Shown here: one piece after another, positions 1 to 64,000 of the stretch
Numbering within the stretch: the first letter of the stretch is position 1
Layout: each line of letters begins with the position of its first letter
Origin: Verrucomicrobiota bacterium
Lineage (GTDB): Bacteria; Verrucomicrobiota; Verrucomicrobiia; Verrucomicrobiales; DEV007
DNA: 64,000 bases
Assembly: GCA_020630975.1 (NCBI GenBank)
Contig: JAHDID010000033.1
Coordinates: 1-64,000 of the forward strand
Direction of reading: 5' to 3'
The notes under the pieces: model-generated
What the model saw: the letters and a program-made list of their open reading frames with translations, nothing else
Told to the model about the DNA's origin: nothing
The model's database searches: none
Made by a program: the position numbers and the translations under genes

Positions 1-55
1 AGGTATGTTCTCTAACGGTTACCCTGTAACGCAAGAGCACCTTGTCACAAACAAT

Positions 56-1030
56 CTAATAGGTCAAACCTGTGAAAAATTCGACCTCAAATACTAGGTC
101 TGTCGATATCTTTCTACGACCGTCTTCATCGCGGTCAAAACGAACCAGCGTACGAACGAATCCTCCCCATTTGGTAAAGGCGAGAAGTTTTACCGTGACG
201 CCACCTTCCTCACGCACAACACTTGGGGTTGTATCTAAGGCCAACGCTCTCTTTTTATCCTTTGGCTCTAAAAATACATTATTCACACCGTAAACCTCTT
301 CCGGAGAGCGCTCCAGTATCTCTAGCAAAGTCGCCCTGTCTGGAATAATCTCAAGATCGTCGAAATTAGCGTGCCAATAAAGCCCAAATTGATTCCCCAC
401 AAGGGTCAAGACAGCCAACTCAAGGAACCCGTGATCCGAATCATTTTCGACAACCAACTCTTCAAGCCACCAATCACGATAATGACGCCGAGGCAATTCT
501 GCTAAGGCTGCCTGATACTCCTGATACAATTGATCCCTAGGATCGTTCGATCCCCCTCCGCCAAAAGGATCATCATCTGCGAAGGGATCTATAGGCTCCA
601 TACTAACCTTAGGTAGAGCCTTAAGCTTCGCCTGATACTCTCCCCAGGCTCTCTCCACCTTTTCCAACTCAGCCTCTTCCCATACGAAACGCCTCAACTC
701 ATCATGAGTAGAAAATGGAGTCGCGGTTACAGACCTCAAATAAAGAACCGGATAGCCACTATGTTCATCAAACGAATAGACCCAATCCAATTCCCGCCCG
801 TTAGGAACTCGCACACTAGAGAATATATCAAAATACCGAGATACATCAAATTCGCCACCTACCCGAGCAGCATCAACCTTCCACAAATGCTTCAACTCAC
901 TGACCTGACTACGATAATATTTAAAATCTTCAATCGTTTCGGAAAATCGATTTGTATCAATTTGGGCACAGCAAGCCCCAAAACTAAATAAAATAATAAA
1001 AAGAAACACTAACTTTGCATTCAACTGCAT
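56..1030 (-). CDS. Hypothetical secreted or lipoprotein, 324 aa
   Basis: I do not recognise this protein. It opens with a basic residue and a hydrophobic stretch ending FGACCAQ around residue 20, so it is exported; C20 or C21 could be a lipidated cysteine, although the lipobox is not canonical. The rest is soluble, rich in acidic and aromatic residues, with a low-complexity linker of Asp, Pro, Phe and Gly near residues 148-160 (DPFADDDPFGGGG). A similar DPFGG-type tail ends the unrelated 964-residue exported protein at 17430-20324. Base composition is more AT-rich than the conserved genes nearby. It lies 44 bp downstream of the secretin-like gene on the same strand, so the two may be co-transcribed. 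Function unknown. Confidence 0.7.
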   Translation of the reverse strand: MQLNAKLVFLFIILFSFGACCAQIDTNRFSETIEDFKYYRSQVSELKHLWKVDAARVGGEFDVSRYFDIFSSVRVPNGRELDWVYSFDEHSGYPVLYLRSVTATPFSTHDELRRFVWEEAELEKVERAWGEYQAKLKALPKVSMEPIDPFADDDPFGGGGSNDPRDQLYQEYQAALAELPRRHYRDWWLEELVVENDSDHGFLELAVLTLVGNQFGLYWHANFDDLEIIPDRATLLEILERSPEEVYGVNNVFLEPKDKKRALALDTTPSVVREEGGVTVKLLAFTKWGGFVRTLVRFDRDEDGRRKISTDLVFEVEFFTGLTY

Positions 1031-1074
1031 TAATATCTCCGACCCTTAAATTTCTCAACCGAACTGGTTATCCT

Positions 1075-2673
1075 CTACTCATTCACCGCCTTGCCCGCTG
1101 GATCTATAATCACACTCTGTATAAAAACTGCTTGGTAAGTATCCTCTATGAGTTGCTTGGTCTTTTTGTTAATCCCCAAAGGGCCACTATCTGTGACTTG
1201 TTTAATCTGGCGATCTTTCAAGACGCTGACTGCGATACTATGGCCATCTGGCAGGGTGACTTCGCTAGTCGTCTGACGGACGGCGAATACCGGGAAGTTC
1301 ATACGATTCTCGGTGAGGAGGATGGGTTTGTTCTTATTCAGCCCCTTGGACTGCAGAGTGATGACAGGGTGACCATAATTGACAAAACCCAGAAGCTCAC
1401 GAGTCGTCGCCTTCACTTTCAGCCGTACCCTATCGCTCCCGACGATCTCTACCTCCGTATCAAGGATGATCCCCGCTTCCGCTTTCTGTAGCGATCGAGG
1501 TGTAGCAGGAGTCACCGGGAATGCTCCAGCCTCTCTCTTCACCGGACTGGATAGGACTTCTTCGTGAACCTGTGGTGGATCGTAAGCTACCGGAATTTGA
1601 AACTGCTTGAGCACATCGATGCGTCCTTTGTCCCCATGGCGAGAGACCAATGATGGTGCCGATAGCAGGTCGACACCTTTCAGCTGATTCATCGCTCTAA
1701 TATACATCTGAAATTGAGCATCTGTGAAGATGCCGGCTGAATCCGCATAGGTCGACTCATTGATAAACTCCAGCCACTTGCTTGTGGTATAAACTTGCCT
1801 CTCAATATCGCCCGCTGGTTTATTATTCACTTGCCGACTATCGAAAGTGGTGGCCAGCAGATCTCGCTCCGCCTTCACCACCAACACACCCGGTCGTGTG
1901 CCTAGCTGCTTAGGTACAGTGAGCGGTAGCTGTCCCGTCACCTCACCTGCAGGAGCATCCTGCGAGGTGATGATTGCTTCGTTTTTGACCTCGAACTGAC
2001 TCGAGATCGGGATCGCATACGGGATGTAATAAGTTCCCTTCAGCCCCGTAGTAGCAATGGTAGCGCTACCCTCCTCGATCACCGCTCGCGTCGGAGCGAG
2101 AGTCTTCAGAGTGTGGGTCTTCTTGCCATTCTGCCGCTTTACCGTCAGATCAGCGTGTACTTTCTGAAAGCCAGCCAACGCACGGTGCGAGAGAGAGCCA
2201 TCCAAAGCCATACCTCTTCCACCAGGCTGCACAGTCGCTTTCAGCTGCAGGTCGTAGCCTAGCTCGGTAGCGGCCATCTTGGTAGGTGCTGCTGGCACCA
2301 GATAGGTCCAGCCGCCGTCTGCCTGCCGATCCGACAGTGGCAGGGAGTACTCACCCTTATCATTGCTCGCCCGGATCACCATGCCCTCGGTGTACTCTGT
2401 AGGATACCAAAACTCGCGAACTCGCTTGAGATTGAGCTTTTTCCCCGAATCAACTGCCCCTCGAAAGTGAAGCCGATCCGTGGCACCATCTTTCATCGCC
2501 GCCTCGACCAGACTCTGCAGCTGAGCCTGCGACAGCCCCTCTACCGTAGTAGCCTCTACTGGATAAAGAGAGGCGGAGACATTCACAACAGTCGGATCAG
2601 CCCGAAGACCGATCGAGGAGAAAAGAGCGACTCCGACGAGAATAACAACAGGGTGTATCGTGCGCATCCCCAT
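1075..2673 (-). CDS. Exported protein with secretin-like C-terminal region
   Basis: A signal peptide (hydrophobic VVILVGVALFSSIGL, then RADPT) is followed by a long extracytoplasmic protein of about 530 residues. Near residues 335-360 it carries LLSAPSLVSRHGDKGRIDVL, which resembles the loop in secretin domains (PulD/GspD type) where a LLSxPxVxTxxG motif precedes a beta strand. A later segment, AEAGIILDTEVEI, resembles the secretin G(V/I)xLxVxPxI strand. I infer a secretin-related protein of the kind common in Verrucomicrobiota and Planctomycetota; no N0/N1 domains are obvious, so a true pore is not shown. The frame is open to 2703, but that start would leave only 23 bp to the earliest start of the divergent gene; the Met codons at 2673 or 2667 place the signal peptide properly. 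Confidence 0.6.
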   Translation of the reverse strand: MGMRTIHPVVILVGVALFSSIGLRADPTVVNVSASLYPVEATTVEGLSQAQLQSLVEAAMKDGATDRLHFRGAVDSGKKLNLKRVREFWYPTEYTEGMVIRASNDKGEYSLPLSDRQADGGWTYLVPAAPTKMAATELGYDLQLKATVQPGGRGMALDGSLSHRALAGFQKVHADLTVKRQNGKKTHTLKTLAPTRAVIEEGSATIATTGLKGTYYIPYAIPISSQFEVKNEAIITSQDAPAGEVTGQLPLTVPKQLGTRPGVLVVKAERDLLATTFDSRQVNNKPAGDIERQVYTTSKWLEFINESTYADSAGIFTDAQFQMYIRAMNQLKGVDLLSAPSLVSRHGDKGRIDVLKQFQIPVAYDPPQVHEEVLSSPVKREAGAFPVTPATPRSLQKAEAGIILDTEVEIVGSDRVRLKVKATTRELLGFVNYGHPVITLQSKGLNKNKPILLTENRMNFPVFAVRQTTSEVTLPDGHSIAVSVLKDRQIKQVTDSGPLGINKKTKQLIEDTYQAVFIQSVIIDPAGKAVNE

Positions 2674-2780
2674 TTTGTACCCCAGATCAGCCACGCGATG
2701 CAATCCTAATCGAGTAGCCCTCGATCATGCACAAGATGCCACTTTCCAAAAGCCATGGAGGCCGCGACTGTACTTCACTG

Positions 2781-5732
2781 ATGATCGGTCGGCTCTTCAT
2801 CTCGCTTGCTTGCTTCGCCGCCGCTTTTAGCCCTCTCGTATGGGCTGAAGAGGCAGTCTCTTTTAATCGCCATGTCCGCTCGATCTTGAGCGAAAACTGC
2901 TACTACTGCCACGGGCCAGACGAGGAGACACAGGAAGCGGATCTGAGGCTAGATACCTTCGCCGGAGCGACTCGAGATCTGGGAGGCTACGCGGCGATCG
3001 TGCCGGGCGATCCCGATGCGAGCGAGCTGATCTACCGGATCGAAGATCACGGCGATCCGATGCCGCCGAAGAAAAGCAAAAAGGCCATCAACCCCGAGCA
3101 GCTCGATACCCTGAAACGCTGGATCAAACAGGGTGCCAAATACGAGCCGCACTGGTCCTTCATGCCGGTGAAGGCCGTGACGCCGCCCGAGCCACAAAAC
3201 TCGGCGTGGGTAAAGAACGAGATTGACCGCTTCGTGCTGAGCCGACTGGAGAGAGAGGGCATCGCCCCATCTGCCGAGGCCGATCGCGAAACTCTGATCC
3301 GCCGACTATCCATCGACCTGACTGGACTCCTCCCCTCGCCCGAAGAGCTAGCCGCCTACCTGAGCGACGAATCCACCGACGCCTACGAAAAGCTCGTCGA
3401 TCGCTACCTGGCCAGCCCCCACTATGGCGAACGCTGGGGACGCCACTGGCTAGACCAGGCTCGCTATGCGGACTCGAATGGCTACTCAGTCGATAGCGAA
3501 AGACAAATGTGGCCCTACCGAGACTGGGTGATCGCAGCACTCAATCGTGACCTGCCTTTCGATCAATTCACCATCGATCAGATAGCCGGCGATCTGCTGC
3601 CCAAACCCAGCAAAAGCCAACTCGTGGCCACCGGCTTTCACCGCAATACCCTGATCAATCAAGAAGGCGGATCGAACCCCGAACAATTTCGCGTCGAGGC
3701 TGCGATCGACCGAGTGAATACCACAGGTGCCGTCTGGCTCGGACTCACTCTGGCCTGCGCGCAGTGCCATACCCACAAGTTCGATCCGATCCAGCATCGC
3801 GAGTATTTCGAAATGTATGCGTTTTTCAATTCGGGAACGGATCGAAACAATTCTGGCCAATTCCTAGCAGTAAAGAAGGGCGAGATGTTTGGCAAGCCAG
3901 TCCACATCGACGAGCCCAAACTCCTGTCGAAAGCAGAGAAAGACGCACTGCGAAACAGCTGGACGCAAAAAAAGCTAAACCGAATCACGACTCAGGGAAA
4001 TGCAAGCTGGGTGGCCGCCAACCCCATTGGCGCATCGACCACCTCTGGCGAGCCACTACAGATACTGGAAGGCGGCAGCTTCCTAGTAGAGAAACACCTC
4101 CCCTTCGACGGCGTGACCGCCAAGGTCGCGACCGAGCTCAGCACACCCATCCGCTCCCTGCGTCTGCGGGTGCTCACCCACCCCTCGCTACCCAAGAAAG
4201 GTCCAGGCACAGCGGGCAATGGCAACTTCGTACTGACCGATATCGAAATACTAGCTAATGGACAGCCTGTGGGTATCAGAGCCGTACAAGCTGATCACAG
4301 CCAACCTAACTACCCTATCGCGGATGCGATAGATGATGATCCACAATCCGGCTGGGCTATCAATGTCGGCAAAGGCACCGCTCCAGGCACCAGAATGAAT
4401 GCCCCGCACGAGGCTATCCTGATACTGGAAAAACCGATCGATCCAGGCAGCTTACTGGAGGTAAAACTACACCACCATCTCAATGGCAATTACCTAGTCG
4501 GACACTTCGCTATAGATACCTCCGCTGGTATACCTCTGCTGGATGATGATCAGCAGCTACTTACCGCTCTACGCGCCCCACAGAGAGATAACAAACAGAA
4601 GGCGCTGATCGATCGACGATTTTTCGCCGATCATCCTGTAGCCAAACTCTCCGCACATCCCTCGCACCCGCATCGCGCGCACATGATGATCATGCGCGAT
4701 CTGGAAAATCCGCGCGATACCTACTTGCTCACCCGTGGCGACTTCACCCGCCCCGATAAAGACCTGGGCAAACTCTACCCGGGCGGCCTTGCAAGCGTGC
4801 AACCACCCCTCCCCGCCAAAGCTGGACGCAATCGACTGGATCTAGCGAAATGGCTCGTCGCTCCCGAGAATCCACTCACCTCACGAGTGACGATGAACCG
4901 CATGTGGATGCGCTACTTTGGCCTAGGCATCGTCGAGACCGAGGAAGACTTTGGCTCGCAGGGCTCGCTACCCTCGCACCCCGATCTACTCGACTGGCTA
5001 GCGGGAGAATTCATCCGCCGCGACTGGTCGATGAAAGCCATGCACCGCCTGATCGTGACTAGTGCCACCTATAGGCAGAGCTCGCACGCCCGACCTGATC
5101 TAGCCGAGATCGATCCGAGGAATCTGCTGCTAGCTAGGCAGAATCGCCTGCGATTCGATGCCGAGATCGTGCGCGACGCAGCGCTATCTGCCAGCGGCCT
5201 ACTGCATACCGAGCTGGGTGGCCCGAGTGTCTACCCACCACAGCCAGATGGCGTGTATGCCTTTACCCAGCGGGGTAAAAACTGGCGCACCGCCAAGGGC
5301 GACGATCGCTACCGCCGGGCGATGTATACCATGTTTTTCCGCAGTGCACCGTATCCACTGTTCACCACATTCGATGCTCCGGATTTCTCCAGCGTCTGCA
5401 CACGACGGGTGAAATCCAACACCCCACTGCAGGCTCTCAATCTGGCGAATGATCCGGTATTCATGGAATTCGCCCGTGCCCTAGCTCAGCGGTTAGCGCA
5501 GTATGATGACATCGATGACCAGATCGATATGGCCTACCAGATCTGCCTGAGCCGCGAGCCATCTCCGCAGGAGATTTTACTACTGAGAGGCTATGTGAAA
5601 AAGCAGCGCGCTGCCTACGACCGAGATACGGCGGCAGCCTCTCAATTTACCAGTAAAGAAAAGATCGACCCCGCGCTAGTGGCCCTAGCGCGAGTCATGT
5701 TCAATACCGACAACTTCATCACTCGCGAGTAA
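2781..5732 (+). CDS. Planctomycete cytochrome (PSC) + DUF1549 + DUF1553 protein
   Basis: An exported protein of about 983 residues. After a signal peptide ending PLVWAEEA comes a haem-binding type motif CYYCHG (C40, C43, H44 counted from the start chosen here) in the context of the planctomycete cytochrome C domain. A DUF1549 block follows ([42 protein letters not shown]), then a beta-rich insert that looks like a galactose-binding or lectin-like module, then DUF1553 ([20 protein letters not shown] through [14 protein letters not shown]). The enzymatic role of these domains is not established; they are typically paired with DUF1501. The next gene, DUF1501, begins one base after the stop, so the two are coupled. 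The frame is open back to 2727; the Met at 2781 was chosen for signal-peptide position and divergent spacing. Confidence 0.88.
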
Positions 5733-7166
5733 ATGACACCTCTACAGCAATCGACACGCCGACACTTTTTTCAGCAGTGCGGTCTGGGCTTTGGCACGCT
5801 GGCGCTAAATCAACTGATGCTGCCACAGGCTCAGGCGGGGTTCGCCCCACAGATCGATCCGGCCAACCCCATGGCCTCGCGCCTACCGCCCCTACCAGCC
5901 AAGGTAAAGAATGTGATCTACCTATTCATGGCCGGGGCACCCAGTCAGCTCGATCTATTTTCCGACAAACCCAAGCTGCGCGAGTATAGCGGACAGGCCC
6001 CACCGAAAAGCCTGATGGAGGGCAAACGTTTCGCCTTTCTCAAAGGTAACGAAACGCTACTCGGCTCAGAGCGAAAGTTTGCTCAGTATGGCGAGTGCGG
6101 CATGACGCTGAGCGAGCTATTCCCCCACCACCGAAAGATAGTCGATGAAGTGACATGGCTACAGGGCATGACTACCGATGTATTCAACCACGGCCCGGCC
6201 AAGCTGTTTATGAATACCGGCTTCCAGGCTCCCGGTCGACCCAGCCTCGGCTCATGGGCTACCTATGGGCTCGGCAGCGAGTCCAGTGATCTACCTGGCT
6301 TCGTCGTACTACAGAGTGGCCCGCGTGGTCCGCGTGCTGGCTCTACCCTATGGAGCAGTGGCTTTTTACCTACCTCCTTTCAGGGTGTGCCATTCCGCGG
6401 CAAGGGCGACCCTATCCTATACCTGCGCAGCCCAGATGGCACCAGTCGCCATAGCGAGCGCCAGTTTTATGATACCGTGTCGGGTCTCAACCGCGCGCGC
6501 CTCGACATCACTGGCGATCCCGAGATCATGACTCGGATCAATAGCTACGAGATGGCCTACCGCATGCAGAGCAGTGCCCCAGAGCTGATGGATCTGACTA
6601 ATGAATCGGACCACACCTTCTCCAACTACGGTTGCGAGCGAGGCGACTCGTCCTTTGCCAAAAACTGCATCCTAGCCCGCCGCCTCGTAGAGCGAGGCAC
6701 CCGATTTGTGCAGCTCTATCACACCAATTGGGACAGCCACGGTGGACCGGGCGAAAATCTGAACGACGACTTTGAGAAAGTCTGTCGCGACGTCGATCAA
6801 GCCAGCGCCGCCCTGATCCTAGATCTCAAAGAACGCGGCCTACTCGACGAGACCCTAGTCATCTGGGGTGGCGAGTTTGGCCGCACCCCGATGGGCGAGG
6901 TGCGCAAGACTGTAGGCCGCGATCATCACGTCGATGCCTTTACCATGTGGATGGCTGGCGGCGGCATCAAGAAAGGCTACATCCACGGCCAGACCGACGA
7001 GCTCGGATTTGGCGTGACCGAGGGCAAAGTGCACGTGCACGATCTACACGCGACGATCCTGCATCTACTAGGCTTCGACCACGAGCAGCTCACCTATCGA
7101 TTCCAGGGGCGAAACTTCCGCCTCACTGATGTGCATGGCCATGTGGTGCAGGAGATCCTGACGTAG
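5733..7166 (+). CDS. DUF1501 protein, Tat-exported
   Basis: A 477-residue protein beginning with a twin-arginine signal (STRRHFFQQ, then a hydrophobic Gly/Leu stretch and an AQA-type cleavage region). DUF1501 belongs to the alkaline-phosphatase-like superfold and is usually annotated as of unknown function or sulfatase-like. Family hallmarks seen here are VIYLFMAGAPSQLDLFS near the N-terminus, WDSHGG, VIWGGEFGRTP, GRDHH and the tail YRFQGRNFRLTDVHGHVV. Its start codon directly abuts the stop of the DUF1549/DUF1553 gene, the standard pairing in Planctomycetota and Verrucomicrobiota. Its last 44 bp overlap, tail to tail, the end of the minus-strand membrane protein gene that follows. Confidence 0.9.
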   Translation: MTPLQQSTRRHFFQQCGLGFGTLALNQLMLPQAQAGFAPQIDPANPMASRLPPLPAKVKNVIYLFMAGAPSQLDLFSDKPKLREYSGQAPPKSLMEGKRFAFLKGNETLLGSERKFAQYGECGMTLSELFPHHRKIVDEVTWLQGMTTDVFNHGPAKLFMNTGFQAPGRPSLGSWATYGLGSESSDLPGFVVLQSGPRGPRAGSTLWSSGFLPTSFQGVPFRGKGDPILYLRSPDGTSRHSERQFYDTVSGLNRARLDITGDPEIMTRINSYEMAYRMQSSAPELMDLTNESDHTFSNYGCERGDSSFAKNCILARRLVERGTRFVQLYHTNWDSHGGPGENLNDDFEKVCRDVDQASAALILDLKERGLLDETLVIWGGEFGRTPMGEVRKTVGRDHHVDAFTMWMAGGGIKKGYIHGQTDELGFGVTEGKVHVHDLHATILHLLGFDHEQLTYRFQGRNFRLTDVHGHVVQEILT

Positions 7167-7908
7167 GCACCAGATCGGGAAAGATCGGCGGCTGAGCGTG
7201 GGCTTCGGCACCTTTCTTGGCTTTCTTACCCTTCACCTTCTTCGGCTTGGACTGGGCTGGCACTGAGACCGACTGGTTTTTGTCGGCTTTCCGGAAACCT
7301 GAGATCACCGGAATCATCCCCAAGATGATATAAGTGATAAGCAAAACAAAAGTCACGACAAAGCTGGCACCGACTAGCAGATACCGCCCTAGCTGCGGCA
7401 ATTCATCGGGCGACATCTGGCTTCTCCAGAAGAAAAAGCAAAAACCAAGATGCAGTAGGACGAGTAGACCCGTGCCCAGAAACAGCTTGGTCTTGGCAAA
7501 GGAAAGAAAAGCACGACCGACGATCTGCTCGAGAAAGGCGAGGAAAAAGATCACACCGCCGATGGCCATGAATATCACCGAATGCCGCTCGACCAATGCC
7601 AAGCCCAAACCAGTAGCGACATCGCCCAAGCTCCCTGACTGCATCATCTCGATATTGCCAGCTGAGACAGTGCTCTCATTCAGCTGCAGCACATTGGCGA
7701 AAAATTCCTCCTCAGCCAGACTCGGGACACTCCCGTTCACATCGGTCTGGCTCACCAAAAACGAAACCAGCCCCGCGAGCGCGAGCGAGCCGATGAGCGC
7801 GGCCATCACGGTGAACTGAGCCACATGCAGCCCCGTCCGGATAACCAAACCCACGATAGATAGGACCAGCGACTGCAGAAAGGAACGGCGATAAGGGGTG
7901 GTACTCAT
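7123..7908 (-). CDS. Hypothetical four-TM membrane protein with Lys-rich tail
   Basis: Unrecognised 261-residue protein. Four hydrophobic segments are visible, near residues 12-55, 105-130, 138-160 and 172-198. They are followed by a cytoplasmic-looking tail full of Lys and Pro (KPKKVKGKKAKKG) ending in a His-containing APHGHAHQ. The frame is open upstream to 8025, but the first membrane segment fits a start at 7908 (MSTTPYRRS), and the sequence just upstream of 7908 is AT-rich, as expected for a promoter. The 3' end overlaps the 3' end of the DUF1501 gene by 44 bp on the opposite strand. Function unknown. Confidence 0.65.
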   Translation of the reverse strand: MSTTPYRRSFLQSLVLSIVGLVIRTGLHVAQFTVMAALIGSLALAGLVSFLVSQTDVNGSVPSLAEEEFFANVLQLNESTVSAGNIEMMQSGSLGDVATGLGLALVERHSVIFMAIGGVIFFLAFLEQIVGRAFLSFAKTKLFLGTGLLVLLHLGFCFFFWRSQMSPDELPQLGRYLLVGASFVVTFVLLITYIILGMIPVISGFRKADKNQSVSVPAQSKPKKVKGKKAKKGAEAHAQPPIFPDLVPTSGSPAPHGHAHQ

Positions 7909-8125
7909 AGCTTGCCGTAAATAAACGCTATCCTGACTTACTTTTCTATGAAAATTATTGTTTTTATAAACTTGGGCACAGGTTACGACGCGCTCGAGAT
8001 CGGCGACATCCCCGACGACTCTCATGCCTAGATCGGGCCGACGCCATGATCGTCGCTCCCAGACCTACATCGATTTATCCCAATTCCTTCTTTGAAAAGC
8101 CGCGCGATTCCCTCATCCTAAGCCC

Positions 8126-8845
8126 ATGATGGAATGGATGGCTTATCCGGAGGCTTGGGCAGCTCTACTGACCCTGGTCGGTCTTGAGCTGATACTCGGC
8201 GTCGACAATATCGTGGTGCTGACGATCATCGTAGAAAAGCTCCCCGAGCACCAACGTGCCAAGGCGCGGTTCATCGGATTAGCTCTAGCACTCCTGCTGC
8301 GAGTCGGATTGCTATTCTCGATCACATGGATTCTGAAAGCCACTTTCGAGCTCTTCACTGTGCCTTACTTCGATGTCAGTATATCGGTGCGCGATGCGAT
8401 CATGCTACTGGGTGGCCTGTTTCTGCTCGGCAAAGCCACCCACGAGATCGACCAACTCGTCCACCGAGAAGAGGATCCAAAGCCTAGCAAGATAGCCTCC
8501 AGCTTCGGTCTGGCTCTCGTACAGATCGCTATGATGGATTTGGTGTTTTCATTCGACTCTATCGTCACCGCTATCGGTATCACTCAGTATCTCGAGATTA
8601 TGGTCATCGCTGTGGTCATCGCCGTCATCGGTATGATGCTGTTTGCCGGAAAGATCGGCCGCTTTGTCTCGCGCCACCCGACGGTGCAGATGCTAGCGCT
8701 CAGCTTTCTACTGCTCATCGGCGTCACCCTGATCGCCGAGGGCCTCGACCTGCACATCCCCAAAGGCTACATCTACTTCGCCATGGGCTTCTCGCTGTTT
8801 GTACAGATCCTAAACATCAAAGCGCGCAAGCCTGCCGTATCCTAG
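8126..8845 (+). CDS. TerC family integral membrane protein
   Basis: A 239-residue polytopic protein of the TerC (YkoY/YoaE-type) family. The family signature GLELILGVDNIVVL lies in the first membrane segment and the matching second-half motif DLVFSFDSIVTAIG in the middle; acidic residues in both are conserved in the family and thought to take part in metal handling. About seven hydrophobic segments are visible. TerC proteins are linked to manganese efflux and metalation of exported proteins in other bacteria; a specific role here is inference. A 32-bp direct-repeat element begins 16 bp after the stop codon, before recF. Confidence 0.88.
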   Translation: MMEWMAYPEAWAALLTLVGLELILGVDNIVVLTIIVEKLPEHQRAKARFIGLALALLLRVGLLFSITWILKATFELFTVPYFDVSISVRDAIMLLGGLFLLGKATHEIDQLVHREEDPKPSKIASSFGLALVQIAMMDLVFSFDSIVTAIGITQYLEIMVIAVVIAVIGMMLFAGKIGRFVSRHPTVQMLALSFLLLIGVTLIAEGLDLHIPKGYIYFAMGFSLFVQILNIKARKPAVS

Positions 8846-8860
8846 GAGAAAAATCCGGAT

Positions 8861-8892
8861 TGTACCCTATTCAGTCCAGACTGTACCCTATT
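8861..8892 (+). repeat. Direct repeat of 21-bp period upstream of recF
   Basis: The 11-mer TGTACCCTATT occurs at 8861-8871 and again at 8882-8892, exactly 21 bp (two helical turns) apart, in the 64-bp gap between the terC-like gene and recF. A second copy with the same 21-bp period and largely identical flanks lies at 43272-43303 on the other strand. In both places the element reads in the direction of the flanking genes and starts 11-16 bp after an upstream stop codon. Helical phasing suggests a protein-binding site; a mobile-element remnant is the alternative. Confidence 0.7.
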
Positions 8893-8909
8893 GAATTTTT
8901 GGTCGTTAG

Positions 8910-9983
8910 ATGAAACTGCGCTCCCTAGACCTGAACCAGTTCCGCTGTTTCGACGCGCTGCGCACCGAGCTGCCGACCGATATCGGCATCTTTCACGGCG
9001 ACAATGCGCAGGGCAAAACCTCGATCCTGGAGGCGATCTGTGTGCTGCTGCGACTGCAGAGCCCACGCACCTCTACCGTGGCCGACTGCACTCGCTTTCA
9101 GCACGATAGCTTTGCCATAGGCGGCGCGCTAGATACCGACGATACCTACCGCCTGCGCATGCAATACCGCGAGAGCGGGCGCAAGCTCTACGTCGATGGC
9201 GAGGCCGCCAAGCGCACCGGCGACTACCTGCGCCACAGTGCTCTCGTCGTCTGGATGGCCAACGATGATCTGGCTCTGATCCGCGGCGGTGGCGATGGCC
9301 GCAGGCGCTATCTCGACTTTATGGCGACACAGCTTTTCCACGACTATCGGCCCGCGCTGAAAGCCTACGAAAAAGCCCTACGCAGTCGCAACTACCTGCT
9401 CAAACGCGACGCCCGCCCCGCCTGGGACCAGATCGATGCCTACACCACCATCCTGCACGAGCAGGGACTCATCGTCACCCAGCGCCGCCGCGAGCTAGTC
9501 GGCGCGCTCGATCCGCTCAGCTCCACGGCGCAGTTCGAGATCAGTGGAAAAAATGGCGAAGACCTACAGATCAACTACGCCCACGCCTCGGGCGAGGGCG
9601 ACGATCTGGCTGCCGAGCTAGCCAGCCGCCGCGATGAGGAAGCCCGCAAACGCCGAACCCTAGCCGGCCCCCACCTCGACGATCTCGAGCTGATGCTCAA
9701 TGGTATGCCTGCGGCGAAATTTGCCAGCGAGGGTCAGCAGCGCACCGTAGCCCTATCGCTAAAGCTCGCCCAGACCCAGCTTTTCATCCGCATCCGCCAG
9801 CAGCCCCCCATCCTCTTGATTGACGATGTCTTTGGCGAGCTAGACCCCACCCGGCGAAACTACCTGATGGCCACCTGGCCAGCTGATAGCCAAAAGCTCA
9901 TCACCACCACCAATCTCGACTGGCTAGGCGAAGACTTCGCCAGCGCCCGCCGCATGCGAGTGAGCGCGGGACGCGTGGAGTGA
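8910..9983 (+). CDS. recF: RecF, DNA replication and repair ATPase
   Basis: A 357-residue SMC-like ABC ATPase that acts with RecO and RecR to load RecA at single-strand gaps. The Walker A motif GDNAQGKT is at residues 30-37 in the family context (x)GDNAQGKTSILEAI; the signature region ASEGQQRTVALSLKLAQ lies near residue 270; and Walker B with D-loop, LLIDDVFGELD, is near residue 303. Length and order are as usual for RecF. It is not next to dnaA, dnaN or gyrB here, unlike the classical arrangement. The start follows the 21-bp-period repeat by 17 bp. Confidence 0.93.
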   Translation: MKLRSLDLNQFRCFDALRTELPTDIGIFHGDNAQGKTSILEAICVLLRLQSPRTSTVADCTRFQHDSFAIGGALDTDDTYRLRMQYRESGRKLYVDGEAAKRTGDYLRHSALVVWMANDDLALIRGGGDGRRRYLDFMATQLFHDYRPALKAYEKALRSRNYLLKRDARPAWDQIDAYTTILHEQGLIVTQRRRELVGALDPLSSTAQFEISGKNGEDLQINYAHASGEGDDLAAELASRRDEEARKRRTLAGPHLDDLELMLNGMPAAKFASEGQQRTVALSLKLAQTQLFIRIRQQPPILLIDDVFGELDPTRRNYLMATWPADSQKLITTTNLDWLGEDFASARRMRVSAGRVE

Positions 9984-10040
9984 GGAGCGGCGGGCTCTGC
10001 GATAGGTCGAATAGGTCCTATATGACCTATCATTCACCAC

Positions 10041-11093
10041 CTACACCGGCACCTCTTCCCTGATCCGCTGAGCCAGATCAGCAAAGGCTGCAGAAGCTGG
10101 GCTGGCCTCCGTAGGCATCAGGCAGACTGGCTCGCCGCTGTCGCCACCGGCGCGGGTGTGCATATCGATCGGTATCTGGCCGAGCTGTGGCACGCCGAGA
10201 CGCTCGGCCTCTTTGGCGCCGCCGCCACTGCCGAAGATATCGTAGCGGACACCGGCATCGCAGACGAAGTAACTCATATTCTCGACGAGACCGAGGATCG
10301 GCACATTCACCTTGCGAAACATCGCGGAGGCTTTGCGCGCATCAATCAGCGCCATCTCCTGAGGCGTGGTCACGATGATCGAGCTATCGACTGCTACGGT
10401 CTGCACGATAGTCAGCTGGATATCACCCGTGCCCGGAGGCAGATCGAGGATGAGGTAGTCGAGCTCGCCCCACAGCGACTGGCGGAGAAACTGCTGGATG
10501 TAGCGAGTCGCCAGGGGCCCCCGCACGATCACAGCGCTATCCTCGTGTAGCAGGTAGCCCATCGATATGGTCTTGATGCCGTGCGCCTCGATCGGCACGA
10601 TCTCATTGTCCTCTGTGGCCAGAGGCTGGGCATCCTGCTGGCCTACCATCAGTGCCACACTCGGGCCATACAGATCGCAATCGCAAAGACCCACTGAAGC
10701 ACCAGTCTGAGCCAGAGATACCGCTAGATTCGTCGATACCGTCGACTTGCCCACACCACCTTTACCACTGGCCACAGCGATGATCTTTTTCACTCCTGGG
10801 ATACTGGTCTGCCCCGCAGCTGGGTCGCCACCTACCACGGGCTGTGGTGGATCTTTTATCTCAAAATCTAGCGTCACCTTGCCGATACCATCGACAGCTG
10901 CCAGCGCAGCCTCGGCTTTCTCACGGATCTCCTCGGGGATCTTGGGCTCGCGGGTGGCGATGCTCAGCTCTACCCGCACATCGGAGCCATCTATGGCGAT
11001 GCCCTTCACCAGGCCAAAGGAGACGATGTCTCGGCTAAAGCCGGGGTAGCTCACTGTGCCTAGGGTCTCGCGGATGCTGTCTTCTGTTATCAT
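10041..11093 (-). CDS. mrp: Mrp/ApbC family P-loop ATPase, Fe-S carrier
   Basis: A 350-residue protein with an N-terminal MIP18/DUF59 domain (residues 1-85) and a MinD-type ATPase domain. The deviant Walker A GKGGVGKS is at 110-117, and DLYGPSVALM, LDLPPGTGDIQLT and NMSYFVC are family hallmarks. Mrp/Nbp35 proteins bind and transfer Fe-S clusters. Unusually, the CxxC that normally follows NMSYF and holds the bridging cluster reads C-D-A-G, so the second cysteine is missing. It is convergent with recF: the stops are 57 bp apart. Confidence 0.92.
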   Translation of the reverse strand: MITEDSIRETLGTVSYPGFSRDIVSFGLVKGIAIDGSDVRVELSIATREPKIPEEIREKAEAALAAVDGIGKVTLDFEIKDPPQPVVGGDPAAGQTSIPGVKKIIAVASGKGGVGKSTVSTNLAVSLAQTGASVGLCDCDLYGPSVALMVGQQDAQPLATEDNEIVPIEAHGIKTISMGYLLHEDSAVIVRGPLATRYIQQFLRQSLWGELDYLILDLPPGTGDIQLTIVQTVAVDSSIIVTTPQEMALIDARKASAMFRKVNVPILGLVENMSYFVCDAGVRYDIFGSGGGAKEAERLGVPQLGQIPIDMHTRAGGDSGEPVCLMPTEASPASAAFADLAQRIREEVPV

Positions 11094-11181
11094 GATATAT
11101 CGTCGCGGTGCTACTTAGTTTCACTGATAGAAATGGTCAACCAGAGTTGCTCAGATCGCACTTCTTCTACATGTTACGCGC

Positions 11182-12150
11182 GTGGCAGATATAACTAACC
11201 TCATGCGCAAGCAAGCGGAGCGTCTTTTCCCGGACGATCCCACCCAGCAGCAGGCCCTACTCACCGCTCTGACTAGCGACGAGCCGCTGCGCCACCCCGC
11301 TGTGATCTGGACCGGCGACCGACCGGCCGACCACGATCTACCAGTGATCGAGGCCACCGACATGCCCTGGCTGCCAGCCGAGCTATCGCTCCTCGAGCCA
11401 GATGCCTCGCCCGGCAAGTCACCTCTCCTCGCCGAGGGCGCGATCTACCCGATGGATCGCTCATCGCTATACACCGCCTCTGCCATGCTCGCCTCGGGTC
11501 ATCCGCGCCGGGTGCTAGATGTCTGTGCAGCGCCCGGCGGCAAGAGCCTATTTGCCGCCACCCTGCTACAGCCCGACTACCTGCTGTCCAATGAAGTCGT
11601 CGGCAAAAGGCTAGGCATCCTGCGCCACAATCTCTCGCGCTCCGGCAGGCCCCATGTTTTCACCCAGAGCCTAGATCCCGCTGAACTGGCCGTGCTCGCA
11701 CCTGAGAGCTTCGATCTAGTCATCGTAGATGCGCCCTGCTCCGGCCAGTCGCTGCTAGCCAAGGGTACGGAGAATCTCGGCTGCTTTCACCCCAACATCA
11801 TCAAAGGCAATGCCAAGCGCCAGCTGCGCATCCTCTCGCAGAGCGCCGAGTGCGTGGCACCTGGCGGCTACTTGTTTTACTCCACCTGCACTTATGCCGA
11901 GCGTGAGAATGAGGGCGCCATCGAGAAATGGCTAAAACGAAGCGAGACCACATTTGAGCCCGTCGCCGTGCCTCATCTCCAGCCCCAGCAGAGCGATCTG
12001 GTCGACTGGCCCTGCTACCGCATCTACCCCCATCGCGACCGTGGCGCAGGCGGCTTTGCTGCACTCCTACGGAGAACTGGCGATACGCCTGCAGAGCTAC
12101 CCGATCTACCTAGCGAGCTGCTCGGCTATCCTGTGAAGGAAGCCGAATAA
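11182..12150 (+). CDS. RsmB/NOP2/Sun-type RNA (cytosine-5) methyltransferase
   Basis: A 322-residue SAM-dependent methyltransferase of the Sun/NOL1/NOP2 family, which makes m5C in rRNA or tRNA. The SAM-binding motif VLDVCAAPGGKSLFAA is near residue 113. The two family cysteines lie in IVDAPCSGQSLL (motif IV) and LFYSTCTYAEREN (motif VI), and the C-terminal RIYPHRDRGAGGFAA is typical. No NusB-like N-terminal domain is present, so it is shorter than E. coli RsmB and closer to the single-domain members. The start used is GTG at 11182; an in-frame ATG lies at 11203. It diverges from mrp with 88 bp between. Confidence 0.88.
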   Translation: MADITNLMRKQAERLFPDDPTQQQALLTALTSDEPLRHPAVIWTGDRPADHDLPVIEATDMPWLPAELSLLEPDASPGKSPLLAEGAIYPMDRSSLYTASAMLASGHPRRVLDVCAAPGGKSLFAATLLQPDYLLSNEVVGKRLGILRHNLSRSGRPHVFTQSLDPAELAVLAPESFDLVIVDAPCSGQSLLAKGTENLGCFHPNIIKGNAKRQLRILSQSAECVAPGGYLFYSTCTYAERENEGAIEKWLKRSETTFEPVAVPHLQPQQSDLVDWPCYRIYPHRDRGAGGFAALLRRTGDTPAELPDLPSELLGYPVKEAE

Positions 12151-12185
12151 AATGCTATAGGACCTATCAGACGCATAGGACCTAT

Positions 12186-13319
12186 CTAGGCTCCATAGCT
12201 CTCCAAGAAGCGTCTATAATAGACCGCCCCTGCCTCGAGCGCCTCGATATCGATAAACTCATCCTCAGTGTGAGCCTGAGCGATGCTCCCTGGTCCACAG
12301 GCGATCGATGGGATGCCGCCTTTGGCCAGCCAGCCTGCATCGCAGAACCATGGCGCCATGACCAGCTCACTACCTAAAGACTGCAGCCGCTGTACCTCAG
12401 GATGCTGCGGATCGGTATAGAGTGGGGTCGAGTCGACAGCTACCTCGACCTCGATCTGATCGGCTAGACCTTTCTCCTGGAGAAAATCTCTGACCAACTG
12501 CAGCCCCCCACCCGCTGCGCGTAGACTCGGCGTCTCGCGGATGTCCAGCGCTGCCATCGCTCGCTCGGGCACGATATTGGTCCGGCTGCCTCCGCGGAAT
12601 TGACCGAGATTCACCGTCGGCAGGCCCAGCACCTCATCGCTATACGCTTCGAAGTGCTGCTGTAGGTGTGGTAATAGCTCCGCGATGATCGCCTGCAGCT
12701 TCAGCACGGCGTTTTCACCTCGCTCGGGAGTCGAGCCATGCGCTGCCTTACCCCGCGCGGTGAGCTCTAGCCAGACGCAACCTTTGTGGGTGTATACCAC
12801 ATCACACTCCGTCGGCTCGCCGACGATGGCGAAGTCATACTCATCTCCATGATGCTTAGCAAAGTGCTGAGATCCCGGCTGCCCGGTCTCCTCTCCCATC
12901 AGGCCGACAAAGCTCACCGAGATCGGCAGCGTCGGGATGACATCGCGCAGCTCCTGAAAGGTCCACAGCATAGCCGCCATCGTCCCTTTGGTATCCGAAG
13001 CCCCTCGTCCCCATACCCGACCATCGCGCACCTCGCCGCCGAAAGGGGCTATCGTCATCCCCTTTACCGACACCGTATCGAGATGTGGCGCGAACAGCAG
13101 GCGTGGCCCAGGATTGTCGAGATGGGCGAACTTGCCGATCACATTCGGCCGCTCCGGGAGCACCTCCTCGTAGGTGACACTCGCCCCACACCGGTCTCGG
13201 AGAAAATCCCCCACCCACTGGGCCACCTGTAGCTCACCTGTCTCGTCACTACCGGGATCGCCATCGGGGTTCACACTGGGAATTTGGATCAGGGCCTGGA
13301 GTAGCTCGACTACGCTCAT
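12186..13319 (-). CDS. M20 family metallopeptidase (ArgE/DapE-like)
   Basis: A 377-residue zinc hydrolase of peptidase family M20. The metal-ligand and catalytic motifs are in order: LFAPHLDTV (His-x-Asp), GRGASDTKGTMAA (bridging Asp), GLMGEETGQPGS (catalytic and ligand Glu pair) and, at the C-terminus, QAHTEDEFID (His ligand). The central insert matches the dimerisation domain. Family members include acetylornithine deacetylase and succinyl-diaminopimelate desuccinylase; the closest substrate cannot be decided by eye. The frame runs upstream to 13427, but those 36 residues look non-coding and the domain starts at Met 13319. Convergent with the methyltransferase gene, with 35 bp between the ends. 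Confidence 0.88.
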   Translation of the reverse strand: MSVVELLQALIQIPSVNPDGDPGSDETGELQVAQWVGDFLRDRCGASVTYEEVLPERPNVIGKFAHLDNPGPRLLFAPHLDTVSVKGMTIAPFGGEVRDGRVWGRGASDTKGTMAAMLWTFQELRDVIPTLPISVSFVGLMGEETGQPGSQHFAKHHGDEYDFAIVGEPTECDVVYTHKGCVWLELTARGKAAHGSTPERGENAVLKLQAIIAELLPHLQQHFEAYSDEVLGLPTVNLGQFRGGSRTNIVPERAMAALDIRETPSLRAAGGGLQLVRDFLQEKGLADQIEVEVAVDSTPLYTDPQHPEVQRLQSLGSELVMAPWFCDAGWLAKGGIPSIACGPGSIAQAHTEDEFIDIEALEAGAVYYRRFLESYGA

Positions 13320-13406
13320 ACCGCCACCCAACGGGCAAGCACACGGCTTAGCGACCGGTTTTTTTAAAAAACTGGCCGTAAATGCCACAAATTCGCCAAT
13401 ATTGCG

Positions 13407-13437
13407 TTGACACTGGCACCGTCCCACGGCCTATAAT
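13407..13437 (+). promoter_or_regulatory. Near-consensus sigma-70 promoter
   Basis: TTGACA at 13407-13412 and TATAAT at 13432-13437 are separated by 19 bp, about 40 bp upstream of the Pro/Ala-rich protein start at 13479. It sits in the divergent gap with the M20 peptidase gene. Both hexamers are perfect; the spacer is longer than the usual 17 bp. Confidence 0.6.
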
Positions 13438-13478
13438 GGAGGTTCGGAGCATCCCGAAACCGAAACAATTTTATCAAC

Positions 13479-14492
13479 ATGAGCGACGAACTCGATAAGA
13501 AAACCTCGACTGTGCCTTTAAAGAAGGAAACTGTCCGTATCACCCTACGAGCACAGTCTGACGAATCCGGCCCTGTCGCTCCCAAGGGCTCTACCGATCC
13601 GATCAAGCCACCTGTCCCTGCGCCGACGGCCCCGCCTCCGACTGGAGCACCAGCCCCGCCACCGGCACCTAGCGCAGCACCGACACCACCTCCGGCTCCG
13701 AGTGCACCAGTGCCTCCGCCTCCAGCGGGTGTGCCTGCACCACCACCAACTCCAGGCATCGCAGCCACACCTAGTGCCGATGAGGTGAGCGCCCTCGGAC
13801 CCACAGCTCCTGTCAAACTACCACCGCCAGCAGGCGCTCCAGCACCTCCGCCACCAGCGGGCGTGCCGGCACCACCGCCAGCTCCGGGTGGCCCACCAGC
13901 CGCTCCACTGGCACCGCCGCCAGCACCCGGCATCGCAGGCAAGCCTAGCGCTGATGAAGTGAGCGCACTCGGGCCCACAGCACCAGTTTCTCTAGCACCG
14001 ACTGCCGTACCAGCCGATGCACTCGGACCGACTAAGCCAGTCCAGGTAGGACCTCCTGCTCCAGGCGGCCCACCACCAGCACCAGGCGCAGTCACACCAC
14101 TCGGGCCGACCAAGCCTGTGCAACCTACCGGGGCCAAGACTATCCCACTAGCTGGCGCTGCTCCGGCTCCAGGTGCAGCTCCTGTCGGTGCCAAGACGAT
14201 TCCACTAGGCCAGGCTCCTCCTACAGGACCTTCTGGTAAAAAGACCGTGCCTCTCGGCGCAGCTGGCCCACAGCCACTGCCACAGGCTACTGTGAAGATG
14301 GGTGGCACCCAGCAGATGGGCGCTGCCGCCGTCGCACCAAACATCAAGTCTACCGCCGTCATCGAAGATGATGAGGAAGATTGGGAAGAGGAAAACGCAG
14401 ACGCAGGCATGATGCCTTTCGCCATCGTCGCACTGATCCTAGCGCTACTACTACTAGGCGTGCAGATCCTCACCAAGATGGGTGCTGCGTAA
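13479..14492 (+). CDS. Pro/Ala-rich repeat protein with C-terminal membrane anchor
   Basis: Unrecognised 337-residue protein. A charged N-terminal segment (residues 1-45, TVPLKKETVRITLR) is followed by a long low-complexity region of Pro, Ala and Gly with short repeating phrases: GIAxxPSADEVSALGPTAPV twice, 58 codons apart, ALGPTKPVQ twice, and (G)AKTIPLG-type phrases at the end. An acidic patch (EDDEEDWEEE) precedes a single C-terminal hydrophobic segment (FAIVALILALLLLGVQIL). It is probably a tail-anchored or membrane-bound protein with an extended Pro-rich arm. The base skew makes the antisense strand open over the whole gene; codon structure and the promoter favour this strand. The small membrane-peptide gene follows by 34 bp. 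Confidence 0.8.
   Translation: MSDELDKKTSTVPLKKETVRITLRAQSDESGPVAPKGSTDPIKPPVPAPTAPPPTGAPAPPPAPSAAPTPPPAPSAPVPPPPAGVPAPPPTPGIAATPSADEVSALGPTAPVKLPPPAGAPAPPPPAGVPAPPPAPGGPPAAPLAPPPAPGIAGKPSADEVSALGPTAPVSLAPTAVPADALGPTKPVQVGPPAPGGPPPAPGAVTPLGPTKPVQPTGAKTIPLAGAAPAPGAAPVGAKTIPLGQAPPTGPSGKKTVPLGAAGPQPLPQATVKMGGTQQMGAAAVAPNIKSTAVIEDDEEDWEEENADAGMMPFAIVALILALLLLGVQILTKMGAA
13755..13988 (+). repeat. Internal coding repeat of 174-bp period
   Basis: Two copies of a segment coding for GIA(A/G)(T/K)PSADEVSALGPTAPV begin at 13755 and 13929, 174 bp (58 codons) apart. The DNA copies have diverged at many third positions, so this is an old duplication inside the Pro/Ala-rich protein. Confidence 0.75.
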
Positions 14493-14526
14493 ACCAAACA
14501 TTTTGAATACTAGACAAGGCTAAGAT

Positions 14527-14613
14527 ATGATTTTTGCTATTTTCGTATTCCTTTTCGCTGCAGTCGTGCTCGGTATCGAGGTCATGACTTTCCTCGCGAA
14601 TCGCGGCGGCTAG
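14527..14613 (+). CDS. Small membrane peptide, 28 aa
   Basis: A short open frame, MIFAIFVFLFAAVVLGIEV then a tail ending in Arg-Gly-Gly, starts 34 bp after the Pro/Ala-rich gene. It is a single hydrophobic helix of about 16-20 residues with one Glu near its end, like the C-terminal anchor of the protein before it. It may be co-transcribed from the same promoter. No known family is recognised; only its position and clean hydrophobic composition support it. Confidence 0.45.
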   Translation: MIFAIFVFLFAAVVLGIEVMTFLANRGG

Positions 14614-14840
14614 ATCCACAGCAGGTGGCCGCCCACCCTGTTATTTTGCTTCGCTACGATAAGGGAGATCCTACTCGCTAGGGCTCCCAAATCGGAGTCC
14701 TCTCAAGCTCGGCTCATTATTGGGCTCACTAACTCGCATTTTGTGTGTAAGCACTTGCGAATTTACAACGTCACATCACGTTGTCGCGGGTCGAGGTTTC
14801 GATCCGCAAACATCAACCAAATCAAAGAATACAACATACC

Positions 14841-15170
14841 ATGGCTCACAAATCTATCGTCACACTCACTAGCGACAACTTCTCTGCCGAGGCTGAGGGC
14901 GCTTCTGTCCCCATCGTGATCGACTTTTACACAGACTGGTGCGGTCCATGCAAGATGCTCGCCCCTGTCCTCGATGAAGTCGCTGCAGAGGTAGGCGACA
15001 CCGCCAAAGTCATGAAGGTCGATGCCGGCACCCAGCAGGAGCTAGCCAAGCAATTCGGCGTAACTGCTGTTCCCACTCTGGTCTTCATGAAAGGCGGCGA
15101 GGAAAAAGAGCGAAACAACGGAGTCATGATGAAAGACGACATCATCAGCAAACTCCAAGGCCTAGCGTAA
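14841..15170 (+). CDS. trxA: Thioredoxin
   Basis: A 109-residue thioredoxin, cytoplasmic protein-disulfide reductase, with the active site WCGPC (C34 and C37) inside the typical VIDFYTDWCGPCKMLAP. The conserved cis-Pro segment VTAVPTLVFMKGG and the C-terminal helix are present; length is standard. The open frame continues upstream to 14781, but the domain begins at Met 14841. A strong intrinsic terminator follows 33 bp after the stop, so the gene is probably a single transcription unit driven from 14614-14840. Confidence 0.95.
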   Translation: MAHKSIVTLTSDNFSAEAEGASVPIVIDFYTDWCGPCKMLAPVLDEVAAEVGDTAKVMKVDAGTQQELAKQFGVTAVPTLVFMKGGEEKERNNGVMMKDDIISKLQGLA

Positions 15171-15203
15171 CCGGCCTCCAGATTTACCATTTTAGATGAA
15201 GAA

Positions 15204-15227
15204 GGGCGGCTACCACCGCCCTTTTTT
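15204..15227 (+). terminator. Intrinsic terminator after trxA
   Basis: A perfect 6-bp GC stem, GGGCGG (15204-15209) with CCGCCC (15216-15221), loop CTACCA, followed at once by six T residues (15222-15227). It lies 33 bp after the trxA stop. Confidence 0.9.
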
Positions 15228-15258
15228 ATTACCCACACATCCAACACCTAATCCACCT

Positions 15259-15861
15259 ATGACCACAAAAGAAAACATCGAATCCCGTCGCTCCATCAAG
15301 CACTACGACCCCGAGCACGTCATGCCCGAGGCAGATCTGCAGGAGCTGATCCGCCTCACCAAACTGGCCCCCAGCTCATTCAACATGCAAAACTACCGCC
15401 TCGTAGTCGTGCGCGACAAGGAACTCCGCGACGCCCTCAAAGCAGTCGCCTGGGACCAGGCCCAAGTCACCGATGCCAGCGTCATCTTTCTGATGTGTGC
15501 CGATCTAACAGCCCACGAGGCCGATCCCAGCCTCTACTGGGGCCACGCCCCAGAGCCCGTCCAAGAGATGATCGGCCCCATGCTCAAGCCATTCTACGAA
15601 GGCAAAGACCAACTGATCCGCGACGAAGCCATGCGCTCCACCGGGCTCGCCGGTATGACCCTCATGCTAGCCGCCCGCGACCTCGGCTACGAGAGCTGCC
15701 CCATGGTCGGCTACGATGCCGATGCCGTCGCCAAACTCATCAACCTACCAGACGATCATGCCCTCAGCTTCATGATCGCCGTAGGCAAACAAACCCAGCC
15801 AGCCTGGCCCAGAGGCGACAGACTCCCAGACTCCACCGTAGTCATCCACGACAAATTCTAG
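15259..15861 (+). CDS. Nitroreductase family protein
   Basis: A 200-residue FMN-dependent nitroreductase-type oxidoreductase. The N-terminal IESRRSIKHYDP is the family's FMN-phosphate-binding signature; LAPSSFNMQNYRLVVV and the later GYESCPMVGYDADAV are also typical. The likely reaction is NAD(P)H-dependent reduction of quinones or nitro compounds; the true substrate cannot be told. The frame extends upstream through the trxA terminator, so the Met at 15259 is the credible start. A REP-type palindrome begins 10 bp after the stop and may cap the transcript. Confidence 0.9.
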   Translation: MTTKENIESRRSIKHYDPEHVMPEADLQELIRLTKLAPSSFNMQNYRLVVVRDKELRDALKAVAWDQAQVTDASVIFLMCADLTAHEADPSLYWGHAPEPVQEMIGPMLKPFYEGKDQLIRDEAMRSTGLAGMTLMLAARDLGYESCPMVGYDADAVAKLINLPDDHALSFMIAVGKQTQPAWPRGDRLPDSTVVIHDKF

Positions 15862-15870
15862 AGTAAACCA

Positions 15871-15889
15871 GGGCGACGTCTCGTCGCCC
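15871..15889. repeat. REP-type palindrome, variant A
   Basis: GGGCGACGTCTCGTCGCCC is an almost perfect hairpin lying 10 bp after the nitroreductase stop. The same core occurs twice, inverted, at 53362-53449 and once, with a single change, at 57408-57426. Confidence 0.8.
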
Positions 15890-15928
15890 CCCCCCAACTC
15901 ATCCAATAGCCACAAACAAAACCACGTA

Positions 15929-15948
15929 GATTCGACTTCAGTCGAATC
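15929..15948. repeat. Palindrome GATTCGAC-TTCA-GTCGAATC
   Basis: A perfect 8-bp inverted repeat with a four-base loop. The reverse complement occurs at 57457-57476, again about 30-40 bp from a variant A REP hairpin, so the two palindromes travel together as a compound repeat. Confidence 0.8.
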
Positions 15949-15985
15949 ATCACAACCCCAGCCCACTTTCAAGCCAAAGCATCCC

Positions 15986-16046
15986 GTACTGGGAGGGGCT
16001 GTTTTCAACTGCCCGGCTACCCGAGCCGTCCTTCGAGCCAGTTGAT
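15986..16046 (+). repeat. REP-type element, variant B, about 60 bp
   Basis: Contains GTACTGGGAGGGGCTGTTTT then CAACTGCCCGGCTACCCGAG and an AGCCGTC tail. The core forms GGGC-T-GTT/AAC-T-GCCC. A closely similar copy lies at 20607-20667. Relative to variant A, the outer stem is the same but the inner pairs differ while staying paired. Confidence 0.75.
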
Positions 16047-16121
16047 TACCTGACCTGTGAGTCTACCCTTCGCTCGAAAATACGCCCGCACAATGGGTTC
16101 AAACGTTTGCCGCTCAACTAA

Positions 16122-17054
16122 ATGGATATCAATAACATCATCTTGGAACTCGAAAGAAGATTTGAGAACCTTGATTGTGACTATTTAAATTATATTTTAG
16201 ATAAAGGGTTTGGTAATTATTCGACCAAGTATGGCGAAGAGATTAAGTTTCTTAATCCTCTGGATACAAATCTCATTAACACCTCTTTTACAGGACCAGA
16301 AGATATTGCTCGAAACTTCATCCCTGTTGCGACAGCATCGCGATATCAAGATTTTCTATTCTTCGATTCTCGCCTACCTCACTGTCCATTGATTCGTATA
16401 TCCCATGATGAGTTAGATTGCCAATATCGAGAAGAAAATCGTGGATATGAGCTTAATTTCAGGGCTTTTCTAGAGGCTATATCTTCCGTCCATCCTTACC
16501 CGGTCAACTTTGGCTCTACCCCAAAATTGAAAATCGAGATCAATTTTGATCTCGATACAAAGTTTACCAACTCTGATGAATTGTATTCAAAATTAGAAGC
16601 ATCCAACCTCCTTACCAACGACAACTTTCCAGCTTTCCCAGGTATTTTCCAGTATCCGGAATACGACACTTTAAATGATGAGATCAAACGAACCTCTTCA
16701 GTCCTATTGCCTCACAATGATTACCGAAGATTTCTGGACTGGGAAGTTACCCCAAAATCTAATGGCCTTCGAAATCAGAAAAACAAAATAACCAAACTTG
16801 CATACAGCAAGACAAGAGAAATTGATTTTTATATCCCTTCTAGATTTATTGGTCAGAGTTCATTTCGGCAGAATTGCTCAAAGAGTTTTCGTAGCCAGCT
16901 AATTGCAAGCCTACGTGGGGCCGTATCTGAGTCAGAAGGCGCTATCACTGGACCGTGGTCTAAGATTACTGGCCTTTTTCTTTTGGGCTTATGGCCTAGG
17001 GCTATTTCTCCGAATGGCAGTATTCTCACTTACGCACCACCCGCCAAACAATAA
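16122..17054 (+). CDS. Hypothetical protein, possibly SUKH/SMI1-like N-terminal part
   Basis: A 310-residue AT-rich protein. Residues 55-130 carry features of the SMI1/KNR4 (SUKH) fold: FIPVA, then ..DFLFFDSR, a PLIRISHDEL strand and a final F.AFLEAIS helix. SUKH proteins are often immunity proteins to secreted toxins, so this may be an orphan immunity-type gene; the match is by eye and weak. The last 35 residues (after SLRGAVSESEG) change character and read like out-of-frame or repeat-derived sequence. An overlapping frame from 16903 to 17112 is equally open, so the natural 3' end may have been altered by insertion or frameshift. Confidence 0.6.
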   Translation: MDINNIILELERRFENLDCDYLNYILDKGFGNYSTKYGEEIKFLNPLDTNLINTSFTGPEDIARNFIPVATASRYQDFLFFDSRLPHCPLIRISHDELDCQYREENRGYELNFRAFLEAISSVHPYPVNFGSTPKLKIEINFDLDTKFTNSDELYSKLEASNLLTNDNFPAFPGIFQYPEYDTLNDEIKRTSSVLLPHNDYRRFLDWEVTPKSNGLRNQKNKITKLAYSKTREIDFYIPSRFIGQSSFRQNCSKSFRSQLIASLRGAVSESEGAITGPWSKITGLFLLGLWPRAISPNGSILTYAPPAKQ

Positions 17055-17429
17055 ATGTGTATCCAACCAAAGCGCTACACAACGTGATTTAGAATTAGTC
17101 CCCATGATATAAACGCCTAATCTGAATCAAGCCTGCTCTCTCAAAGCCCATCTAGCCCCCTCCCCTCTACTTCGGATGCGCCCCACCCATCATGGACTGA
17201 CGCTACATTCACTAGCGGTCGAAGATCACCACCCAGACTCGCCCAAGTCATCAAACCTAGCAGTTACCGACAGACCATACCTCAGCCTGTCAATCAGCTA
17301 AATGCTGACCCTACGAATCTTCTATTCACCCGCAACCACTTAACATTGCAAACGGCAGTGGCCCTGACACCTAGATGAGAGAATTTTTTTCCTTGCTCGC
17401 CATCAACTAATCATGCGATTCTCCTGAGT
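17055..17429. other. Intergenic region, no gene recognised
   Basis: About 375 bp between two AT-rich hypothetical genes. No tRNA, strong hairpin or convincing open frame is visible. An A/T run at 17385-17395 lies about 40 bp upstream of the next start and may be part of its promoter. Confidence 0.5.
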
Positions 17430-20324
17430 ATGCTACGCTGGATGTTCATTGCACTACTCTGCATCAACTATAGCCACGTCGATGCTGAGCCAAAAGATGC
17501 GAAACAAGAAATCCTCAGCCATCTGGAATCGCTGAAAACTTATGAGGAGAATCCGGACTCTTGGCATGAGTTTTTAGCCCGATATGATAATGAGAACTGG
17601 GCTAAGTTTCCTGCAGCGGACTTAGCTCCATGGTTCCGGAGCGTTCGGGTGGTCAATCTGGGAATACAGCCAAAGGAAAAACCAAGATTCGTAATAACTT
17701 ATGAAACACGATTTTCAGATGATAAAGACTATACCAACCTCGATTGGCACAAAAATAGTTACCTAATCTATCCAGATGCTAAAACTGATGAAAACCGTGT
17801 ACAATCAGGATGGCCTGGCGACCATGGAATAATCGACGGTGAATTCTTCTACATACTAAGAGACCTTTGGTTAGCAACACCAAAAGGACCAGAAAGACTC
17901 CACCCATTTTCAGCTCAAGAAGAGATTAACACTTTTCCTCATTTAGGTTCATCTCTTCACCTTCTTCCGGCAACTTGGGAGGCATCAAAAGAAATTTACC
18001 TACTAATACCTGAAGACCAGAATGAAACATGGGGTTATACGTTCGATAATGGCGTCTTAAAAATCGATAAAGGAGATCAGATCGGAACTGGAGACATTAC
18101 ATTGGAAAACGGCACTCTAAAGTCCGGACCGATCGATGAACATCAAATTGATGTCCACCGAGACTGGAAATCCTTAGAGAAGAGTCTCAATCAGCTATGG
18201 CTAGGAAAGAAGCCAGGAAGCAGCCACGCTCCTCCTGTAAACGCAGAGTTAGATTCAAATTTCAATAGCGAAGAGCGCCTAACGCCTCCCACCATACCAG
18301 AAAACCTACTCTCACTACCACCCCGAGAGGCTGCTACAGCACTAGTGGAGGCAAACCGATCAGATAAACATAGGAATAACTATGAACTAATAGTTCCCAA
18401 TACCCTTTCAGAAAAACTTCCTAAAAACGCCTGGCTTGTCTCTCAGGATATCGGCCACTTTGGCACCGCTGGATACACCAATTACTTAGTTCACTACATC
18501 CACTACAAAGATAATGGTGGAACAATTATTTACCGCGACGATATCAGATCTAGAGAGCCTCTCAAAAAGCTTGAGATTCCTGCACTGAAAGTGAAATGGT
18601 TTCTTGAGGTATGGCTGTGGCTAGAAGAAATCAGAACAGTGCAAAAACTCCTTGCACCTACTATAGAGTCCGACCGGTACTATTTTGAACCTAACTGGCA
18701 CCGTGGAAGAGTAATGACTCTATATGGTGAGAAAAAGGCTGTTTTTCACTATGACTTCATCGAGTCTCAACTAGGAGAAAAATGGATCGGCCCTTACGAT
18801 CGAGGTAAAATAAGTCACTTGTTGTATCCTTTATTTGATCAATTCACTTTAATTCCGAGTGAGAATTTCACTCAGAGTCCGGAGGAAGCATTAATTCAAC
18901 GTAGAACAATGCTGCATGAGGTGGCTAACGGCAGGTTCCTACCACCCCCGATGGTTAAAAGCCTCATTTCCCAAGCGGTAAGCTGCAACGATGTCGAATC
19001 AGGTAGATCCATAATAGCGATTAGCAACTCGATGAGCCCTCCATCTGAGACAGAGAAGATGCACAAATCCCTCGATGAACTAAGCCCGCTTGAAAAAGAT
19101 ATCTTTTTATCGGCATATGCCATGGACCGAATAGATAAACTGGAGATTTATTGCAGAGATAGGATCGAGCGTGCTGCGAAACATTTTGAGGCATTTAGCA
19201 ATCATGAAGAGCTATACCTTGTGTATCTCACAGACCAATCATGGCAACAGCGCGATTTAGCCAAAAGTAGGCTTCTAGAGATCGCGCCCGCGATGCTAAG
19301 TCAAAATCCAGACCCAGAGATTTGGTTAAAGCAGCAGGATGGTGAGACAGATAGTAGCTATCATAGCCGGATATCTGATGTCTTCGGTGTCATAGCTAAA
19401 CGAAATATAGAAGCCGCTAAATCAACTTATGAATCGATGCCTCCTAATCTGCAATATTTGGTCTTGCAACTGTTACACAATGGCCTCGCTCCTGAGGAGC
19501 AGGTCGAAGGTCCCTATTTTGAAGCGTTCTTAAAACAAGCGACATCGGACGTGCCTGAGGGATATCCAGGACACCGAGGAGTGGAGTGGTTAGCTCGACT
19601 TGAGCTGATATCCGACGAAGCTATTCATCCCAAAGTCGCAAACTATCTAGAAACGCTACTGAAGAAACCAGACTACACCTACGCTGATAAATGGTACGTA
19701 ATAAAACTTATGAGCGTATTGGCCAAATTAGAAGATCCTGGGCAATATTGGCAACTGCAGCAGAAAGCTTTTGCATGGCGAATGCGCGAGGATCGCGGCC
19801 TTTATGCAGAGGATGTCATCTCTGCGACTCTCAGTTCGGGCGAAGATCTGGATAAAGCCAACCTAGAACTCTGGGCCTTAATGAAAAATGCTTTTGATGA
19901 GCAGGACATCTTTGTCGATCGTGTACGTTCAATGATTGCCTTTCTGCTAGGGCCTTCTACTGATACGAAAACTTATATCGAAGCGGACGCTCACGCTCCT
20001 GAAGACTTGAAGGAGGCGATGTTAGCAGCGTGGTCAGCTAAGACGAATTTGGAAAAGGTCAAGTGCCTCTCAGATCTATACCGCTATGATGACGAGCATC
20101 GGATAACGATGAGTACTGCTCGAATCCCGTTTGCCTCTGATTTGGAGGCTAAGATCCAAAAATTGCTCGACACATGCTCAGATCAAGAAAAGCAAGAGAT
20201 ACTAGATTATACCAAAGATTGGAAGTCGAGCAGTATACCCGACGCAGTCGTCAAGGCTGGCTATCCACAAGAAGGTCTATTCAGTGGAGATGGCAACCCT
20301 GATGATCCTTTTGGTGGGAACTAA
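17430..20324 (+). CDS. Large exported hypothetical protein, 964 aa
   Basis: Unrecognised. The N-terminal MLRWMFIALLCINYSHVDAE is a short signal peptide with cleavage near VDA-EP. The remainder is soluble and charged; the second half (residues about 500-930) is largely helical, rich in Glu, Leu and Lys, and may be a degenerate helical-repeat array. The C-terminus ends in a low-complexity Asp/Gly/Pro tail with DDPFGG, similar to the linker of the protein at 56-1030. Codon use and AT content differ from the conserved genes around it. It is monocistronic as far as can be seen. Confidence 0.7.
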   Translation: MLRWMFIALLCINYSHVDAEPKDAKQEILSHLESLKTYEENPDSWHEFLARYDNENWAKFPAADLAPWFRSVRVVNLGIQPKEKPRFVITYETRFSDDKDYTNLDWHKNSYLIYPDAKTDENRVQSGWPGDHGIIDGEFFYILRDLWLATPKGPERLHPFSAQEEINTFPHLGSSLHLLPATWEASKEIYLLIPEDQNETWGYTFDNGVLKIDKGDQIGTGDITLENGTLKSGPIDEHQIDVHRDWKSLEKSLNQLWLGKKPGSSHAPPVNAELDSNFNSEERLTPPTIPENLLSLPPREAATALVEANRSDKHRNNYELIVPNTLSEKLPKNAWLVSQDIGHFGTAGYTNYLVHYIHYKDNGGTIIYRDDIRSREPLKKLEIPALKVKWFLEVWLWLEEIRTVQKLLAPTIESDRYYFEPNWHRGRVMTLYGEKKAVFHYDFIESQLGEKWIGPYDRGKISHLLYPLFDQFTLIPSENFTQSPEEALIQRRTMLHEVANGRFLPPPMVKSLISQAVSCNDVESGRSIIAISNSMSPPSETEKMHKSLDELSPLEKDIFLSAYAMDRIDKLEIYCRDRIERAAKHFEAFSNHEELYLVYLTDQSWQQRDLAKSRLLEIAPAMLSQNPDPEIWLKQQDGETDSSYHSRISDVFGVIAKRNIEAAKSTYESMPPNLQYLVLQLLHNGLAPEEQVEGPYFEAFLKQATSDVPEGYPGHRGVEWLARLELISDEAIHPKVANYLETLLKKPDYTYADKWYVIKLMSVLAKLEDPGQYWQLQQKAFAWRMREDRGLYAEDVISATLSSGEDLDKANLELWALMKNAFDEQDIFVDRVRSMIAFLLGPSTDTKTYIEADAHAPEDLKEAMLAAWSAKTNLEKVKCLSDLYRYDDEHRITMSTARIPFASDLEAKIQKLLDTCSDQEKQEILDYTKDWKSSSIPDAVVKAGYPQEGLFSGDGNPDDPFGGN

Positions 20325-20778
20325 TATCTGAGGCTCGGCTCACCGAAAAACTCAATAAGCCAGGGTAGACAGAGAGTCTTTTCTCTCGGTGACAAAGACC
20401 GAATCTCGCCGGAACATCTCATCGGAGCAGTTCAGAAAGACATCTCCTCGTGACCACATAACTCTACATGAGGCGATACGGATCATGTCCGCTACTTATC
20501 CAACGGAGTGATCATACAGATACGCGCCCAAGCTTAGATCCACGAGCCCTATATTTAACTTAGGCTCCCCAAACACACCTCAGACCCTTATCCAATTCAG
20601 AGTCTCCAGTACTGGGTGAGGCTGTTTTCAACTGCCCGGCTTCCCAAGCCGTCGTTTAAGCCAAAGCGGTCTAAATAGAAATTCTCAAATATTCATCTAC
20701 CAGATGAGTTTCCTTTTTCTTCGTCAGCTGAGCGGCAAACTTTATATCAAAATTCGACATTTTGCCTCTGTAAGACGA
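20325..20778. other. Intergenic region holding a REP element
   Basis: About 450 bp between convergent genes. The only recognisable content is the variant B REP element at 20607-20667. No tRNA or open frame with coding character was seen. Confidence 0.55.
20607..20667 (+). repeat. REP-type element, variant B, second copy
   Basis: CAGTACTGGGTGAGGCTGTT followed by TTCAACTGCCCGGCTTCCCA and an AGCCGTCGTTTAAGCC tail. It aligns along its length with 15986-16046, with about nine substitutions. Confidence 0.75.
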
Positions 20779-21354
20779 CTAAGACGCTCTAGACCGATTC
20801 AAGATCGTAGGGAGATGAGCACAGATCGCATTACCGATCGCGAATAGAATACCTATCAACGGCGGGATTTCAGGATGCTCTAGGACGACTTCTAGTATTG
20901 GGATAAATATAGCCCCTGAGATGCCATGAGCAGCTATCGTGTAAAGGATGATTACCACTGTCACTGCCGTAAAGATCGGCGCAAAGGCTGTGTGAAACAG
21001 ACTAAAGATAGCGATCGCAACCAATACTGCAACAAACGAGTCTACATTTTCATAGCGGCTAGCAAAAAATGACGCAATCAAAAATGCAATTATCAACGCG
21101 AGTACCCAATTGACCAGTTTTAGGCGATGATTGACCCAAACGATAAAGAATAGCAGCATCAAGCTCGAATAATGAAGGATGGCACCATTCAGTCGATACT
21201 CGGTGAGCATCATAAGCGGAATAAGATAAGTTAAAAAAGTTCCGATCGCACTGAGGACGAACCATTTAGAATTGAGCTCCACCTGTGGTAACCTTCGCAT
21301 CGTAAATCCGACGATCATCGGCAGGAAATAAAATATCAGCAAAATATGCATCAA
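20779..21354 (-). CDS. Hypothetical polytopic membrane protein
   Basis: A 191-residue protein made almost entirely of hydrophobic segments, about six, with short basic loops (RRLPQ, NHRLKL, ASRYEN). No family is recognised. It starts 58 bp after the stop of the reverse transcriptase gene on the same strand, so it could be the last gene of the retron-like operon. Retrons with membrane effectors exist elsewhere, but this gene is more AT-rich than the RT and the link is only positional. Confidence 0.6.
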   Translation of the reverse strand: MMHILLIFYFLPMIVGFTMRRLPQVELNSKWFVLSAIGTFLTYLIPLMMLTEYRLNGAILHYSSLMLLFFIVWVNHRLKLVNWVLALIIAFLIASFFASRYENVDSFVAVLVAIAIFSLFHTAFAPIFTAVTVVIILYTIAAHGISGAIFIPILEVVLEHPEIPPLIGILFAIGNAICAHLPTILNRSRAS

Positions 21355-21412
21355 AACTTGAGGAGCCGAACCAATTGACTACTCGCTGGCACCTAGTATA
21401 TCACTAGCTTGC

Positions 21413-22714
21413 TTAGTCCGCCGCCTGCAGCCTAAATGGCGCAAACTTTGCAAACAGCTTAGCTCCTAGCTCGGGCTCGACCATGTAAATGTAGGCGATG
21501 TAGCCTTCTAGTTGGGCTAGGTTTTCGCCTTCTAGGATGGGTTTGCCTTGGGATAGATTGTGTAGTTGGGCGCGGACGCGGCGCTTCAGCTCCCTAGGAA
21601 CCTTGGGCGGACCTGGGGTGTTCACTGATAGGCCGGTGACCTGCTGGGGGCCGCCCTGGCGGTGGACGCGGGTCTTGTCGGTGCGGATCTGGAATCCTTC
21701 GTCGGCGACGATGCGGGTGACGCTGCCGATCATGGCACCGGTGTGGGGATCGGCTTTGTGATCGAGAGGTAGGCTAAAGGTGAGATCATCGGCGTAGCGG
21801 GTGTAGCGCCAGCCATACTTTTTCGCTAGCCCCTCTAGGCGTCGATCCATGCGTAGGCAGAGGCTATTGGTCAGGCCGGGGCTAGTCGGAGCGCCCTGGG
21901 GTAGGCAGCGGGGGCCCATGGCGATGTAGTAGGTCTTGTCGCCGTGGGTGACGACCTCGCGCGGGGCCTCGGTGCACAGGTGCGATAGTAGGATGGCGAT
22001 CGGCTCGCGGTAGCCGGCCTTGCGGAAAATGCCTTTGACTCGAGATACCGATACCGTCGGAAAAAAGTCGGCGATATCCATCTTTAGGATCACCTGCGAG
22101 CCGGTGTGGGCGGCGGCATTGGTGACGGTGGAGCGGCCGGGTAGAAAGCCGTGGGCAGCGCCATGCACGGGGAGCCGCTCGACGATGTGGTGTAGGATCC
22201 AGTGCTGTGCCGCCTTTAGCCGGGGCTTGGGTGCCCAGATGGCACGTTCCTTGCCGCTGCGCTTGGGTATGGTAAATCGATGGTAGTGGATACCGGTGGC
22301 GGCATCGCGATGGTAGGCCAGGGAGCGCAGCTCGCCGATGGTGATACCGATGGCATCGGCTAGGTCTGGGGCCTTGTCCAGTGGCGGCAGCTCATTCTCG
22401 GCGGCACGCTCCTCGGCATCGGGTAGGTCCCACTTGTCGGGAGCGTGGTCATCGGTCCAGTAGACATTTTCGCCGATGTGGACGATGTGCTTTTGCTTGT
22501 ACGCCTGCCAGGCTTTTTGCTTGATGCGGCGCTTTTCTTTAGCCTCTTCCTTTAGCTCGTTTTTGTACCGCTTCAGCTCGGCCTTCGACATATCATCGAC
22601 ATCGCGTCGTTCAACGAGGTAGCCATTAGCCTGTAGCTGTTGATTGATGTAGGCGTTCATGCCTCCAGCTTGCTGGATCTGGCGCCATATATCGTTTGGA
22701 TTGGGGTCGGACAT
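21413..22714 (-). CDS. Retron-type reverse transcriptase
   Basis: A 433-residue RNA-directed DNA polymerase. Palm and finger motifs are all present: TIPKRSGKERAIWAP (RT1), KMDIADFFPTV (212-220, first catalytic Asp), LPQGAPTSP (271-279) and RYADDLTFS with the catalytic YADD at 307-310. Two features specific to retron RTs are seen: NAAAH at 199-203 (the NAxxH motif) and VTGLSVN at 359-365 (the VTG motif that contacts the msr RNA). The domain ends with PRELKRRVRAQLHN. The first 120 residues are a charged, coiled-coil-like extension (KAELKRYKNELKEEAKEKRR), longer than in small retron RTs. It is the last clear gene of a four-gene operon, 30 bp after the SWIM/WGR gene, which leaves no room for an msr-msd directly upstream. 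Confidence 0.93.
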   Translation of the reverse strand: MSDPNPNDIWRQIQQAGGMNAYINQQLQANGYLVERRDVDDMSKAELKRYKNELKEEAKEKRRIKQKAWQAYKQKHIVHIGENVYWTDDHAPDKWDLPDAEERAAENELPPLDKAPDLADAIGITIGELRSLAYHRDAATGIHYHRFTIPKRSGKERAIWAPKPRLKAAQHWILHHIVERLPVHGAAHGFLPGRSTVTNAAAHTGSQVILKMDIADFFPTVSVSRVKGIFRKAGYREPIAILLSHLCTEAPREVVTHGDKTYYIAMGPRCLPQGAPTSPGLTNSLCLRMDRRLEGLAKKYGWRYTRYADDLTFSLPLDHKADPHTGAMIGSVTRIVADEGFQIRTDKTRVHRQGGPQQVTGLSVNTPGPPKVPRELKRRVRAQLHNLSQGKPILEGENLAQLEGYIAYIYMVEPELGAKLFAKFAPFRLQAAD

Positions 22715-22744
22715 GTTGGGAAAGTAAATATTTCGTTTCGAATA

Positions 22745-24613
22745 CTAGACAGAGGTGGCATCTAGATAGCCTTTGGCGACTAGGCGGTCGATACGATCGA
22801 GGTAGTCGCTCCTAGCGGTATCGATATGGTTGAAGCGGAGCTGCTGCACACGCAGGTCTTGGCCTACCATGCCCCAGCGAATTCTCACCTGTTTGCGATC
22901 GAGCGAGACCTGATAGACCTGCTCACCTTTCGCTGTGCGGCGGCTGTAGCTGCGCGTCTCGGTGGTGATCTGGTGGCGAGCTTTGCCGTCGGCTTTGCGT
23001 GCGGCATCGCGCTGGGCGTGGGCTAGGCGTAGTGCTACTAGGTGGGTGCAGGGGCCATCCTGTAGGCCCTGCTGGCGGAAAAGATTGCAGGTGCAGTCAG
23101 CTTTGGCGATGTAGCCATCGTCATTGATCAATAGCTGCGGGCGGTAGTCGCGTTTGTCCTCGGCTACCTCTACCTTACCGGTGATCTCTAGTCCCGAGCC
23201 ATGAATGAAGTTCTCCGACGATAGGGTCACGGCACCTTTGCGGGCGATCAGATCGTGAGCCTGTCGCTCGCGTTGGTTTCTATATTGCAGCCGATCTAGA
23301 TCCAGCGGCTCGCTAGTCAGTGGGCGTAGTCGGTAGACCTGCTGTGCCAGATCGTAGATCAGCTGGCCCTGCTGGCAGCCTAGCTGTAGCGCCTGGGTGA
23401 GCTGGGCTCCAGACAGGCTAGTGGCTGTGCCGATATCTTTACTACTGGCATACCAGGTCGACTGCAGATGCTGTACCACGGCCTCGAGATCTGCCGAGCC
23501 CTCGGTGCTCCGAGGTAGTAGTAGGTCGAATGATGCGGCCTGGCTCCAGTTAGCAGCGGTGAAGCCTGTAAGGCCGATGGTCAGCTCCATGTCGCGGCCT
23601 CTCAATATCCAAAAGCAAGGCAGACCACTACCCATGACACGCACCTCGACGGTGTCGGCCAGCGGGAGAAACTGACGCAGCAGCATAAGCCTACGGCGGC
23701 CCCATAGGCGGAGCACCTTAGCTTGTTTGCCAGTGTAGGCGCCGCTATTCGACTCGATGAGTGTCTCCCATGGCTCGAGCACCAGTCTCGGTGGCTCGCC
23801 GGGGACTAGCTCGACACGCATGCCTCGGCGTTTGCCTTTTAGGTCGGCATTCATGCGTAGCTCGCGCAGTACATTGTATAGATCGATCGGCGCGATGGTG
23901 AAGCTATCCATCGGCAGGGTCGCGGCAGACTGCACCTGTAGGAAGCCACGTATCCAGCTGTCGGGTATCTGGATCTGTTTCTCTAGCACGGCATCGGCAC
24001 GCGCTGACTCGGTATCGATAGCCACATCCTGCTGGGCGATCTCGATACGAGTCTCGCGGTAGCTGCGAAATTGGCTGATGTGATCGTATAGCGATTGGCT
24101 AAAGTCGATATTGGTCGTGCCACAGACCTTAGCGTCGTCATCGGCTGCGAATGCCTCGGGCTTTACCGATAGCTTGGCGTAGGTGCCTTCATCCTTTGAG
24201 AATACCTCGAATGCTACCTCATCGGGGTGTACGGATATGATCGGATCAAGGATCAGCCAGGCGTCGGGATCGTTGCGCAATAGCCAATCGAAGTAAGCCT
24301 GCTGTGCCTGCCAATTGTCCAGCTTGGCACTATCGCGCCGCATCCGCTGAAAGGCAAGATAGGCGGTGCGATCTTTTGGCACATAGCGGAAATCGCTACC
24401 GACGATCTGGTATAGAGTCAGCAGTGCCTCGCGCAGGCGTAGTGGTTCCTTTAGCTCGGCTGAAAAACTCACTGGATCTCGCTGCAGATTGCCAAATAGC
24501 GAAAAACTCGCCGACTCGGCGTCGCTGACCTGTAGTCGGCTAGCGCCGGCGTAGACCAGCGTGCTCGCGGTCTGCTGGGGCGTATCTAGGGCTGTATCGG
24601 TATCGCTGCTCAT
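22745..24613 (-). CDS. SWIM zinc-finger + WGR domain protein (retron partner)
   Basis: A 622-residue protein. A SWIM zinc finger (CTC near residue 505, then PCTH near 520, followed by LVALRLAH) is typical of DNA- or protein-binding partners. The C-terminal 75 residues form a WGR domain (VYQVSLDRKQVRIRWGMVG), a nucleic-acid-reading module best known from PARP1. The N-terminal 450 residues are unassigned and may include winged-helix segments. From memory, type XIII retrons encode such a protein (called WHSWIM). Its start overlaps the stop of the 2094-residue gene by 4 bp (ATGA), implying translational coupling; the RT gene follows by 30 bp. No nuclease or NADase active site was recognised. Confidence 0.85.
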   Translation of the reverse strand: MSSDTDTALDTPQQTASTLVYAGASRLQVSDAESASFSLFGNLQRDPVSFSAELKEPLRLREALLTLYQIVGSDFRYVPKDRTAYLAFQRMRRDSAKLDNWQAQQAYFDWLLRNDPDAWLILDPIISVHPDEVAFEVFSKDEGTYAKLSVKPEAFAADDDAKVCGTTNIDFSQSLYDHISQFRSYRETRIEIAQQDVAIDTESARADAVLEKQIQIPDSWIRGFLQVQSAATLPMDSFTIAPIDLYNVLRELRMNADLKGKRRGMRVELVPGEPPRLVLEPWETLIESNSGAYTGKQAKVLRLWGRRRLMLLRQFLPLADTVEVRVMGSGLPCFWILRGRDMELTIGLTGFTAANWSQAASFDLLLPRSTEGSADLEAVVQHLQSTWYASSKDIGTATSLSGAQLTQALQLGCQQGQLIYDLAQQVYRLRPLTSEPLDLDRLQYRNQRERQAHDLIARKGAVTLSSENFIHGSGLEITGKVEVAEDKRDYRPQLLINDDGYIAKADCTCNLFRQQGLQDGPCTHLVALRLAHAQRDAARKADGKARHQITTETRSYSRRTAKGEQVYQVSLDRKQVRIRWGMVGQDLRVQQLRFNHIDTARSDYLDRIDRLVAKGYLDATSV

Positions 24614-27600
24614 GCTGACTGTTTGGCGCGGGCTCGCTTCGATCTGCGCAGGCCTCGCCAGGCGGCTTTGCGTAGTTCTTCGTCGTATTCTTCGGTTTTA
24701 CCTATCTTGGCCAGTTCGTCCTCGGCGGCCTCGGTGCCAGTAGCGGCCAAGGCCTCTATCGCACCAAGTCGAGTCAGGTCGGGTAGAGCCGTATCGGCTG
24801 CTGTCTTTACCAGACCTGCCTGCTCACCGCTGGCCACGGCGTGGGGTAGCACCACTGCCTGGTAGTGGGCGTGGTCCAGGTGGCTGTGGATGACTTTCTT
24901 GGTATGCTTGCCGGTATGGGCGGCGACTCGGTCGAATGCGGTCCGATCGGAGAGTAGGCTCTCGCCGATGGCGTCGGCCTGCTCTGGTGCTAGCTGCACT
25001 AGGGCACCTATCGCTAGATCCCGTGTCTGCCGGTGGCTGGTGTGGGATGCTTGCTCTAGTACCTTTAGCACTGCTGCCGATCCGATGCCTTCGGCCAGTG
25101 CTTTTATGACATCGGCGCCGAGTCGATCTCGGTGCTCCTGCTCAATGCCACTATCCGGCAGTCGGTCGTGCAATGCCAGCAGAGGTGGCTCGGCACCGGA
25201 CTGGCCGCAGGCCCAGACTAGCATCGATACTGCCTCTAGGCTCGAGTCGAGCTGATTGCGCAGTTGGTAGTTGTAGCTATCGTTCGCGATGGCGGCGGTG
25301 AGGCGCTCGGCTTCGCCTAGCCATTTGTCGATGGCCTCGGCTAGATCTTTGGTATGGCTTTTGTCGACGCCTAGTATGCGGGCCGCTAGCACGACCGCCT
25401 CGGCACGATCCGATGTCGTCAGGGTATGGATCGCTTCCTTTAACGGTAGCTTATCTAGATCTAATAGGTCATTGGCCAATGCAGCCTGAAAGTCGTCATC
25501 GCCAAGGTGTGGGTAGATATCTAGGATCTGCTGGGCAGTCGCCTTGCTACGTATCCGCAGGGCCGGATCGTTTGCTTTATCATCGGGATCTTCATCCCAA
25601 TAGACATTTCCGCCCTTGGCGCTGGCTAGATCTGGCTCGATGGAGTCTGCTCCGAATAGTCGGCGGGCACTCTGTAGGGCATCGCAGGTGTTGTAATCAC
25701 TATGCTCGAGTAGGTGGAGCAGCACATTGCGGGTAGCTGGATCGTCGTTGTAGCCTAGTGCTAGCACGGCGGCTTCTCTCGAGCTCCAGCGCTCCCAGCC
25801 ATCGATCTGCGCCCGCTGGCGGACTAGCCCCCAGCCATCTCGAGTATCGAACCAGCGCAACCCTAAGATGGCACGGGTAGCTAGGCCGTCGGAGCTATCG
25901 ACCAAGCGGGAGAGGATCGTAAAGATCTTTTCACTCTGATCAGATTTACCCATGTGCCCGATGGCCTCGGTGGCAGCCTCCTGTAGAGCATGCTCGTCGT
26001 CATCGGCTAGCTGTAGCAGCACTTCGACGGCATTCTCATCGCCCAGCTCGCCGAGCGCCTCTACCGCACGGATACGTAGATACACATCGTCGAATAGCTC
26101 GACGGCGGAGAGCAATATATTCATACCATCGCCCTGGCCAGCGCGGGCCAGGCCCTCGGCTGCGATGAAGCGAGTCGTCGGAGACTTGTGCTCTAGGCCT
26201 GCTAGTAGAGGCTTGTTGTCACCACCGCGATACTTCAGTCGCCAGCCGACTATCTCCATCGCCTGGTCGCGCAGATCAGCCTCGGCATGGTGGGTGAGTG
26301 TCGCTAGAGCAGAGTCGACGGCATTAGTCGCAGAGACTTTTGCGGCCGATAGCGCCTGGTAGGGCACATTTCCGATCTCGGTGCCTTTCTCTAGTAGGCT
26401 GGCGATGACGTCGTCGTGGCGTGGGTGCTGGCCCTCCATCCAGGAGAAATCGCTAGTCCGCTCGTCCCAGTCGTAGGGAGCATCCTGATCGTAGCCGGAG
26501 ATGCGGTAGATGGTGTCGACGACACCACTCACTAGCTTTTTATCCTCGAGTAGCGGCAGTAGCCGTGGCACCACCTCGGGCTGGCGGAAAGAAGCGATCA
26601 CCCCGAGTAGCAGGTAGTCGTCGATATGCTCGGCCTGGTCCCCTAACCGATCGACCAATGCATCTGGGGTGCGTGGATCGCCTAGGCGGCTGAGTCCAGA
26701 GATGATGTGGTGCTGATAATCGGTAGCTTTGTCGCTATCTAGTAGCGAAAGTAGGGCATCGTAGGCTTCTTTCTCGCGAAAATTAGCCAAGGCGGTGGCA
26801 GCCGCGCAGCGAGTGTCTAGGTATTTGGAGTCTAGGGCTTTGACCAATACCGGCTTCACTTTCCTGTCTGCCTCGTAGTCGGCGACTAGCCAGCCAAGCG
26901 CTCGCGAACGCATGCCGGTGTATTTGGCGTCAAGTAGACGGCTGCCAGTTTCGGCGTCACCTATATCTGCGGCTAACAGCTCTGCCGCGCGGACCGATAG
27001 GTCATCGTCTCGATTTAGCGCGACATTCTCTAGTACACTCGCGGCTTGTTTTTTCGCCGATCCAGAGCTGAGCAGCTTCAGTCCCTCGACGCCCATATCG
27101 ATCTGGCCAGACTCGATGCAGTCGCTAGCTAGACGGGTGCGGTCGGTCTCTAGTAGTAGCAATCCATCGAACGATACTCGGCGGATCTCCTGCTGAGCAT
27201 CGGATAGGAATGGAGCCATACTCTGGGTGACCGAGGCGGCACTGATGGCATCGCGATGGCCGAGACGGATCAGGTGGCGGATAGCGTGTAGGCGTATCGT
27301 CTGCCCCTGCGACTCATCGCGGGCGAGACCGACGAAGGTACCAAATACCAGATCCTGGAGATCGGCTAGCTCGGGGCGAGTCTCTGGTCGATCGCCTACC
27401 TCTGGGGCACCGCCAAAACGCTCCTGAAAAGTCTGCCAAGCCAGCTGCCAGGCACTGGGCTTTTCCTCACCCAGCAGCGGCATGATGTGTAGCAGGCGTA
27501 GCTTCACCCGTTCGTCGTCGCCATGGGTAAACCAGGCTGCCACCGAGCGATACATTTCCGCGGGTAGATCCCATTTTTCCCGTTCATTGAAGATACCGAC

Positions 27601-30600
27601 GACATACTCCTCTAGCCCTGTCTCTGTGGCGTAGGCCTCGACTAGCTGAGCGCAGCTGTAGCGCACCTGGGCATCCTGAGAGGCTAGACCAGCTAGTGCT
27701 AGACTCGGCTCGGCATCGCTACTGATCATCGTCAGCAGTGCTAGGATATGCGAGGCTACCTGAGCGGTAGCTCGGTCGGGATAGTCGACAAATTGCACAA
27801 TCTCATCCCAGCCACTTTCGAAAGTCATCGATGCGGCGAGTCGCTCGGTAGAGGAAATGACATCTGCGGACGCGCGATCGGCTAGTATAGGGAATACGGC
27901 TGAGAGGTCGCTACGATTTAGCGCCAGTGCGAGTGCTGCACGATTCTTTACCTCAGCATCCTCGTGCTGTAGCAGAGGCTCTAGGCGCTCCTCGTCGTCC
28001 GGGCCAGTCACCATGACCATGGCTCGGGCGGCGGCCTGACGCAGGTCGGCGTGCTCGGAGCGTAGTAGAGAAAATACTAGGTCGGCAGCGCCGGAGTCGC
28101 CCATCTCGGTCAGTCCGATCAGAGCGGAGATCAGGCGCTGCTTCCAGGTAGGGATATCGTCGCTATCGAGCGGCTCGGGCTCGCTAGCAGTCTCTAGTAG
28201 AAAGGTGAAGGCCTCTGGGGCGCCGTGTTTCGCTAAGGCTATCGCTGCCTGTAGCTGGGTATCGACGTGCGGGCTAGTCAGTGCCTGCTTCACCGAGTCG
28301 GTGGCACTGCTATCGATGAGGTAGTCGAGAGCGGCTAGGCGGGTGGCCTGATCCTCGTCGTGGATAGCCTGTACTAGTGTGCTCTGGGCATCTTTAGTCG
28401 CTAGACGGGTGAGACTCTCGACGGCGGCTCGGCGCAGGTCTGGATAGTCGCTATCTAAGGCTACAGCCATCGGCGCTGCGTCACGCTTTTTGGTATGCTT
28501 CAGCGCGTAGTCGAATGCCTCCCTGCGTAGATCAGAGTCAGGATCATTAAACATCTCCAGCAGTAGATCCCACGCCCATGGCTCGCGGATCTGCCCCATG
28601 ATCTCGGTCAGCACATCGCGACGGATCTCGGGCCGGGTGCTGCCTAGGACAAAGCGTAGCGACTCGGGGCCACCGCCACCGATCTGCTGGTTTAGAACTA
28701 GTTTGAATGCTTCGCCATGGATCTTTTCTTTACGATCGTTCAGCGCACGGAGTAGCAGTCCCCAAGCTGGGTCGGTAGGCTTTTTCGGTGGTTTCCTTTT
28801 GACGATCGCTACTAGGGTGCGCAGGCCTCGGCTACGGATATCTTCGTGCTCGGATGATAGGCCGGCCTCGGCTGCGGAGATTGGTGTCTTGCTATAGATC
28901 GAGTCGAGCCCAGAGTACGCCGCATCGCGCACCTCGGAGGCATCATCGTCGAGCATCGATACTAGGCGCTGTACCACGCGCTGGTCATCTAGATTGGCTA
29001 GGGCGCGGCAGACTTTGGCGCGAAATAGCGGGTCGCGCTCGCGGCTCAGCTGCAGTAGCAGCCCCAGTGCACGAGTATCGCCGAGTAACGATAGCCCGTG
29101 GGCACCAAGTAGCGCGGTATCTAGCTCGCGAGCAGCCATGGCCTGTACCAGTGGAGCGTAGTCGTCGGCGACTAGACCGTCTACTGGCTGCGGCTTTAGT
29201 TTGGGCGGAGCCTTGGCTTTCTTCTCGGCATTGAGCTGCTCGATCTCCCAGATCTGGCGGTGGTAGTCGGTATCTCGCGAGCGCACCACATCGGCTAGGC
29301 GCGGCGCGGTGAGTAGTGATAGGTAAAAGGCGGTGTGGCGCACCGATGCATCGGTATCGTCACCGGCACGGCGAAGAGCTGACTTCACCCGACTGTCGTC
29401 TAGCAAGCCGCGCTGGTATAGCCGCACTACAGAGCGCTCGCGCACGTCTGGGTAGGCGCTGCCCAGTGCCTCTAGATTGGCCTCGGGAGAGTCGGCGGGG
29501 TAGATCGTCTCGAGAGAGTCGATGACCTGTAGGCGTGTCTCGGCCAGCTCGCTATCTAGGGCGCGGATCAGTGCTGACATGGCCAGATCATCCTGCCCAG
29601 CTAGCTCGGCGATGGCGCGGACAGCCTCGGCACCGACTGTCGGGTGGGGCAGAGCCTGCAGTAGTGGGTGCAGGTCGGACTCGCCGCATAGCGGCCGTAG
29701 CCCGGCAAAGGCGGCCTGGCGCACTGCCTGATCACTGTGTGCTAGATGAGCCTCTAGCATCTCCACTGTCTTCGGATGGTCGAATGTCGGCAACATCTCG
29801 ACGGCCTGTAGCCGCAGCTTCGGATCGATCTCGACGCTGATGTGATCATTGACGATACGCAGCGAGCCGCGATCGCCATAGCTGGCCAGTGCCTCCAGCG
29901 CTTTTTGCCGAGTCCGAGCATCTTTGTCGGCCAGCTCCTTCTTGGCTTTGGCGTAGGCGTCGACTGCCTTTGTCGTAGCGTGGCCAAATTTGCCATCGGC
30001 ACCAATCAAGAAAAAGCGCAGCGAATTGTCGGCGCAGGCAGCGACTAGATTGGGCCGATCGTGAATGGTCGCTAAGGTCAGATCGGCGACGGTGTGCATA
30101 CCATCGTCGAGAGTCACTGGGCGAGTGCCGCCGGAGCGTATCCATGACTTGCAGGTCTGGTCCTGGCTACCCGTCACGACACGACCACCGGGCACCAGCA
30201 GCATCGCGCTGATGGGTTTTTCATGACCGTGGGCTCGGCCTCGGTCCTCTGGCTCTAGCTTGCCGCGAGCATGAGTGAGTAGAAATTTTCGATCCTGCCC
30301 GGTGGAGAAAAAGCGCAGCTCCTCGGGCTCGAATAGCAGAGCGGTGACCTGGCCTTCGTGCAGCTTTTCCGTCTCGCTGAGCAGATATTCCTCCTGCTGC
30401 TCGGCTTCGTATACCGAGATATGGCCAGACTTGTAGCCGAGTGCTAGCCATGCACCAGTCGGGTCGGAGGCTAGGGTGGTGGCGGGATTTACCTCGTCGT
30501 CGAATGCAATGGTCTGGATCACCTGGCTACTGGCGTGGTCGTAGACCGCTACCTGCGTCGGCTGAAGTATAGCTAGTCTACCTGGTGACAGTAGCGCCAT

Positions 30601-30894
30601 GGCTACGATCGTGGCTCCGCTATCGGTAGCGATAGTGGATAGAGATTTTCCACCTAGTGGGTAGTGATAGACATTTCCTGCGGCATCGCCTACCCAAAAG
30701 CACTTCTCGTCTGCGACGACACAACTGCCGCCTGACTCTAGTGGGAAATCCTGTAGCGATAGCTTCTCGCCATCTAGTAGGTAAAAGGCTCCTCGAGTAT
30801 CGGGCTTTTGGTAGCTAGTGGCGAAGGCTACAGATTTGCCTATAGCGGCTAGGGCCTGGAGCTTGCCTCGGTATGTCTGGTGGCTGGTATTCAT
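24610..30894 (-). CDS. Giant WD40 + HEAT/ARM repeat protein (retron partner)
   Basis: A 2094-residue protein. Residues 1-310 form a WD40 beta-propeller; blades such as LHEGQVTALLFEPEELRFFS and GHEKPISAMLLVPGG are clear. From about 310 to 2070 it is an almost uninterrupted array of 30-40-residue HEAT/ARM helical repeats, seen as recurrent phrases of the type D.D..VR.AA..AL and LGD..A...LL.LA.D. The C-terminus is very basic (WRGLRRSKRARAKQSA), fitting nucleic-acid contact. It is probably a large curved scaffold that binds the other operon products or a target nucleic acid. ATGA overlaps at both ends couple it to the BRCT gene upstream and the SWIM/WGR gene downstream. It corresponds to the ARM component of type XIII retrons as I recall it, though it is very large. 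Confidence 0.88.
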   Translation of the reverse strand: MNTSHQTYRGKLQALAAIGKSVAFATSYQKPDTRGAFYLLDGEKLSLQDFPLESGGSCVVADEKCFWVGDAAGNVYHYPLGGKSLSTIATDSGATIVAMALLSPGRLAILQPTQVAVYDHASSQVIQTIAFDDEVNPATTLASDPTGAWLALGYKSGHISVYEAEQQEEYLLSETEKLHEGQVTALLFEPEELRFFSTGQDRKFLLTHARGKLEPEDRGRAHGHEKPISAMLLVPGGRVVTGSQDQTCKSWIRSGGTRPVTLDDGMHTVADLTLATIHDRPNLVAACADNSLRFFLIGADGKFGHATTKAVDAYAKAKKELADKDARTRQKALEALASYGDRGSLRIVNDHISVEIDPKLRLQAVEMLPTFDHPKTVEMLEAHLAHSDQAVRQAAFAGLRPLCGESDLHPLLQALPHPTVGAEAVRAIAELAGQDDLAMSALIRALDSELAETRLQVIDSLETIYPADSPEANLEALGSAYPDVRERSVVRLYQRGLLDDSRVKSALRRAGDDTDASVRHTAFYLSLLTAPRLADVVRSRDTDYHRQIWEIEQLNAEKKAKAPPKLKPQPVDGLVADDYAPLVQAMAARELDTALLGAHGLSLLGDTRALGLLLQLSRERDPLFRAKVCRALANLDDQRVVQRLVSMLDDDASEVRDAAYSGLDSIYSKTPISAAEAGLSSEHEDIRSRGLRTLVAIVKRKPPKKPTDPAWGLLLRALNDRKEKIHGEAFKLVLNQQIGGGGPESLRFVLGSTRPEIRRDVLTEIMGQIREPWAWDLLLEMFNDPDSDLRREAFDYALKHTKKRDAAPMAVALDSDYPDLRRAAVESLTRLATKDAQSTLVQAIHDEDQATRLAALDYLIDSSATDSVKQALTSPHVDTQLQAAIALAKHGAPEAFTFLLETASEPEPLDSDDIPTWKQRLISALIGLTEMGDSGAADLVFSLLRSEHADLRQAAARAMVMVTGPDDEERLEPLLQHEDAEVKNRAALALALNRSDLSAVFPILADRASADVISSTERLAASMTFESGWDEIVQFVDYPDRATAQVASHILALLTMISSDAEPSLALAGLASQDAQVRYSCAQLVEAYATETGLEEYVVGIFNEREKWDLPAEMYRSVAAWFTHGDDERVKLRLLHIMPLLGEEKPSAWQLAWQTFQERFGGAPEVGDRPETRPELADLQDLVFGTFVGLARDESQGQTIRLHAIRHLIRLGHRDAISAASVTQSMAPFLSDAQQEIRRVSFDGLLLLETDRTRLASDCIESGQIDMGVEGLKLLSSGSAKKQAASVLENVALNRDDDLSVRAAELLAADIGDAETGSRLLDAKYTGMRSRALGWLVADYEADRKVKPVLVKALDSKYLDTRCAAATALANFREKEAYDALLSLLDSDKATDYQHHIISGLSRLGDPRTPDALVDRLGDQAEHIDDYLLLGVIASFRQPEVVPRLLPLLEDKKLVSGVVDTIYRISGYDQDAPYDWDERTSDFSWMEGQHPRHDDVIASLLEKGTEIGNVPYQALSAAKVSATNAVDSALATLTHHAEADLRDQAMEIVGWRLKYRGGDNKPLLAGLEHKSPTTRFIAAEGLARAGQGDGMNILLSAVELFDDVYLRIRAVEALGELGDENAVEVLLQLADDDEHALQEAATEAIGHMGKSDQSEKIFTILSRLVDSSDGLATRAILGLRWFDTRDGWGLVRQRAQIDGWERWSSREAAVLALGYNDDPATRNVLLHLLEHSDYNTCDALQSARRLFGADSIEPDLASAKGGNVYWDEDPDDKANDPALRIRSKATAQQILDIYPHLGDDDFQAALANDLLDLDKLPLKEAIHTLTTSDRAEAVVLAARILGVDKSHTKDLAEAIDKWLGEAERLTAAIANDSYNYQLRNQLDSSLEAVSMLVWACGQSGAEPPLLALHDRLPDSGIEQEHRDRLGADVIKALAEGIGSAAVLKVLEQASHTSHRQTRDLAIGALVQLAPEQADAIGESLLSDRTAFDRVAAHTGKHTKKVIHSHLDHAHYQAVVLPHAVASGEQAGLVKTAADTALPDLTRLGAIEALAATGTEAAEDELAKIGKTEEYDEELRKAAWRGLRRSKRARAKQSA

Positions 30895-33800
30895 GCGGCT
30901 ACTACCTCCTCCTGGTCGTTAGTATCGACTTGCCACTTGGCATTGATCCGAGTCATCGCGACTAGGCAGGCCTCGAATTCGCTTTTCCCCCGAGACTGCA
31001 TAAACTCGGTCAGCACCGGTGCGACTAGCTCGGCAAATGCCTGATCCTCTAGCGCGAGGTCGCGGATCGTCTCGATCAAAAATAGTTTGGCTTTGCGATG
31101 AGGGAGAGGGGCGAGCGTCTCCCGCAATCGGTTGCCCGTAGATTTCTCTGGAGGGCCTGGTGGTATCTCGTAGAGCACTCGGCGTAGTAGTGCCTGTAGT
31201 GCGGCTGGCTCGGCAGGTGGATTCTCGGGACGCTGAGGGACGCCGTCGCCTAGGTTTTGTGCCGCTAGCTCGGCATCGCGTTTGGCTTTTTTACCCGTAG
31301 TGACCTGGGTGGCTAGTTGTGGCTGCCAGCCGGTGGTCGCATCGCGGTGGCGGTATAGCGCCCAGAATGATCGGATGACAAAGGCGCGCACCTGACGATC
31401 GGGGCTCTCGGTCAGGCGGAATAGCTCCTCGGGTAGACGTAGCCGTGGATTGCGATCGATCAGTAGCATACCCAGGGCGCGGGTAGCGGCGTCGTTGGAT
31501 TCGCAAAAGCTATACACCGCATCGGGCGTCAGCAGATCGTGCGGGATGCGGTAGGTCTTGTGCTCGGGTGCATCGTCTGCGGTCAGGGCGCGAGCGACGA
31601 ACTCGCGAACCTCGGTGTAGGGCGACTCGCAAAGATCGATGATACCGCCGATGGGTGGCTGCCAGCGGGCGAATTCCCAATGGGCATACTCCAGCGCCAT
31701 GTCGCGCAGACGCTTGCGCGAGTCGAAGAACAGTGGCTTGAACTGCTCGAATGTAGCAAAACCATCCGGCACCTCAGCACCTGGGTCGACGGGCCGGTCA
31801 GTCTGCTTTAGGCAGATCTCGGGGTGATGTCGAAGTAGGTATTTGCGGGCGAAATTCGATAGTGGGTCATCCTCGCGCTTGGCGTCGACCAGCATCGACC
31901 ACAGCCTCTCGCAGCCAGCGGTGATGGCGTCGTCGGAAAACTCGCGAACCTCGCCTGCTAGCATCTGAAGGAATGCGGTCTCGGATATGATCTTCAGCTC
32001 GGCACCCTCGTCGCGGAGCGACTCCGCCTTTAGCTGTTTACTACCTTTGCGGCCTTCGCCATATAGCGGGCTGCCATCGTCGCCTATGACGAGGTAGTCG
32101 AGTGTCTTGGCCACTCCGGAGGCATTGGCACCACCGGCATCGGTGACTTTTTTCTTGGCCTCGGCTCGAGTCATGGTAGCTAGCTTGCCAGTGAAGAGAA
32201 ACTTCTGCCCACCCAGATCGATCGTGCTGTCTGCCTCGGCGGTAGGGGCTTCGGCTGGTGTATCCTCGGCCACAGCGAAGTCGGCGGGTAGAAAGGCGCG
32301 GATCATGTAGTCGACCGCGTAGTCGTGGTAGCGATTTTCACTGCGCTCGACCAGCTGCATGAGCCAATCGAAGCCGATCTGATCTGGCGAGAATTTACGG
32401 ATATCGCTGAGCCAGTTAAAAATATCCACCGACAGCTCCTCCGAGTAGGTGATGCCTTCGTTCTTGGGATCTTTCTGAAAGGCCTGTAGCCAGGTATCGG
32501 TCTGCCAGGTGGGGTGAAATGCCACAGCCTTTAGGAAATCGACTGGTAGCTGCTGGGGATCCAGGTCGCCATCGGCCACCCACTGCAGTAGGGAGCCTCG
32601 GCATCGAGTGTTAAGTAGAAATCGCTTCAAGACCTCGGTATCGAGATCCTGTGGACCTAGCTGCCCGATCTGCTGTAGAGCGAAGTAGCTAGGATTATTT
32701 CCCTCCACTGGTGCGTCCTCGATCAAGGCTACAAAGTAGTCATGGCCGAGTTTCTTTGCGGTATAGAGTTTCAGTAGGTGGGCTTCCAAAAACGAAGCTG
32801 TCTCGCGCTGGCCGCCGGATAGGTAAAAGCGCTGCTGAAACCACTCTGGGGTCAGCTCGCTAGCGCCGAAATGTTTGCGCAGTGCCTCGACTACCCAGTC
32901 TTTTGCCCGAGTGGCGTCGAGTAGCTCGCCCCACGCGGGTAGGCCGATGTCTTTGCGCGCGTCGCGCTCCAGCACCAGCTGCCGAGTCAGCTCCTGGGCT
33001 AGGCCGCTGCTAGATTTGGCATAGCGAATCAGCTGCGGTAGCGGTATATCGCGGGCGTAGGTCTTGGCGTATTGGTAGCCATAGTTGCGAGCGGTCTGCG
33101 AGTCGGACTCGAGCAGCCCTAGCACGCCATCGTGCAGGCCCAGTTCGCGGAATGCTGATTGCTCAAATTTAGGGACATTCTCCAATACCCAGATGACAAA
33201 ATCGTCGACGACTGATCGGCGCACAGCCAGCAGCCGCTGGACCCAGTCGGGCTCGACATCACGCAGCGAGGCGCGGAAGTCGCTCTTTAGCCCATCAATG
33301 GCGAACTCTAGCACCAGATCCGCCGAAGCCCGCTCCAGTAGCGAAAACAGGGGCCTGGGACTGCGCCGCCAGTGGTCGGGATAGGCACGCATCTTTTGGA
33401 CTGACTTATTACCCGGAATGCTAAGACAGCGGTTGCGATTGAAGCGGCCTCCCTCGTGCGCCAGGATGTGGGCGGCAATCCACGTATCCTGCAGCTGCCA
33501 ACGGCTCAGGTGCGGGTAGGCGACTAGGAAGTCGATCGCTACATCAGGATAGATCGCGGGAAAAGTCTGACCGATACGGCGCAGGTAGCGCCAGGCTCGC
33601 CGACGCATGTACTGTAGCGTCTGCAGGCTGGGCCCATGGTAGGAGCGATAGACACTGCTGCTAGCCTGTATGTCGATCCGAACAGCAATAGCAGCAAACA
33701 CCTCGGTGTCGCCACGCTCTTCCGCCTTTTTGAAGATCTTTTTTATCGCCTTCCACGGGCCATATTCTAGCGGCACCTCGCGCAATACTTCGAGCAGCGT

Positions 33801-34136
33801 CGTGCGGGTAAAGACATCGGTGCCCTCCCACAGCTCCTCGATCACCTCATGCACCCGCAGGCGATCCGGGCAGTCGATCTCGGCATCGGTCGACTCGATA
33901 GCGGCGAGCTGTTGCAGGCGGTACTGTTGCTGTTCTTCGACATCTTTCTTACGAAATTCACTGGTCCGAGTCTCGCGCAGGAAATGAGTCAGCGTCAGAG
34001 CCCCCTCTCGGTAGGGCTTACCATCGGCATCTTCGGTAGGCAGGTCAGTCTCGCAAAGAGAGACGATCATCTCTGCCACTTTGGGATCTCTTGCTGCTAC
34101 CGCTTTACGAATTTGCCGGAGGGTGACTTGAGACAT
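30891..34136 (-). CDS. Helical-repeat protein with internal BRCT domain (first gene of retron operon)
   Basis: A 1081-residue protein and the first gene of the four-gene operon. Residues about 640-725 form a BRCT domain closely like that of NAD-dependent DNA ligase: GGQKFLFTGKLATMTRAEAK, then DAGG, DYLVIGDDG, GSKQLKAESLRDEGAE and an ISETAFLQML helix. The parts before and after (1-620 and 740-1081) are alpha-helical with ARM/HEAT-like character, including HDLLTPDAVYSFCESNDAAT. BRCT domains recognise phosphoproteins or DNA ends and nicks. A BRCT subunit is not part of any retron type I can recall, so this may be a variant-specific component. Its stop overlaps the next start by 4 bp. Confidence 0.85.
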   Translation of the reverse strand: MSQVTLRQIRKAVAARDPKVAEMIVSLCETDLPTEDADGKPYREGALTLTHFLRETRTSEFRKKDVEEQQQYRLQQLAAIESTDAEIDCPDRLRVHEVIEELWEGTDVFTRTTLLEVLREVPLEYGPWKAIKKIFKKAEERGDTEVFAAIAVRIDIQASSSVYRSYHGPSLQTLQYMRRRAWRYLRRIGQTFPAIYPDVAIDFLVAYPHLSRWQLQDTWIAAHILAHEGGRFNRNRCLSIPGNKSVQKMRAYPDHWRRSPRPLFSLLERASADLVLEFAIDGLKSDFRASLRDVEPDWVQRLLAVRRSVVDDFVIWVLENVPKFEQSAFRELGLHDGVLGLLESDSQTARNYGYQYAKTYARDIPLPQLIRYAKSSSGLAQELTRQLVLERDARKDIGLPAWGELLDATRAKDWVVEALRKHFGASELTPEWFQQRFYLSGGQRETASFLEAHLLKLYTAKKLGHDYFVALIEDAPVEGNNPSYFALQQIGQLGPQDLDTEVLKRFLLNTRCRGSLLQWVADGDLDPQQLPVDFLKAVAFHPTWQTDTWLQAFQKDPKNEGITYSEELSVDIFNWLSDIRKFSPDQIGFDWLMQLVERSENRYHDYAVDYMIRAFLPADFAVAEDTPAEAPTAEADSTIDLGGQKFLFTGKLATMTRAEAKKKVTDAGGANASGVAKTLDYLVIGDDGSPLYGEGRKGSKQLKAESLRDEGAELKIISETAFLQMLAGEVREFSDDAITAGCERLWSMLVDAKREDDPLSNFARKYLLRHHPEICLKQTDRPVDPGAEVPDGFATFEQFKPLFFDSRKRLRDMALEYAHWEFARWQPPIGGIIDLCESPYTEVREFVARALTADDAPEHKTYRIPHDLLTPDAVYSFCESNDAATRALGMLLIDRNPRLRLPEELFRLTESPDRQVRAFVIRSFWALYRHRDATTGWQPQLATQVTTGKKAKRDAELAAQNLGDGVPQRPENPPAEPAALQALLRRVLYEIPPGPPEKSTGNRLRETLAPLPHRKAKLFLIETIRDLALEDQAFAELVAPVLTEFMQSRGKSEFEACLVAMTRINAKWQVDTNDQEEVVAA

Positions 34137-34169
34137 GGGAAATAAACAAACAGCAGTTTAGCCATCTCC

Positions 34170-34221
34170 GAGACCTAGTGGGGATCCGAAGTCGAGACGG
34201 ATACATTCCCCACTGGGTCTC
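34170..34221 (-). ncRNA. Strong hairpin in the 5' leader of the retron operon
   Basis: GAGACCTAGTGGGGATCCG (34170-34188) pairs with the complementary strand segment 34198-34221, with one wobble and a 5-nt bulge around a 9-nt loop. It lies 34 bp upstream of the first start codon. No T-run follows on the minus strand, so it is not an intrinsic terminator in the operon's direction. It may be a regulatory leader or part of a retron RNA. Confidence 0.5.
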
Positions 34222-34319
34222 TTCGATAGGTTTTATTTTAAAAAAGCGACTGAATGCGGCAAATAAGCTGTGCATCGGCCATTGATAATCAGAGAGAATC
34301 AACGACTGGGATCTACTAC

Positions 34320-34570
34320 TCGACCTGGGACATGGAAGGCTCACTGATTCGCCGGGGTATACTACCCCTCCGGCCTTGCGGAATTGCGAAGCGCGTGATT
34401 GTCCCAGACCGCTGAGGCCGGAGGGGTAGTATACCCCGATCAGCGAATCTGAAACAGCCTTCCTTGTGAAGTATGCGAAGTAAGACGCTCAGATGGCGCA
34501 ACGCCATCCTGGTACAAAGCACCAAGCTAGACCTGGGTATCCGAGCACAAACTGTCTCCGCCATATTCAA
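34320..34570 (-). ncRNA. Candidate structured RNA (possible msr-msd) upstream of the retron operon
   Basis: Read on the minus strand, a TAGC precedes two small hairpins, CTTGGT/ACCAGG and GATGGCG/CGCCATC (34492-34508), which are followed by one very long hairpin. The long hairpin is nested: GGAAGGCT/AGCCTTCC (34334-34341 with 34456-34463), GATTCGC/GCGAATC (34346-34352 with 34443-34449) and a perfect 23-bp stem (34354-34376 with 34415-34437) with a 38-nt apical loop. Small hairpins then a long hairpin is the layout of an msr-msd RNA. No convincing a1/a2 pairing was found. The long hairpin could instead be a REPIN, as its arms contain GGAGGGG next to a mini-palindrome, and an 8-bp direct repeat GACCTGGG (34322 and 34530) flanks the block. 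Confidence 0.35.
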
Positions 34571-34704
34571 ATCGGCACGAGGTTAGTCAAGATGGGGGAA
34601 GCTTGGCAATGGTAAAAAGAAGTTTTTTTCGAGATGACCTAGATAAGCCCGAACCACACCCCTGCCTGTCGATCAGTTTTTAGCTGACCGACTTGTCTAA
34701 AAGT

Positions 34705-36138
34705 TTAAGCGAGCAAATCTTTCACAACGTGGCCATGGACATCCGTTAACCGGAAATCACGGCCTTGGAAGCGATACACTAACTGCTCGTGATCGAAACC
34801 TAGCTGGTGCAGAATCGTGGCCTGTAGGTCGTGAACATGCACACCATTCTCTGCTACGTTGAATCCCAGTTCGTCTGAGGCTCCATATTCGTAGCCTGCT
34901 TTTAGGCCGCCACCTGCCATCCACATGGTGAAACAATCTGGGTAGTGATCGCGACCTAGATTATTACTCTTTGCGGTGCGACCCTCGCGGAATGGTGTGC
35001 GACCAAATTCGCCACCCCAGACGACTAGCGTATCGTCGAGCAACCCGCGCTCTTTCAGATCATTGATCAAAGCCGCGATCGGTTTGTCCATCGTCGCACA
35101 CTTCTTCGTGAGACCATCGGTAATCGCATTGCCACCACTGGTACCGTGGAAGTCCCAGCCCCAGTCAAAGAGCTGAACAAAGCGCACCCCCTGCTCGACT
35201 AATCGACGGGCTAGTAGACAATTGTTGGCCAGACTCGCCTGACCGGGCTGCGCCCCATAGGCCTCGAGTGTCTTGGGATTCTCCTTTGAGATATCCATAA
35301 CCTCGGGCACAGCTGTCTGCATACGGAAAGCTAACTCATACTGCGCGATACGAGTCAGCGTCTCGGGATCGCCCATCTCTGCGCTCTGCAACTCGTTCAG
35401 ATCGCGCAGCGCATCCAGAGTCTTGCGCCGCATCCCTCGGTTCATCCCCTGCGGGTCCGATGAGTAGAGCACCGGGTCCCCTTTGGAGCGACACTGGACG
35501 CCTTGGTAAACACTAGGCAAAAAGCCGGAGCCAAATGAATTCTTACCACCATTGGGTTGGGTACCACTAGAGATCAGGACTACAAAGCCAGGCAAATTCT
35601 CATTCTCCGAACCTAGACCATAGGTCACCCACGAACCCATCGACGGACGACCAGAGCGTGGCCCACCGGTGTAGATCAATAACTCAGCCGGAGCGTGGTT
35701 GAATTGGTCGGAGTGCATCGAGTGAACCATACACATCTCATCGGCAATACCGTGAAAGTGAGGTATCGCATCCGACATCCAGATCCCATTTTCGCCACAT
35801 TGCTTCCACTCGCGCGGCGAACCCATCAGCTTCGGCGTGCCGGAGGTAAAGGCGAATGTCTTGCCTTTGATAAACTCATCTGGGCACTCCTGATCGGTGC
35901 GTTTCACCAGCTCAGGTTTGTAGTCAAACATATCGAGGTTCGGCGGTGAACCTGTCATATGTAGGTAGATGACTCGCTTGGCCTTTCCAGGAAAGTGGCC
36001 GGGCTTCGGCGCTAGCGGGTTGACTACTTTTTCGTCGGCTAATAGTGAATTTAACGCTATACCTCCCAAGCCAGCTGCTGAGTGCTTCAGAAAATGTCGG
36101 CGGGTACCGAGTTGCAGTTTTTCTAGTCTTGGGTCCAT
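34705..36138 (-). CDS. DUF1501 protein, tandem copy 1
   Basis: A 477-residue Tat-exported DUF1501 protein (GTRRHFLKHSAAGLGG signal). Conserved stretches include VIYLHMTGSPPNLDMFD, WDFHG, VVWGGEFGRTPF, GRDHYPDCFTMWMAGGG and the YRFQGRDFRLTDVHGHVV tail. It is nearly identical to the next copy, with differences concentrated at the N-terminus, around SGGNAITDGLTKK (residues 330-345) and around AKSNN (390). It ends the operon that begins with the sigma factor at 43188. A 350-bp internal segment is identical in DNA to copy 2. Confidence 0.92.
   Translation of the reverse strand: MDPRLEKLQLGTRRHFLKHSAAGLGGIALNSLLADEKVVNPLAPKPGHFPGKAKRVIYLHMTGSPPNLDMFDYKPELVKRTDQECPDEFIKGKTFAFTSGTPKLMGSPREWKQCGENGIWMSDAIPHFHGIADEMCMVHSMHSDQFNHAPAELLIYTGGPRSGRPSMGSWVTYGLGSENENLPGFVVLISSGTQPNGGKNSFGSGFLPSVYQGVQCRSKGDPVLYSSDPQGMNRGMRRKTLDALRDLNELQSAEMGDPETLTRIAQYELAFRMQTAVPEVMDISKENPKTLEAYGAQPGQASLANNCLLARRLVEQGVRFVQLFDWGWDFHGTSGGNAITDGLTKKCATMDKPIAALINDLKERGLLDDTLVVWGGEFGRTPFREGRTAKSNNLGRDHYPDCFTMWMAGGGLKAGYEYGASDELGFNVAENGVHVHDLQATILHQLGFDHEQLVYRFQGRDFRLTDVHGHVVKDLLA
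35258..35607 (-). repeat. 350-bp perfect repeat, copy in DUF1501-1
   Basis: Identical base for base to 36738-37087, offset 1480 bp. The flanking parts of the two genes differ at many synonymous sites, so the identical tract is sharply bounded. Confidence 0.9.
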
Positions 36139-36184
36139 GGTTAGCGCTCTCTAGTTGTCGGTCAGCTGTAGGCTGCCTAAGTTG

Positions 36185-37618
36185 TTACGCGATCAAATCT
36201 TTTACTACGTGACCATGGACATCCGTAAGACGGAAATCCCTGCCTTGGAAGCGATAGACCAACTGCTCATGATCAAAACCTAACTGGTGGAGAATCGTGG
36301 CCTGTAGATCATGAATATGAACGCCATTCTCAGCCACATTGAAGCCCAATTCATCTGAAGCCCCGTACTCGTAACCACCTTTGATACCGCCGCCAGCCAT
36401 CCACATAGTAAAACAATCCGGGTAATGGTCTCGACCCAGCACCGAACCACCACTGGTGCGTCCCTCTCGGAATGGTGTGCGCCCAAACTCGCCTCCCCAA
36501 ACAATCAACGTTTCATCTAGTAAACCTCGCTCTTTTAAATCATTTATTAGAGCAGCAATAGGCTTATCCATTGTTGCGCACTTATTAGTCAAACCGTCGC
36601 GGATATCCTCTTTAGGATTTGTGCCGTGAAAGTCCCAGCCCCAGTCAAAGAGCTGAACAAAGCGTACCCCCTGCTCGACTAATCGACGGGCTAGTAGACA
36701 ATTGTTGGCCAGACTCGCTTGGCCGGGCTGCGCTCCGTAGGCCTCGAGTGTCTTGGGATTCTCCTTTGAGATATCCATAACCTCGGGCACAGCTGTCTGC
36801 ATACGGAAAGCTAACTCATACTGCGCGATACGAGTCAGCGTCTCGGGATCGCCCATCTCTGCGCTCTGCAACTCGTTCAGATCGCGCAGCGCATCCAGAG
36901 TCTTGCGCCGCATCCCTCGGTTCATCCCCTGCGGGTCCGATGAGTAGAGCACCGGGTCCCCTTTGGAGCGACACTGGACGCCTTGGTAAACACTAGGCAA
37001 AAAGCCGGAGCCAAATGAATTCTTACCACCATTGGGTTGGGTACCACTAGAGATCAGGACTACAAAGCCAGGCAAATTCTCATTCTCTGATCCAAGCCCA
37101 TAAGTCACCCACGAACCCATCGATGGACGACCGGAGCGTGGACCACCGGTGTAGATCAATAGCTCAGCCGGCGCGTGGTTGAATTGGTCGGAGTGCATCG
37201 AGTGAACCATACACATCTCATCGGCCACTCCGTGGAAATGCGGAACTGCATCCGACATCCAGATCCCATTTTTGCCGCATTGCTTCCACTCGCGCGGCGA
37301 ACCCATCAGCTTCGGGGTACCAGAGGTAAAGGCAAATGTTTTGCCTTTGATAAACTCATCTGGGCACTCCTGATCGGTGCGTTTCACCAGCTCAGGTTTG
37401 TAGTCAAACATATCGAGGTTCGGCGGTGAACCTGTCATATGTAGGTAGATGACTCGCTTGGCCTTTCCAGGGAAGTGACCTTGCTTGGGAGCAAGCGGGT
37501 TCACCACCTTCTCGTTGGCGAGTAATGAATTCAGCGCAATACCACCCAGGCCAGCCGCTGAATTTCTCAGGAAGTGACGACGGGTACCAAGTTGAAGTTT
37601 TTCTAGTCGTGGGTCCAT
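36185..37618 (-). CDS. DUF1501 protein, tandem copy 2
   Basis: A second 477-residue DUF1501 paralogue with the same Tat signal form (GTRRHFLRNSAAGLGG) and the same motifs as copy 1. It precedes copy 1 by 46 bp and follows the DUF1549/DUF1553 gene by 37 bp on the minus strand, so the three are one unit. The usual arrangement is one DUF1501 per DUF1549/DUF1553 gene; the extra copy arose by tandem duplication with later homogenisation of the middle. Copy-specific residues (NPKEDIRDGL, RTSGGSVLG) cluster at surface-like loops, which suggests that the two are not simply redundant. Confidence 0.92.
   Translation of the reverse strand: MDPRLEKLQLGTRRHFLRNSAAGLGGIALNSLLANEKVVNPLAPKQGHFPGKAKRVIYLHMTGSPPNLDMFDYKPELVKRTDQECPDEFIKGKTFAFTSGTPKLMGSPREWKQCGKNGIWMSDAVPHFHGVADEMCMVHSMHSDQFNHAPAELLIYTGGPRSGRPSMGSWVTYGLGSENENLPGFVVLISSGTQPNGGKNSFGSGFLPSVYQGVQCRSKGDPVLYSSDPQGMNRGMRRKTLDALRDLNELQSAEMGDPETLTRIAQYELAFRMQTAVPEVMDISKENPKTLEAYGAQPGQASLANNCLLARRLVEQGVRFVQLFDWGWDFHGTNPKEDIRDGLTNKCATMDKPIAALINDLKERGLLDETLIVWGGEFGRTPFREGRTSGGSVLGRDHYPDCFTMWMAGGGIKGGYEYGASDELGFNVAENGVHIHDLQATILHQLGFDHEQLVYRFQGRDFRLTDVHGHVVKDLIA
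36738..37087 (-). repeat. 350-bp perfect repeat, copy in DUF1501-2
   Basis: Partner of 35258-35607; see that entry. The first mismatches are at 36737 (versus 35257) and 37088 (versus 35608). Confidence 0.9.
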
Positions 37619-37655
37619 GGTTAATGTTCTCTAGTTGTCGGTCAGTTACTGCCAT

Positions 37656-40600
37656 TTACCGCTTCAAAAATATCTCGTCCAAATTCAGCACCACATTGCC
37701 GACCACTGTCCAGGCGGCGAGCTCTGCCACATCGGCACCTGCTGGAGCAGCTCCGATTGGCATTGTGGCCATTTGCTTGGCTGCGGCGGCATCGGCCTGA
37801 TACTCATCGTACACATCGGCGAGTAGGGCGGTGACTCTCTCGATCTCACTCGCTCTCGGCTCGCGCACCAGCGCTCTGCGCCACACGTAGCGGATCCGGT
37901 CTGCGGTGGTTTCACCACCTTCGGCGACAGCCTTTCTGGCTAGCGACTGTGCTGCCTCGACGTAGACTGGATCATTCAGCGTCACCAAGGCCTGTAGCGG
38001 GGTATTGGTCCTACCCCGACGGGACACACATACCTCTCGATTCGGCGCGTCGAATGTGGCCATACTCGGGTAAGGGCTCGACCGGCGCCACGATGTATAG
38101 ATACCGCGACGGAATTTATCTTCGCCGGCGCTGGTCTTCCAATCGGTCGCCCCTCCAAAAGCGGCTTTTAGCCCCAGATTGGGCTGAGGAGGATTCACTG
38201 GCGGGCCATACATCTTATCACTGAGCAGACCGCTTACGAACAGCGCCTGATCTCGCACCATCGCTGCTGATACGCGAAATCGTGGACCTCTGGCATACAG
38301 TCGATTGAAAGGATCTTCCTCGAGCAATTCCGGATCTGCCTCGGTCTTCTGCCTATAGGTAGCAGAGGTGACCATCAGCTTGAGCAGGCGCTTCACATCC
38401 CAGTCTTTTTGGAATTCGGTAGCCATCCAGTCGAGCATCTCCGGGTGGCTCGGCAGCTCCCCCTGCGATCCAAACTCCTCGCTGGTCTGCACGATACCCG
38501 TGCCAAAGATGTGCTCCCAAAAGCGATTCACCAACACACGTGCAGTCAGAGGATTTTCCTGATCCATCAGCCATTGTGCGAGACCGAGACGATTATTAGG
38601 CGAGCCCTCTGCCATCGGGTGAAACACAGCAGGCACTGCCTTCTTCAGCTCGTGAGTGGTGTTTAGGTAATTGCCACGCACCTGCAGCTTGGTTGTGCGC
38701 TCCTTGTCCTGCTCCACTTCGCGCATGATCGGCACTGTCGTACTTGGCTTAGCATCTCTGAGCTGTTTTTCCTGCGAGGCGAGCTGCTGCCTAGCCCCAT
38801 CGAGCTCCTTGGCAATCGTGCGGTAAAAGGTCGCGATCTTTTTCTCTTCGTCAGCCGTTCGAGATGGCTTACTGACCAGCACCCGGATACCTGCCGGAAT
38901 GACAGCCCACGCCGTCAGATCTTTATCTGTAGTAGAGGCTAGACGAAAGTGCGTGAGCATGTGCTGCCCATACTTCGACTGTTGATAGAGCTTCACCATT
39001 AGCTCGCCCTCTCCCAGTTCTACCGGGCTAGGTAGTGTTAGCGTCAGTTGATTGACCTGCCCCGTGCGCCCTGCGATCGCCCAGCCTGAAGCGTTATTAA
39101 GCTTCTCCAATACCTGCTTAGCCGGAAAACCATTTTGCTCGTGATTCGCAAAAGCGGCCGAAAAATTCAATTGCTTGGCACCCGTCAAAGCAAACTCTTT
39201 ACTCGGGCTTGGCACATCGCCTGGCGACTCGTCCCATATCACGTTCTTTTCCGCATCCAGCACCTCGACTCGATACCCCTTTAGACGAGACTCCAGATTG
39301 CCATCGGTACGATTCCATACCTTGATCGCATCGATTAGCTTCACCTCCCCTAGGTCGATCTCCAGCCATGGATCTGTTTCGCTATTGGTATGAGTCACCG
39401 AGTTTTTGCTGTAGTCACCATCGGTATTACCATCGATCGCTCTACCCACCGCACCACCGTATCCAGTGGAACTCTGGGTGGCCTTACCTTGGCGAGCGAC
39501 ATTCACCCCTTGGCTGAATACTTCGACCTCTGCTAGGTGGAGCAGTTTAGCTTTCCCGGGGTTCACGACTTTCACATAGCGCCCCTTCAGCGCCTGACTG
39601 TCGCCTATCGGCTCCCAGCGGGCTTCGACTTTGGATAGCACAAAGTTACTTACCTGATCGGGAGAGATATCGATTTTCAGTCCGGTGATCTCAGTCGGCT
39701 TAGTTTGGTAGACTAGATCGTAGGTCCCTGTCTTCGGTCGATCCCCCTCCAGCGTGAGCCAGCCGTCTTCGCCGATCTTCAGGTTACCGCCCTGTGCCGT
39801 GGCCGCAGCTAGTGGCGTCCAGTCCGGCTGTGCTTTTAGCCCCGCCAGCCACTGCTGTCTCGAGGTATCGATAGCCGGTGTATCCGCATTTAGCGTTTTC
39901 TTCAGAGCTTCGATTGATTTCGACAGCTGCTCTTTTCTAGCTATTTGCTCATCGGTCCAGATCTCGAGCAGAGGGCTCTCGTCTCGGCGGTCGGCGTCCT
40001 CAGATTGGTTGAAGTAATCAAACATCTGGAAATACTCATCGTGTGTCAGCGGGTCATACTTGTGAGTATGACACTGGGCGCAGGCCATAGTCGTGCCCAT
40101 CCATACCTCCATAGTAGTATTGACCCGATCGACGACGGCAGCGTTGCGAAACTCTTCGTCCTGAGTGCCGCCTTCGTTATTTGTCAGCGTATTGCGGTGA
40201 AAGGCGGTAGCGATGAGCTGATCATCACTCGGCTCCGGCACTAGATCGCCAGCGATCTGGTCGATCGTGAATTGATCGAAAGGCTGGTTACGATTGAATG
40301 CCTGAATCACCCAATCGCGATAGGCCCAGATGGTACGTGGCCGATCGTCGGCATAGCCTGCCGAATCGGCGTAGCGCGCCATATCCAGCCAAAACTCGGC
40401 CCATCTCTCACCATAGGTAGGCTGAGCCAATAGGCGATCGACATAGCGCTCGTAAGCACCCGCCTCCTTATCATTCACAAACTCCTGCGCCTGCTCCCAG
40501 GTAGGGGGTACGCCCAGCAGATCTAGCGATGCCCTGCGAGCCAGCGTCAGCCGATCTGCCTGGTCCGATGGTGCCAGCCCCTCGCTGGCCAGGCGGCGCT

Positions 40601-41063
40601 GGATAAAGGAATCGATCTCATTGTGCTGTAGCCAGTCTTTCTGCGCGATCGCGGGCACCTCAGGGCGGGTCGGTTTTTCGTAAGCCCAGTGTTTGGCATA
40701 GTGAGCACCCTGCTCGACCCAGCGCTCCAGCAGTGCGATCTCATCTTTGGTCAGCGGCTTGCCTTTTCCCGGAGGCGGCATGATCTCGTCTTCATCATCA
40801 GTGACGACACGATAGATCGTTTCACTATCTTCGGCATTCCCCGGAACGATAGCGGCATAGCCACCTAGATCCTCTGTCGCTCCCTCGTAGGTATCGAGTC
40901 GCAGATCGGCAGCGCGCTCCTCTTCATCGGGACCGTGACAGGCAAAACACTTACCGGACAGGATCGGACGGATATCGCGATTAAAATCGATTTCAGCCTC
41001 TTCCCCACGCAACACTGGGGAAAGAAAACAAATAGCGGTAATAAACAGATATAAACGATGCAT
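37656..41063 (-). CDS. Planctomycete cytochrome + DUF1549 + discoidin-like + DUF1553 protein
   Basis: A 1135-residue exported protein. The signal peptide ends near VLRGEEAE; the haem-type motif CFACHG (C39, C42, H43) is followed by DUF1549 ([44 protein letters not shown]). A coiled-coil-like stretch and a galactose-binding, F5/8C-like module at about 510-640 ([42 protein letters not shown]) follow, and the protein ends with DUF1553 ([20 protein letters not shown] to [15 protein letters not shown]). The carbohydrate-binding-type module suggests action on glycans outside the cytoplasm; no catalysis is proven for these domains. It is the third gene of the sigma-factor operon. Confidence 0.9.
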
Positions 41064-41085
41064 AGCTGATGTATCTAAAAGAATT

Positions 41086-42645
41086 CTAATTACTTTGATT
41101 GGCGATCCAAAGAGTCGAAGGTCTCCCCGACTCGACTAACCGGCGAATCTCTTCTGCAGATAGGGAGCGATCCCATATCGAAAACTCATCAATTCGGCCT
41201 CGAAACCCTCGCTTCAATACTTGACCCCACTCTGGGTCGGCTAGCCAGTTACCAATGCGGCACAATCCCGGACGCATATATGCGGAACTATCGAAAAATC
41301 CCGCACCTAGAGAATGACCATTGACGTAGCAGGTCGACTCTCCGCCCATCTCCACCGTAGTCGCCACATGCACCCACTCTCCCGTAGGCACCACAGGCCG
41401 AGGATGTGTCCTCAGATCAGTCTGCTCGTGCAGGCCCAACCAAAGCTGCCCTGTCCGGCCTATCTGCCAGTGCACAGCTCCCCGCTCCCAACCATTGGAA
41501 TCAAAGATCGCATTAATGCTATAGTCATAGCGATCGACTTTGATCCACGCGCTAAAGGATAGAGCTTTGTATTTCCCCGGCATATCGATTTCGACATAAT
41601 CCGAATCCCTATCAAACAGTAACCCCCACTTACCACACCAGCGCCCTCGCACCCAGCGGGCACCGACGATCTTGCCATCTGAGACTACAGGACTAGCCGC
41701 ACTATTGCGCAGCACTTTAGGCAGCTCACTATCTCGCTCGAAACGATAGTGGCCTATCAAACCCGCCTGCTGCTCGATCTCCTGAGTGAACTGGTGCCAA
41801 TTGCTATAGCCTATCGATCCAGGAGTCGGAAAATCATCGCCAGAGCGCTGCTCGACTGCACTCAGCTCACCACTGCTATAGCCTATCGACTGGCCTTCAT
41901 ATACCGACGATCTCACCTGCTGAGAGGCGGGGTCGATCGCATCCACCTGCCCGGTGAAAACATGTAGCTCGCTATCGCCACTCTCGGGCTCCACGACCAA
42001 GCCAAACTCGGTACCGAGATCCTCATAATCTATACCCGGACTACGGATCGTAAATCCCTGCCCACTGGGCGGCACGATCGCTCTGACCAGACCACCAGAC
42101 AGCTTGACATTCATATCGTCCTGAATGGTAAACGAAGCAGGTGACTGAACGACAAAGTCAGTGCCATTGGCAAAGCGTAGATGCACAGCGCCCTCCTCCA
42201 GCTCATAGCTCCCGGGGCTGAACCGCACCTCGTCTGGGCCCATACCCGATGCGTACTTGGCCCCAGCGGTATTCACACTGAGCGCCACAAACTCGCTGCC
42301 CGCGGTCTCACCCGGTATATCGACCACTACCGCAGACGGATCGCGATCCAGCATCTGCCAGCCCGCCCATACCACCGCTAGAGCCGCTATCGCCCATGGC
42401 AGGAGTTTCGGTAGTAGCGATATCTGCCGCGCAGCAGAGGTAGAGACATCTGCCTCGCGCATAAAAGCCGGAGTCGCCTCACGCTGAGACAGTCCCTCGT
42501 CGATAGTCGCCATCAGGCGGTAGTACTGCCGTGCCTCAGTACTACCCTCGAGCACTTGCTCCAGCTCAGCCAGCTCGGCAGGAGCGAACCCAGCGGCATC
42601 GCCATCGAAGTATTTCGCTATTAGATTTTTCTGCTGCTCAGTCAT
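41086..42645 (-). CDS. FecR-like transmembrane regulator with LamG domain
   Basis: A 519-residue protein with three parts. A cytoplasmic N-terminus of about 75 residues (AELAELEQVLEGSTEARQYY) has the look of an anti-sigma interaction segment. One membrane span (LLPWAIAALAVVWAGW, about residues 80-95) leads to a FecR domain (about 150-270; LRFANGTDFVVQSPASF, LGTEFGLVV, VFTGQVDA). The C-terminus is a LamG/concanavalin-like lectin domain (about 330-500; ALSFSAWIKVDRYD, WVHVATTVEMGGESTCYVNG). It lies 15 bp after the sigma factor gene. The natural reading is a membrane sensor that senses glycan through LamG and controls the adjacent sigma factor. Confidence 0.87.
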   Translation of the reverse strand: MTEQQKNLIAKYFDGDAAGFAPAELAELEQVLEGSTEARQYYRLMATIDEGLSQREATPAFMREADVSTSAARQISLLPKLLPWAIAALAVVWAGWQMLDRDPSAVVVDIPGETAGSEFVALSVNTAGAKYASGMGPDEVRFSPGSYELEEGAVHLRFANGTDFVVQSPASFTIQDDMNVKLSGGLVRAIVPPSGQGFTIRSPGIDYEDLGTEFGLVVEPESGDSELHVFTGQVDAIDPASQQVRSSVYEGQSIGYSSGELSAVEQRSGDDFPTPGSIGYSNWHQFTQEIEQQAGLIGHYRFERDSELPKVLRNSAASPVVSDGKIVGARWVRGRWCGKWGLLFDRDSDYVEIDMPGKYKALSFSAWIKVDRYDYSINAIFDSNGWERGAVHWQIGRTGQLWLGLHEQTDLRTHPRPVVPTGEWVHVATTVEMGGESTCYVNGHSLGAGFFDSSAYMRPGLCRIGNWLADPEWGQVLKRGFRGRIDEFSIWDRSLSAEEIRRLVESGRPSTLWIANQSN

Positions 42646-42660
42646 TGTCTCCCTACTTCC

Positions 42661-43188
42661 TCAATGCGCTGCCACTGTCGATTCGATACATTTGGCTAGG
42701 ACCTGCCGGATGCGTCTCAGCTCTTGGTAGGCGGCATTAGGTTTCTTGTTCATCTCGCCAGCTAGATCCTGGATAGAGGCTCCCGGCTGGTAAGCTCGCT
42801 CCACCAGCTCTCGCTTCCGCGTAGGGAGTTTACCCAGGCAGAGGTCTAGAGCAGACAGCCACTGGTCCTGGGCTGCGCCTCCCTCCTCCTGTGCCTCCGT
42901 CACGATCTTTTCGACCAGATCATCACTCAGCACTAGGCGATCGCGCGCCTGAGTCTGGCGATATTTGAGGATCTCGTAGCGAGCGATCACACACAGCCAT
43001 GGGCCAAAGCCTACCTCGGCATCCTCCAGCTCGCCAAACTTTCTCCACGCGACGAGACTCACCTCCTGCATGACCTCAGTCACATCCTGAGCACTCGGCA
43101 CGCCACCACGAATGTATGCACGCACCGACGGCTCATGCTGTGCCAGCAGGCGCATAAAGGTCTCGTGCTGTGAGGTATCGTCTCCCAT
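42661..43188 (-). CDS. ECF-type RNA polymerase sigma factor
   Basis: A 175-residue sigma-70 family protein of the kind abundant in Planctomycetota and Verrucomicrobiota. Region 2 is seen as RAYIRGGVPSAQDVTEVMQEVSLVAWRKF then GFGPWLCVIARYEILKYRQ, and region 4 as LPTRKRELVERAYQPGASIQDLAGEM then NAAYQELRRIRQVLAKCIE. Extra N-terminal signals are absent. It heads an operon of FecR/LamG regulator, DUF1549/DUF1553 and two DUF1501 genes, so these genes are probably under its control, at least by autoregulation. The 21-bp-period repeat lies 84 bp upstream of its start. Confidence 0.9.
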   Translation of the reverse strand: MGDDTSQHETFMRLLAQHEPSVRAYIRGGVPSAQDVTEVMQEVSLVAWRKFGELEDAEVGFGPWLCVIARYEILKYRQTQARDRLVLSDDLVEKIVTEAQEEGGAAQDQWLSALDLCLGKLPTRKRELVERAYQPGASIQDLAGEMNKKPNAAYQELRRIRQVLAKCIESTVAAH

Positions 43189-43271
43189 CTACAAGGTACC
43201 AACGAAGTTCACGCTTTTCTGACAAAATAAGTGAACTTTTTCGCGGGACCCTGCCTTACCCACTCAAATTC

Positions 43272-43303
43272 AATAGGGTACAGTTTTGACTCAATAGGGT
43301 ACA
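43272..43303 (-). repeat. Direct repeat of 21-bp period upstream of the sigma factor gene
   Basis: AATAGGGTACA at 43272-43282 and again at 43293-43303 (TGTACCCTATT on the minus strand), 21 bp apart. It is the second copy of the element before recF, with matching flanks (ATTGTACC... and ...TTGAATTT) on the minus strand. It begins 11 bp after the adenylate-kinase-like gene. Confidence 0.7.
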
Positions 43304-43314
43304 ATCCCAAAAAA

Positions 43315-44541
43315 TCAATGCCCACGACGGATGTCTGAGCCCTCGAAAAAGACGTGAATCCTCCAGACCCATTGGTCATCACACTCGATCTTGCCTGACC
43401 ACCATTTGAAGCGCTTGGGGATCTGCTCCTTAGTCTTGTCGACCCGAGCGCGAAATCCTCGCTCGGAAAAAATGTCGATCAACATCGACAGCGAGAGCGG
43501 ATCCTCGAACACCGGATCGATCGAGCTGACCACTGACTGCCCCGAGATGGCGTGACGCTCGATGATGGGCATGAAGTTTTTCTGAATGATCTCCACCACG
43601 CGAGAAAACATCTCCGAATGCTCTCGCTCGTAGCTATCGAGACGGCGCACCAGCTCCTGACGCGCGTGCACCACGATCTCGCTAGCCAGCGGTATCTCGC
43701 GCAGCCGATCAAAGGTGCGCGAGTCGAGCTCGAGCGAGCTCTGGTACTGCAGCTCCTCGTAGATATTTTCCTCGACCTCAGCGATCGGGCCTTCCGCATT
43801 GATGAAATGGTAGAAAAACTGCGACCTGAGCGACTGCAGGGCATCCCAGGTTTTTTCTTTAAAGGTCTGGTAGCGGCGCTGTGCACGCTCGACGTCGAGG
43901 TCGGTGGCACGCAGCTCCTTCAGCTCGCCGATGCCGGTCTTCTCGACCTTTTTATTGTGCTCAGCGATCTGGCGCCCGCGGAATAGCTGACGCTCGATAC
44001 TGGTCCCCTCTTCGACAAACAGCACCATGGCATGGATCGTCGGCTTGCGGAAATGCTGGGCCAGTGCGGTATCGCGAAACTCGCGGTGCAGTGCATTGAT
44101 CTTGGCCACGAGTAGGCGCAGACACTCCACCTGCACCTGAGTGCGCGGAAAGCCATCGAGCACCGCTCCATCGCGGTAGTCCTCCTTGAGGATCTCGCGA
44201 AACAGGATGCCGACCACCTCGCGATCGCCGACCATGCGCCCCTGATCGATCAGCGCCCGCATCTCCGGAGTATTCAGCAGCGAGCTGACGACGACCGGCG
44301 GACAGGTGAAACCCCGCGCCTCCATGATGAATTGCGTATTAGTTCCCTTACCAGCGCCCGGTGCACCGCCGAGCAGGATGATCTCTTTGGGGAAACGCAG
44401 ATTCTCATGCCCCAGCTCCTGCTCGAGCTGCTCCCACACAGAGTTAAAGATCAGCCTCGCATCTTTGATCTCGAGATCCGCAGAGGATAGCGTAGGCACT
44501 GGCTCGGTAGCCATGGAGATAGGTGACGTCGGGTCGGACAT
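43315..44541 (-). CDS. Adenylate kinase-like protein with long C-terminal extension
   Basis: A 408-residue protein. Residues 50-270 are a nucleoside-monophosphate-kinase domain: P-loop GAPGAGKGT (59-67), VVSSLLNTPEMRALIDQGRM in the NMP-binding region and DGFPRT (129-134). Ordinary adenylate kinases have 180-220 residues; here an N-terminal tail of 50 and a C-terminal part of about 130 (from LREIPLASEIVVHARQELV on) are extra. The C-terminal part is unassigned. The zinc-type lid is not evident. Because the domain is distorted by the extensions, it may be a dedicated phosphotransferase rather than the housekeeping Adk. Divergent from the zinc-ribbon membrane protein. Confidence 0.85.
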   Translation of the reverse strand: MSDPTSPISMATEPVPTLSSADLEIKDARLIFNSVWEQLEQELGHENLRFPKEIILLGGAPGAGKGTNTQFIMEARGFTCPPVVVSSLLNTPEMRALIDQGRMVGDREVVGILFREILKEDYRDGAVLDGFPRTQVQVECLRLLVAKINALHREFRDTALAQHFRKPTIHAMVLFVEEGTSIERQLFRGRQIAEHNKKVEKTGIGELKELRATDLDVERAQRRYQTFKEKTWDALQSLRSQFFYHFINAEGPIAEVEENIYEELQYQSSLELDSRTFDRLREIPLASEIVVHARQELVRRLDSYEREHSEMFSRVVEIIQKNFMPIIERHAISGQSVVSSIDPVFEDPLSLSMLIDIFSERGFRARVDKTKEQIPKRFKWWSGKIECDDQWVWRIHVFFEGSDIRRGH

Positions 44542-44674
44542 GGGATCGAAAAGCGAGAATATGAAGCCAATCTCTCAGCGAGTAAAGCCGCCATTGATAA
44601 TCAACGTGCCGCCGAATGCCCTCGCCTCGTTGAAAATATTTTATAATTTCCATAACAAGGATATCTTTGCCCGC

Positions 44675-45364
44675 ATGAGCCCTTTTGTCTTATCGCAAAG
44701 CACAGCAAAAGAACCACAAGGCTGGTTTGCAGCACTCTGTCCTTTTTGTTCTAAAACTCGAGCCACCCAGTCAGTGTCATTAGTGAATAAGAAACAAATC
44801 TGGGGAATCGAGTACGCCAAAGAGGAAGTGTGTCGGCTCGCCGTTTGTGGATTCTGTGATGGAGAGGCTGTAGACCCATATGGTGCGATCCGCGAATTGG
44901 ACAATCTATGGGAACCCAGAGATGGAATACCGGCTCTGATAGACCAGACGATAGAGGAAGAGGAGGAAGCCCTGTTTCTAGAAGATATGCTAGCTCACGA
45001 GAGATACTGCATCGATAGCAAAATAGGCATCCTCGAGAGCATCCGCCAACGCACCAAGGATGGCTTGAAAGATAAAGGTGGCCTAGGGGCATTACTCGGC
45101 CTCGTCTCAGGAGCTATATTAGGATGGTGGTTATCGATAGGGACTGAAACCGCATTATTCGCGATAGCAGGACTGGCTGTGATAGGGCTAATCGGCGGTG
45201 TAGCCATATGGCGACTCATGCTTTCTAGACACCTTCTTAGGAAATACACCAAAGCAGCACTAAAAAAGCATCACCAGCTTTCGGCCGAAAGTTTGCTTTC
45301 TGTGACTTTGATTGACACACGTAGATATCGAGCGGTTGGCCGATCTTTAGAGCGAACCATCTGA
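44675..45364 (+). CDS. Zinc-ribbon, two-TM membrane protein
   Basis: A 229-residue protein of unknown function. Two pairs of cysteines, CPFC near residue 22 and CGFC near residue 60, form a zinc-ribbon-like site. Two hydrophobic helices at about 130-175 (LGALLGLVSGAILGWWL and LFAIAGLAVIGLIGGVAIW) are followed by a short basic tail (KAALKKHHQLS). The frame is open to 44306, but that would run antisense through the adenylate-kinase-like gene. In-frame Met codons at 44561 and 44675 are both possible; I use 44675, which puts the cysteine site near the N-terminus. Confidence 0.6.
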   Translation: MSPFVLSQSTAKEPQGWFAALCPFCSKTRATQSVSLVNKKQIWGIEYAKEEVCRLAVCGFCDGEAVDPYGAIRELDNLWEPRDGIPALIDQTIEEEEEALFLEDMLAHERYCIDSKIGILESIRQRTKDGLKDKGGLGALLGLVSGAILGWWLSIGTETALFAIAGLAVIGLIGGVAIWRLMLSRHLLRKYTKAALKKHHQLSAESLLSVTLIDTRRYRAVGRSLERTI

Positions 45365-45446
45365 CCAGAAACGCATCCGAAGTAATCACGGCTGAGATCC
45401 CGCTATTGATTTCCCCACAGCGCCTAGCTAACCTGCTGCAGGGAAT

Positions 45447-46928
45447 ATGGCTAAGCGATTATCACTTCTACTTTTAGGTTTCATAGCGTGCTGCGTCGGC
45501 TCAAGCTCCGCAGCCGAGCGGCCAAACATCCTATTCATCTATCTCGATGACTTTGGCTGGAAAGACACGGGCTACATGGGCTCGGATTTCTACGAAACAC
45601 CCCATCTCGATAGGCTCGCCCGCGAGGGGATGATCTTCACCCATGCCTACTCCGCCTCTGCCAACTGCGCCCCCGCTCGCGCCTGCCTGCACAGCGGCCA
45701 GTACACGCCACGCCACAGGGTCTTCAATGTCGGCACCGATCCGCGTGGAAAAGCAGCGTATCGCAAGCTAGAGCACATACCCGGCGTGAGCGATCTGCGC
45801 ACCGATATCGTCACCTGGGCGCAGTGCCTGCAGAAAGCCGGCTACCAGACTGCCACCATGGGCAAATGGCATCTCAGCGACGATCCGCTACCCTATGGAT
45901 TCGACATCAATATCGGCGGCACCCATGCTGGTAGCCCGCCCCGGGGTTACTACCCGCCGCACCCTAGAGCCCCTCAACTCCAAGACGTACCAGAGGGTGA
46001 ATTTCTCACCGATACCCTGTCGCGAAAGGCCTGCGAATACATCGCCGCTGCCGATCCCAAGCAACCATGGGCACTGTACATGACCTATTTTTCCGTGCAC
46101 ACCCCGATCCAGGCCAAGAAAGAACTCCTGCCCAAATACGAAGCCAAAACTCCGGGGCAACAACACAACAACCCTGCCATGGCGACGATGATCGAGGCCG
46201 TCGACACCGGCGTAGGCAATATGCTCGCCGCTCTCGAAAAAGCTGGTGTGCGAGACGACACTGCGATCCTGTTTTTCTCCGACAATGGCGGCTACGGCCC
46301 CGCCACAGACATGGCCCCGCTGAAAGGCTACAAAGGCACCTACTACGAGGGCGGCATCCGCGTGCCGTTTTTCGCCAACTGGCCGGGCCAGATCGCTCCA
46401 GGGCAGACCAATGAGACACCCATCATCGGGGTCGACCTCTATCCGACGATCTGCGCGATAGCTGGTGCCGAACTACCCGAGGGACAGCCCCTGGATGGTG
46501 AGAATCTCCTACCCACATTTCGCGGAGAGGCACAGGGCACTGTCGCCAAAGACAGGTCGCTCTTTTGGCACTTCCCCGCCTACCTACAGAGCTACAGCCG
46601 CACCAACCAGCAGCGCGACCCGCTGTTTCGGGCCCGCCCCTGCTCCATAATGCGCAAGGGAGACTGGAAGCTACACGAGTACTTCGAAAACGATGAATAC
46701 GAACTCTACCACCTCGGCAACGATATCGGCGAGACCACCGACCTCTCTAGCACCCAGCCCGAGAAGCTAGCCGAAATGCAGCAAGAGCTACGCGACTGGA
46801 GACAGGCGCTCAATGCACCCGTGCCTAGAGCACTGAATCCGAAGTACGACCCAGAGGCCGAGAAAGCGGCTATAGAGGCGGCCAAGGAGAAGAAGTCGAA
46901 GAAGAACAAAAAGAAACGGACGGTGTGA
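45447..46928 (+). CDS. Sulfatase (family S1, Cys-type)
   Basis: A 493-residue exported sulfatase. The signal peptide ends SSSAAE. The metal-binding start is ERPNILFIYLDDFGW (D34, D35), and the catalytic motif is NCAPARACLHSG, with C74 as the residue converted to formylglycine (C-x-P-x-R). TMGKWHLSDD, HTPIQAKKELL and FFSDNGGYGPA are further active-site strands. The C-terminus is very Lys-rich (KEKKSKKNKKK), unusual for this family. It hydrolyses sulfate esters of a glycan or small molecule; the substrate is unknown. No sulfatase-maturing enzyme is in the window. Confidence 0.92.
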   Translation: MAKRLSLLLLGFIACCVGSSSAAERPNILFIYLDDFGWKDTGYMGSDFYETPHLDRLAREGMIFTHAYSASANCAPARACLHSGQYTPRHRVFNVGTDPRGKAAYRKLEHIPGVSDLRTDIVTWAQCLQKAGYQTATMGKWHLSDDPLPYGFDINIGGTHAGSPPRGYYPPHPRAPQLQDVPEGEFLTDTLSRKACEYIAAADPKQPWALYMTYFSVHTPIQAKKELLPKYEAKTPGQQHNNPAMATMIEAVDTGVGNMLAALEKAGVRDDTAILFFSDNGGYGPATDMAPLKGYKGTYYEGGIRVPFFANWPGQIAPGQTNETPIIGVDLYPTICAIAGAELPEGQPLDGENLLPTFRGEAQGTVAKDRSLFWHFPAYLQSYSRTNQQRDPLFRARPCSIMRKGDWKLHEYFENDEYELYHLGNDIGETTDLSSTQPEKLAEMQQELRDWRQALNAPVPRALNPKYDPEAEKAAIEAAKEKKSKKNKKKRTV

Positions 46929-47193
46929 GATAACAAGCCAGATCTATAGCGCCAGAAAATGGGCTTCGAGTGAGGCTCCTACCTGTCGCCCCCGCGCTTA
47001 CGAGCGGATGCTTCTGCTGGTAGATTATCAGTAAGCGTGAACTTTCACACTGACTCCATTCCTACCAGTAGGAGGCGCAGATAGGCCCTAAGTTCAGATA
47101 GGCCCCCACCTGCTTATCACCTAGCTTGATTTGAGAAAATCGTAGGTGGGATGGCTAATTTCTCGCTGAGCCAAACTTAATTGATAGCTAGTT

Positions 47194-48537
47194 ATGATAG
47201 GAGTCGGAGATTTCAAAGCAGCTGACTGTGCCGGTATCGGTAGGCGATCGTTTCTCAAAACCGCGGCGGCGGTGCCGTTCACGCTGGGCTCGACTCATCA
47301 GGTCATGGAGGCGGCTCAGGCAGCACAGCAGTCTGGTCGGGTGAAGTCGGTCATCCTGCTATGGCTGTGGGGCGGCCCCAGTCATATCGATACCTTCGAC
47401 CCGAAGCCAGATGCACCCATGGAGTATCGGGGGCCATTTGGTACTATCCCGACGAAGACGCCGGGCATGCACTTCACCGAGCTGATGCCGATGATGGCTG
47501 CGCGCAGCGATAAGTACACGATGATCCGCTCGATGGTCACGACGAGCAATGATCATCCCACGGCGGGGACCATCGCGTTGACCGGCTTCCATGAGAATGC
47601 CGGGCCGGTGCAGCCAAACTTTGGCTCGATCATCGCCAAAGACCAACTCTCGACCGAGGCATTACCATCGTTTTTCTACGTCGGACGAGGTATCCCACGC
47701 GATCTACCGCGCCGGATCGAGGGCTATGGTGGTGGTACTCTAGGCAAAGCCTACGATCCATTTTTGGTGCGGGCTAGCGAGCACGGAGAGGTGAGTATAC
47801 CTCAGCTGGACCTGCTAAAGGGCATCACCCCCAAGCGCATCCAGGATCGGAATCGTCTACTCCAGCAGCTCGACACCGCAGAGCGGCGCCTGGAGTCAGC
47901 TGGTATCGACGAGTGGCATCGCACCCACCAGAGCGCCTACGGGCTGCTCGCCGATCCCAAAGCACGCCAGGCCTTTGACCTGACTCAGGAGTCGGACAAG
48001 GTGCGCTCCCGCTACGGCCAGACCACCTTCGGCCAGGGCTGTCTACTGGCACGTCGCCTTGCCGAGGCGCGGGTGCCCTATATCCAGGTGAACTGGAGCG
48101 AATATGTCGAAACCTTTTCACCCAACTGCGACTTCGGCTGGGATACCCACATCTTTAACTTCGAGCTCCTCAAAGATCGCCACTGCCCGATCCTCGACCG
48201 AGCCTACTCAGCGCTGATCGACGATCTCTCTGATCGAGGTATGCTCGACGATACCCTCTTGATTGCCATGGGTGAATTCGGCCGCACGCCGAAGATCAGC
48301 AGCCGTGCCGCTCGCGAGCATCATAAAGACTGCTACTTCTCCATCTGGGCAGGCGGCGGCATTGAGCCCGGGCGCGTGATCGGCGAGAGCGATGCCAAAG
48401 GCGAGCACCCGATCACCCGACCGATCACCCCACTACAGGTAGGCACGACCATCGCCGAGCTGTGCGGTATCGGTGCGCGGAAGCGGGCAGAGATGAAAGT
48501 GCTGGATGGAGGCAGCGTGATCAATGAGCTCATTTAA
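47194..48537 (+). CDS. DUF1501 protein, divergent type
   Basis: A 447-residue Tat-exported DUF1501 protein (GRRSFLKTAAAVPFTLG). Motifs: VILLWLWGGPSHIDTFDPKP, TSNDHPTAGTIALTGF, QGCLLARRLAEARVPYIQVN, FGWDTH, IAMGEFGRTP, EHHKDCYFSIWAGGG. It is clearly of a different subgroup from the three other DUF1501 proteins here and pairs with the type of DUF1549/DUF1553 gene found downstream. It heads a five-gene run, with the next gene's open frame overlapping its end. Confidence 0.9.
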   Translation: MIGVGDFKAADCAGIGRRSFLKTAAAVPFTLGSTHQVMEAAQAAQQSGRVKSVILLWLWGGPSHIDTFDPKPDAPMEYRGPFGTIPTKTPGMHFTELMPMMAARSDKYTMIRSMVTTSNDHPTAGTIALTGFHENAGPVQPNFGSIIAKDQLSTEALPSFFYVGRGIPRDLPRRIEGYGGGTLGKAYDPFLVRASEHGEVSIPQLDLLKGITPKRIQDRNRLLQQLDTAERRLESAGIDEWHRTHQSAYGLLADPKARQAFDLTQESDKVRSRYGQTTFGQGCLLARRLAEARVPYIQVNWSEYVETFSPNCDFGWDTHIFNFELLKDRHCPILDRAYSALIDDLSDRGMLDDTLLIAMGEFGRTPKISSRAAREHHKDCYFSIWAGGGIEPGRVIGESDAKGEHPITRPITPLQVGTTIAELCGIGARKRAEMKVLDGGSVINELI

Positions 48538-48571
48538 CAGAATGCCCCGAATCACGAGCAAAGACTCACGC

Positions 48572-48604
48572 CAAGGAGGGGCTGCCTTTAGCTGCCCGGC
48601 TGCC
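48572..48604 (+). repeat. REP-type element, variant C, at a gene start
   Basis: CAAGGAGGGGCTGCCTTTAG then CTGCCCGGCTGCC. The hairpin GGGC-T-GC/GC-T-GCCC keeps the outer stem of variants A and B, with different but still paired inner bases. It directly precedes the ATG at 48605 of the PD40 protein. Confidence 0.7.
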
Positions 48605-49516
48605 ATGGCCAGAGCATATGGCCGATCCTGGAGTATAGCCTTCGCCATTCTCACTCTACTCACATTCATCGCTGCAGCCGGTGAGCAGCGACTCACCTCC
48701 GATGGCTCGAACAAGCGCGATCCGCTGATCATAGCCAATGGCCAGACGCTGATCTACTGCGTCGATGCTACCGACGATCTGATACGCGCCTACAGTCTAG
48801 ATCTGGATGATGCGAGTGCTGAGCCGATACCTCTATTCGATGACGACCGCTGCCACCAGACTGAGCTGGCCTATTCGCCCGACGAGCGGTTTGTCTCCTT
48901 TAGCGAATGCACCGCCAACCTAGCGGGCAAACTAGTCATCCGAGATCTGGGTGCCAAAAACGATGCTGTGATCAGCCACTCGGGGCGTGGCGCCTATCGC
49001 ACGCCGGTATTCACCCCCGATGGGCAGCGGGTGATCTATGCCTTTGCTGAGAAAGGGCCGATGCAGCTATGGTCGGTAAATCTAGAGGGGAAGGATAAAA
49101 AGCAACTCACCGAGACCGAGGGGTTGAGCCATTGGCCTAGTTTCACTCCAGATGGCCAGCGAATGGTCTATGCCAACAGCCGCGAAAATAACTACGAAAT
49201 CTATATCCGCGACTACCAGGGTACTGCTGAAGAGCGGCTGACTGAAAACACCCTCATGGATATCCGCCCACGGTTATCGCCAGATGGATCGAGGATCTGT
49301 TTCGTCAGCACTCGCCATGGCAACTACGAGATCTATGTGATGAATGTCGATGGCTCCAATGTCATTCGCCTGACTGATAGTGAAGAGCGCGACGACTTCC
49401 CATCCTGGCACCCCGATGGTGAGCAGATCGTCTACGTCAGCGAGCGCGATGGCCGGAAGGATATCTACCTAATGCCTGTGCCTAAGGGGAAATCGATCGA
49501 AGTCTCTGCGAAGTAA
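48605..49516 (+). CDS. Exported PD40/TolB-like beta-propeller protein
   Basis: A protein of about 303 residues with a signal peptide (SWSIAFAILTLLTFIAAAGE). The body is a six-bladed propeller made of PD40 repeats, each with a phrase such as YSPDERFVSFSE, FTPDGQRVIYAF, FTPDGQRMVYANS, LSPDGSRICFVS and WHPDGEQIVYVS, as in the C-terminal domain of TolB. The role is unknown; such propellers bind proteins or ligands in the periplasm. The open frame begins at 48524, but that part is largely the REP element, so 48605 is the better start. The next gene starts one base after its stop. Confidence 0.78.
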   Translation: MARAYGRSWSIAFAILTLLTFIAAAGEQRLTSDGSNKRDPLIIANGQTLIYCVDATDDLIRAYSLDLDDASAEPIPLFDDDRCHQTELAYSPDERFVSFSECTANLAGKLVIRDLGAKNDAVISHSGRGAYRTPVFTPDGQRVIYAFAEKGPMQLWSVNLEGKDKKQLTETEGLSHWPSFTPDGQRMVYANSRENNYEIYIRDYQGTAEERLTENTLMDIRPRLSPDGSRICFVSTRHGNYEIYVMNVDGSNVIRLTDSEERDDFPSWHPDGEQIVYVSERDGRKDIYLMPVPKGKSIEVSAK

Positions 49517-50839
49517 ATGTTTAGATCGTTCACAGCTCTATTAGTCGCGGCGACTTGTCTAGTCGGCACATATGCACTCGCCGTGCCCAGGATTGATAGC
49601 ATCGAGCCTATCGGGCTAGTAGCAGGCGGGACGACTCGTGTGAAGCTGCGGGGCAACGAATTCAAAGTAGGCGAATGGCAAACAGAAATCTGGAGCAGTG
49701 CGCCAGGCCAGTGGGTGCTGGTGGAGGATGCTGAGAATACGAATTTCGAAATGTTTTTCGATGTGACGATACCCGCCGACGCCGCCGTGGGCCCAGTGGC
49801 AGTGCGCGTGTGGAATCTGAAAGGAGTCTCCCTCCCTAGTCTAGTACTGATCGACTCTCAGCCGGGCATCTCCTTTACGACTGATAGCCAAAAACCATTC
49901 GAGCATACCATTCAGGCACAGCAGGGGCACCCACTAGTCTGCCAGATCTGGTCGAATCAGCTGAATAAAGATAGCGACCTGCATCTCGATATCAAAGATG
50001 CTGCAGGCAAGCTAGTCGCCGCCATAGATGATAGCGAGGTGAGAGGTAGCGATCCTTTCTATATATTTCACCCACCGGCCGATGGTAGATACACTGCCGA
50101 GGTGCACGATATATTGTGGCGGGCAAAGATCCAAGGCTGTCTGCAGATCGCCCCCTATCTAGATCCCGTAGCGAAAGAGGGACTGGAGCAGACACCCGCC
50201 ACCCGAGAGATCGACTTACAAAAGGGGCAGTACCTGACGATCACCCCACAGACGCTAGAGCTCGACTCGCCTGCCCAGCTGGTGCTGGATCTGCATGGCC
50301 CCGATGGCAAACGCCTCGTCCGCGCTGGCACTGGCGACTCGCTACTACAGCCACTGCGCCGACGGATCGATCAGGAGGGTAGCTATCGCTTAGAGATATC
50401 GGATCTGCTAGGCCGAGAGGGCTTACCTTTTCAGCTAGATATTTCGACCACTCAGCCCCCCTTCGAGTTATCCGTAGTCCAGAAAGACTGGTGGCTGACT
50501 GAGACCGGCAAATCGATCAAAACTCGAGTCCAAGTCCTGCGCCACCAGTATGATGGAGAGATAGCCATTAGCTGCCCGGGCTATGAGCTGGAGAATGCCG
50601 TGATCCCTGAGAAGAAGAATAACTTCGAGATAACGATCAATATCCCCGCCGAGTCAGAGCGTCTAGTCGTAGCCGAACTATCCGGCACCGCCCAGATCGG
50701 CGGGCAGACCTACCGAGCCCCAGTGATCGCTAAAGACGCGCTAAACAAAGCCCCACTAAACATGATCCAGTGGCCCGATGGTGTGGCTGATAAAGTGTAT
50801 TTCCTAGTGCAGAGCAAGGAAGGAGGCAAAGACTCATGA
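49517..50839 (+). CDS. Exported protein with PPC-like domains
   Basis: A 440-residue exported protein with signal peptide MFRSFTALLVAATCLVGTYA. An IPT/TIG-like beta domain (IDSIEPIGLVAGGTTRVKLRG, about residues 25-110) is followed by two segments with the look of bacterial pre-peptidase C-terminal (PPC) domains (SDLHLDIKDAAGKLVAAID..., GRYTAEVHD; PAQLVLDLHGPDGKRL, GSYRLEISD). Such proteins accompany DUF1501 and DUF1549 in Planctomycetota; the role is unknown. It starts right after the PD40 gene's stop and overlaps the next gene by 4 bp. Confidence 0.78.
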   Translation: MFRSFTALLVAATCLVGTYALAVPRIDSIEPIGLVAGGTTRVKLRGNEFKVGEWQTEIWSSAPGQWVLVEDAENTNFEMFFDVTIPADAAVGPVAVRVWNLKGVSLPSLVLIDSQPGISFTTDSQKPFEHTIQAQQGHPLVCQIWSNQLNKDSDLHLDIKDAAGKLVAAIDDSEVRGSDPFYIFHPPADGRYTAEVHDILWRAKIQGCLQIAPYLDPVAKEGLEQTPATREIDLQKGQYLTITPQTLELDSPAQLVLDLHGPDGKRLVRAGTGDSLLQPLRRRIDQEGSYRLEISDLLGREGLPFQLDISTTQPPFELSVVQKDWWLTETGKSIKTRVQVLRHQYDGEIAISCPGYELENAVIPEKKNNFEITINIPAESERLVVAELSGTAQIGGQTYRAPVIAKDALNKAPLNMIQWPDGVADKVYFLVQSKEGGKDS

Positions 50840-53340
50840 GTGTAATTAAGGTCGCATGCGTTTTAGTATGGCTTCTCGGTAGCTTCGTAGCGTTAGCCGA
50901 AAAGTCTCAACACGAAGAAGCAGACCTACCTATCGTGCCGATAGAGGTAGGCGCGCCACTACGCATCGATGTCAGCCCGAAGACATTTACCTTCACCGGT
51001 CCGCGCGACCGGCTCCAGCTAGTGGTGACTGGCTACTACGCCAATGACGAAGTCGCAGACCTGACTCGTGCCACTAAGGTCACCATCGCCGATGGTTCAA
51101 TAGCTGAATCCATAGAGCGCAGCATCATCCTACCGCGCAAGAATGGCACCACCTCGGCTACTATCTCCGTCGGAGGACACCAAGCGACAATCGATCTACA
51201 GATCCTCAACCGACAGTCGACCGAGCCAGTCTCGTTTCGCTACGAGGCGCTGCCATCACTATCGAAAGCTGGCTGCAGTGGTGGCGGCTGCCATGGCGCG
51301 CCTCATGGCAAAGGCGAATTTCGCCTATCCTTATGGGGATTCGATCCCGCACTCGATAGCGAGACGCTGATTGCCGAAGAGTTCGGCCGCCGAGTGAACT
51401 TCATCGAACCCGAAAAGAGTCTATTCCTGGCCAAGCCCCGCAACGAAGTCGCCCACGAGGGAGGCCTGCGTCTGCGAGAGTCAGACCTAGAGCATCAGAC
51501 ACTCGTGCAGTGGATCGAGTCCGGCTGTCACGTCGATCTGCACCAGAAACGCTGCGTCGATATCGCGCTGACTCCGGGCGAGGGGCTCACGCTGAAGCGG
51601 CCACACCACACCCAGCAGCTACGAGTCGAGGCCACATTCGAGGACGGCACGGTGAAAGACATCACCCATCTTTGCGCATATGAGAGCTCCGATGAAAAAG
51701 TGCTTCGCATCAGCCGCCACGGTCTAGCGGTCGGTATGGGTAGAGGCGAGGCAGCGGTCATCGTGCGCTACCTGGAGTATATCGAAAGCACCATTTTAAC
51801 CTTCGTCGAGGAGGTGCCCGACCTAGAGTGGCAGACGAGTCCACCGCAGAGCTACATCGACGAGCATGTCTACGCCAAGCTAGAGAAATTCAAATACCTA
51901 CCTTCGGAATTGTGTAGTGACTCAGAGTTTCTCCGTCGGGTGTCGCTGGATCTGACAGGCTTGCTGCCCACACCCGAGGCTGTGGAGACTTTTCTAAATA
52001 GCGATAGCGCGGACAAACGAGAACAACTAGTCGAAGATCTGCTAGCCTCGGAGCCGTTTCACCTATACTGGACGCAGAAGTGGGGCGACATCCTCAAGCT
52101 ATCGGCCCGCCAGATGGGCCATAGCGGGGTGGTCAAATTTCACCGCTGGATACGCGATTCGGTGGCGGAGAACCAGCCCTACGACGAATTTGCTAAAGAG
52201 ATCCTACTAGCCACCGGTAGCAATCTGATCACACCGACTAGTAATTTCTATCGCTCTGGGTCAGACACCTCCGACATCATGGAGTCGACTGCGCAGCTAT
52301 TCCTAGGCACTCGCATCGGCTGCGCCAAATGCCACAACCACCCCTACGAGCCGTGGACGCAGGATAATTACTACGGGCTGAGCGCTTTCTTCAATCGCAT
52401 CGAGACTCGCAAGACTGGACGCAAGGGCGAGGTAGTGGTGTGGATGAATGACGAGGGAGACATCCGCCACCCCGCTACCGACGAGATCGTCGAGCCATGG
52501 GTGCCCGGTATCGATCAGATGGATCTATCTGCCGATACCGATCGCCGAGCGGCATTCGTCGAGTGGCTGACTGCGGATACCAATCCATTCTTTGCCAAAG
52601 TAGAGGTCAACCGCATCTGGTCCCAGCTGATGGGGCGCGGCATCGTCGAGCCATTCGACGATTTGCGCGATACCAATCCAGCGGCGAATCAGCCACTGCT
52701 CGATGCACTGACGGAGGATTTCATAGCTCATAGCTTCGATAGAAAACACATCATCCGCACCATCGTAAACTCGCGCACCTATCAGGCAAGCAGCCGGACC
52801 AATGAGTGGAACGAAACTGATACTAGGTATTTCTCTCGCTACTACCCACGTCGCCTGTCTGCCGAGCAGCTCATCGATGCGCTAGGCGATCTCACTGCCA
52901 TTCGCGAGAGCTTTAGCTCAGTGCCACCTGGAGTGCGTGCTACCCAGCTACCTGCACCCGATCTGGCCAAGCACGATCGCAATAAGATAGGCGATATCGA
53001 ATTTCTAAAGGTCTTCGGCATGCCCGAGCGCCAGACCGTATGCGAATGCGAGCGCGGCGACGACTCCAGCCTTGGCCAAGCGCTGGAGCTATTCAATGGT
53101 ACGACCCTGCACGGTATGCTGTCTGATACCAATAATCGATTTCATAAAGCATTGAGCGAAGGGCGAACTGCAAAGGATATCGTGACCGATCTATACATAC
53201 GAGCCTTTTCGAGAAACCCAGATGCACAAGAACTAGAGATATCGACCGGCTATCTGGAGACCGCAGAAGATAAGGCAAAGGCACTAGAGGATCTGGTATG
53301 GGCAGTGATTAATCGGGATGAATTTTTGTTTCAACATTAG
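50836..53340 (+). CDS. Big2-like + cytochrome-type + DUF1549 + DUF1553 protein
   Basis: An 834-residue exported protein. After a signal peptide (VACVLVWLLGSFVALAE) comes a bacterial Ig-like domain (residues 45-125), then the haem-type motif of this subgroup, C147-SGGG-C152-H153 in GCSGGGCHGAPHGKGEFRLS. A second Ig-like stretch is seen near 235-320. DUF1549 (about 325-520: SEFLRRVSLDLTGLLPTPE, YWTQKWGDILKLSARQMGHS, CAKCHNHPYEPWTQDNYYG) and DUF1553 (about 560-830) follow. The second CAKCHNHP could be a further metal or haem ligand site. It overlaps the PPC gene by ATGA and lies 4 bp before the start of the cytochrome-WD40 gene. Confidence 0.88.
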   Translation: MSVIKVACVLVWLLGSFVALAEKSQHEEADLPIVPIEVGAPLRIDVSPKTFTFTGPRDRLQLVVTGYYANDEVADLTRATKVTIADGSIAESIERSIILPRKNGTTSATISVGGHQATIDLQILNRQSTEPVSFRYEALPSLSKAGCSGGGCHGAPHGKGEFRLSLWGFDPALDSETLIAEEFGRRVNFIEPEKSLFLAKPRNEVAHEGGLRLRESDLEHQTLVQWIESGCHVDLHQKRCVDIALTPGEGLTLKRPHHTQQLRVEATFEDGTVKDITHLCAYESSDEKVLRISRHGLAVGMGRGEAAVIVRYLEYIESTILTFVEEVPDLEWQTSPPQSYIDEHVYAKLEKFKYLPSELCSDSEFLRRVSLDLTGLLPTPEAVETFLNSDSADKREQLVEDLLASEPFHLYWTQKWGDILKLSARQMGHSGVVKFHRWIRDSVAENQPYDEFAKEILLATGSNLITPTSNFYRSGSDTSDIMESTAQLFLGTRIGCAKCHNHPYEPWTQDNYYGLSAFFNRIETRKTGRKGEVVVWMNDEGDIRHPATDEIVEPWVPGIDQMDLSADTDRRAAFVEWLTADTNPFFAKVEVNRIWSQLMGRGIVEPFDDLRDTNPAANQPLLDALTEDFIAHSFDRKHIIRTIVNSRTYQASSRTNEWNETDTRYFSRYYPRRLSAEQLIDALGDLTAIRESFSSVPPGVRATQLPAPDLAKHDRNKIGDIEFLKVFGMPERQTVCECERGDDSSLGQALELFNGTTLHGMLSDTNNRFHKALSEGRTAKDIVTDLYIRAFSRNPDAQELEISTGYLETAEDKAKALEDLVWAVINRDEFLFQH

Positions 53341-53344
53341 TGAA

Positions 53345-54748
53345 ATGGCGAATTCTGAGTTCAAGGAGGGGCGACGTCTCGTCGCCCAGCAACCATCGCC
53401 AAAGCCTATCGGCCGAGCTAGTTGGGCGACGAGACGTCGCCCCTCCTTGGGCCTAGTCACTGCACTACTCTGCCTCATCACATCCTTCACCTTTGCCGAA
53501 GAAGCCCCCGTCTCCTTCAAAGCCGACCTAGCGCCAATTCTGCTCAACCAATGCCAATCCTGCCACGGGCCAAAGAAAGCCAAAGGAGGCTATCGGGTCG
53601 ATACCTTTGAGCACGCCATAGAGGTGGGCTTCGATGAGCTGCACTACCGCATGACTACCGACGACGAAGACGATATCATGCCACCAGATGCTGATCGTAT
53701 ACCGGCCGAGCAGATCGCCCTATTCGAAAAGTGGCAGCAGCAGGGCCAGATCTACGATGCGCAAGATCCGACCGCATCTCTAGCCGAGATCATTCCCAGA
53801 CGCCGTCACCCAGATCCTCCCAAGGTCTATCCGCGAGCAATACCCATCACCGCCCTAGCATTCCGTGGTGACGATGGCAGTTCGCTATTAGCCAGTGGCT
53901 ATCACGAGATCACCGAGTGGTCGACGGTCGACGGCACCCTAAAGCGCCGGATCAAAAATCTCCCTGAGCGAATCCAGTCGATCGATATCGCTCCAGGCGG
54001 TAAGCGCATAGCCGTGGCTGGGGGCAGCCCTGCTAGGTACGGCGAGGTACGCATCGTCGATCTATCCGATGGCTCGTTAGTAGAGATATTGCACAAGTCA
54101 GACGATCTATGCTTATCGGCTAAGTACAACCCCGCAGGCACTCAGCTAGCGACCTGCGGCACCGATGGTACCGTACGCATCTACGATACTAGCACCTGGC
54201 TAGAGGTAGCGGCATTCGCCAATCACTCGAATTGGGTCAACGATGTCGCTTGGAATGCAGACGGGACACGCATCGTCACCGGTAGCCGCGACAAGACGGC
54301 TAAAGTATTCGACATCGACACAGGCAAACGGATTTCTAGCTACAATGCCCACGATGGCAGTGTGTATGCCGTGATGTTCGACAACACAGGCGACCACGTC
54401 TACTCCGCTAGCGCCGATGGCAAGCTCCTCTACTGGCGAGCCGAGCAGGCACACACTGTACGCGAATTGATCAGCCAGGAGATGCCAATCTACCGACTAG
54501 CCACCGCCGACCAGCCAGAGACGGTTACGATAGCAGGAGGTATGCCCAGCGTACGAACGATCGATTTTAGGGATGGCACGACCCAAGCCGAATACACAAG
54601 CGAAGTAGGCCAACTAGCTCTGGCCGTGTCAGGGGATAAAAAGACGATCGCAGTAGGAGACTCGTCTGGCTTGGTTCGTGTTTTTCAGGTCACCTCGAAA
54701 GAGAGAGCGACTCAGAGGTTTCTAGCTCTCCCTCTGGTTAAAAATTGA
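53345..54748 (+). CDS. Planctomycete cytochrome + WD40 propeller protein
   Basis: A protein of about 467 residues. The haem-type motif CQSCHG (C70, C73, H74) in the planctomycete cytochrome domain is followed by seven-bladed WD40 repeats (VTALAFRGDDGSSLLASGYH-like first blade, LSAKYNPAGTQLATCGTDG, NWVNDVAWNADGTRIVTGSRDKTAKV, GSVYAVMFDNTGDHVYSASADGKLLYW). Its hydrophobic export segment (LVTALLCLITSFTFAEE) does not start until residue 36, because the preceding codons are the REPIN at 53362-53449 translated as EGRRLVAQ...WATRRRPS. It is the last gene of the operon starting at 47194, in which exported propellers, DUF1501 and DUF1549/DUF1553 occur together. Confidence 0.83.
   Translation: MANSEFKEGRRLVAQQPSPKPIGRASWATRRRPSLGLVTALLCLITSFTFAEEAPVSFKADLAPILLNQCQSCHGPKKAKGGYRVDTFEHAIEVGFDELHYRMTTDDEDDIMPPDADRIPAEQIALFEKWQQQGQIYDAQDPTASLAEIIPRRRHPDPPKVYPRAIPITALAFRGDDGSSLLASGYHEITEWSTVDGTLKRRIKNLPERIQSIDIAPGGKRIAVAGGSPARYGEVRIVDLSDGSLVEILHKSDDLCLSAKYNPAGTQLATCGTDGTVRIYDTSTWLEVAAFANHSNWVNDVAWNADGTRIVTGSRDKTAKVFDIDTGKRISSYNAHDGSVYAVMFDNTGDHVYSASADGKLLYWRAEQAHTVRELISQEMPIYRLATADQPETVTIAGGMPSVRTIDFRDGTTQAEYTSEVGQLALAVSGDKKTIAVGDSSGLVRVFQVTSKERATQRFLALPLVKN
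53362..53449. repeat. REPIN: inverted pair of variant A REP palindromes
   Basis: A 27-bp arm starting CAAGGAGGGGCGACG (53362-53388) is repeated exactly, inverted, at 53423-53449 across a 34-bp spacer. Each arm is itself a hairpin. Two inverted REPs around a spacer is the definition of a REPIN. It lies inside the open frame of the cytochrome-WD40 gene. Confidence 0.9.
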
Positions 54749-54792
54749 TCACATAACCCCAGACGGATAACAATTCCTGAGCCTGTAGAAAA

Positions 54793-55221
54793 CTATTCAC
54801 AAGAATGGAAAGCGACAAACTTCCCAGACAAAACGGCATCAGCACACCAACGCTGCAATAACTCGAGCCGATGCCGAATTTCATCATTTGACATATAAGG
54901 GAGTTCTGTCGCTTGCATAATCTCCACTGCACGATCAATGATTGGCAAAAGCCCATTAGCAAATGCATTGGAAGCGTCCTGACTGAGAACGGAAACAAAC
55001 TCATCCCCTACCCCGCTCTCCTGGTGATCCGCCTCCAAACTATCCATAATCTCCCCAAAGTTAGTATCGATATCTACACCCTGAATCTCAGCAAGAACTC
55101 CTGCCAATGATTCAGCCATAAATCCAATATCGACAATATAATCAGGTTCAGATATCTGGTTTCCCAAAAGAGCCGCCCCGTCACTTGCGCCTGTGGTTGT
55201 TAGGGAATGCACGAATGCCAT
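54793..55221 (-). CDS. Hypothetical protein, 142 aa
   Basis: Unrecognised acidic, helical protein (VLAEIQGVDIDTNFGEIMDS, NGLLPIIDRAVEIMQATELP, IRHRLELLQRWC). It is AT-rich compared with the operon upstream and is the first of several small minus-strand genes in an island at 54.8-57.3 kb. A shorter overlapping frame (54738-55004) has no coding character. No domain was recognised. Confidence 0.6.
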   Translation of the reverse strand: MAFVHSLTTTGASDGAALLGNQISEPDYIVDIGFMAESLAGVLAEIQGVDIDTNFGEIMDSLEADHQESGVGDEFVSVLSQDASNAFANGLLPIIDRAVEIMQATELPYMSNDEIRHRLELLQRWCADAVLSGKFVAFHSCE

Positions 55222-55535
55222 CGTCTAAAATAGCACAATATAATAAGCAGGCCAAACTGACAATAATCAGCCTTGAATGCAACCATCATCATAGCTTATA
55301 CCGCGCCTATCTTAGACTATCCAACCCATTACCCTAAAAACTGGCCAAACCACCTTAAATCATATCCATAAAGAACACTTTTTAAAAATAGAGACGCCCA
55401 ATATGCTATAGCAGTTAAGACTTAACCCTCTGACAGAACAACCTATCCTTCACCCCCCCATCTTAAGATATCGAAAAATTATCACGCCCAAAAACCAGAA
55501 ACCCAGTCCACCCAGCCACAACCCACCGAGTTCCG
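55222..55535. other. AT-rich gap in the island, no gene recognised
   Basis: About 310 bp with stops in every frame at short intervals except a 60-residue frame (55450-55632) that overlaps the next gene and looks spurious. No hairpin or tRNA was noticed. The minus-strand promoter of the 142-residue gene probably lies in its left part. Confidence 0.45.
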
Positions 55536-55859
55536 CTAGCCTACACACAGCTCGACAAGCTTCCACACACCGAGACCGATCAATCCCAGAAAAGAACTGA
55601 GAACCAGTAAGCAACCCGCCCCGAAAAGCCATCCTGAGGCTGAACCCTCAGCTGAAGCGCTAGAACTCGCCCCGATACTCAACCCCTGAAAATCGCACTC
55701 GCAGTCCTCAGGTAAAAGAGTATCAACTTCTTCCGCAAGCAACTCATCTATAGTATCCCTAAGCGCAGCGAAACCTTTACGATTTCCCACGAGCCAGTCC
55801 TCATAGTACCCCGGCTCACCCCACCCAACCATGGGAGTTTTCCTATCTTCACCAGCCAT
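55536..55859 (-). CDS. Hypothetical protein with C-terminal membrane span, 107 aa
   Basis: Unrecognised. The first 60 residues are soluble and acidic (FAALRDTIDELLAEEVDTLL, then ECDF), a Ser/Ala-rich linker (GASSSASAEGSASG) follows, and the C-terminus is one hydrophobic segment (LLVLSSFLGLIGLGVWKLV). A tail-anchored layout. Part of the AT-rich island of small minus-strand genes. Confidence 0.55.
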   Translation of the reverse strand: MAGEDRKTPMVGWGEPGYYEDWLVGNRKGFAALRDTIDELLAEEVDTLLPEDCECDFQGLSIGASSSASAEGSASGWLFGAGCLLVLSSFLGLIGLGVWKLVELCVG

Positions 55860-55944
55860 TACTAAGCGAAACGATTAAATCTATATATCTATCAACCAAC
55901 AATTTTATTCACTCTTCGTTTACCTTTAATCATTAACTCCCCCT

Positions 55945-56517
55945 TTAACCATCTTTTTCTCGCTCCTTGGTTATTCGATTTGCGATCTTCGAAGCACCCC
56001 AGGCTGATGCAAAATCATAAAAATCTAGCACACCACCATCTTCCATTGAATAACCAGTCTCAAAACTGATTCCGTGATCAATAAGAGTTAAGCCAATTTC
56101 TTCGTGCCGCCCCTGAATGGCGGCCAAAAGGGGATTGCCTTCCGCTGTAAAATAATCAAGACCTGCACCAAGGAACAAGAACTTCTGCACTAAATCAAGC
56201 CGCCCCTTCCTAGTAGCAGCAGTTACTGAGTTCCCAAACCTTTCGGAAGAAAGATTGATATCAAACCCCGCCCTTAGAAGACAATCAATGAAAGCGTCCT
56301 GATCGAAAACCAAAGCAACATCAATCCATGAACCAAGCGGCGTGATAATATCCATCAAATCGTAGCCACCTATGATATTAATAGCTTGAGAATACTCCCT
56401 CTTACAAATCGCAGTAATCACTATACCTATAATTTGAGTATCAGCTTCCGTATGCATTTCCTTAACCGATACGCCTTTATGACAAATCAAACAAACCCGT
56501 CTTGAACAAAAACCCAT
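55945..56517 (-). CDS. Ankyrin-repeat protein
   Basis: A 190-residue protein with at least three ankyrin repeats: AFIDCLLRAGFDINLSSERFG, NSVTAATRKGRLDLVQKFLFLGAG and NPLLAAIQGRHEEIGLTLIDHGIS. Each has the A..GR.E.V..LL..GA consensus. It acts through protein-protein binding. Small ankyrin proteins with AT-rich genes are often immunity or toxin-associated factors, but there is no recognisable toxin beside it. Confidence 0.75.
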   Translation of the reverse strand: MGFCSRRVCLICHKGVSVKEMHTEADTQIIGIVITAICKREYSQAINIIGGYDLMDIITPLGSWIDVALVFDQDAFIDCLLRAGFDINLSSERFGNSVTAATRKGRLDLVQKFLFLGAGLDYFTAEGNPLLAAIQGRHEEIGLTLIDHGISFETGYSMEDGGVLDFYDFASAWGASKIANRITKEREKDG

Positions 56518-56624
56518 CGAGCAAACCCCCAGGTCTTATGATGTAGAATAGTTACCACTTACAAGACAGATCACCCAAGCAATCAGCCATGAAACGGTAC
56601 AAAAAAATCCAAACAGAGCACCAA

Positions 56625-56867
56625 TTATGAAGAGCAAACCAAGTACTTTGGACAAACCCGGCACCTGTCTGTGACATTAAACCTTTCTACGGCACAACCA
56701 TCAAAAACAGAAGGTATAGGTATGGATTCCATAAAGACAGAAGTCGTGAATCGAGAAAACTCTTTTCCGAAGTCAGACTCATATACGTCGCCTCCTATAA
56801 CTCTCCCTGTGATTCTAACCTCCTCACAAGGATCAAAGTTATATCGATTAAACTGAACTGGCCTCAT
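56625..56867 (-). CDS. Possible small hypothetical protein, 80 aa
   Basis: A short frame with mixed composition and five cysteines (RCRVCPKYLVCSS at the end). No family was recognised. It overlaps a plus-strand frame of similar length; codon character favours neither strongly. Reported as a weak call because it fits the size and strand of the neighbouring island genes. Confidence 0.3.
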   Translation of the reverse strand: MRPVQFNRYNFDPCEEVRITGRVIGGDVYESDFGKEFSRFTTSVFMESIPIPSVFDGCAVERFNVTDRCRVCPKYLVCSS

Positions 56868-57004
56868 GTTTTCTAAAAAATGATAGCTTTTAAGATCCTG
56901 AAAACTTTTAAGATGGAGCCACGCCTTATTTTCTCGTAGAAAGATTCAAAGCCAATTCTTAAAAAGATGGAGGCACCAAGCCCGTCATGTTCGACATTGA
57001 CCTT

Positions 57005-57298
57005 TCAAACAGCGTCATACGCAAGGACCTTATCAATTGCTCCATTTGCAATACCGGTTGCATCTTCATATGTAAAACATAACCAAAATTCATTGGGTGT
57101 CGTAGGAAACTTGGCGAAAGCGAAGGCTCCATCATGAGCGCCCTCTGCTTCAAAACCGCCGCAGTAATTGGCTGTTTGAAACCAATCTCCCGACTCCCTC
57201 GCTGCCCATTCTTCAATAGACCACTTTTGATCCACAATTTCCTGAGCAATACTTCTAAGCTCATCATCAATCAGGTGTTTTCTCTGGTTTGTTAGCAT
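57005..57298 (-). CDS. Hypothetical protein, 97 aa
   Basis: A compact protein with alternating strands and helices (HLIDDELRSIAQEIVDQKWSIEEW, then GDWFQTANYCGGF, NEFWLCFTYEDA). Its size and layout resemble small immunity proteins of polymorphic toxin systems, but no named family could be assigned. It is the first gene of the AT-rich minus-strand group. Confidence 0.55.
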   Translation of the reverse strand: MLTNQRKHLIDDELRSIAQEIVDQKWSIEEWAARESGDWFQTANYCGGFEAEGAHDGAFAFAKFPTTPNEFWLCFTYEDATGIANGAIDKVLAYDAV

Positions 57299-57400
57299 TT
57301 ACTGATTCTTTTTTAGAATAGATACCAATTTATTTGTAGAATGGAATATTATTTTCGGAGGATTGAACTTAGAAGATGCTTTGGCTCGCAGGTTGGCCGG

Positions 57401-57476
57401 GGTAGCCGGGCGACGAGACGTCACCCCTCCTTGACCAGGGCTTTGAAGGGAAACGGGATTCGACTGAAGTCGAATC
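57401..57476 (-). repeat. Compound REP: variant A hairpin plus GATTCGAC palindrome
   Basis: GGGCGACGAGACGTCACCC (57408-57426; one mismatch against the perfect hairpin) is followed by CCTCCTTG and, 30 bp on, by the perfect palindrome GATTCGAC-TGAA-GTCGAATC (57457-57476). It is the same pair of motifs as at 15871-15948, inverted. It lies in the gap after the sulfatase gene end at 57529. Confidence 0.8.
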
Positions 57477-57528
57477 TACAGAGACTCATGAATCTCGTGG
57501 GCAAAAACTCTAGCTTCGAGACTGCTCG

Positions 57529-59043
57529 CTACTTTTTGGTAGCGCGCTGGTCCTTACGCTTCTGTAGCTCGCCTCTCATGATTGGCTGTCCTTTGTCGCC
57601 ATCGGCGGCTATCATCTCGGGATAGATATCTGCCCACCACGATTCGTAGGCCTCCGAAAGTGTGGCGACTAGGTCGGGGTGATCGGTGGCGATATCAGTC
57701 TCGCAGCCTGGGTCGGCTTTACTATCATAGAGAGACCAGCGGTCGGGAGCACTGACACCCCAGTGGTATTGGGCATTATCATCGGTGTAGGTGGTTTTGC
57801 GTAGCCCTCTGTCTTTGACTGCGTTCAGCGTCACACATTGACTCGAAAACTTCATGCACTCGGGGTCGCCGCAGCTGTGACTACGCAGTAGGAGAAAATT
57901 GCCCTGCCTTACCCCTGCCATCGCATACTTGTGTGCTGCGGCATGACCACTCGGCCAGCGTGCGACGTGGTGGAATAGCATCCGATCTGTCTGCCAGTCC
58001 GCACCTGAAGAGCTCCCCTCTAGCAGCGGGCGCAGGCTGTAGCCTTCTAGCTTGGGCGCTAGCTCAGCCGGGATCGCCACTCCGGCATAGTCGCAGAGTG
58101 TGGGTAGCACATCGAGATGAGCGGTAAGACTAGGCACACTTCGCGGAGCCCATTTCTCCGGCAGTCGCCAGAAAGACATCGCCCGACTGCCGCCCTCCCA
58201 GATGGTACACTTGCAGCCGCGCATGGTAGCATTGTAGACATCGAGACCTTCGGTCTGCCCATTGTCATTCATGTAGATCACGATGGTGTTTTTGGACAGG
58301 CCTTTCTCGTCGAGGAAAGCCATGAGACGACCTACGTTGTCATCTAGATTTTCCACCATGCCTAGGTATTTGGCATGCTTCTCCGACACTTTGCCACGAT
58401 AGGCAGCCATATTTTTCTCGGGCGCATCTAGCGGCGTGTGCGGCGAGTAGGTGGAAAGGTAAAGGAAAAACGGATCGTCGCCGGCTTCCTCGATGAAAGT
58501 CATCCCATCGTCGAAAAAGATATCTTCGCGAAACCCTTTTACCACCTCGCGCTTGCCATTGCGGATCATCAGTGGATCAAAGTGTTTATAGGGTCCCTTG
58601 GCGTTGGTCGAGTTCCAATCAAAGCCACGAAACCGCGTGGTGTATTCCTTCCCTTTACCCCCACCGAGATGCCATTTGCCGACAAATCCTGTGCGGTAGC
58701 CTCCCTCCTTCAGCAGTTGTGGCAGTGTGACGGCGCTGAGGTGGAGATGCTCTCTCGGCTGCTGCGTGTGAGTGACTCCACTGCGAAACTCGTGTCTACC
58801 CGTGAGCAGAGCAGCACGGGTCGGCGAGCACGATGGGCTGACGTAGAAATTATCAAAACGCACACTCTCATCATGGAGCTGGTCGAGATGTGGCGTCTTC
58901 AGTAGCGGGTGCCCATGCCTGCCGAGATCGCCATATCCCTGGTCGTCGGTCAGGATGAAGATGATATTCGGGCGATCTTGCCCGATCGCTACAGAGACAG
59001 CGCCAAGACATAGGACTAGTAATGGGTATAAAAAATGTTTCAT
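57529..59043 (-). CDS. Sulfatase (family S1, arylsulfatase A-like, Cys-type)
   Basis: A 504-residue exported sulfatase. The signal peptide ends SVAIGQ. DRPNIIFILTDDQGYGDLG supplies the metal ligands D33 and D34; the catalytic motif is C72-S-P-T-R in SCSPTRAALLTGR, with C72 to become formylglycine. FVGKWHLGGG, YSPHTPLDAPE and YMNDNGQTEG are further active-site segments. It is closer to arylsulfatase A than the sulfatase at 45447. It lies 18 bp downstream of the arginyl-transferase-like gene on the same strand, so it is probably co-transcribed. Confidence 0.93.
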   Translation of the reverse strand: MKHFLYPLLVLCLGAVSVAIGQDRPNIIFILTDDQGYGDLGRHGHPLLKTPHLDQLHDESVRFDNFYVSPSCSPTRAALLTGRHEFRSGVTHTQQPREHLHLSAVTLPQLLKEGGYRTGFVGKWHLGGGKGKEYTTRFRGFDWNSTNAKGPYKHFDPLMIRNGKREVVKGFREDIFFDDGMTFIEEAGDDPFFLYLSTYSPHTPLDAPEKNMAAYRGKVSEKHAKYLGMVENLDDNVGRLMAFLDEKGLSKNTIVIYMNDNGQTEGLDVYNATMRGCKCTIWEGGSRAMSFWRLPEKWAPRSVPSLTAHLDVLPTLCDYAGVAIPAELAPKLEGYSLRPLLEGSSSGADWQTDRMLFHHVARWPSGHAAAHKYAMAGVRQGNFLLLRSHSCGDPECMKFSSQCVTLNAVKDRGLRKTTYTDDNAQYHWGVSAPDRWSLYDSKADPGCETDIATDHPDLVATLSEAYESWWADIYPEMIAADGDKGQPIMRGELQKRKDQRATKK

Positions 59044-59061
59044 ATTGAGACGACGATCGCC

Positions 59062-60249
59062 TCAATATTCATCATACCACTCGGTATACGCCTGCTGGCG
59101 GATCGCATGATAGATCGAGATCAGATCGCTACTGCTATATATCAGACGATCGACAGCTAGCAAACCGACACAGCCAAAATCTGCACAATCGAAATCCACC
59201 GGGAAAAGCACCTCCTCCAGCTCGATCTGGTGATCGGGAAATGGCGGGCGGGCATGCGCGGTGCAGCTGAGCAGGCGATACTCTTTGCGCTGCAGATCGT
59301 AGTCCAATATCACCGGATGCTCATCGTCCTCGATATTCCCCGATAGAAAGATCGGATGCTCAAGGAAATACGCCCCCTCCTGATCCATCAGCATCGGGCA
59401 GGGATTGCTGTGGTTGAGATACACCCCGATCCGCCAACCGAGATCCAATCTAGCAAACATCTGACGCGCCCGGAGGATAGCCCGCCGGTACTCGTAAAGC
59501 GGACAATTTTCCAGTCGGTACTCAGTCCACGGGCGCCACTGGCCACTACGCTGATCCAGATAGTTCACCCCCTGCACCCGCAGTTTGTAGTCGAATCGAG
59601 GATTCTCCGGCATGGCATACCCGGGGTAGTAGTAGCGCTTGCCATGCTGCTGGCACCACTGCAGCTGCAGCAGGATGGAGTACATGCCTATACTGTGCTG
59701 CAGGTGCTCCTGGGTGTAGATATTCAGGATACTGGCCACACTCTCTCCACCCACATCGAAATAACTGTAGCCGACTAGCTCGCCATCTTTGTAGAAAGTG
59801 ATCTCACGCGTATCGAATATCGTCTCTCGTGTGGACTGATAGCAATACAGGGCACTGCGAAGACTCTCGTAAAACTCGCCTTTAAAATAGGCGCGGAAAG
59901 CCTGAAACATCTCCTCTCGGTAAGGAGTGATATTCGCCTGGCCGATGTGATAGGAGAGGTGCCGATCGTTTTTGTTTTTCAGTCGGCGGAGATTTTTGCC
60001 CAGCGTATAGTCACTGGTATCGATACGTATCCACGGGGCGGACATCAGATTCTTTCTCGAAATCGTCGAGTAGGTGGTAAACATGCCCTGCCCCTGACGA
60101 TACCAGCCATCTGCGAGATAACGATCGAGCCGCTCACCACTCAGCGACTTCGGGCGATCCAGTCGAAAGGCCAAACAACACGACCGCTGCGAGGTGCTGC
60201 TACTGCCGAGCTCCTCTAAAATATCATCGGTGTGCTTGGGGATGGCCAT
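59062..60249 (-). CDS. Arginyl/leucyl-tRNA-protein transferase-like protein
   Basis: A 395-residue protein. Residues about 155-275 match the C-terminal GNAT-like domain of ATE1/Bpt transferases: TREITFYKDGELVGYSYFDV, SILNIYTQEHLQHSIGMYSI and GKRYYYPGYAMPENPRFDYK. The N-terminal part keeps the outline of the family (LDRYLADGWYRQGQGMFTTY) but not the usual CxxC pair; only CC in QRSCCLAF remains. The C-terminal 120 residues (from MFARLDLGW) are extra. Aminoacyl-tRNA-protein transferases mark proteins for ClpS/ClpAP degradation; this member may be diverged in substrate. It precedes the sulfatase by 18 bp. Confidence 0.7.
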   Translation of the reverse strand: MAIPKHTDDILEELGSSSTSQRSCCLAFRLDRPKSLSGERLDRYLADGWYRQGQGMFTTYSTISRKNLMSAPWIRIDTSDYTLGKNLRRLKNKNDRHLSYHIGQANITPYREEMFQAFRAYFKGEFYESLRSALYCYQSTRETIFDTREITFYKDGELVGYSYFDVGGESVASILNIYTQEHLQHSIGMYSILLQLQWCQQHGKRYYYPGYAMPENPRFDYKLRVQGVNYLDQRSGQWRPWTEYRLENCPLYEYRRAILRARQMFARLDLGWRIGVYLNHSNPCPMLMDQEGAYFLEHPIFLSGNIEDDEHPVILDYDLQRKEYRLLSCTAHARPPFPDHQIELEEVLFPVDFDCADFGCVGLLAVDRLIYSSSDLISIYHAIRQQAYTEWYDEY

Positions 60250-60330
60250 TCCGTAATACTTCTTCTACGCGGTACGAGACACAATCTCACAAATTTCAGT
60301 GCGATGCGCAATCCAATATATCAGCTGAGT

Positions 60331-60363
60331 AATAAAAAAGGCTGCCAGTGCGACCAGCAGCCT
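60331..60363 (-). terminator. Intrinsic terminator after the small membrane protein gene
   Basis: On the minus strand AGGCTGC (60363-60357) pairs with GCAGCCT (60345-60339) across an 11-nt loop, followed by TTTTTATT. It lies 48 bp after the stop of the gene at 60411-60812 and separates it from the arginyl-transferase-like gene. Confidence 0.85.
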
Positions 60364-60410
60364 GTTATTATTTTGATGATTTGGGTTACCCAACAGAAAC
60401 TCCCGCCAGA

Positions 60411-60812
60411 TCAGTCCTCCTCGCTTTTCCACCAGTCGGTAGGCTTCTCCCAGGGCTCGAGCTCGTCTCCGGTAGCATTCTTCGACTCATCTGGCTCGAA
60501 AGAAGTCTTACCATTTGGAAAGAAAGCCTGTCCTCTGGAAAGCTCCTCTAGCAGCTGGCTCACATCGTCTGACTGTGTCGCTACATTCCGCTCACGCCAC
60601 ATGAAGTAGCCGAATGCAATCGCCACACCTCCGATGAGACCTATGATCATACCGATCAGCAGTAGTGCCAGAATGGATGAACTCGCAGAGTGGAGATCGA
60701 TTCCATTTCCGAAAATACCAGGACGGAACTGATTCACCGTATCGAGCGCCATCAAAATCAGCAGTATGCCGCCTAGCGCTATCGTTCCCTTCTTCCAAGT
60801 CATCCCTTTCAT
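60411..60812 (-). CDS. Small two-TM hypothetical membrane protein
   Basis: An unrecognised protein of 133 residues. Two hydrophobic segments (GTIALGGILLILMALDTV and SSILALLLIGMIIGLIGGVAIAFGYFMW) are followed by a cytoplasmic acidic tail (SDDVSQLLEELSRG...) ending PTDWWKSEED. The open frame reaches 60881, but the Met at 60812 is nearer the first helix. Followed by a clear terminator, it forms its own transcription unit. Confidence 0.6.
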   Translation of the reverse strand: MKGMTWKKGTIALGGILLILMALDTVNQFRPGIFGNGIDLHSASSSILALLLIGMIIGLIGGVAIAFGYFMWRERNVATQSDDVSQLLEELSRGQAFFPNGKTSFEPDESKNATGDELEPWEKPTDWWKSEED

Positions 60813-61040
60813 CTTTGCGTTTGTGGTCCGTTTCCAAGACACGTGTGTGAGAAAATATATACAAGGAACGAGCAGATCCAAGTCAAATTAGCCTAATTGC
60901 TTACTTTTTTTGTAAAAAACATGCTAATTCTGGTAATTTTATCAATTTTGGTACGTTTTAAATGGATTCACGCCGTGATTCGCGCAGATAAAGACGGGTG
61001 ACTATTTGCCTTTATTAATCAAAATCCCGACAAAACTGCC

Positions 61041-62462
61041 ATGAACCAGAGCTCTACCGCCGATCTACCTCGCATCGCCGTCATCAATGTGGTCGGCCTA
61101 TGCCGGAGATTGATCGGCTCGGACACGCCTTTCCTAAAGCAGATGCTGGAGCGGCCAGACTACCAGTCGACAGCGATCGAGCCATGTCTACCAGCTGTCA
61201 CCTCCACCATGCAGGCGACCTACCTCACGGGGAAAGCTCCAGGCGACCATGGTATCGTCGGCAACTACTGGTATGATAGGGACTATGCTGAGCACCGCGG
61301 GTGGAAACAGTCCAACCACCTCGTACAGGGTGACAAGCTATGGGAGGTGATCCGCAGAGATCACCCTGACTACACCTGTGCGAAGGTATTCTGGTGGAAT
61401 AATATGTACTCCTCGGTGGACTACTCCATCACCCCACGCCCGATCTACTGCTCCGATGGCAAAAAGGTCTTCGACATCCAGACCTGGCCGATGGACATCA
61501 GGCCCCAGATAAAGGCCGATCTCGGCGACTTCCCCTTCCCATCTTTTTGGGGACCAGCAGCAGGCCTCCCCTCCAGCGCCTGGATCGCAGAGTCGGCCAA
61601 GTGGTATGAGCAACAGTACTCCCCCCATCTCAGCCTGATCTATCTCCCCCATCTGGACTATAATCTGCAGCGCCACGGCACCGATCCCCAGGATATCGCT
61701 GGAGATCTATCCGAGATCGACTCCATCGTGGCGGATCTGGTCGGCTATCTCGAGAACCGAGGTGTGCAGCCGGTGATCCTCAGTGAGTATGGTATCACCC
61801 CAGTCCATCGCCCCATCCACATCAATCGAGTCTTTCGCGAGAAGGGCTGGCTCTCCTACCGCGATGAGCTGGGCCGCGAGCAGATCGACATCGGTGCCTG
61901 CCAGGTTTTCGCTATCGCCGATCACCAGCTGGCCCACGTGTACCTGAATGATCCCTCGATCCGTGCGGAGGTCGTAGCCTGCCTGGAGCAGATGGATGGC
62001 GTGTCCACAGTCCTCACTGGCACAGCGATCGCAGGGGCAGGGCTCGACCACGAGCGCAGCGGCGACATCGTCGTCCTAGCCGAGGAGGATAGTTGGTTCA
62101 CCTACTACTACTGGCTGGACGATGACAAAGCGCCCGACTACGCCCGCTGTGTGGATATCCACCGCAAGCCTGGCTACGATCCTGCAGAGCTATTCCTCGA
62201 CCCAGCGATCCCGCTACCCAAGCTAAAGATCGTCAAACGTCTACTGCAGAAGAAGCTCGGCTTTCGCATGCTCATGGATGTCGTGCCAGTCGACGCCACT
62301 TTAGTAAAAGGCTCGCACGGTATCATCCCCCACTCGGAACTCGACTACCCGATCTACATCGGCCCTTCTACACCCTCTGGTAGTGCGGCTCAGAGCGACT
62401 CTGCCCTAGCTGCGACAGAGGTCTTCCGAAAACTGCACGACCTCGCAACTTCTCAAAAATAA
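61041..62462 (+). CDS. Type I phosphodiesterase/nucleotide pyrophosphatase-like protein
   Basis: A 473-residue cytosolic protein of the alkaline-phosphatase superfamily. PCLPAVTSTMQATYLTGKAPGDHGIVGNYWYD is the nucleophile region of the phosphodiesterase/NPP family, with T54 the probable nucleophile. LPHLDYNLQRHG and ILSEYGITPVHRPIH supply further metal ligands (Asp, His). The first Asp ligand of classical NPPs is replaced by the NVVGL start (VINVVGLCRRL) typical of a prokaryotic subgroup. No signal peptide. The substrate is unknown. Confidence 0.85.
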   Translation: MNQSSTADLPRIAVINVVGLCRRLIGSDTPFLKQMLERPDYQSTAIEPCLPAVTSTMQATYLTGKAPGDHGIVGNYWYDRDYAEHRGWKQSNHLVQGDKLWEVIRRDHPDYTCAKVFWWNNMYSSVDYSITPRPIYCSDGKKVFDIQTWPMDIRPQIKADLGDFPFPSFWGPAAGLPSSAWIAESAKWYEQQYSPHLSLIYLPHLDYNLQRHGTDPQDIAGDLSEIDSIVADLVGYLENRGVQPVILSEYGITPVHRPIHINRVFREKGWLSYRDELGREQIDIGACQVFAIADHQLAHVYLNDPSIRAEVVACLEQMDGVSTVLTGTAIAGAGLDHERSGDIVVLAEEDSWFTYYYWLDDDKAPDYARCVDIHRKPGYDPAELFLDPAIPLPKLKIVKRLLQKKLGFRMLMDVVPVDATLVKGSHGIIPHSELDYPIYIGPSTPSGSAAQSDSALAATEVFRKLHDLATSQK

Positions 62463-62526
62463 TAAAAATCACAAAAATGAAAATAAACTTTGCAATCCAA
62501 TCATAAATATCATATCTTCCAGTATT

Positions 62527-63915
62527 ATGATAGGCATTTTTGATATTATTTTCTCTCCGAAAGCAGCTCTGTTTTCGGCATCGTTTATCATAGGAGGATT
62601 AGCGTTTTCGACCTACAGCTACAACAGCAGCGAAAAACGAAATCAGAAGAAAATCGAAGGTGTCTATCGACTCGGCAATATCCCCACCAGCCGACTCAAT
62701 TTCGATGGCGAGCTGAGGATCTTTGGCTCTGCAGAAAATCCCGTGGACCTGTGCACGGACAGGCTAAAAATGGTCTATGTACTCAGCCGCGACGGCACCG
62801 TTTTCCGCGCTTCTCAAAAACATAACCTAGGATCGCCTCTAAAACCTTACTACAAGCCAAGCGGCAGACGAATCGGCTCTGCTATCGCTGTCCATCCTGG
62901 GTTCCTCGACTTCGAGTCACCTGGCTTCGGCAAAATATACATCGCAGTGAGAGCTAGGAGGACAAATAACAAGGGTATCGAGTACATCGAAGAACACACC
63001 CATCAAGAGGTCATTTACGAACTAGACGCCCAGAATCCGATGGCCGAGCGATTTCAGGGCGGTATCCGCGAAGTGATGCGTGTCAATGTCTCGCAGGACT
63101 TCATCGGCCCGATCGTGACCCAGCTTGAGTTCGACAATGCAGGTCACTTATTCATCGGAGTGCGAGATGCCGAAATCGAGGAAAAAAGCCTGGCGGCTGA
63201 CTTAAACTCTGTCTACGGCAAGGTGCTCCGCATCACTCCTATCATGGACGATACTACGGGCAATCCCTACCAAATCCCCGAAGACAATCCTTTCGCCAAT
63301 GTCGAAAATTGTCGGCCTGAGCTATGGTGCGCAGGCCTGAGATTCCCCCACTCGCTCGCCCACGATCCCTACCGCAATTGGCTGACGATATCGGACTCTG
63401 GCAAAGACTTCATCGAGGAGGTCAATATCAGCAAAAACGGCACTGAGTTTTTCGGCTGGAATTTCTCCGAGGGCAGCTACTTCCGCCCACTATCTCGTCA
63501 GCAGCCCGTCACCAATGAGATCGTCCGCCCATTTGTAGCGATGCATCGCTCCTCCTCCAATGACAGGATAGTAGGTGGCACTTTCTATCGCGGCCTGCGC
63601 TTCCCTCACCTAGATGGAAAGCTAGTCTTCGGCACTAGGCAGGGCGATATCTATATCCGCAGCACCGATGCAGAAAGCCACCTCAAGCGGCTTCACATCA
63701 TTGGTCGATTTCCTAGCTTTTTGACCACTGTCAAAGAAGGCCTAGGAGGTGAGATATTCTTCCTATGTGAGGATGGACGTATCTATGAACTGGGCAAAAA
63801 GGCCAAGGGCAATGGCACCAAACGGCTCCGATTATTCACGGATCGACAGGAGCCAGAGTGGAACCCTCTGGTTGACCTAGTCCATGCAATAAAAAGGCAA
63901 GGCGCCGAGAACTAA
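62527..63915 (+). CDS. PQQ-type sugar dehydrogenase-like beta-propeller protein
   Basis: A 462-residue protein with an N-terminal membrane anchor (PKAALFSASFIIGGLAFSTY). The body matches the soluble glucose/sorbosone dehydrogenase propeller: GKVLRITP, NPYQIPEDNPFAN, PELWCAGLRFPHSLAHDP, DSGKDFIEEVN, FFGWNFSEGSYF and GGTFYRGLRFPHLDGKLVFG. Whether PQQ is bound is not evident; many members of this family in this phylum are of unknown function. It starts 64 bp after the phosphodiesterase-like gene on the same strand through an AT-rich gap. Confidence 0.8.
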   Translation: MIGIFDIIFSPKAALFSASFIIGGLAFSTYSYNSSEKRNQKKIEGVYRLGNIPTSRLNFDGELRIFGSAENPVDLCTDRLKMVYVLSRDGTVFRASQKHNLGSPLKPYYKPSGRRIGSAIAVHPGFLDFESPGFGKIYIAVRARRTNNKGIEYIEEHTHQEVIYELDAQNPMAERFQGGIREVMRVNVSQDFIGPIVTQLEFDNAGHLFIGVRDAEIEEKSLAADLNSVYGKVLRITPIMDDTTGNPYQIPEDNPFANVENCRPELWCAGLRFPHSLAHDPYRNWLTISDSGKDFIEEVNISKNGTEFFGWNFSEGSYFRPLSRQQPVTNEIVRPFVAMHRSSSNDRIVGGTFYRGLRFPHLDGKLVFGTRQGDIYIRSTDAESHLKRLHIIGRFPSFLTTVKEGLGGEIFFLCEDGRIYELGKKAKGNGTKRLRLFTDRQEPEWNPLVDLVHAIKRQGAEN

Positions 63916-64000
63916 TACCTTTGAGCTGTAGGTCCATCAGAGCGGTCGTCTCGGGTTGACTGTGGTCGATCTCACTTAGAGTTGCCGCATCGATGACCAC

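Follow-up and report, generated by a model that had tools for sequence, protein, structure and literature searches.

The window considered in the present work is a 64-kb (64,000-nucleotide) stretch of DNA from a Verrucomicrobiota bacterium, in which ORF calls place four minus-strand genes joined by two 4-bp overlaps and one 30-bp gap, an arrangement which an earlier sequence-only reading had described correctly, together with the YADD, NAAAH and VTG motifs of the reverse transcriptase (RT). A cyanobacterial origin of the DNA, to which a sequence motif had seemed to point, was rejected because the PSII family is missing. The first gene (30891..34136) encodes a 1081-residue HEAT alpha-solenoid protein with a predicted BRCT domain at residues ~641-727, the second (24610..30894) a 2094-residue protein with HEAT repeats (Pfam HEAT_2, E 1e-76) and matches to WD40-type propellers, the third (22745..24613) a 622-residue SWIM/WGR protein, and the fourth (21413..22714) a 433-residue retron-type RT (Pfam RVT_1, E 3e-18). 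The interval of 21413-34136 given in the earlier reading encloses these four genes but is incomplete, because a conserved non-coding RNA at 34531-34308 falls outside it. A membrane ORF at 20779-21351, 62 bp past the RT gene, was considered as a hidden effector and is unsupported, as judged by gene neighbours rather than by the ORF sequence: in five relatives, the nearest gene beyond the RT is either on the opposite strand (L046, L004, L051 and L052) or is a 321-residue ORF (L005).

A PADLOC run, which the sequence-only reading had suggested, agrees with its proposal of a type XIII retron core. The RT matches the RT_XIII profile with 533 bits (E 1e-160), compared to 319 bits for the next PADLOC RT model, the 622-residue protein matches SWIM_XIII (E 2.5e-195), and the 1081- and 2094-residue proteins match the HEAT-ARM_XIII models PDLC02921 and PDLC02919, respectively, along their whole lengths. 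Because the type XIII models span all four proteins, the BRCT protein and the 2094-residue protein do not form the undescribed extension that had been supposed. By PADLOC profiles rather than by a tree, the locus is a four-gene type XIII retron, a type reportedly defined in the classification of Mestre et al. 2020 and for which PADLOC also has a WGR_XIII model, while the type XIII loci L022, L023 and L109 contain WGR-HEAT, SWIM and RT genes. The four genes are also conserved together, appearing in the same order on one stretch in 25 of 33 genomes; in seven of the remaining eight the series is interrupted by contig ends, and in one (G846) the other three genes do not come after the first. The interpretation of the latter as an orphan HEAT-BRCT gene with its RNA was rejected, since its RT sits on another contig and the operon is therefore split or misassembled there.

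The BRCT domain falls below the Pfam cut-off in the window protein (E 0.0047), and a phmmer search of this single protein against the PDB returns nothing at 0.01; the match to known structures required the family alignment, whose profile detects RFC1 (1.2e-6) and LigA (1.7e-6). Among relatives, the domain is found in 27 of 29 at a threshold of E 1 (best E 1.7e-6), and 28 of the 29 sequences aligned contain the insert in which it lies. Residues T649, G650, K697, K700 and K703 are kept in 28/29 relatives, while position 657 is Arg in only 19/29; the Thr-Gly pair and the Lys residues presumably form the BRCT 5'-phosphate pocket. The profile match and these conserved residues place the predicted domain in the LigA/RFC1 class. 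Besides this domain, a fold search with the model of the protein finds generic alpha-solenoids.

The SWIM and WGR assignments of the 622-residue protein are likewise firmer at the level of the family. In the window protein the matches are weak (SWIM E 0.053, below the Pfam cut-off; WGR E 0.15), but at a threshold of E 10 SWIM is detected in 26 of 27 relatives (best E 2e-5) and WGR in 14 of 27 (best E 4e-4). The Cys/His residues of the SWIM domain are C507, C509, C522 and H524, and WGR lies at the C terminus. Structure prediction, which had been proposed for this protein in the earlier reading, revealed a domain overlooked there: residues 49-362 are modelled by AlphaFold2 (pLDDT 79.8) as a PCNA-like fold, which is detected by Foldseek (E 1e-7) and matches a clamp fold with Z 15.6 and 3.0 A over 215 residues of the predicted model, while the Foldseek superpositions onto single clamps are loose (rmsd ~7-10 A). 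No Pfam clamp family was found in the 27 relatives at E up to 10, in a search whose HMMER filters drop most weak matches, and the SWIM alignment profile matches zero PDB chains at E up to 1. Because a sequence-level match to a clamp family is absent, the predicted domain is termed clamp-like and is not called a clamp.

The RNA extends from TCTAGC to GTAGTAGATCCC (34308..34531, minus strand), upstream of the first gene and 11.6 kb from the RT, whereas in the compared type XIII loci it lies between the SWIM and RT genes; it had not been noticed in the sequence-only reading. Of the 33 four-gene loci, 31 contain it and the two exceptions are cut by contig ends; it is recovered in 26 of the 28 loci outside the set used for model building. 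Its msr part (34449..34531; CM R1) has a UAGC start resembling a priming site and two covarying hairpins within a short closing helix. UAGC is a retron priming motif, and at the sequence level it stands where the priming G would be expected. In five sequences aligned with MAFFT, 6 of the 17 msr pairs are changed on both sides, and in 33 model-fitted sequences 10 of 17; neither value is reached by any of 500 shuffles, while a weaker measure, based on further pair types, is reached by 35/500 and 3/500 shuffles, respectively. Toward the 3' end lies a conserved element, CCAGGTCGAGTAGTAGA (34312..34328), in which reverse transcription probably starts. The candidate a1 (GTGCTCGG, 34541..34548) and a2 (CCGATGCAC, 34270..34278) segments pair weakly in the window, where the duplex is matched by 24 of 100 shuffles, although 28 of 34 RNAs have a duplex that no more than 5 of 100 shuffles equal. 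Rfam contains zero matching families in 20300-35000 (E up to 1) or, at gathering thresholds, in the whole window and 12 related loci, and the msr core pattern has 0 matches in viral contigs. On this sequence evidence the RNA is a structured msr-msd-like element of the retron and its putative template.

The msd hairpin consists of a 5' arm (34415..34438), an apical region which is conserved in relatives (CTGGGACAA..., 34378..34411) and a 3' arm (34353..34376), all on the minus strand, and the two arms form a 24-bp perfect inverted repeat at a site which is hypervariable in relatives. The stem is typically 26 bp, a length kept in 23 of 34 RNAs. Counted over these 23 RNAs, whose stems are equally long, the 598 pair cells comprise 594 Watson-Crick, 4 C-A and 0 G-U pairs; all four pair types occur at 24 of the 26 stem columns, and the column entropy is near its maximum. 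Tandem copies in one genome are 100% identical in their conserved parts and 31% identical in their stems; in one copy pair the msr is identical at 83/83 positions and the upstream flank at 89%, while the stem agrees at only 11/26. Because stems differ wholly while the adjacent conserved parts stay identical, the stem looks as though it were replaced as a block rather than drifting. This variability was examined in type XIII relatives, and no uniqueness to type XIII with respect to other retron types is claimed.

The stems are enriched in dyad symmetry. Arms of at least 6 occur in 31 of 81 stems compared to 10.9 expected, with stems that recur between genomes counted separately in this and the motif tests, and the enrichment is present at spacers 0 and 2-6 and absent at spacer 1; an earlier test with 29 stems had been mixed, some spacers being clear and others not. 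By a looser palindrome score the mean lies above that of shuffles, yet few individual stems exceed them. Stems also recur across species, since 12 of 2941 cross-genome pairs are identical at 18 or more of 26 positions, compared to 0-1 in shuffles over all pairs. No short palindrome is common to the 29 stems first analyzed, and a single shared methylation motif was rejected because none was found in them. GTAC occurs 8 times in these stems, compared to 7.4 in dinucleotide shuffles; of the 16 motifs tried, CCGG (23 in 17 stems versus 15.1, reached by 21/2000 shuffles) and AATT (4 versus 0.8, 5/2000) are nominally high. Searching phages with the 29 stems joined by Ns yielded nothing even at E 10, which makes it doubtful that such a search is sensitive to pieces this short, and exact patterns of three stems gave 0 matches in viral contigs.

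The RNA is not confined to operons. In one Planctomycetota order, at least 317 R1 matches, operon-linked ones included, occur in 30 of 102 genomes among the matches listed, with 44 candidates scored per genome and up to at least 36 matches in a genome, and 29 of these 30 genomes also have the HEAT-BRCT gene of the operon. Among the 65 dispersed copies analyzed, which are the best scoring of the matches listed, 58 retain at least 22 of 26 stem pairs and 7 lack a good stem; the share of intact copies is probably overstated because of this selection. A clear a1/a2 duplex is present in only 32 of 64, and no common family was found among the neighbouring genes. Within a genome the median stem identity is 9/26 over 299 pairs, the same as between genomes, so that the sampled stems appear largely non-redundant inside one genome. 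The genome of the window, with 150 of 1176 candidates scored, has one strong R1 match and one weak match (E 0.07), and its set of stems appears to be one.

These observations can be accommodated by an anti-phage complex in which the msDNA stems would act as exchangeable baits, a reading whose chances are judged to be about even. The operon RNA, in cis, and the dispersed RNAs, in trans, would be the templates from which a single RT makes msDNAs. The hairpin stems of these msDNAs would serve as baits of double-stranded DNA, often bearing dyad-symmetric sites, for a complex scaffolded by the HEAT and WD40 proteins and containing the clamp-fold SWIM-WGR protein. Modification, binding or cleavage of a bait by a phage enzyme, be it a methylase, a nuclease or another protein that binds DNA at specific sites, would change the state of the complex, and the infection would be stopped. 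No catalytic domain accounting for the killing step was recognized in the four proteins, and within what was searched the earlier remark that they lack a recognizable classical toxic enzyme domain still holds; killing would probably proceed through the action of the clamp fold, BRCT, WGR and SWIM on phage or cell DNA. The genome of the window would then carry one bait and the related Planctomycetota a bait library. Counting against the bait reading are the lack of stem matches in the phage and viral searches described above, the lack of a palindrome shared by all stems, the weak a1/a2 pairing in the window, the clear a1/a2 duplex in only half of the dispersed copies, the single strong R1 match in the genome of the window, and the missing sequence match and loose superpositions of the clamp-like domain. 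The larger proposal is that of an immune repertoire, in which dozens of scattered msr-msd genes acting in trans would supply a single RT and a single clamp-BRCT-WGR complex, every gene encoding an msDNA whose palindrome-rich stem is of fixed length and differs from the others. It is plausible but somewhat short of an even chance; if stems are exchanged as cassettes, one system could survey in parallel a large number of phage enzymes that modify or bind DNA.

The same stems might instead belong to an ordinary type XIII retron in which only pairing and length are selected, the sequence drifts, hairpin-templated correction keeps the arms complementary, and palindromes are by-products of template switching. 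Near-perfect complementarity, near-maximal entropy, the constant length in 23/34 RNAs and the lack of a motif common to all stems are what this explanation would predict, and an msd can encode arbitrary sequence according to the review PMC6868368. Drift does not readily produce wholly different stems beside 100% identical parts, as in the pair with 83/83 msr identity, an 89% flank and a stem of 11/26, or the recurrence of stems between species, and an enrichment that skips spacer 1 is not obviously mutational; the explanation is considered unlikely, while retaining appreciable weight. Another explanation, rather improbable, treats the dispersed RNAs as msr-msd copies that travelled together with the RT by retrotransposition or some other form of mobility, have partly decayed and play no part in immunity. 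Simple copying would preserve the stem, yet same-genome pairs are as dissimilar as pairs between genomes, and pairing is maintained in 58/65; the lack of a common neighbour family, the a1/a2 duplex that is clear in only half and the 7/65 copies without a good stem are nonetheless as expected for such elements. Their precedent would be the msDNA-like sequences reportedly described in Nannocystis exedens by Lampson and Rice in 1997 and Lampson in 2002, which by title, not sequence, are also dispersed msDNA-type copies in one genome, whereas the present RNAs keep a conserved frame within which stems are exchanged. Least probable, and given little credence, is a regulatory role in which the stems are decoys or operator mimics for host dimeric DNA-binding proteins: many stems do have operator-like dyad-symmetric arms, but PADLOC lists the proteins as defence, and a search of the genome of the window for the window stem, the only one searched in this way, found no second occurrence when up to 2 mismatches were allowed.

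The bait reading has parallels among known retrons, of which Sen2 is reportedly triggered by a phage methylase. A phage adenine methylase triggers the retrons Asa1 and Squ1, whose ncRNA carries GATC (PMC12548924), the Ec86 stem is associated with Dcm-like methylation and the Eco8 msDNA is bound by phage SSB (both PMC13158370), and the latter commentary describes it as still unclear how msDNA sequence relates to recognition. A structured DNA stem is proposed as the sensed element for Ec86, Asa1 and Squ1 as well, while here whole stems appear to be exchanged and relatives appear to offer them in many variants. Should the model hold, Retron-Eco8 would share with the present system a complex of msDNA and protein, but its effector is an OLD nuclease and none is recognizable in the present locus. 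The predicted fold of residues 49-362 resembles PCNA, 9-1-1 and DnaN, from which the domain differs in having no sequence-level match and in being fused to SWIM and WGR.

The customary picture of a retron is one RT paired with a single msDNA. If the proposal is true, a single system with up to at least 36 template genes, no two sharing the same replaceable stem, would amount to a germline-encoded library of DNA baits, and whether the stem sequence sets the phage specificity of a retron becomes a testable question. The clamp-like, BRCT and WGR modules further suggest a retron which senses replication structures or the ends of DNA and does not rely on the release of a classical toxin.

The four minus-strand genes between 21413 and 34136, joined by two 4-bp overlaps and a 30-bp gap, were recovered by ORF calling and translation just as the sequence-only reading had placed them, and YADD, NAAAH and VTG are all present in the translated reverse transcriptase (RT). 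Its assignment of the core to type XIII retrons also stands, and PADLOC models for that type match all four proteins: RT_XIII for the RT (E 1e-160), SWIM_XIII for the SWIM protein (E 2.5e-195), and the HEAT-ARM_XIII models PDLC02919 and PDLC02921, each over the full length, for the 2094-residue protein and for the HEAT-BRCT protein encoded by the first gene. Because these full-length matches make the BRCT protein and the giant protein known components of the type, the earlier view of them as an undescribed extension has to be given up. The PDLC02921 profile has 869 positions, compared with 1081 residues in the window's protein, and the BRCT insert is absent from one relative (L051). Among Pfam families, the window's proteins match RVT_1, HEAT and propeller models and, weakly, BRCT and SWIM; across the family, 27 of 29 relatives have a BRCT match (threshold E 1), and of 27 relatives 26 match SWIM and 14 match WGR (threshold E 10).

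The PDLC02921 protein occurs in one of 387 genomes in the sample of the window's phylum, namely its own (E up to 1e-40), and, at E up to 1e-60, in three of 392 genomes in the Planctomycetota sample (two of them additional to the known set), in 30 of the 102 genomes examined from the order containing loci L003-L006 (MAGs labelled Singulisphaera, Planctomycetia, Planctomycetota and Gemmataceae), and in one of six genomes of another order, which is again G498. The expectation that the four genes are conserved together is borne out by their presence in the same order on one stretch in 25 of 33 genomes, a few of which have one gene split into two frames. Contig ends cut the operon in seven of the remaining eight (G799, G801, G802, G808, G388, G389 and G390), and in G846 other genes follow the HEAT-BRCT gene and the RT lies on a separate contig.

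Around the window's operon, a 190-residue hydrophobic, probably membrane ORF without a Pfam match (20779-21351, minus strand) lies 62 bp past the RT, at a position where the gene is not the same in five relatives inspected, and a convergent 964-residue ORF (17430-20324, plus strand) has no Pfam match at 0.001. Upstream of the retron (34705-42645, minus strand), a pair of neighbouring DUF1501 genes, each encoding 477 residues, lies beside genes for a PSD1/PSCyt protein and a FecR/Laminin_G protein. A second retron-like RT match, 35% identical and in the same genome, is found at G000:C126:62240-63001 (L034).

A strong fold upstream of the first gene (z -8.5, 100 shuffles), which contains a 24-bp perfect inverted repeat, marks an msr-msd-like RNA (34531-34308, minus strand). 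The same element is found in four relatives, and its layout runs from a UAGC start through two hairpins in a closing helix and a long hairpin to CAGGT..GTAGTAGA. In a five-sequence MAFFT alignment of the msr, 6 of 17 pairs are changed on both sides and pairing holds in 96.5% of cells, values that none of 500 shuffles reach, and the count of further pair types is reached by 35 of 500; when 33 distinct rows are fitted to the model, an alignment which itself favours structure, 10 of the 17 pairs are changed on both sides (0 of 500 shuffles). R1, a covariance model of the msr, matches two loci outside its training set, L051 (E 6e-18) and L052 (E 9e-13); among the remaining loci searched, 26 in all, none has a match below E 0.1. 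The RNA is present in 31 of 33 loci, or 26 of 28 when the five training loci are set aside, and in the two loci without it the contig extends only about 207 and 54 bp ahead of the gene. Its usual place is directly ahead of the HEAT-BRCT gene; in L051, the sole locus whose HEAT protein has no BRCT, it lies 2.6 kb upstream with ParA- and ParB-like ORFs (recognized by eye) between, at 1641-3619, and in L052 it follows the RT, about 100 bp downstream. Three loci (L058, L072 and L076) have two tandem copies. In 28 of 34 RNAs no more than 5 of 100 shuffles equal the duplex formed by the flanking inverted repeats a1 and a2; in the window 24 of 100 do. Between the window's RNA and first gene, at 34170-34221, stands a separate 15-bp inverted repeat whose arms are 93% complementary and which may act as a terminator or regulator, and in L037 a large one with 57-nt arms (86% complementary) lies at 1008-1121, just upstream of the retron RNA.

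The msd part of this RNA has a stem that is hypervariable among the relatives. Length is identical in 23 of 34 RNAs; the other eleven (L035, L036, L038, L039, L051, L052, L057, L058_5360, L059, L065 and L081) have another length or were left unplaced by the motif search, the window's own (L035) being two bases longer and the variable stem being small or absent in L038, L057, L059 and L065. Within the 23, the stem is formed by positions 10-35 with 67-92, and 594 of 598 stem cells are Watson-Crick, four are C-A and none is G-U; all four pair types occur in 24 of the 26 columns, and the bases flanking the stem are conserved. Stem identity is uncorrelated with flank identity (Spearman -0.06, 253 pairs). 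The tandem copies of L076 are 100% identical in their conserved parts and 31% in their stems, and those of L072 97.5% and 50%; for L060 and L061, which come from different genomes, the figures are 94% and 31%. In L039 (1256-1413), one arm consists largely of tandem AAAAGGT heptamers and the other of their complement.

Copies of the RNA are also dispersed away from the operon. Across the 102 genomes of the order, R1 yields at least 317 matches in 30 genomes, operon-linked ones included (E up to 1e-4), with up to at least 36 per genome, a median of at least 7.5 (table sums) and five genomes with one match; these counts are lower bounds, since 44 candidates per genome were scored under strict filters. 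The HEAT-BRCT gene is present in 29 of the 30; the exception, G811, has a single match near a contig end, and G808, the one genome with the gene and no match, has its operon cut just ahead of the gene. The window's genome has one strong match and one weak match (E 0.07) among the 150 of 1176 candidates scored. Sixty regions from seven genomes, taken from the best-scoring matches listed, gave 65 copies; 22 or more of the 26 stem pairs are kept in 58 of these best-scoring copies, of which 51 are in exact register and 50 have all 26 paired. A clear a1/a2 duplex is present in 32 of 64 copies. No shared family of neighbouring genes was seen around the sampled copies: by our own reading the four largest clusters consist mostly of frames that run through the RNA, and the largest remaining cluster comprises seven loci. 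The nearest precedent for dispersed copies appears, from their titles, to be in the Nannocystis papers of 1997 and 2002.

When the dispersed stems are pooled with the 23 operon-linked ones (81 stems), pairs within a genome (n=299) share a median of 9 of 26 positions and at most 18, and pairs between genomes (n=2941) share the same median, with 12 reaching at least 18, compared with 0-1 over all pairs in 20 shuffles. One identical stem (G792/G794) and one matching at 25 of 26 (G806/G795) recur between genomes. Between genomes, 21 pairs of places have similar flanks, and in the 19 with both stems the stems are identical at 3-15 of 26 positions; at one G792/G794 place, identity is 89% in the upstream flank (1230 nt), 83 of 83 positions in the msr and 11 of 26 in the stem. 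Flanks are similar on both sides in four place pairs, and a one-sided match could reflect a paralogous place.

Among 1508 cells of dispersed-copy stems, two are G-U, five are C-A or A-C, and four are other mismatches. Since G-U would be tolerable in RNA and is rare here, the composition of the stems points to pairing that operates in DNA, whether through selection or through templated correction. Dyads are frequent: uninterrupted ones with arms of at least 6 occur in 31 of 81 stems compared with 10.9 expected from dinucleotide shuffles, and at arms of at least 5 spacers 0 (20 vs 6.1) and 4 (21 vs 6.1) are raised, as are 2, 3, 5 and 6, with spacer 1 (8 vs 6.7) and spacers of 8 or more not raised. 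Among 29 stems, 17 pairs share sub-motifs scoring at least 9 (shuffle mean 3.5, maximum 8); CCGG occurs in 17, and no four-base palindrome is common to all.

In published retrons, a phage product alters the msDNA and thereby switches the system on (PMC12548924, PMC13158370): the trigger of Squ1 is a phage adenine methylase and that of Asa1 an adenine methylase with a glycosidase (PMC12548924), and Ec86 responds to a Dcm-like methylase and Eco8 to SSB (PMC13158370). RT-msr pairing is described in PMC6868368 as specific and the msd as exchangeable, so that one RT could serve many templates. A stem that keeps its length, has a replaceable sequence and often contains dyad sites fits an exchangeable bait, and the stem library in the relatives fits the same idea widened. 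Under this proposal a phage product would alter the stem and so bring about growth arrest; no enzyme for the arrest step was recognized among the operon's proteins. A literature search that covered few subscription papers, with two key retron surveys outside its reach, returned no visible description of this RNA or of hypervariable msd stems, nor any visible account of a clamp in retrons or of dispersed msr copies, and the accessible parts of PMC9252829, PMC12548924, PMC12262390, PMC7159879 and PMC8867640 do not describe the RNA; priority for the RNA, the variable stems, the clamp and the dispersed copies is not claimed.

The clamp in question is a predicted domain of the SWIM protein, whose model (27 sequences, mean pLDDT 79.8) matches sliding clamps over residues 49-362. 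All 50 rows listed by Foldseek are PCNA, DnaN or other clamps (E down to 1e-7), with loose superpositions on single clamps (rmsd about 7-10 A), and VIA-align pairs the model with a PCNA (Z 15.6, 3.0 A over 215 of 245 residues) and with a 9-1-1 subunit (Z 15.6, 3.7 A over 239). Because Pfam sees no clamp family in the protein's sequence, the claim is limited to the predicted fold. In the model of the HEAT-BRCT protein (81.6), the BRCT lies near LigA (2.1 A over 78 residues) and RFC1, where a profile search also places it; such BRCTs bind DNA ends and nicks. Its Thr-Gly and Lys, which we take to be part of the 5'-phosphate pocket of the LigA/RFC1 class, are present in 28 of 29 relatives, and an Arg possibly of the same pocket in 19 of 29.

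The WGR domain, which in PARP1 reads DNA breaks, is carried by the SWIM protein in the window's four-gene form, whereas in a three-gene form of type XIII (WGR-HEAT, SWIM and RT), found in L022, L023 and a Methylobacterium bullatum plasmid (L109), it is carried by the HEAT protein. Its place on one or the other, depending on the form, hints that the two proteins may work together. In the four sequences compared, the conserved RNA of the three-gene form is a different one, placed between SWIM and RT (in L007, ahead of an RT without SWIM); like that of the four-gene form, it is a hairpin whose apical loop is conserved and whose stems differ. On the Methylobacterium bullatum plasmid, the three-gene retron (L109 14430-14745) lies in a stretch that has no annotated features.
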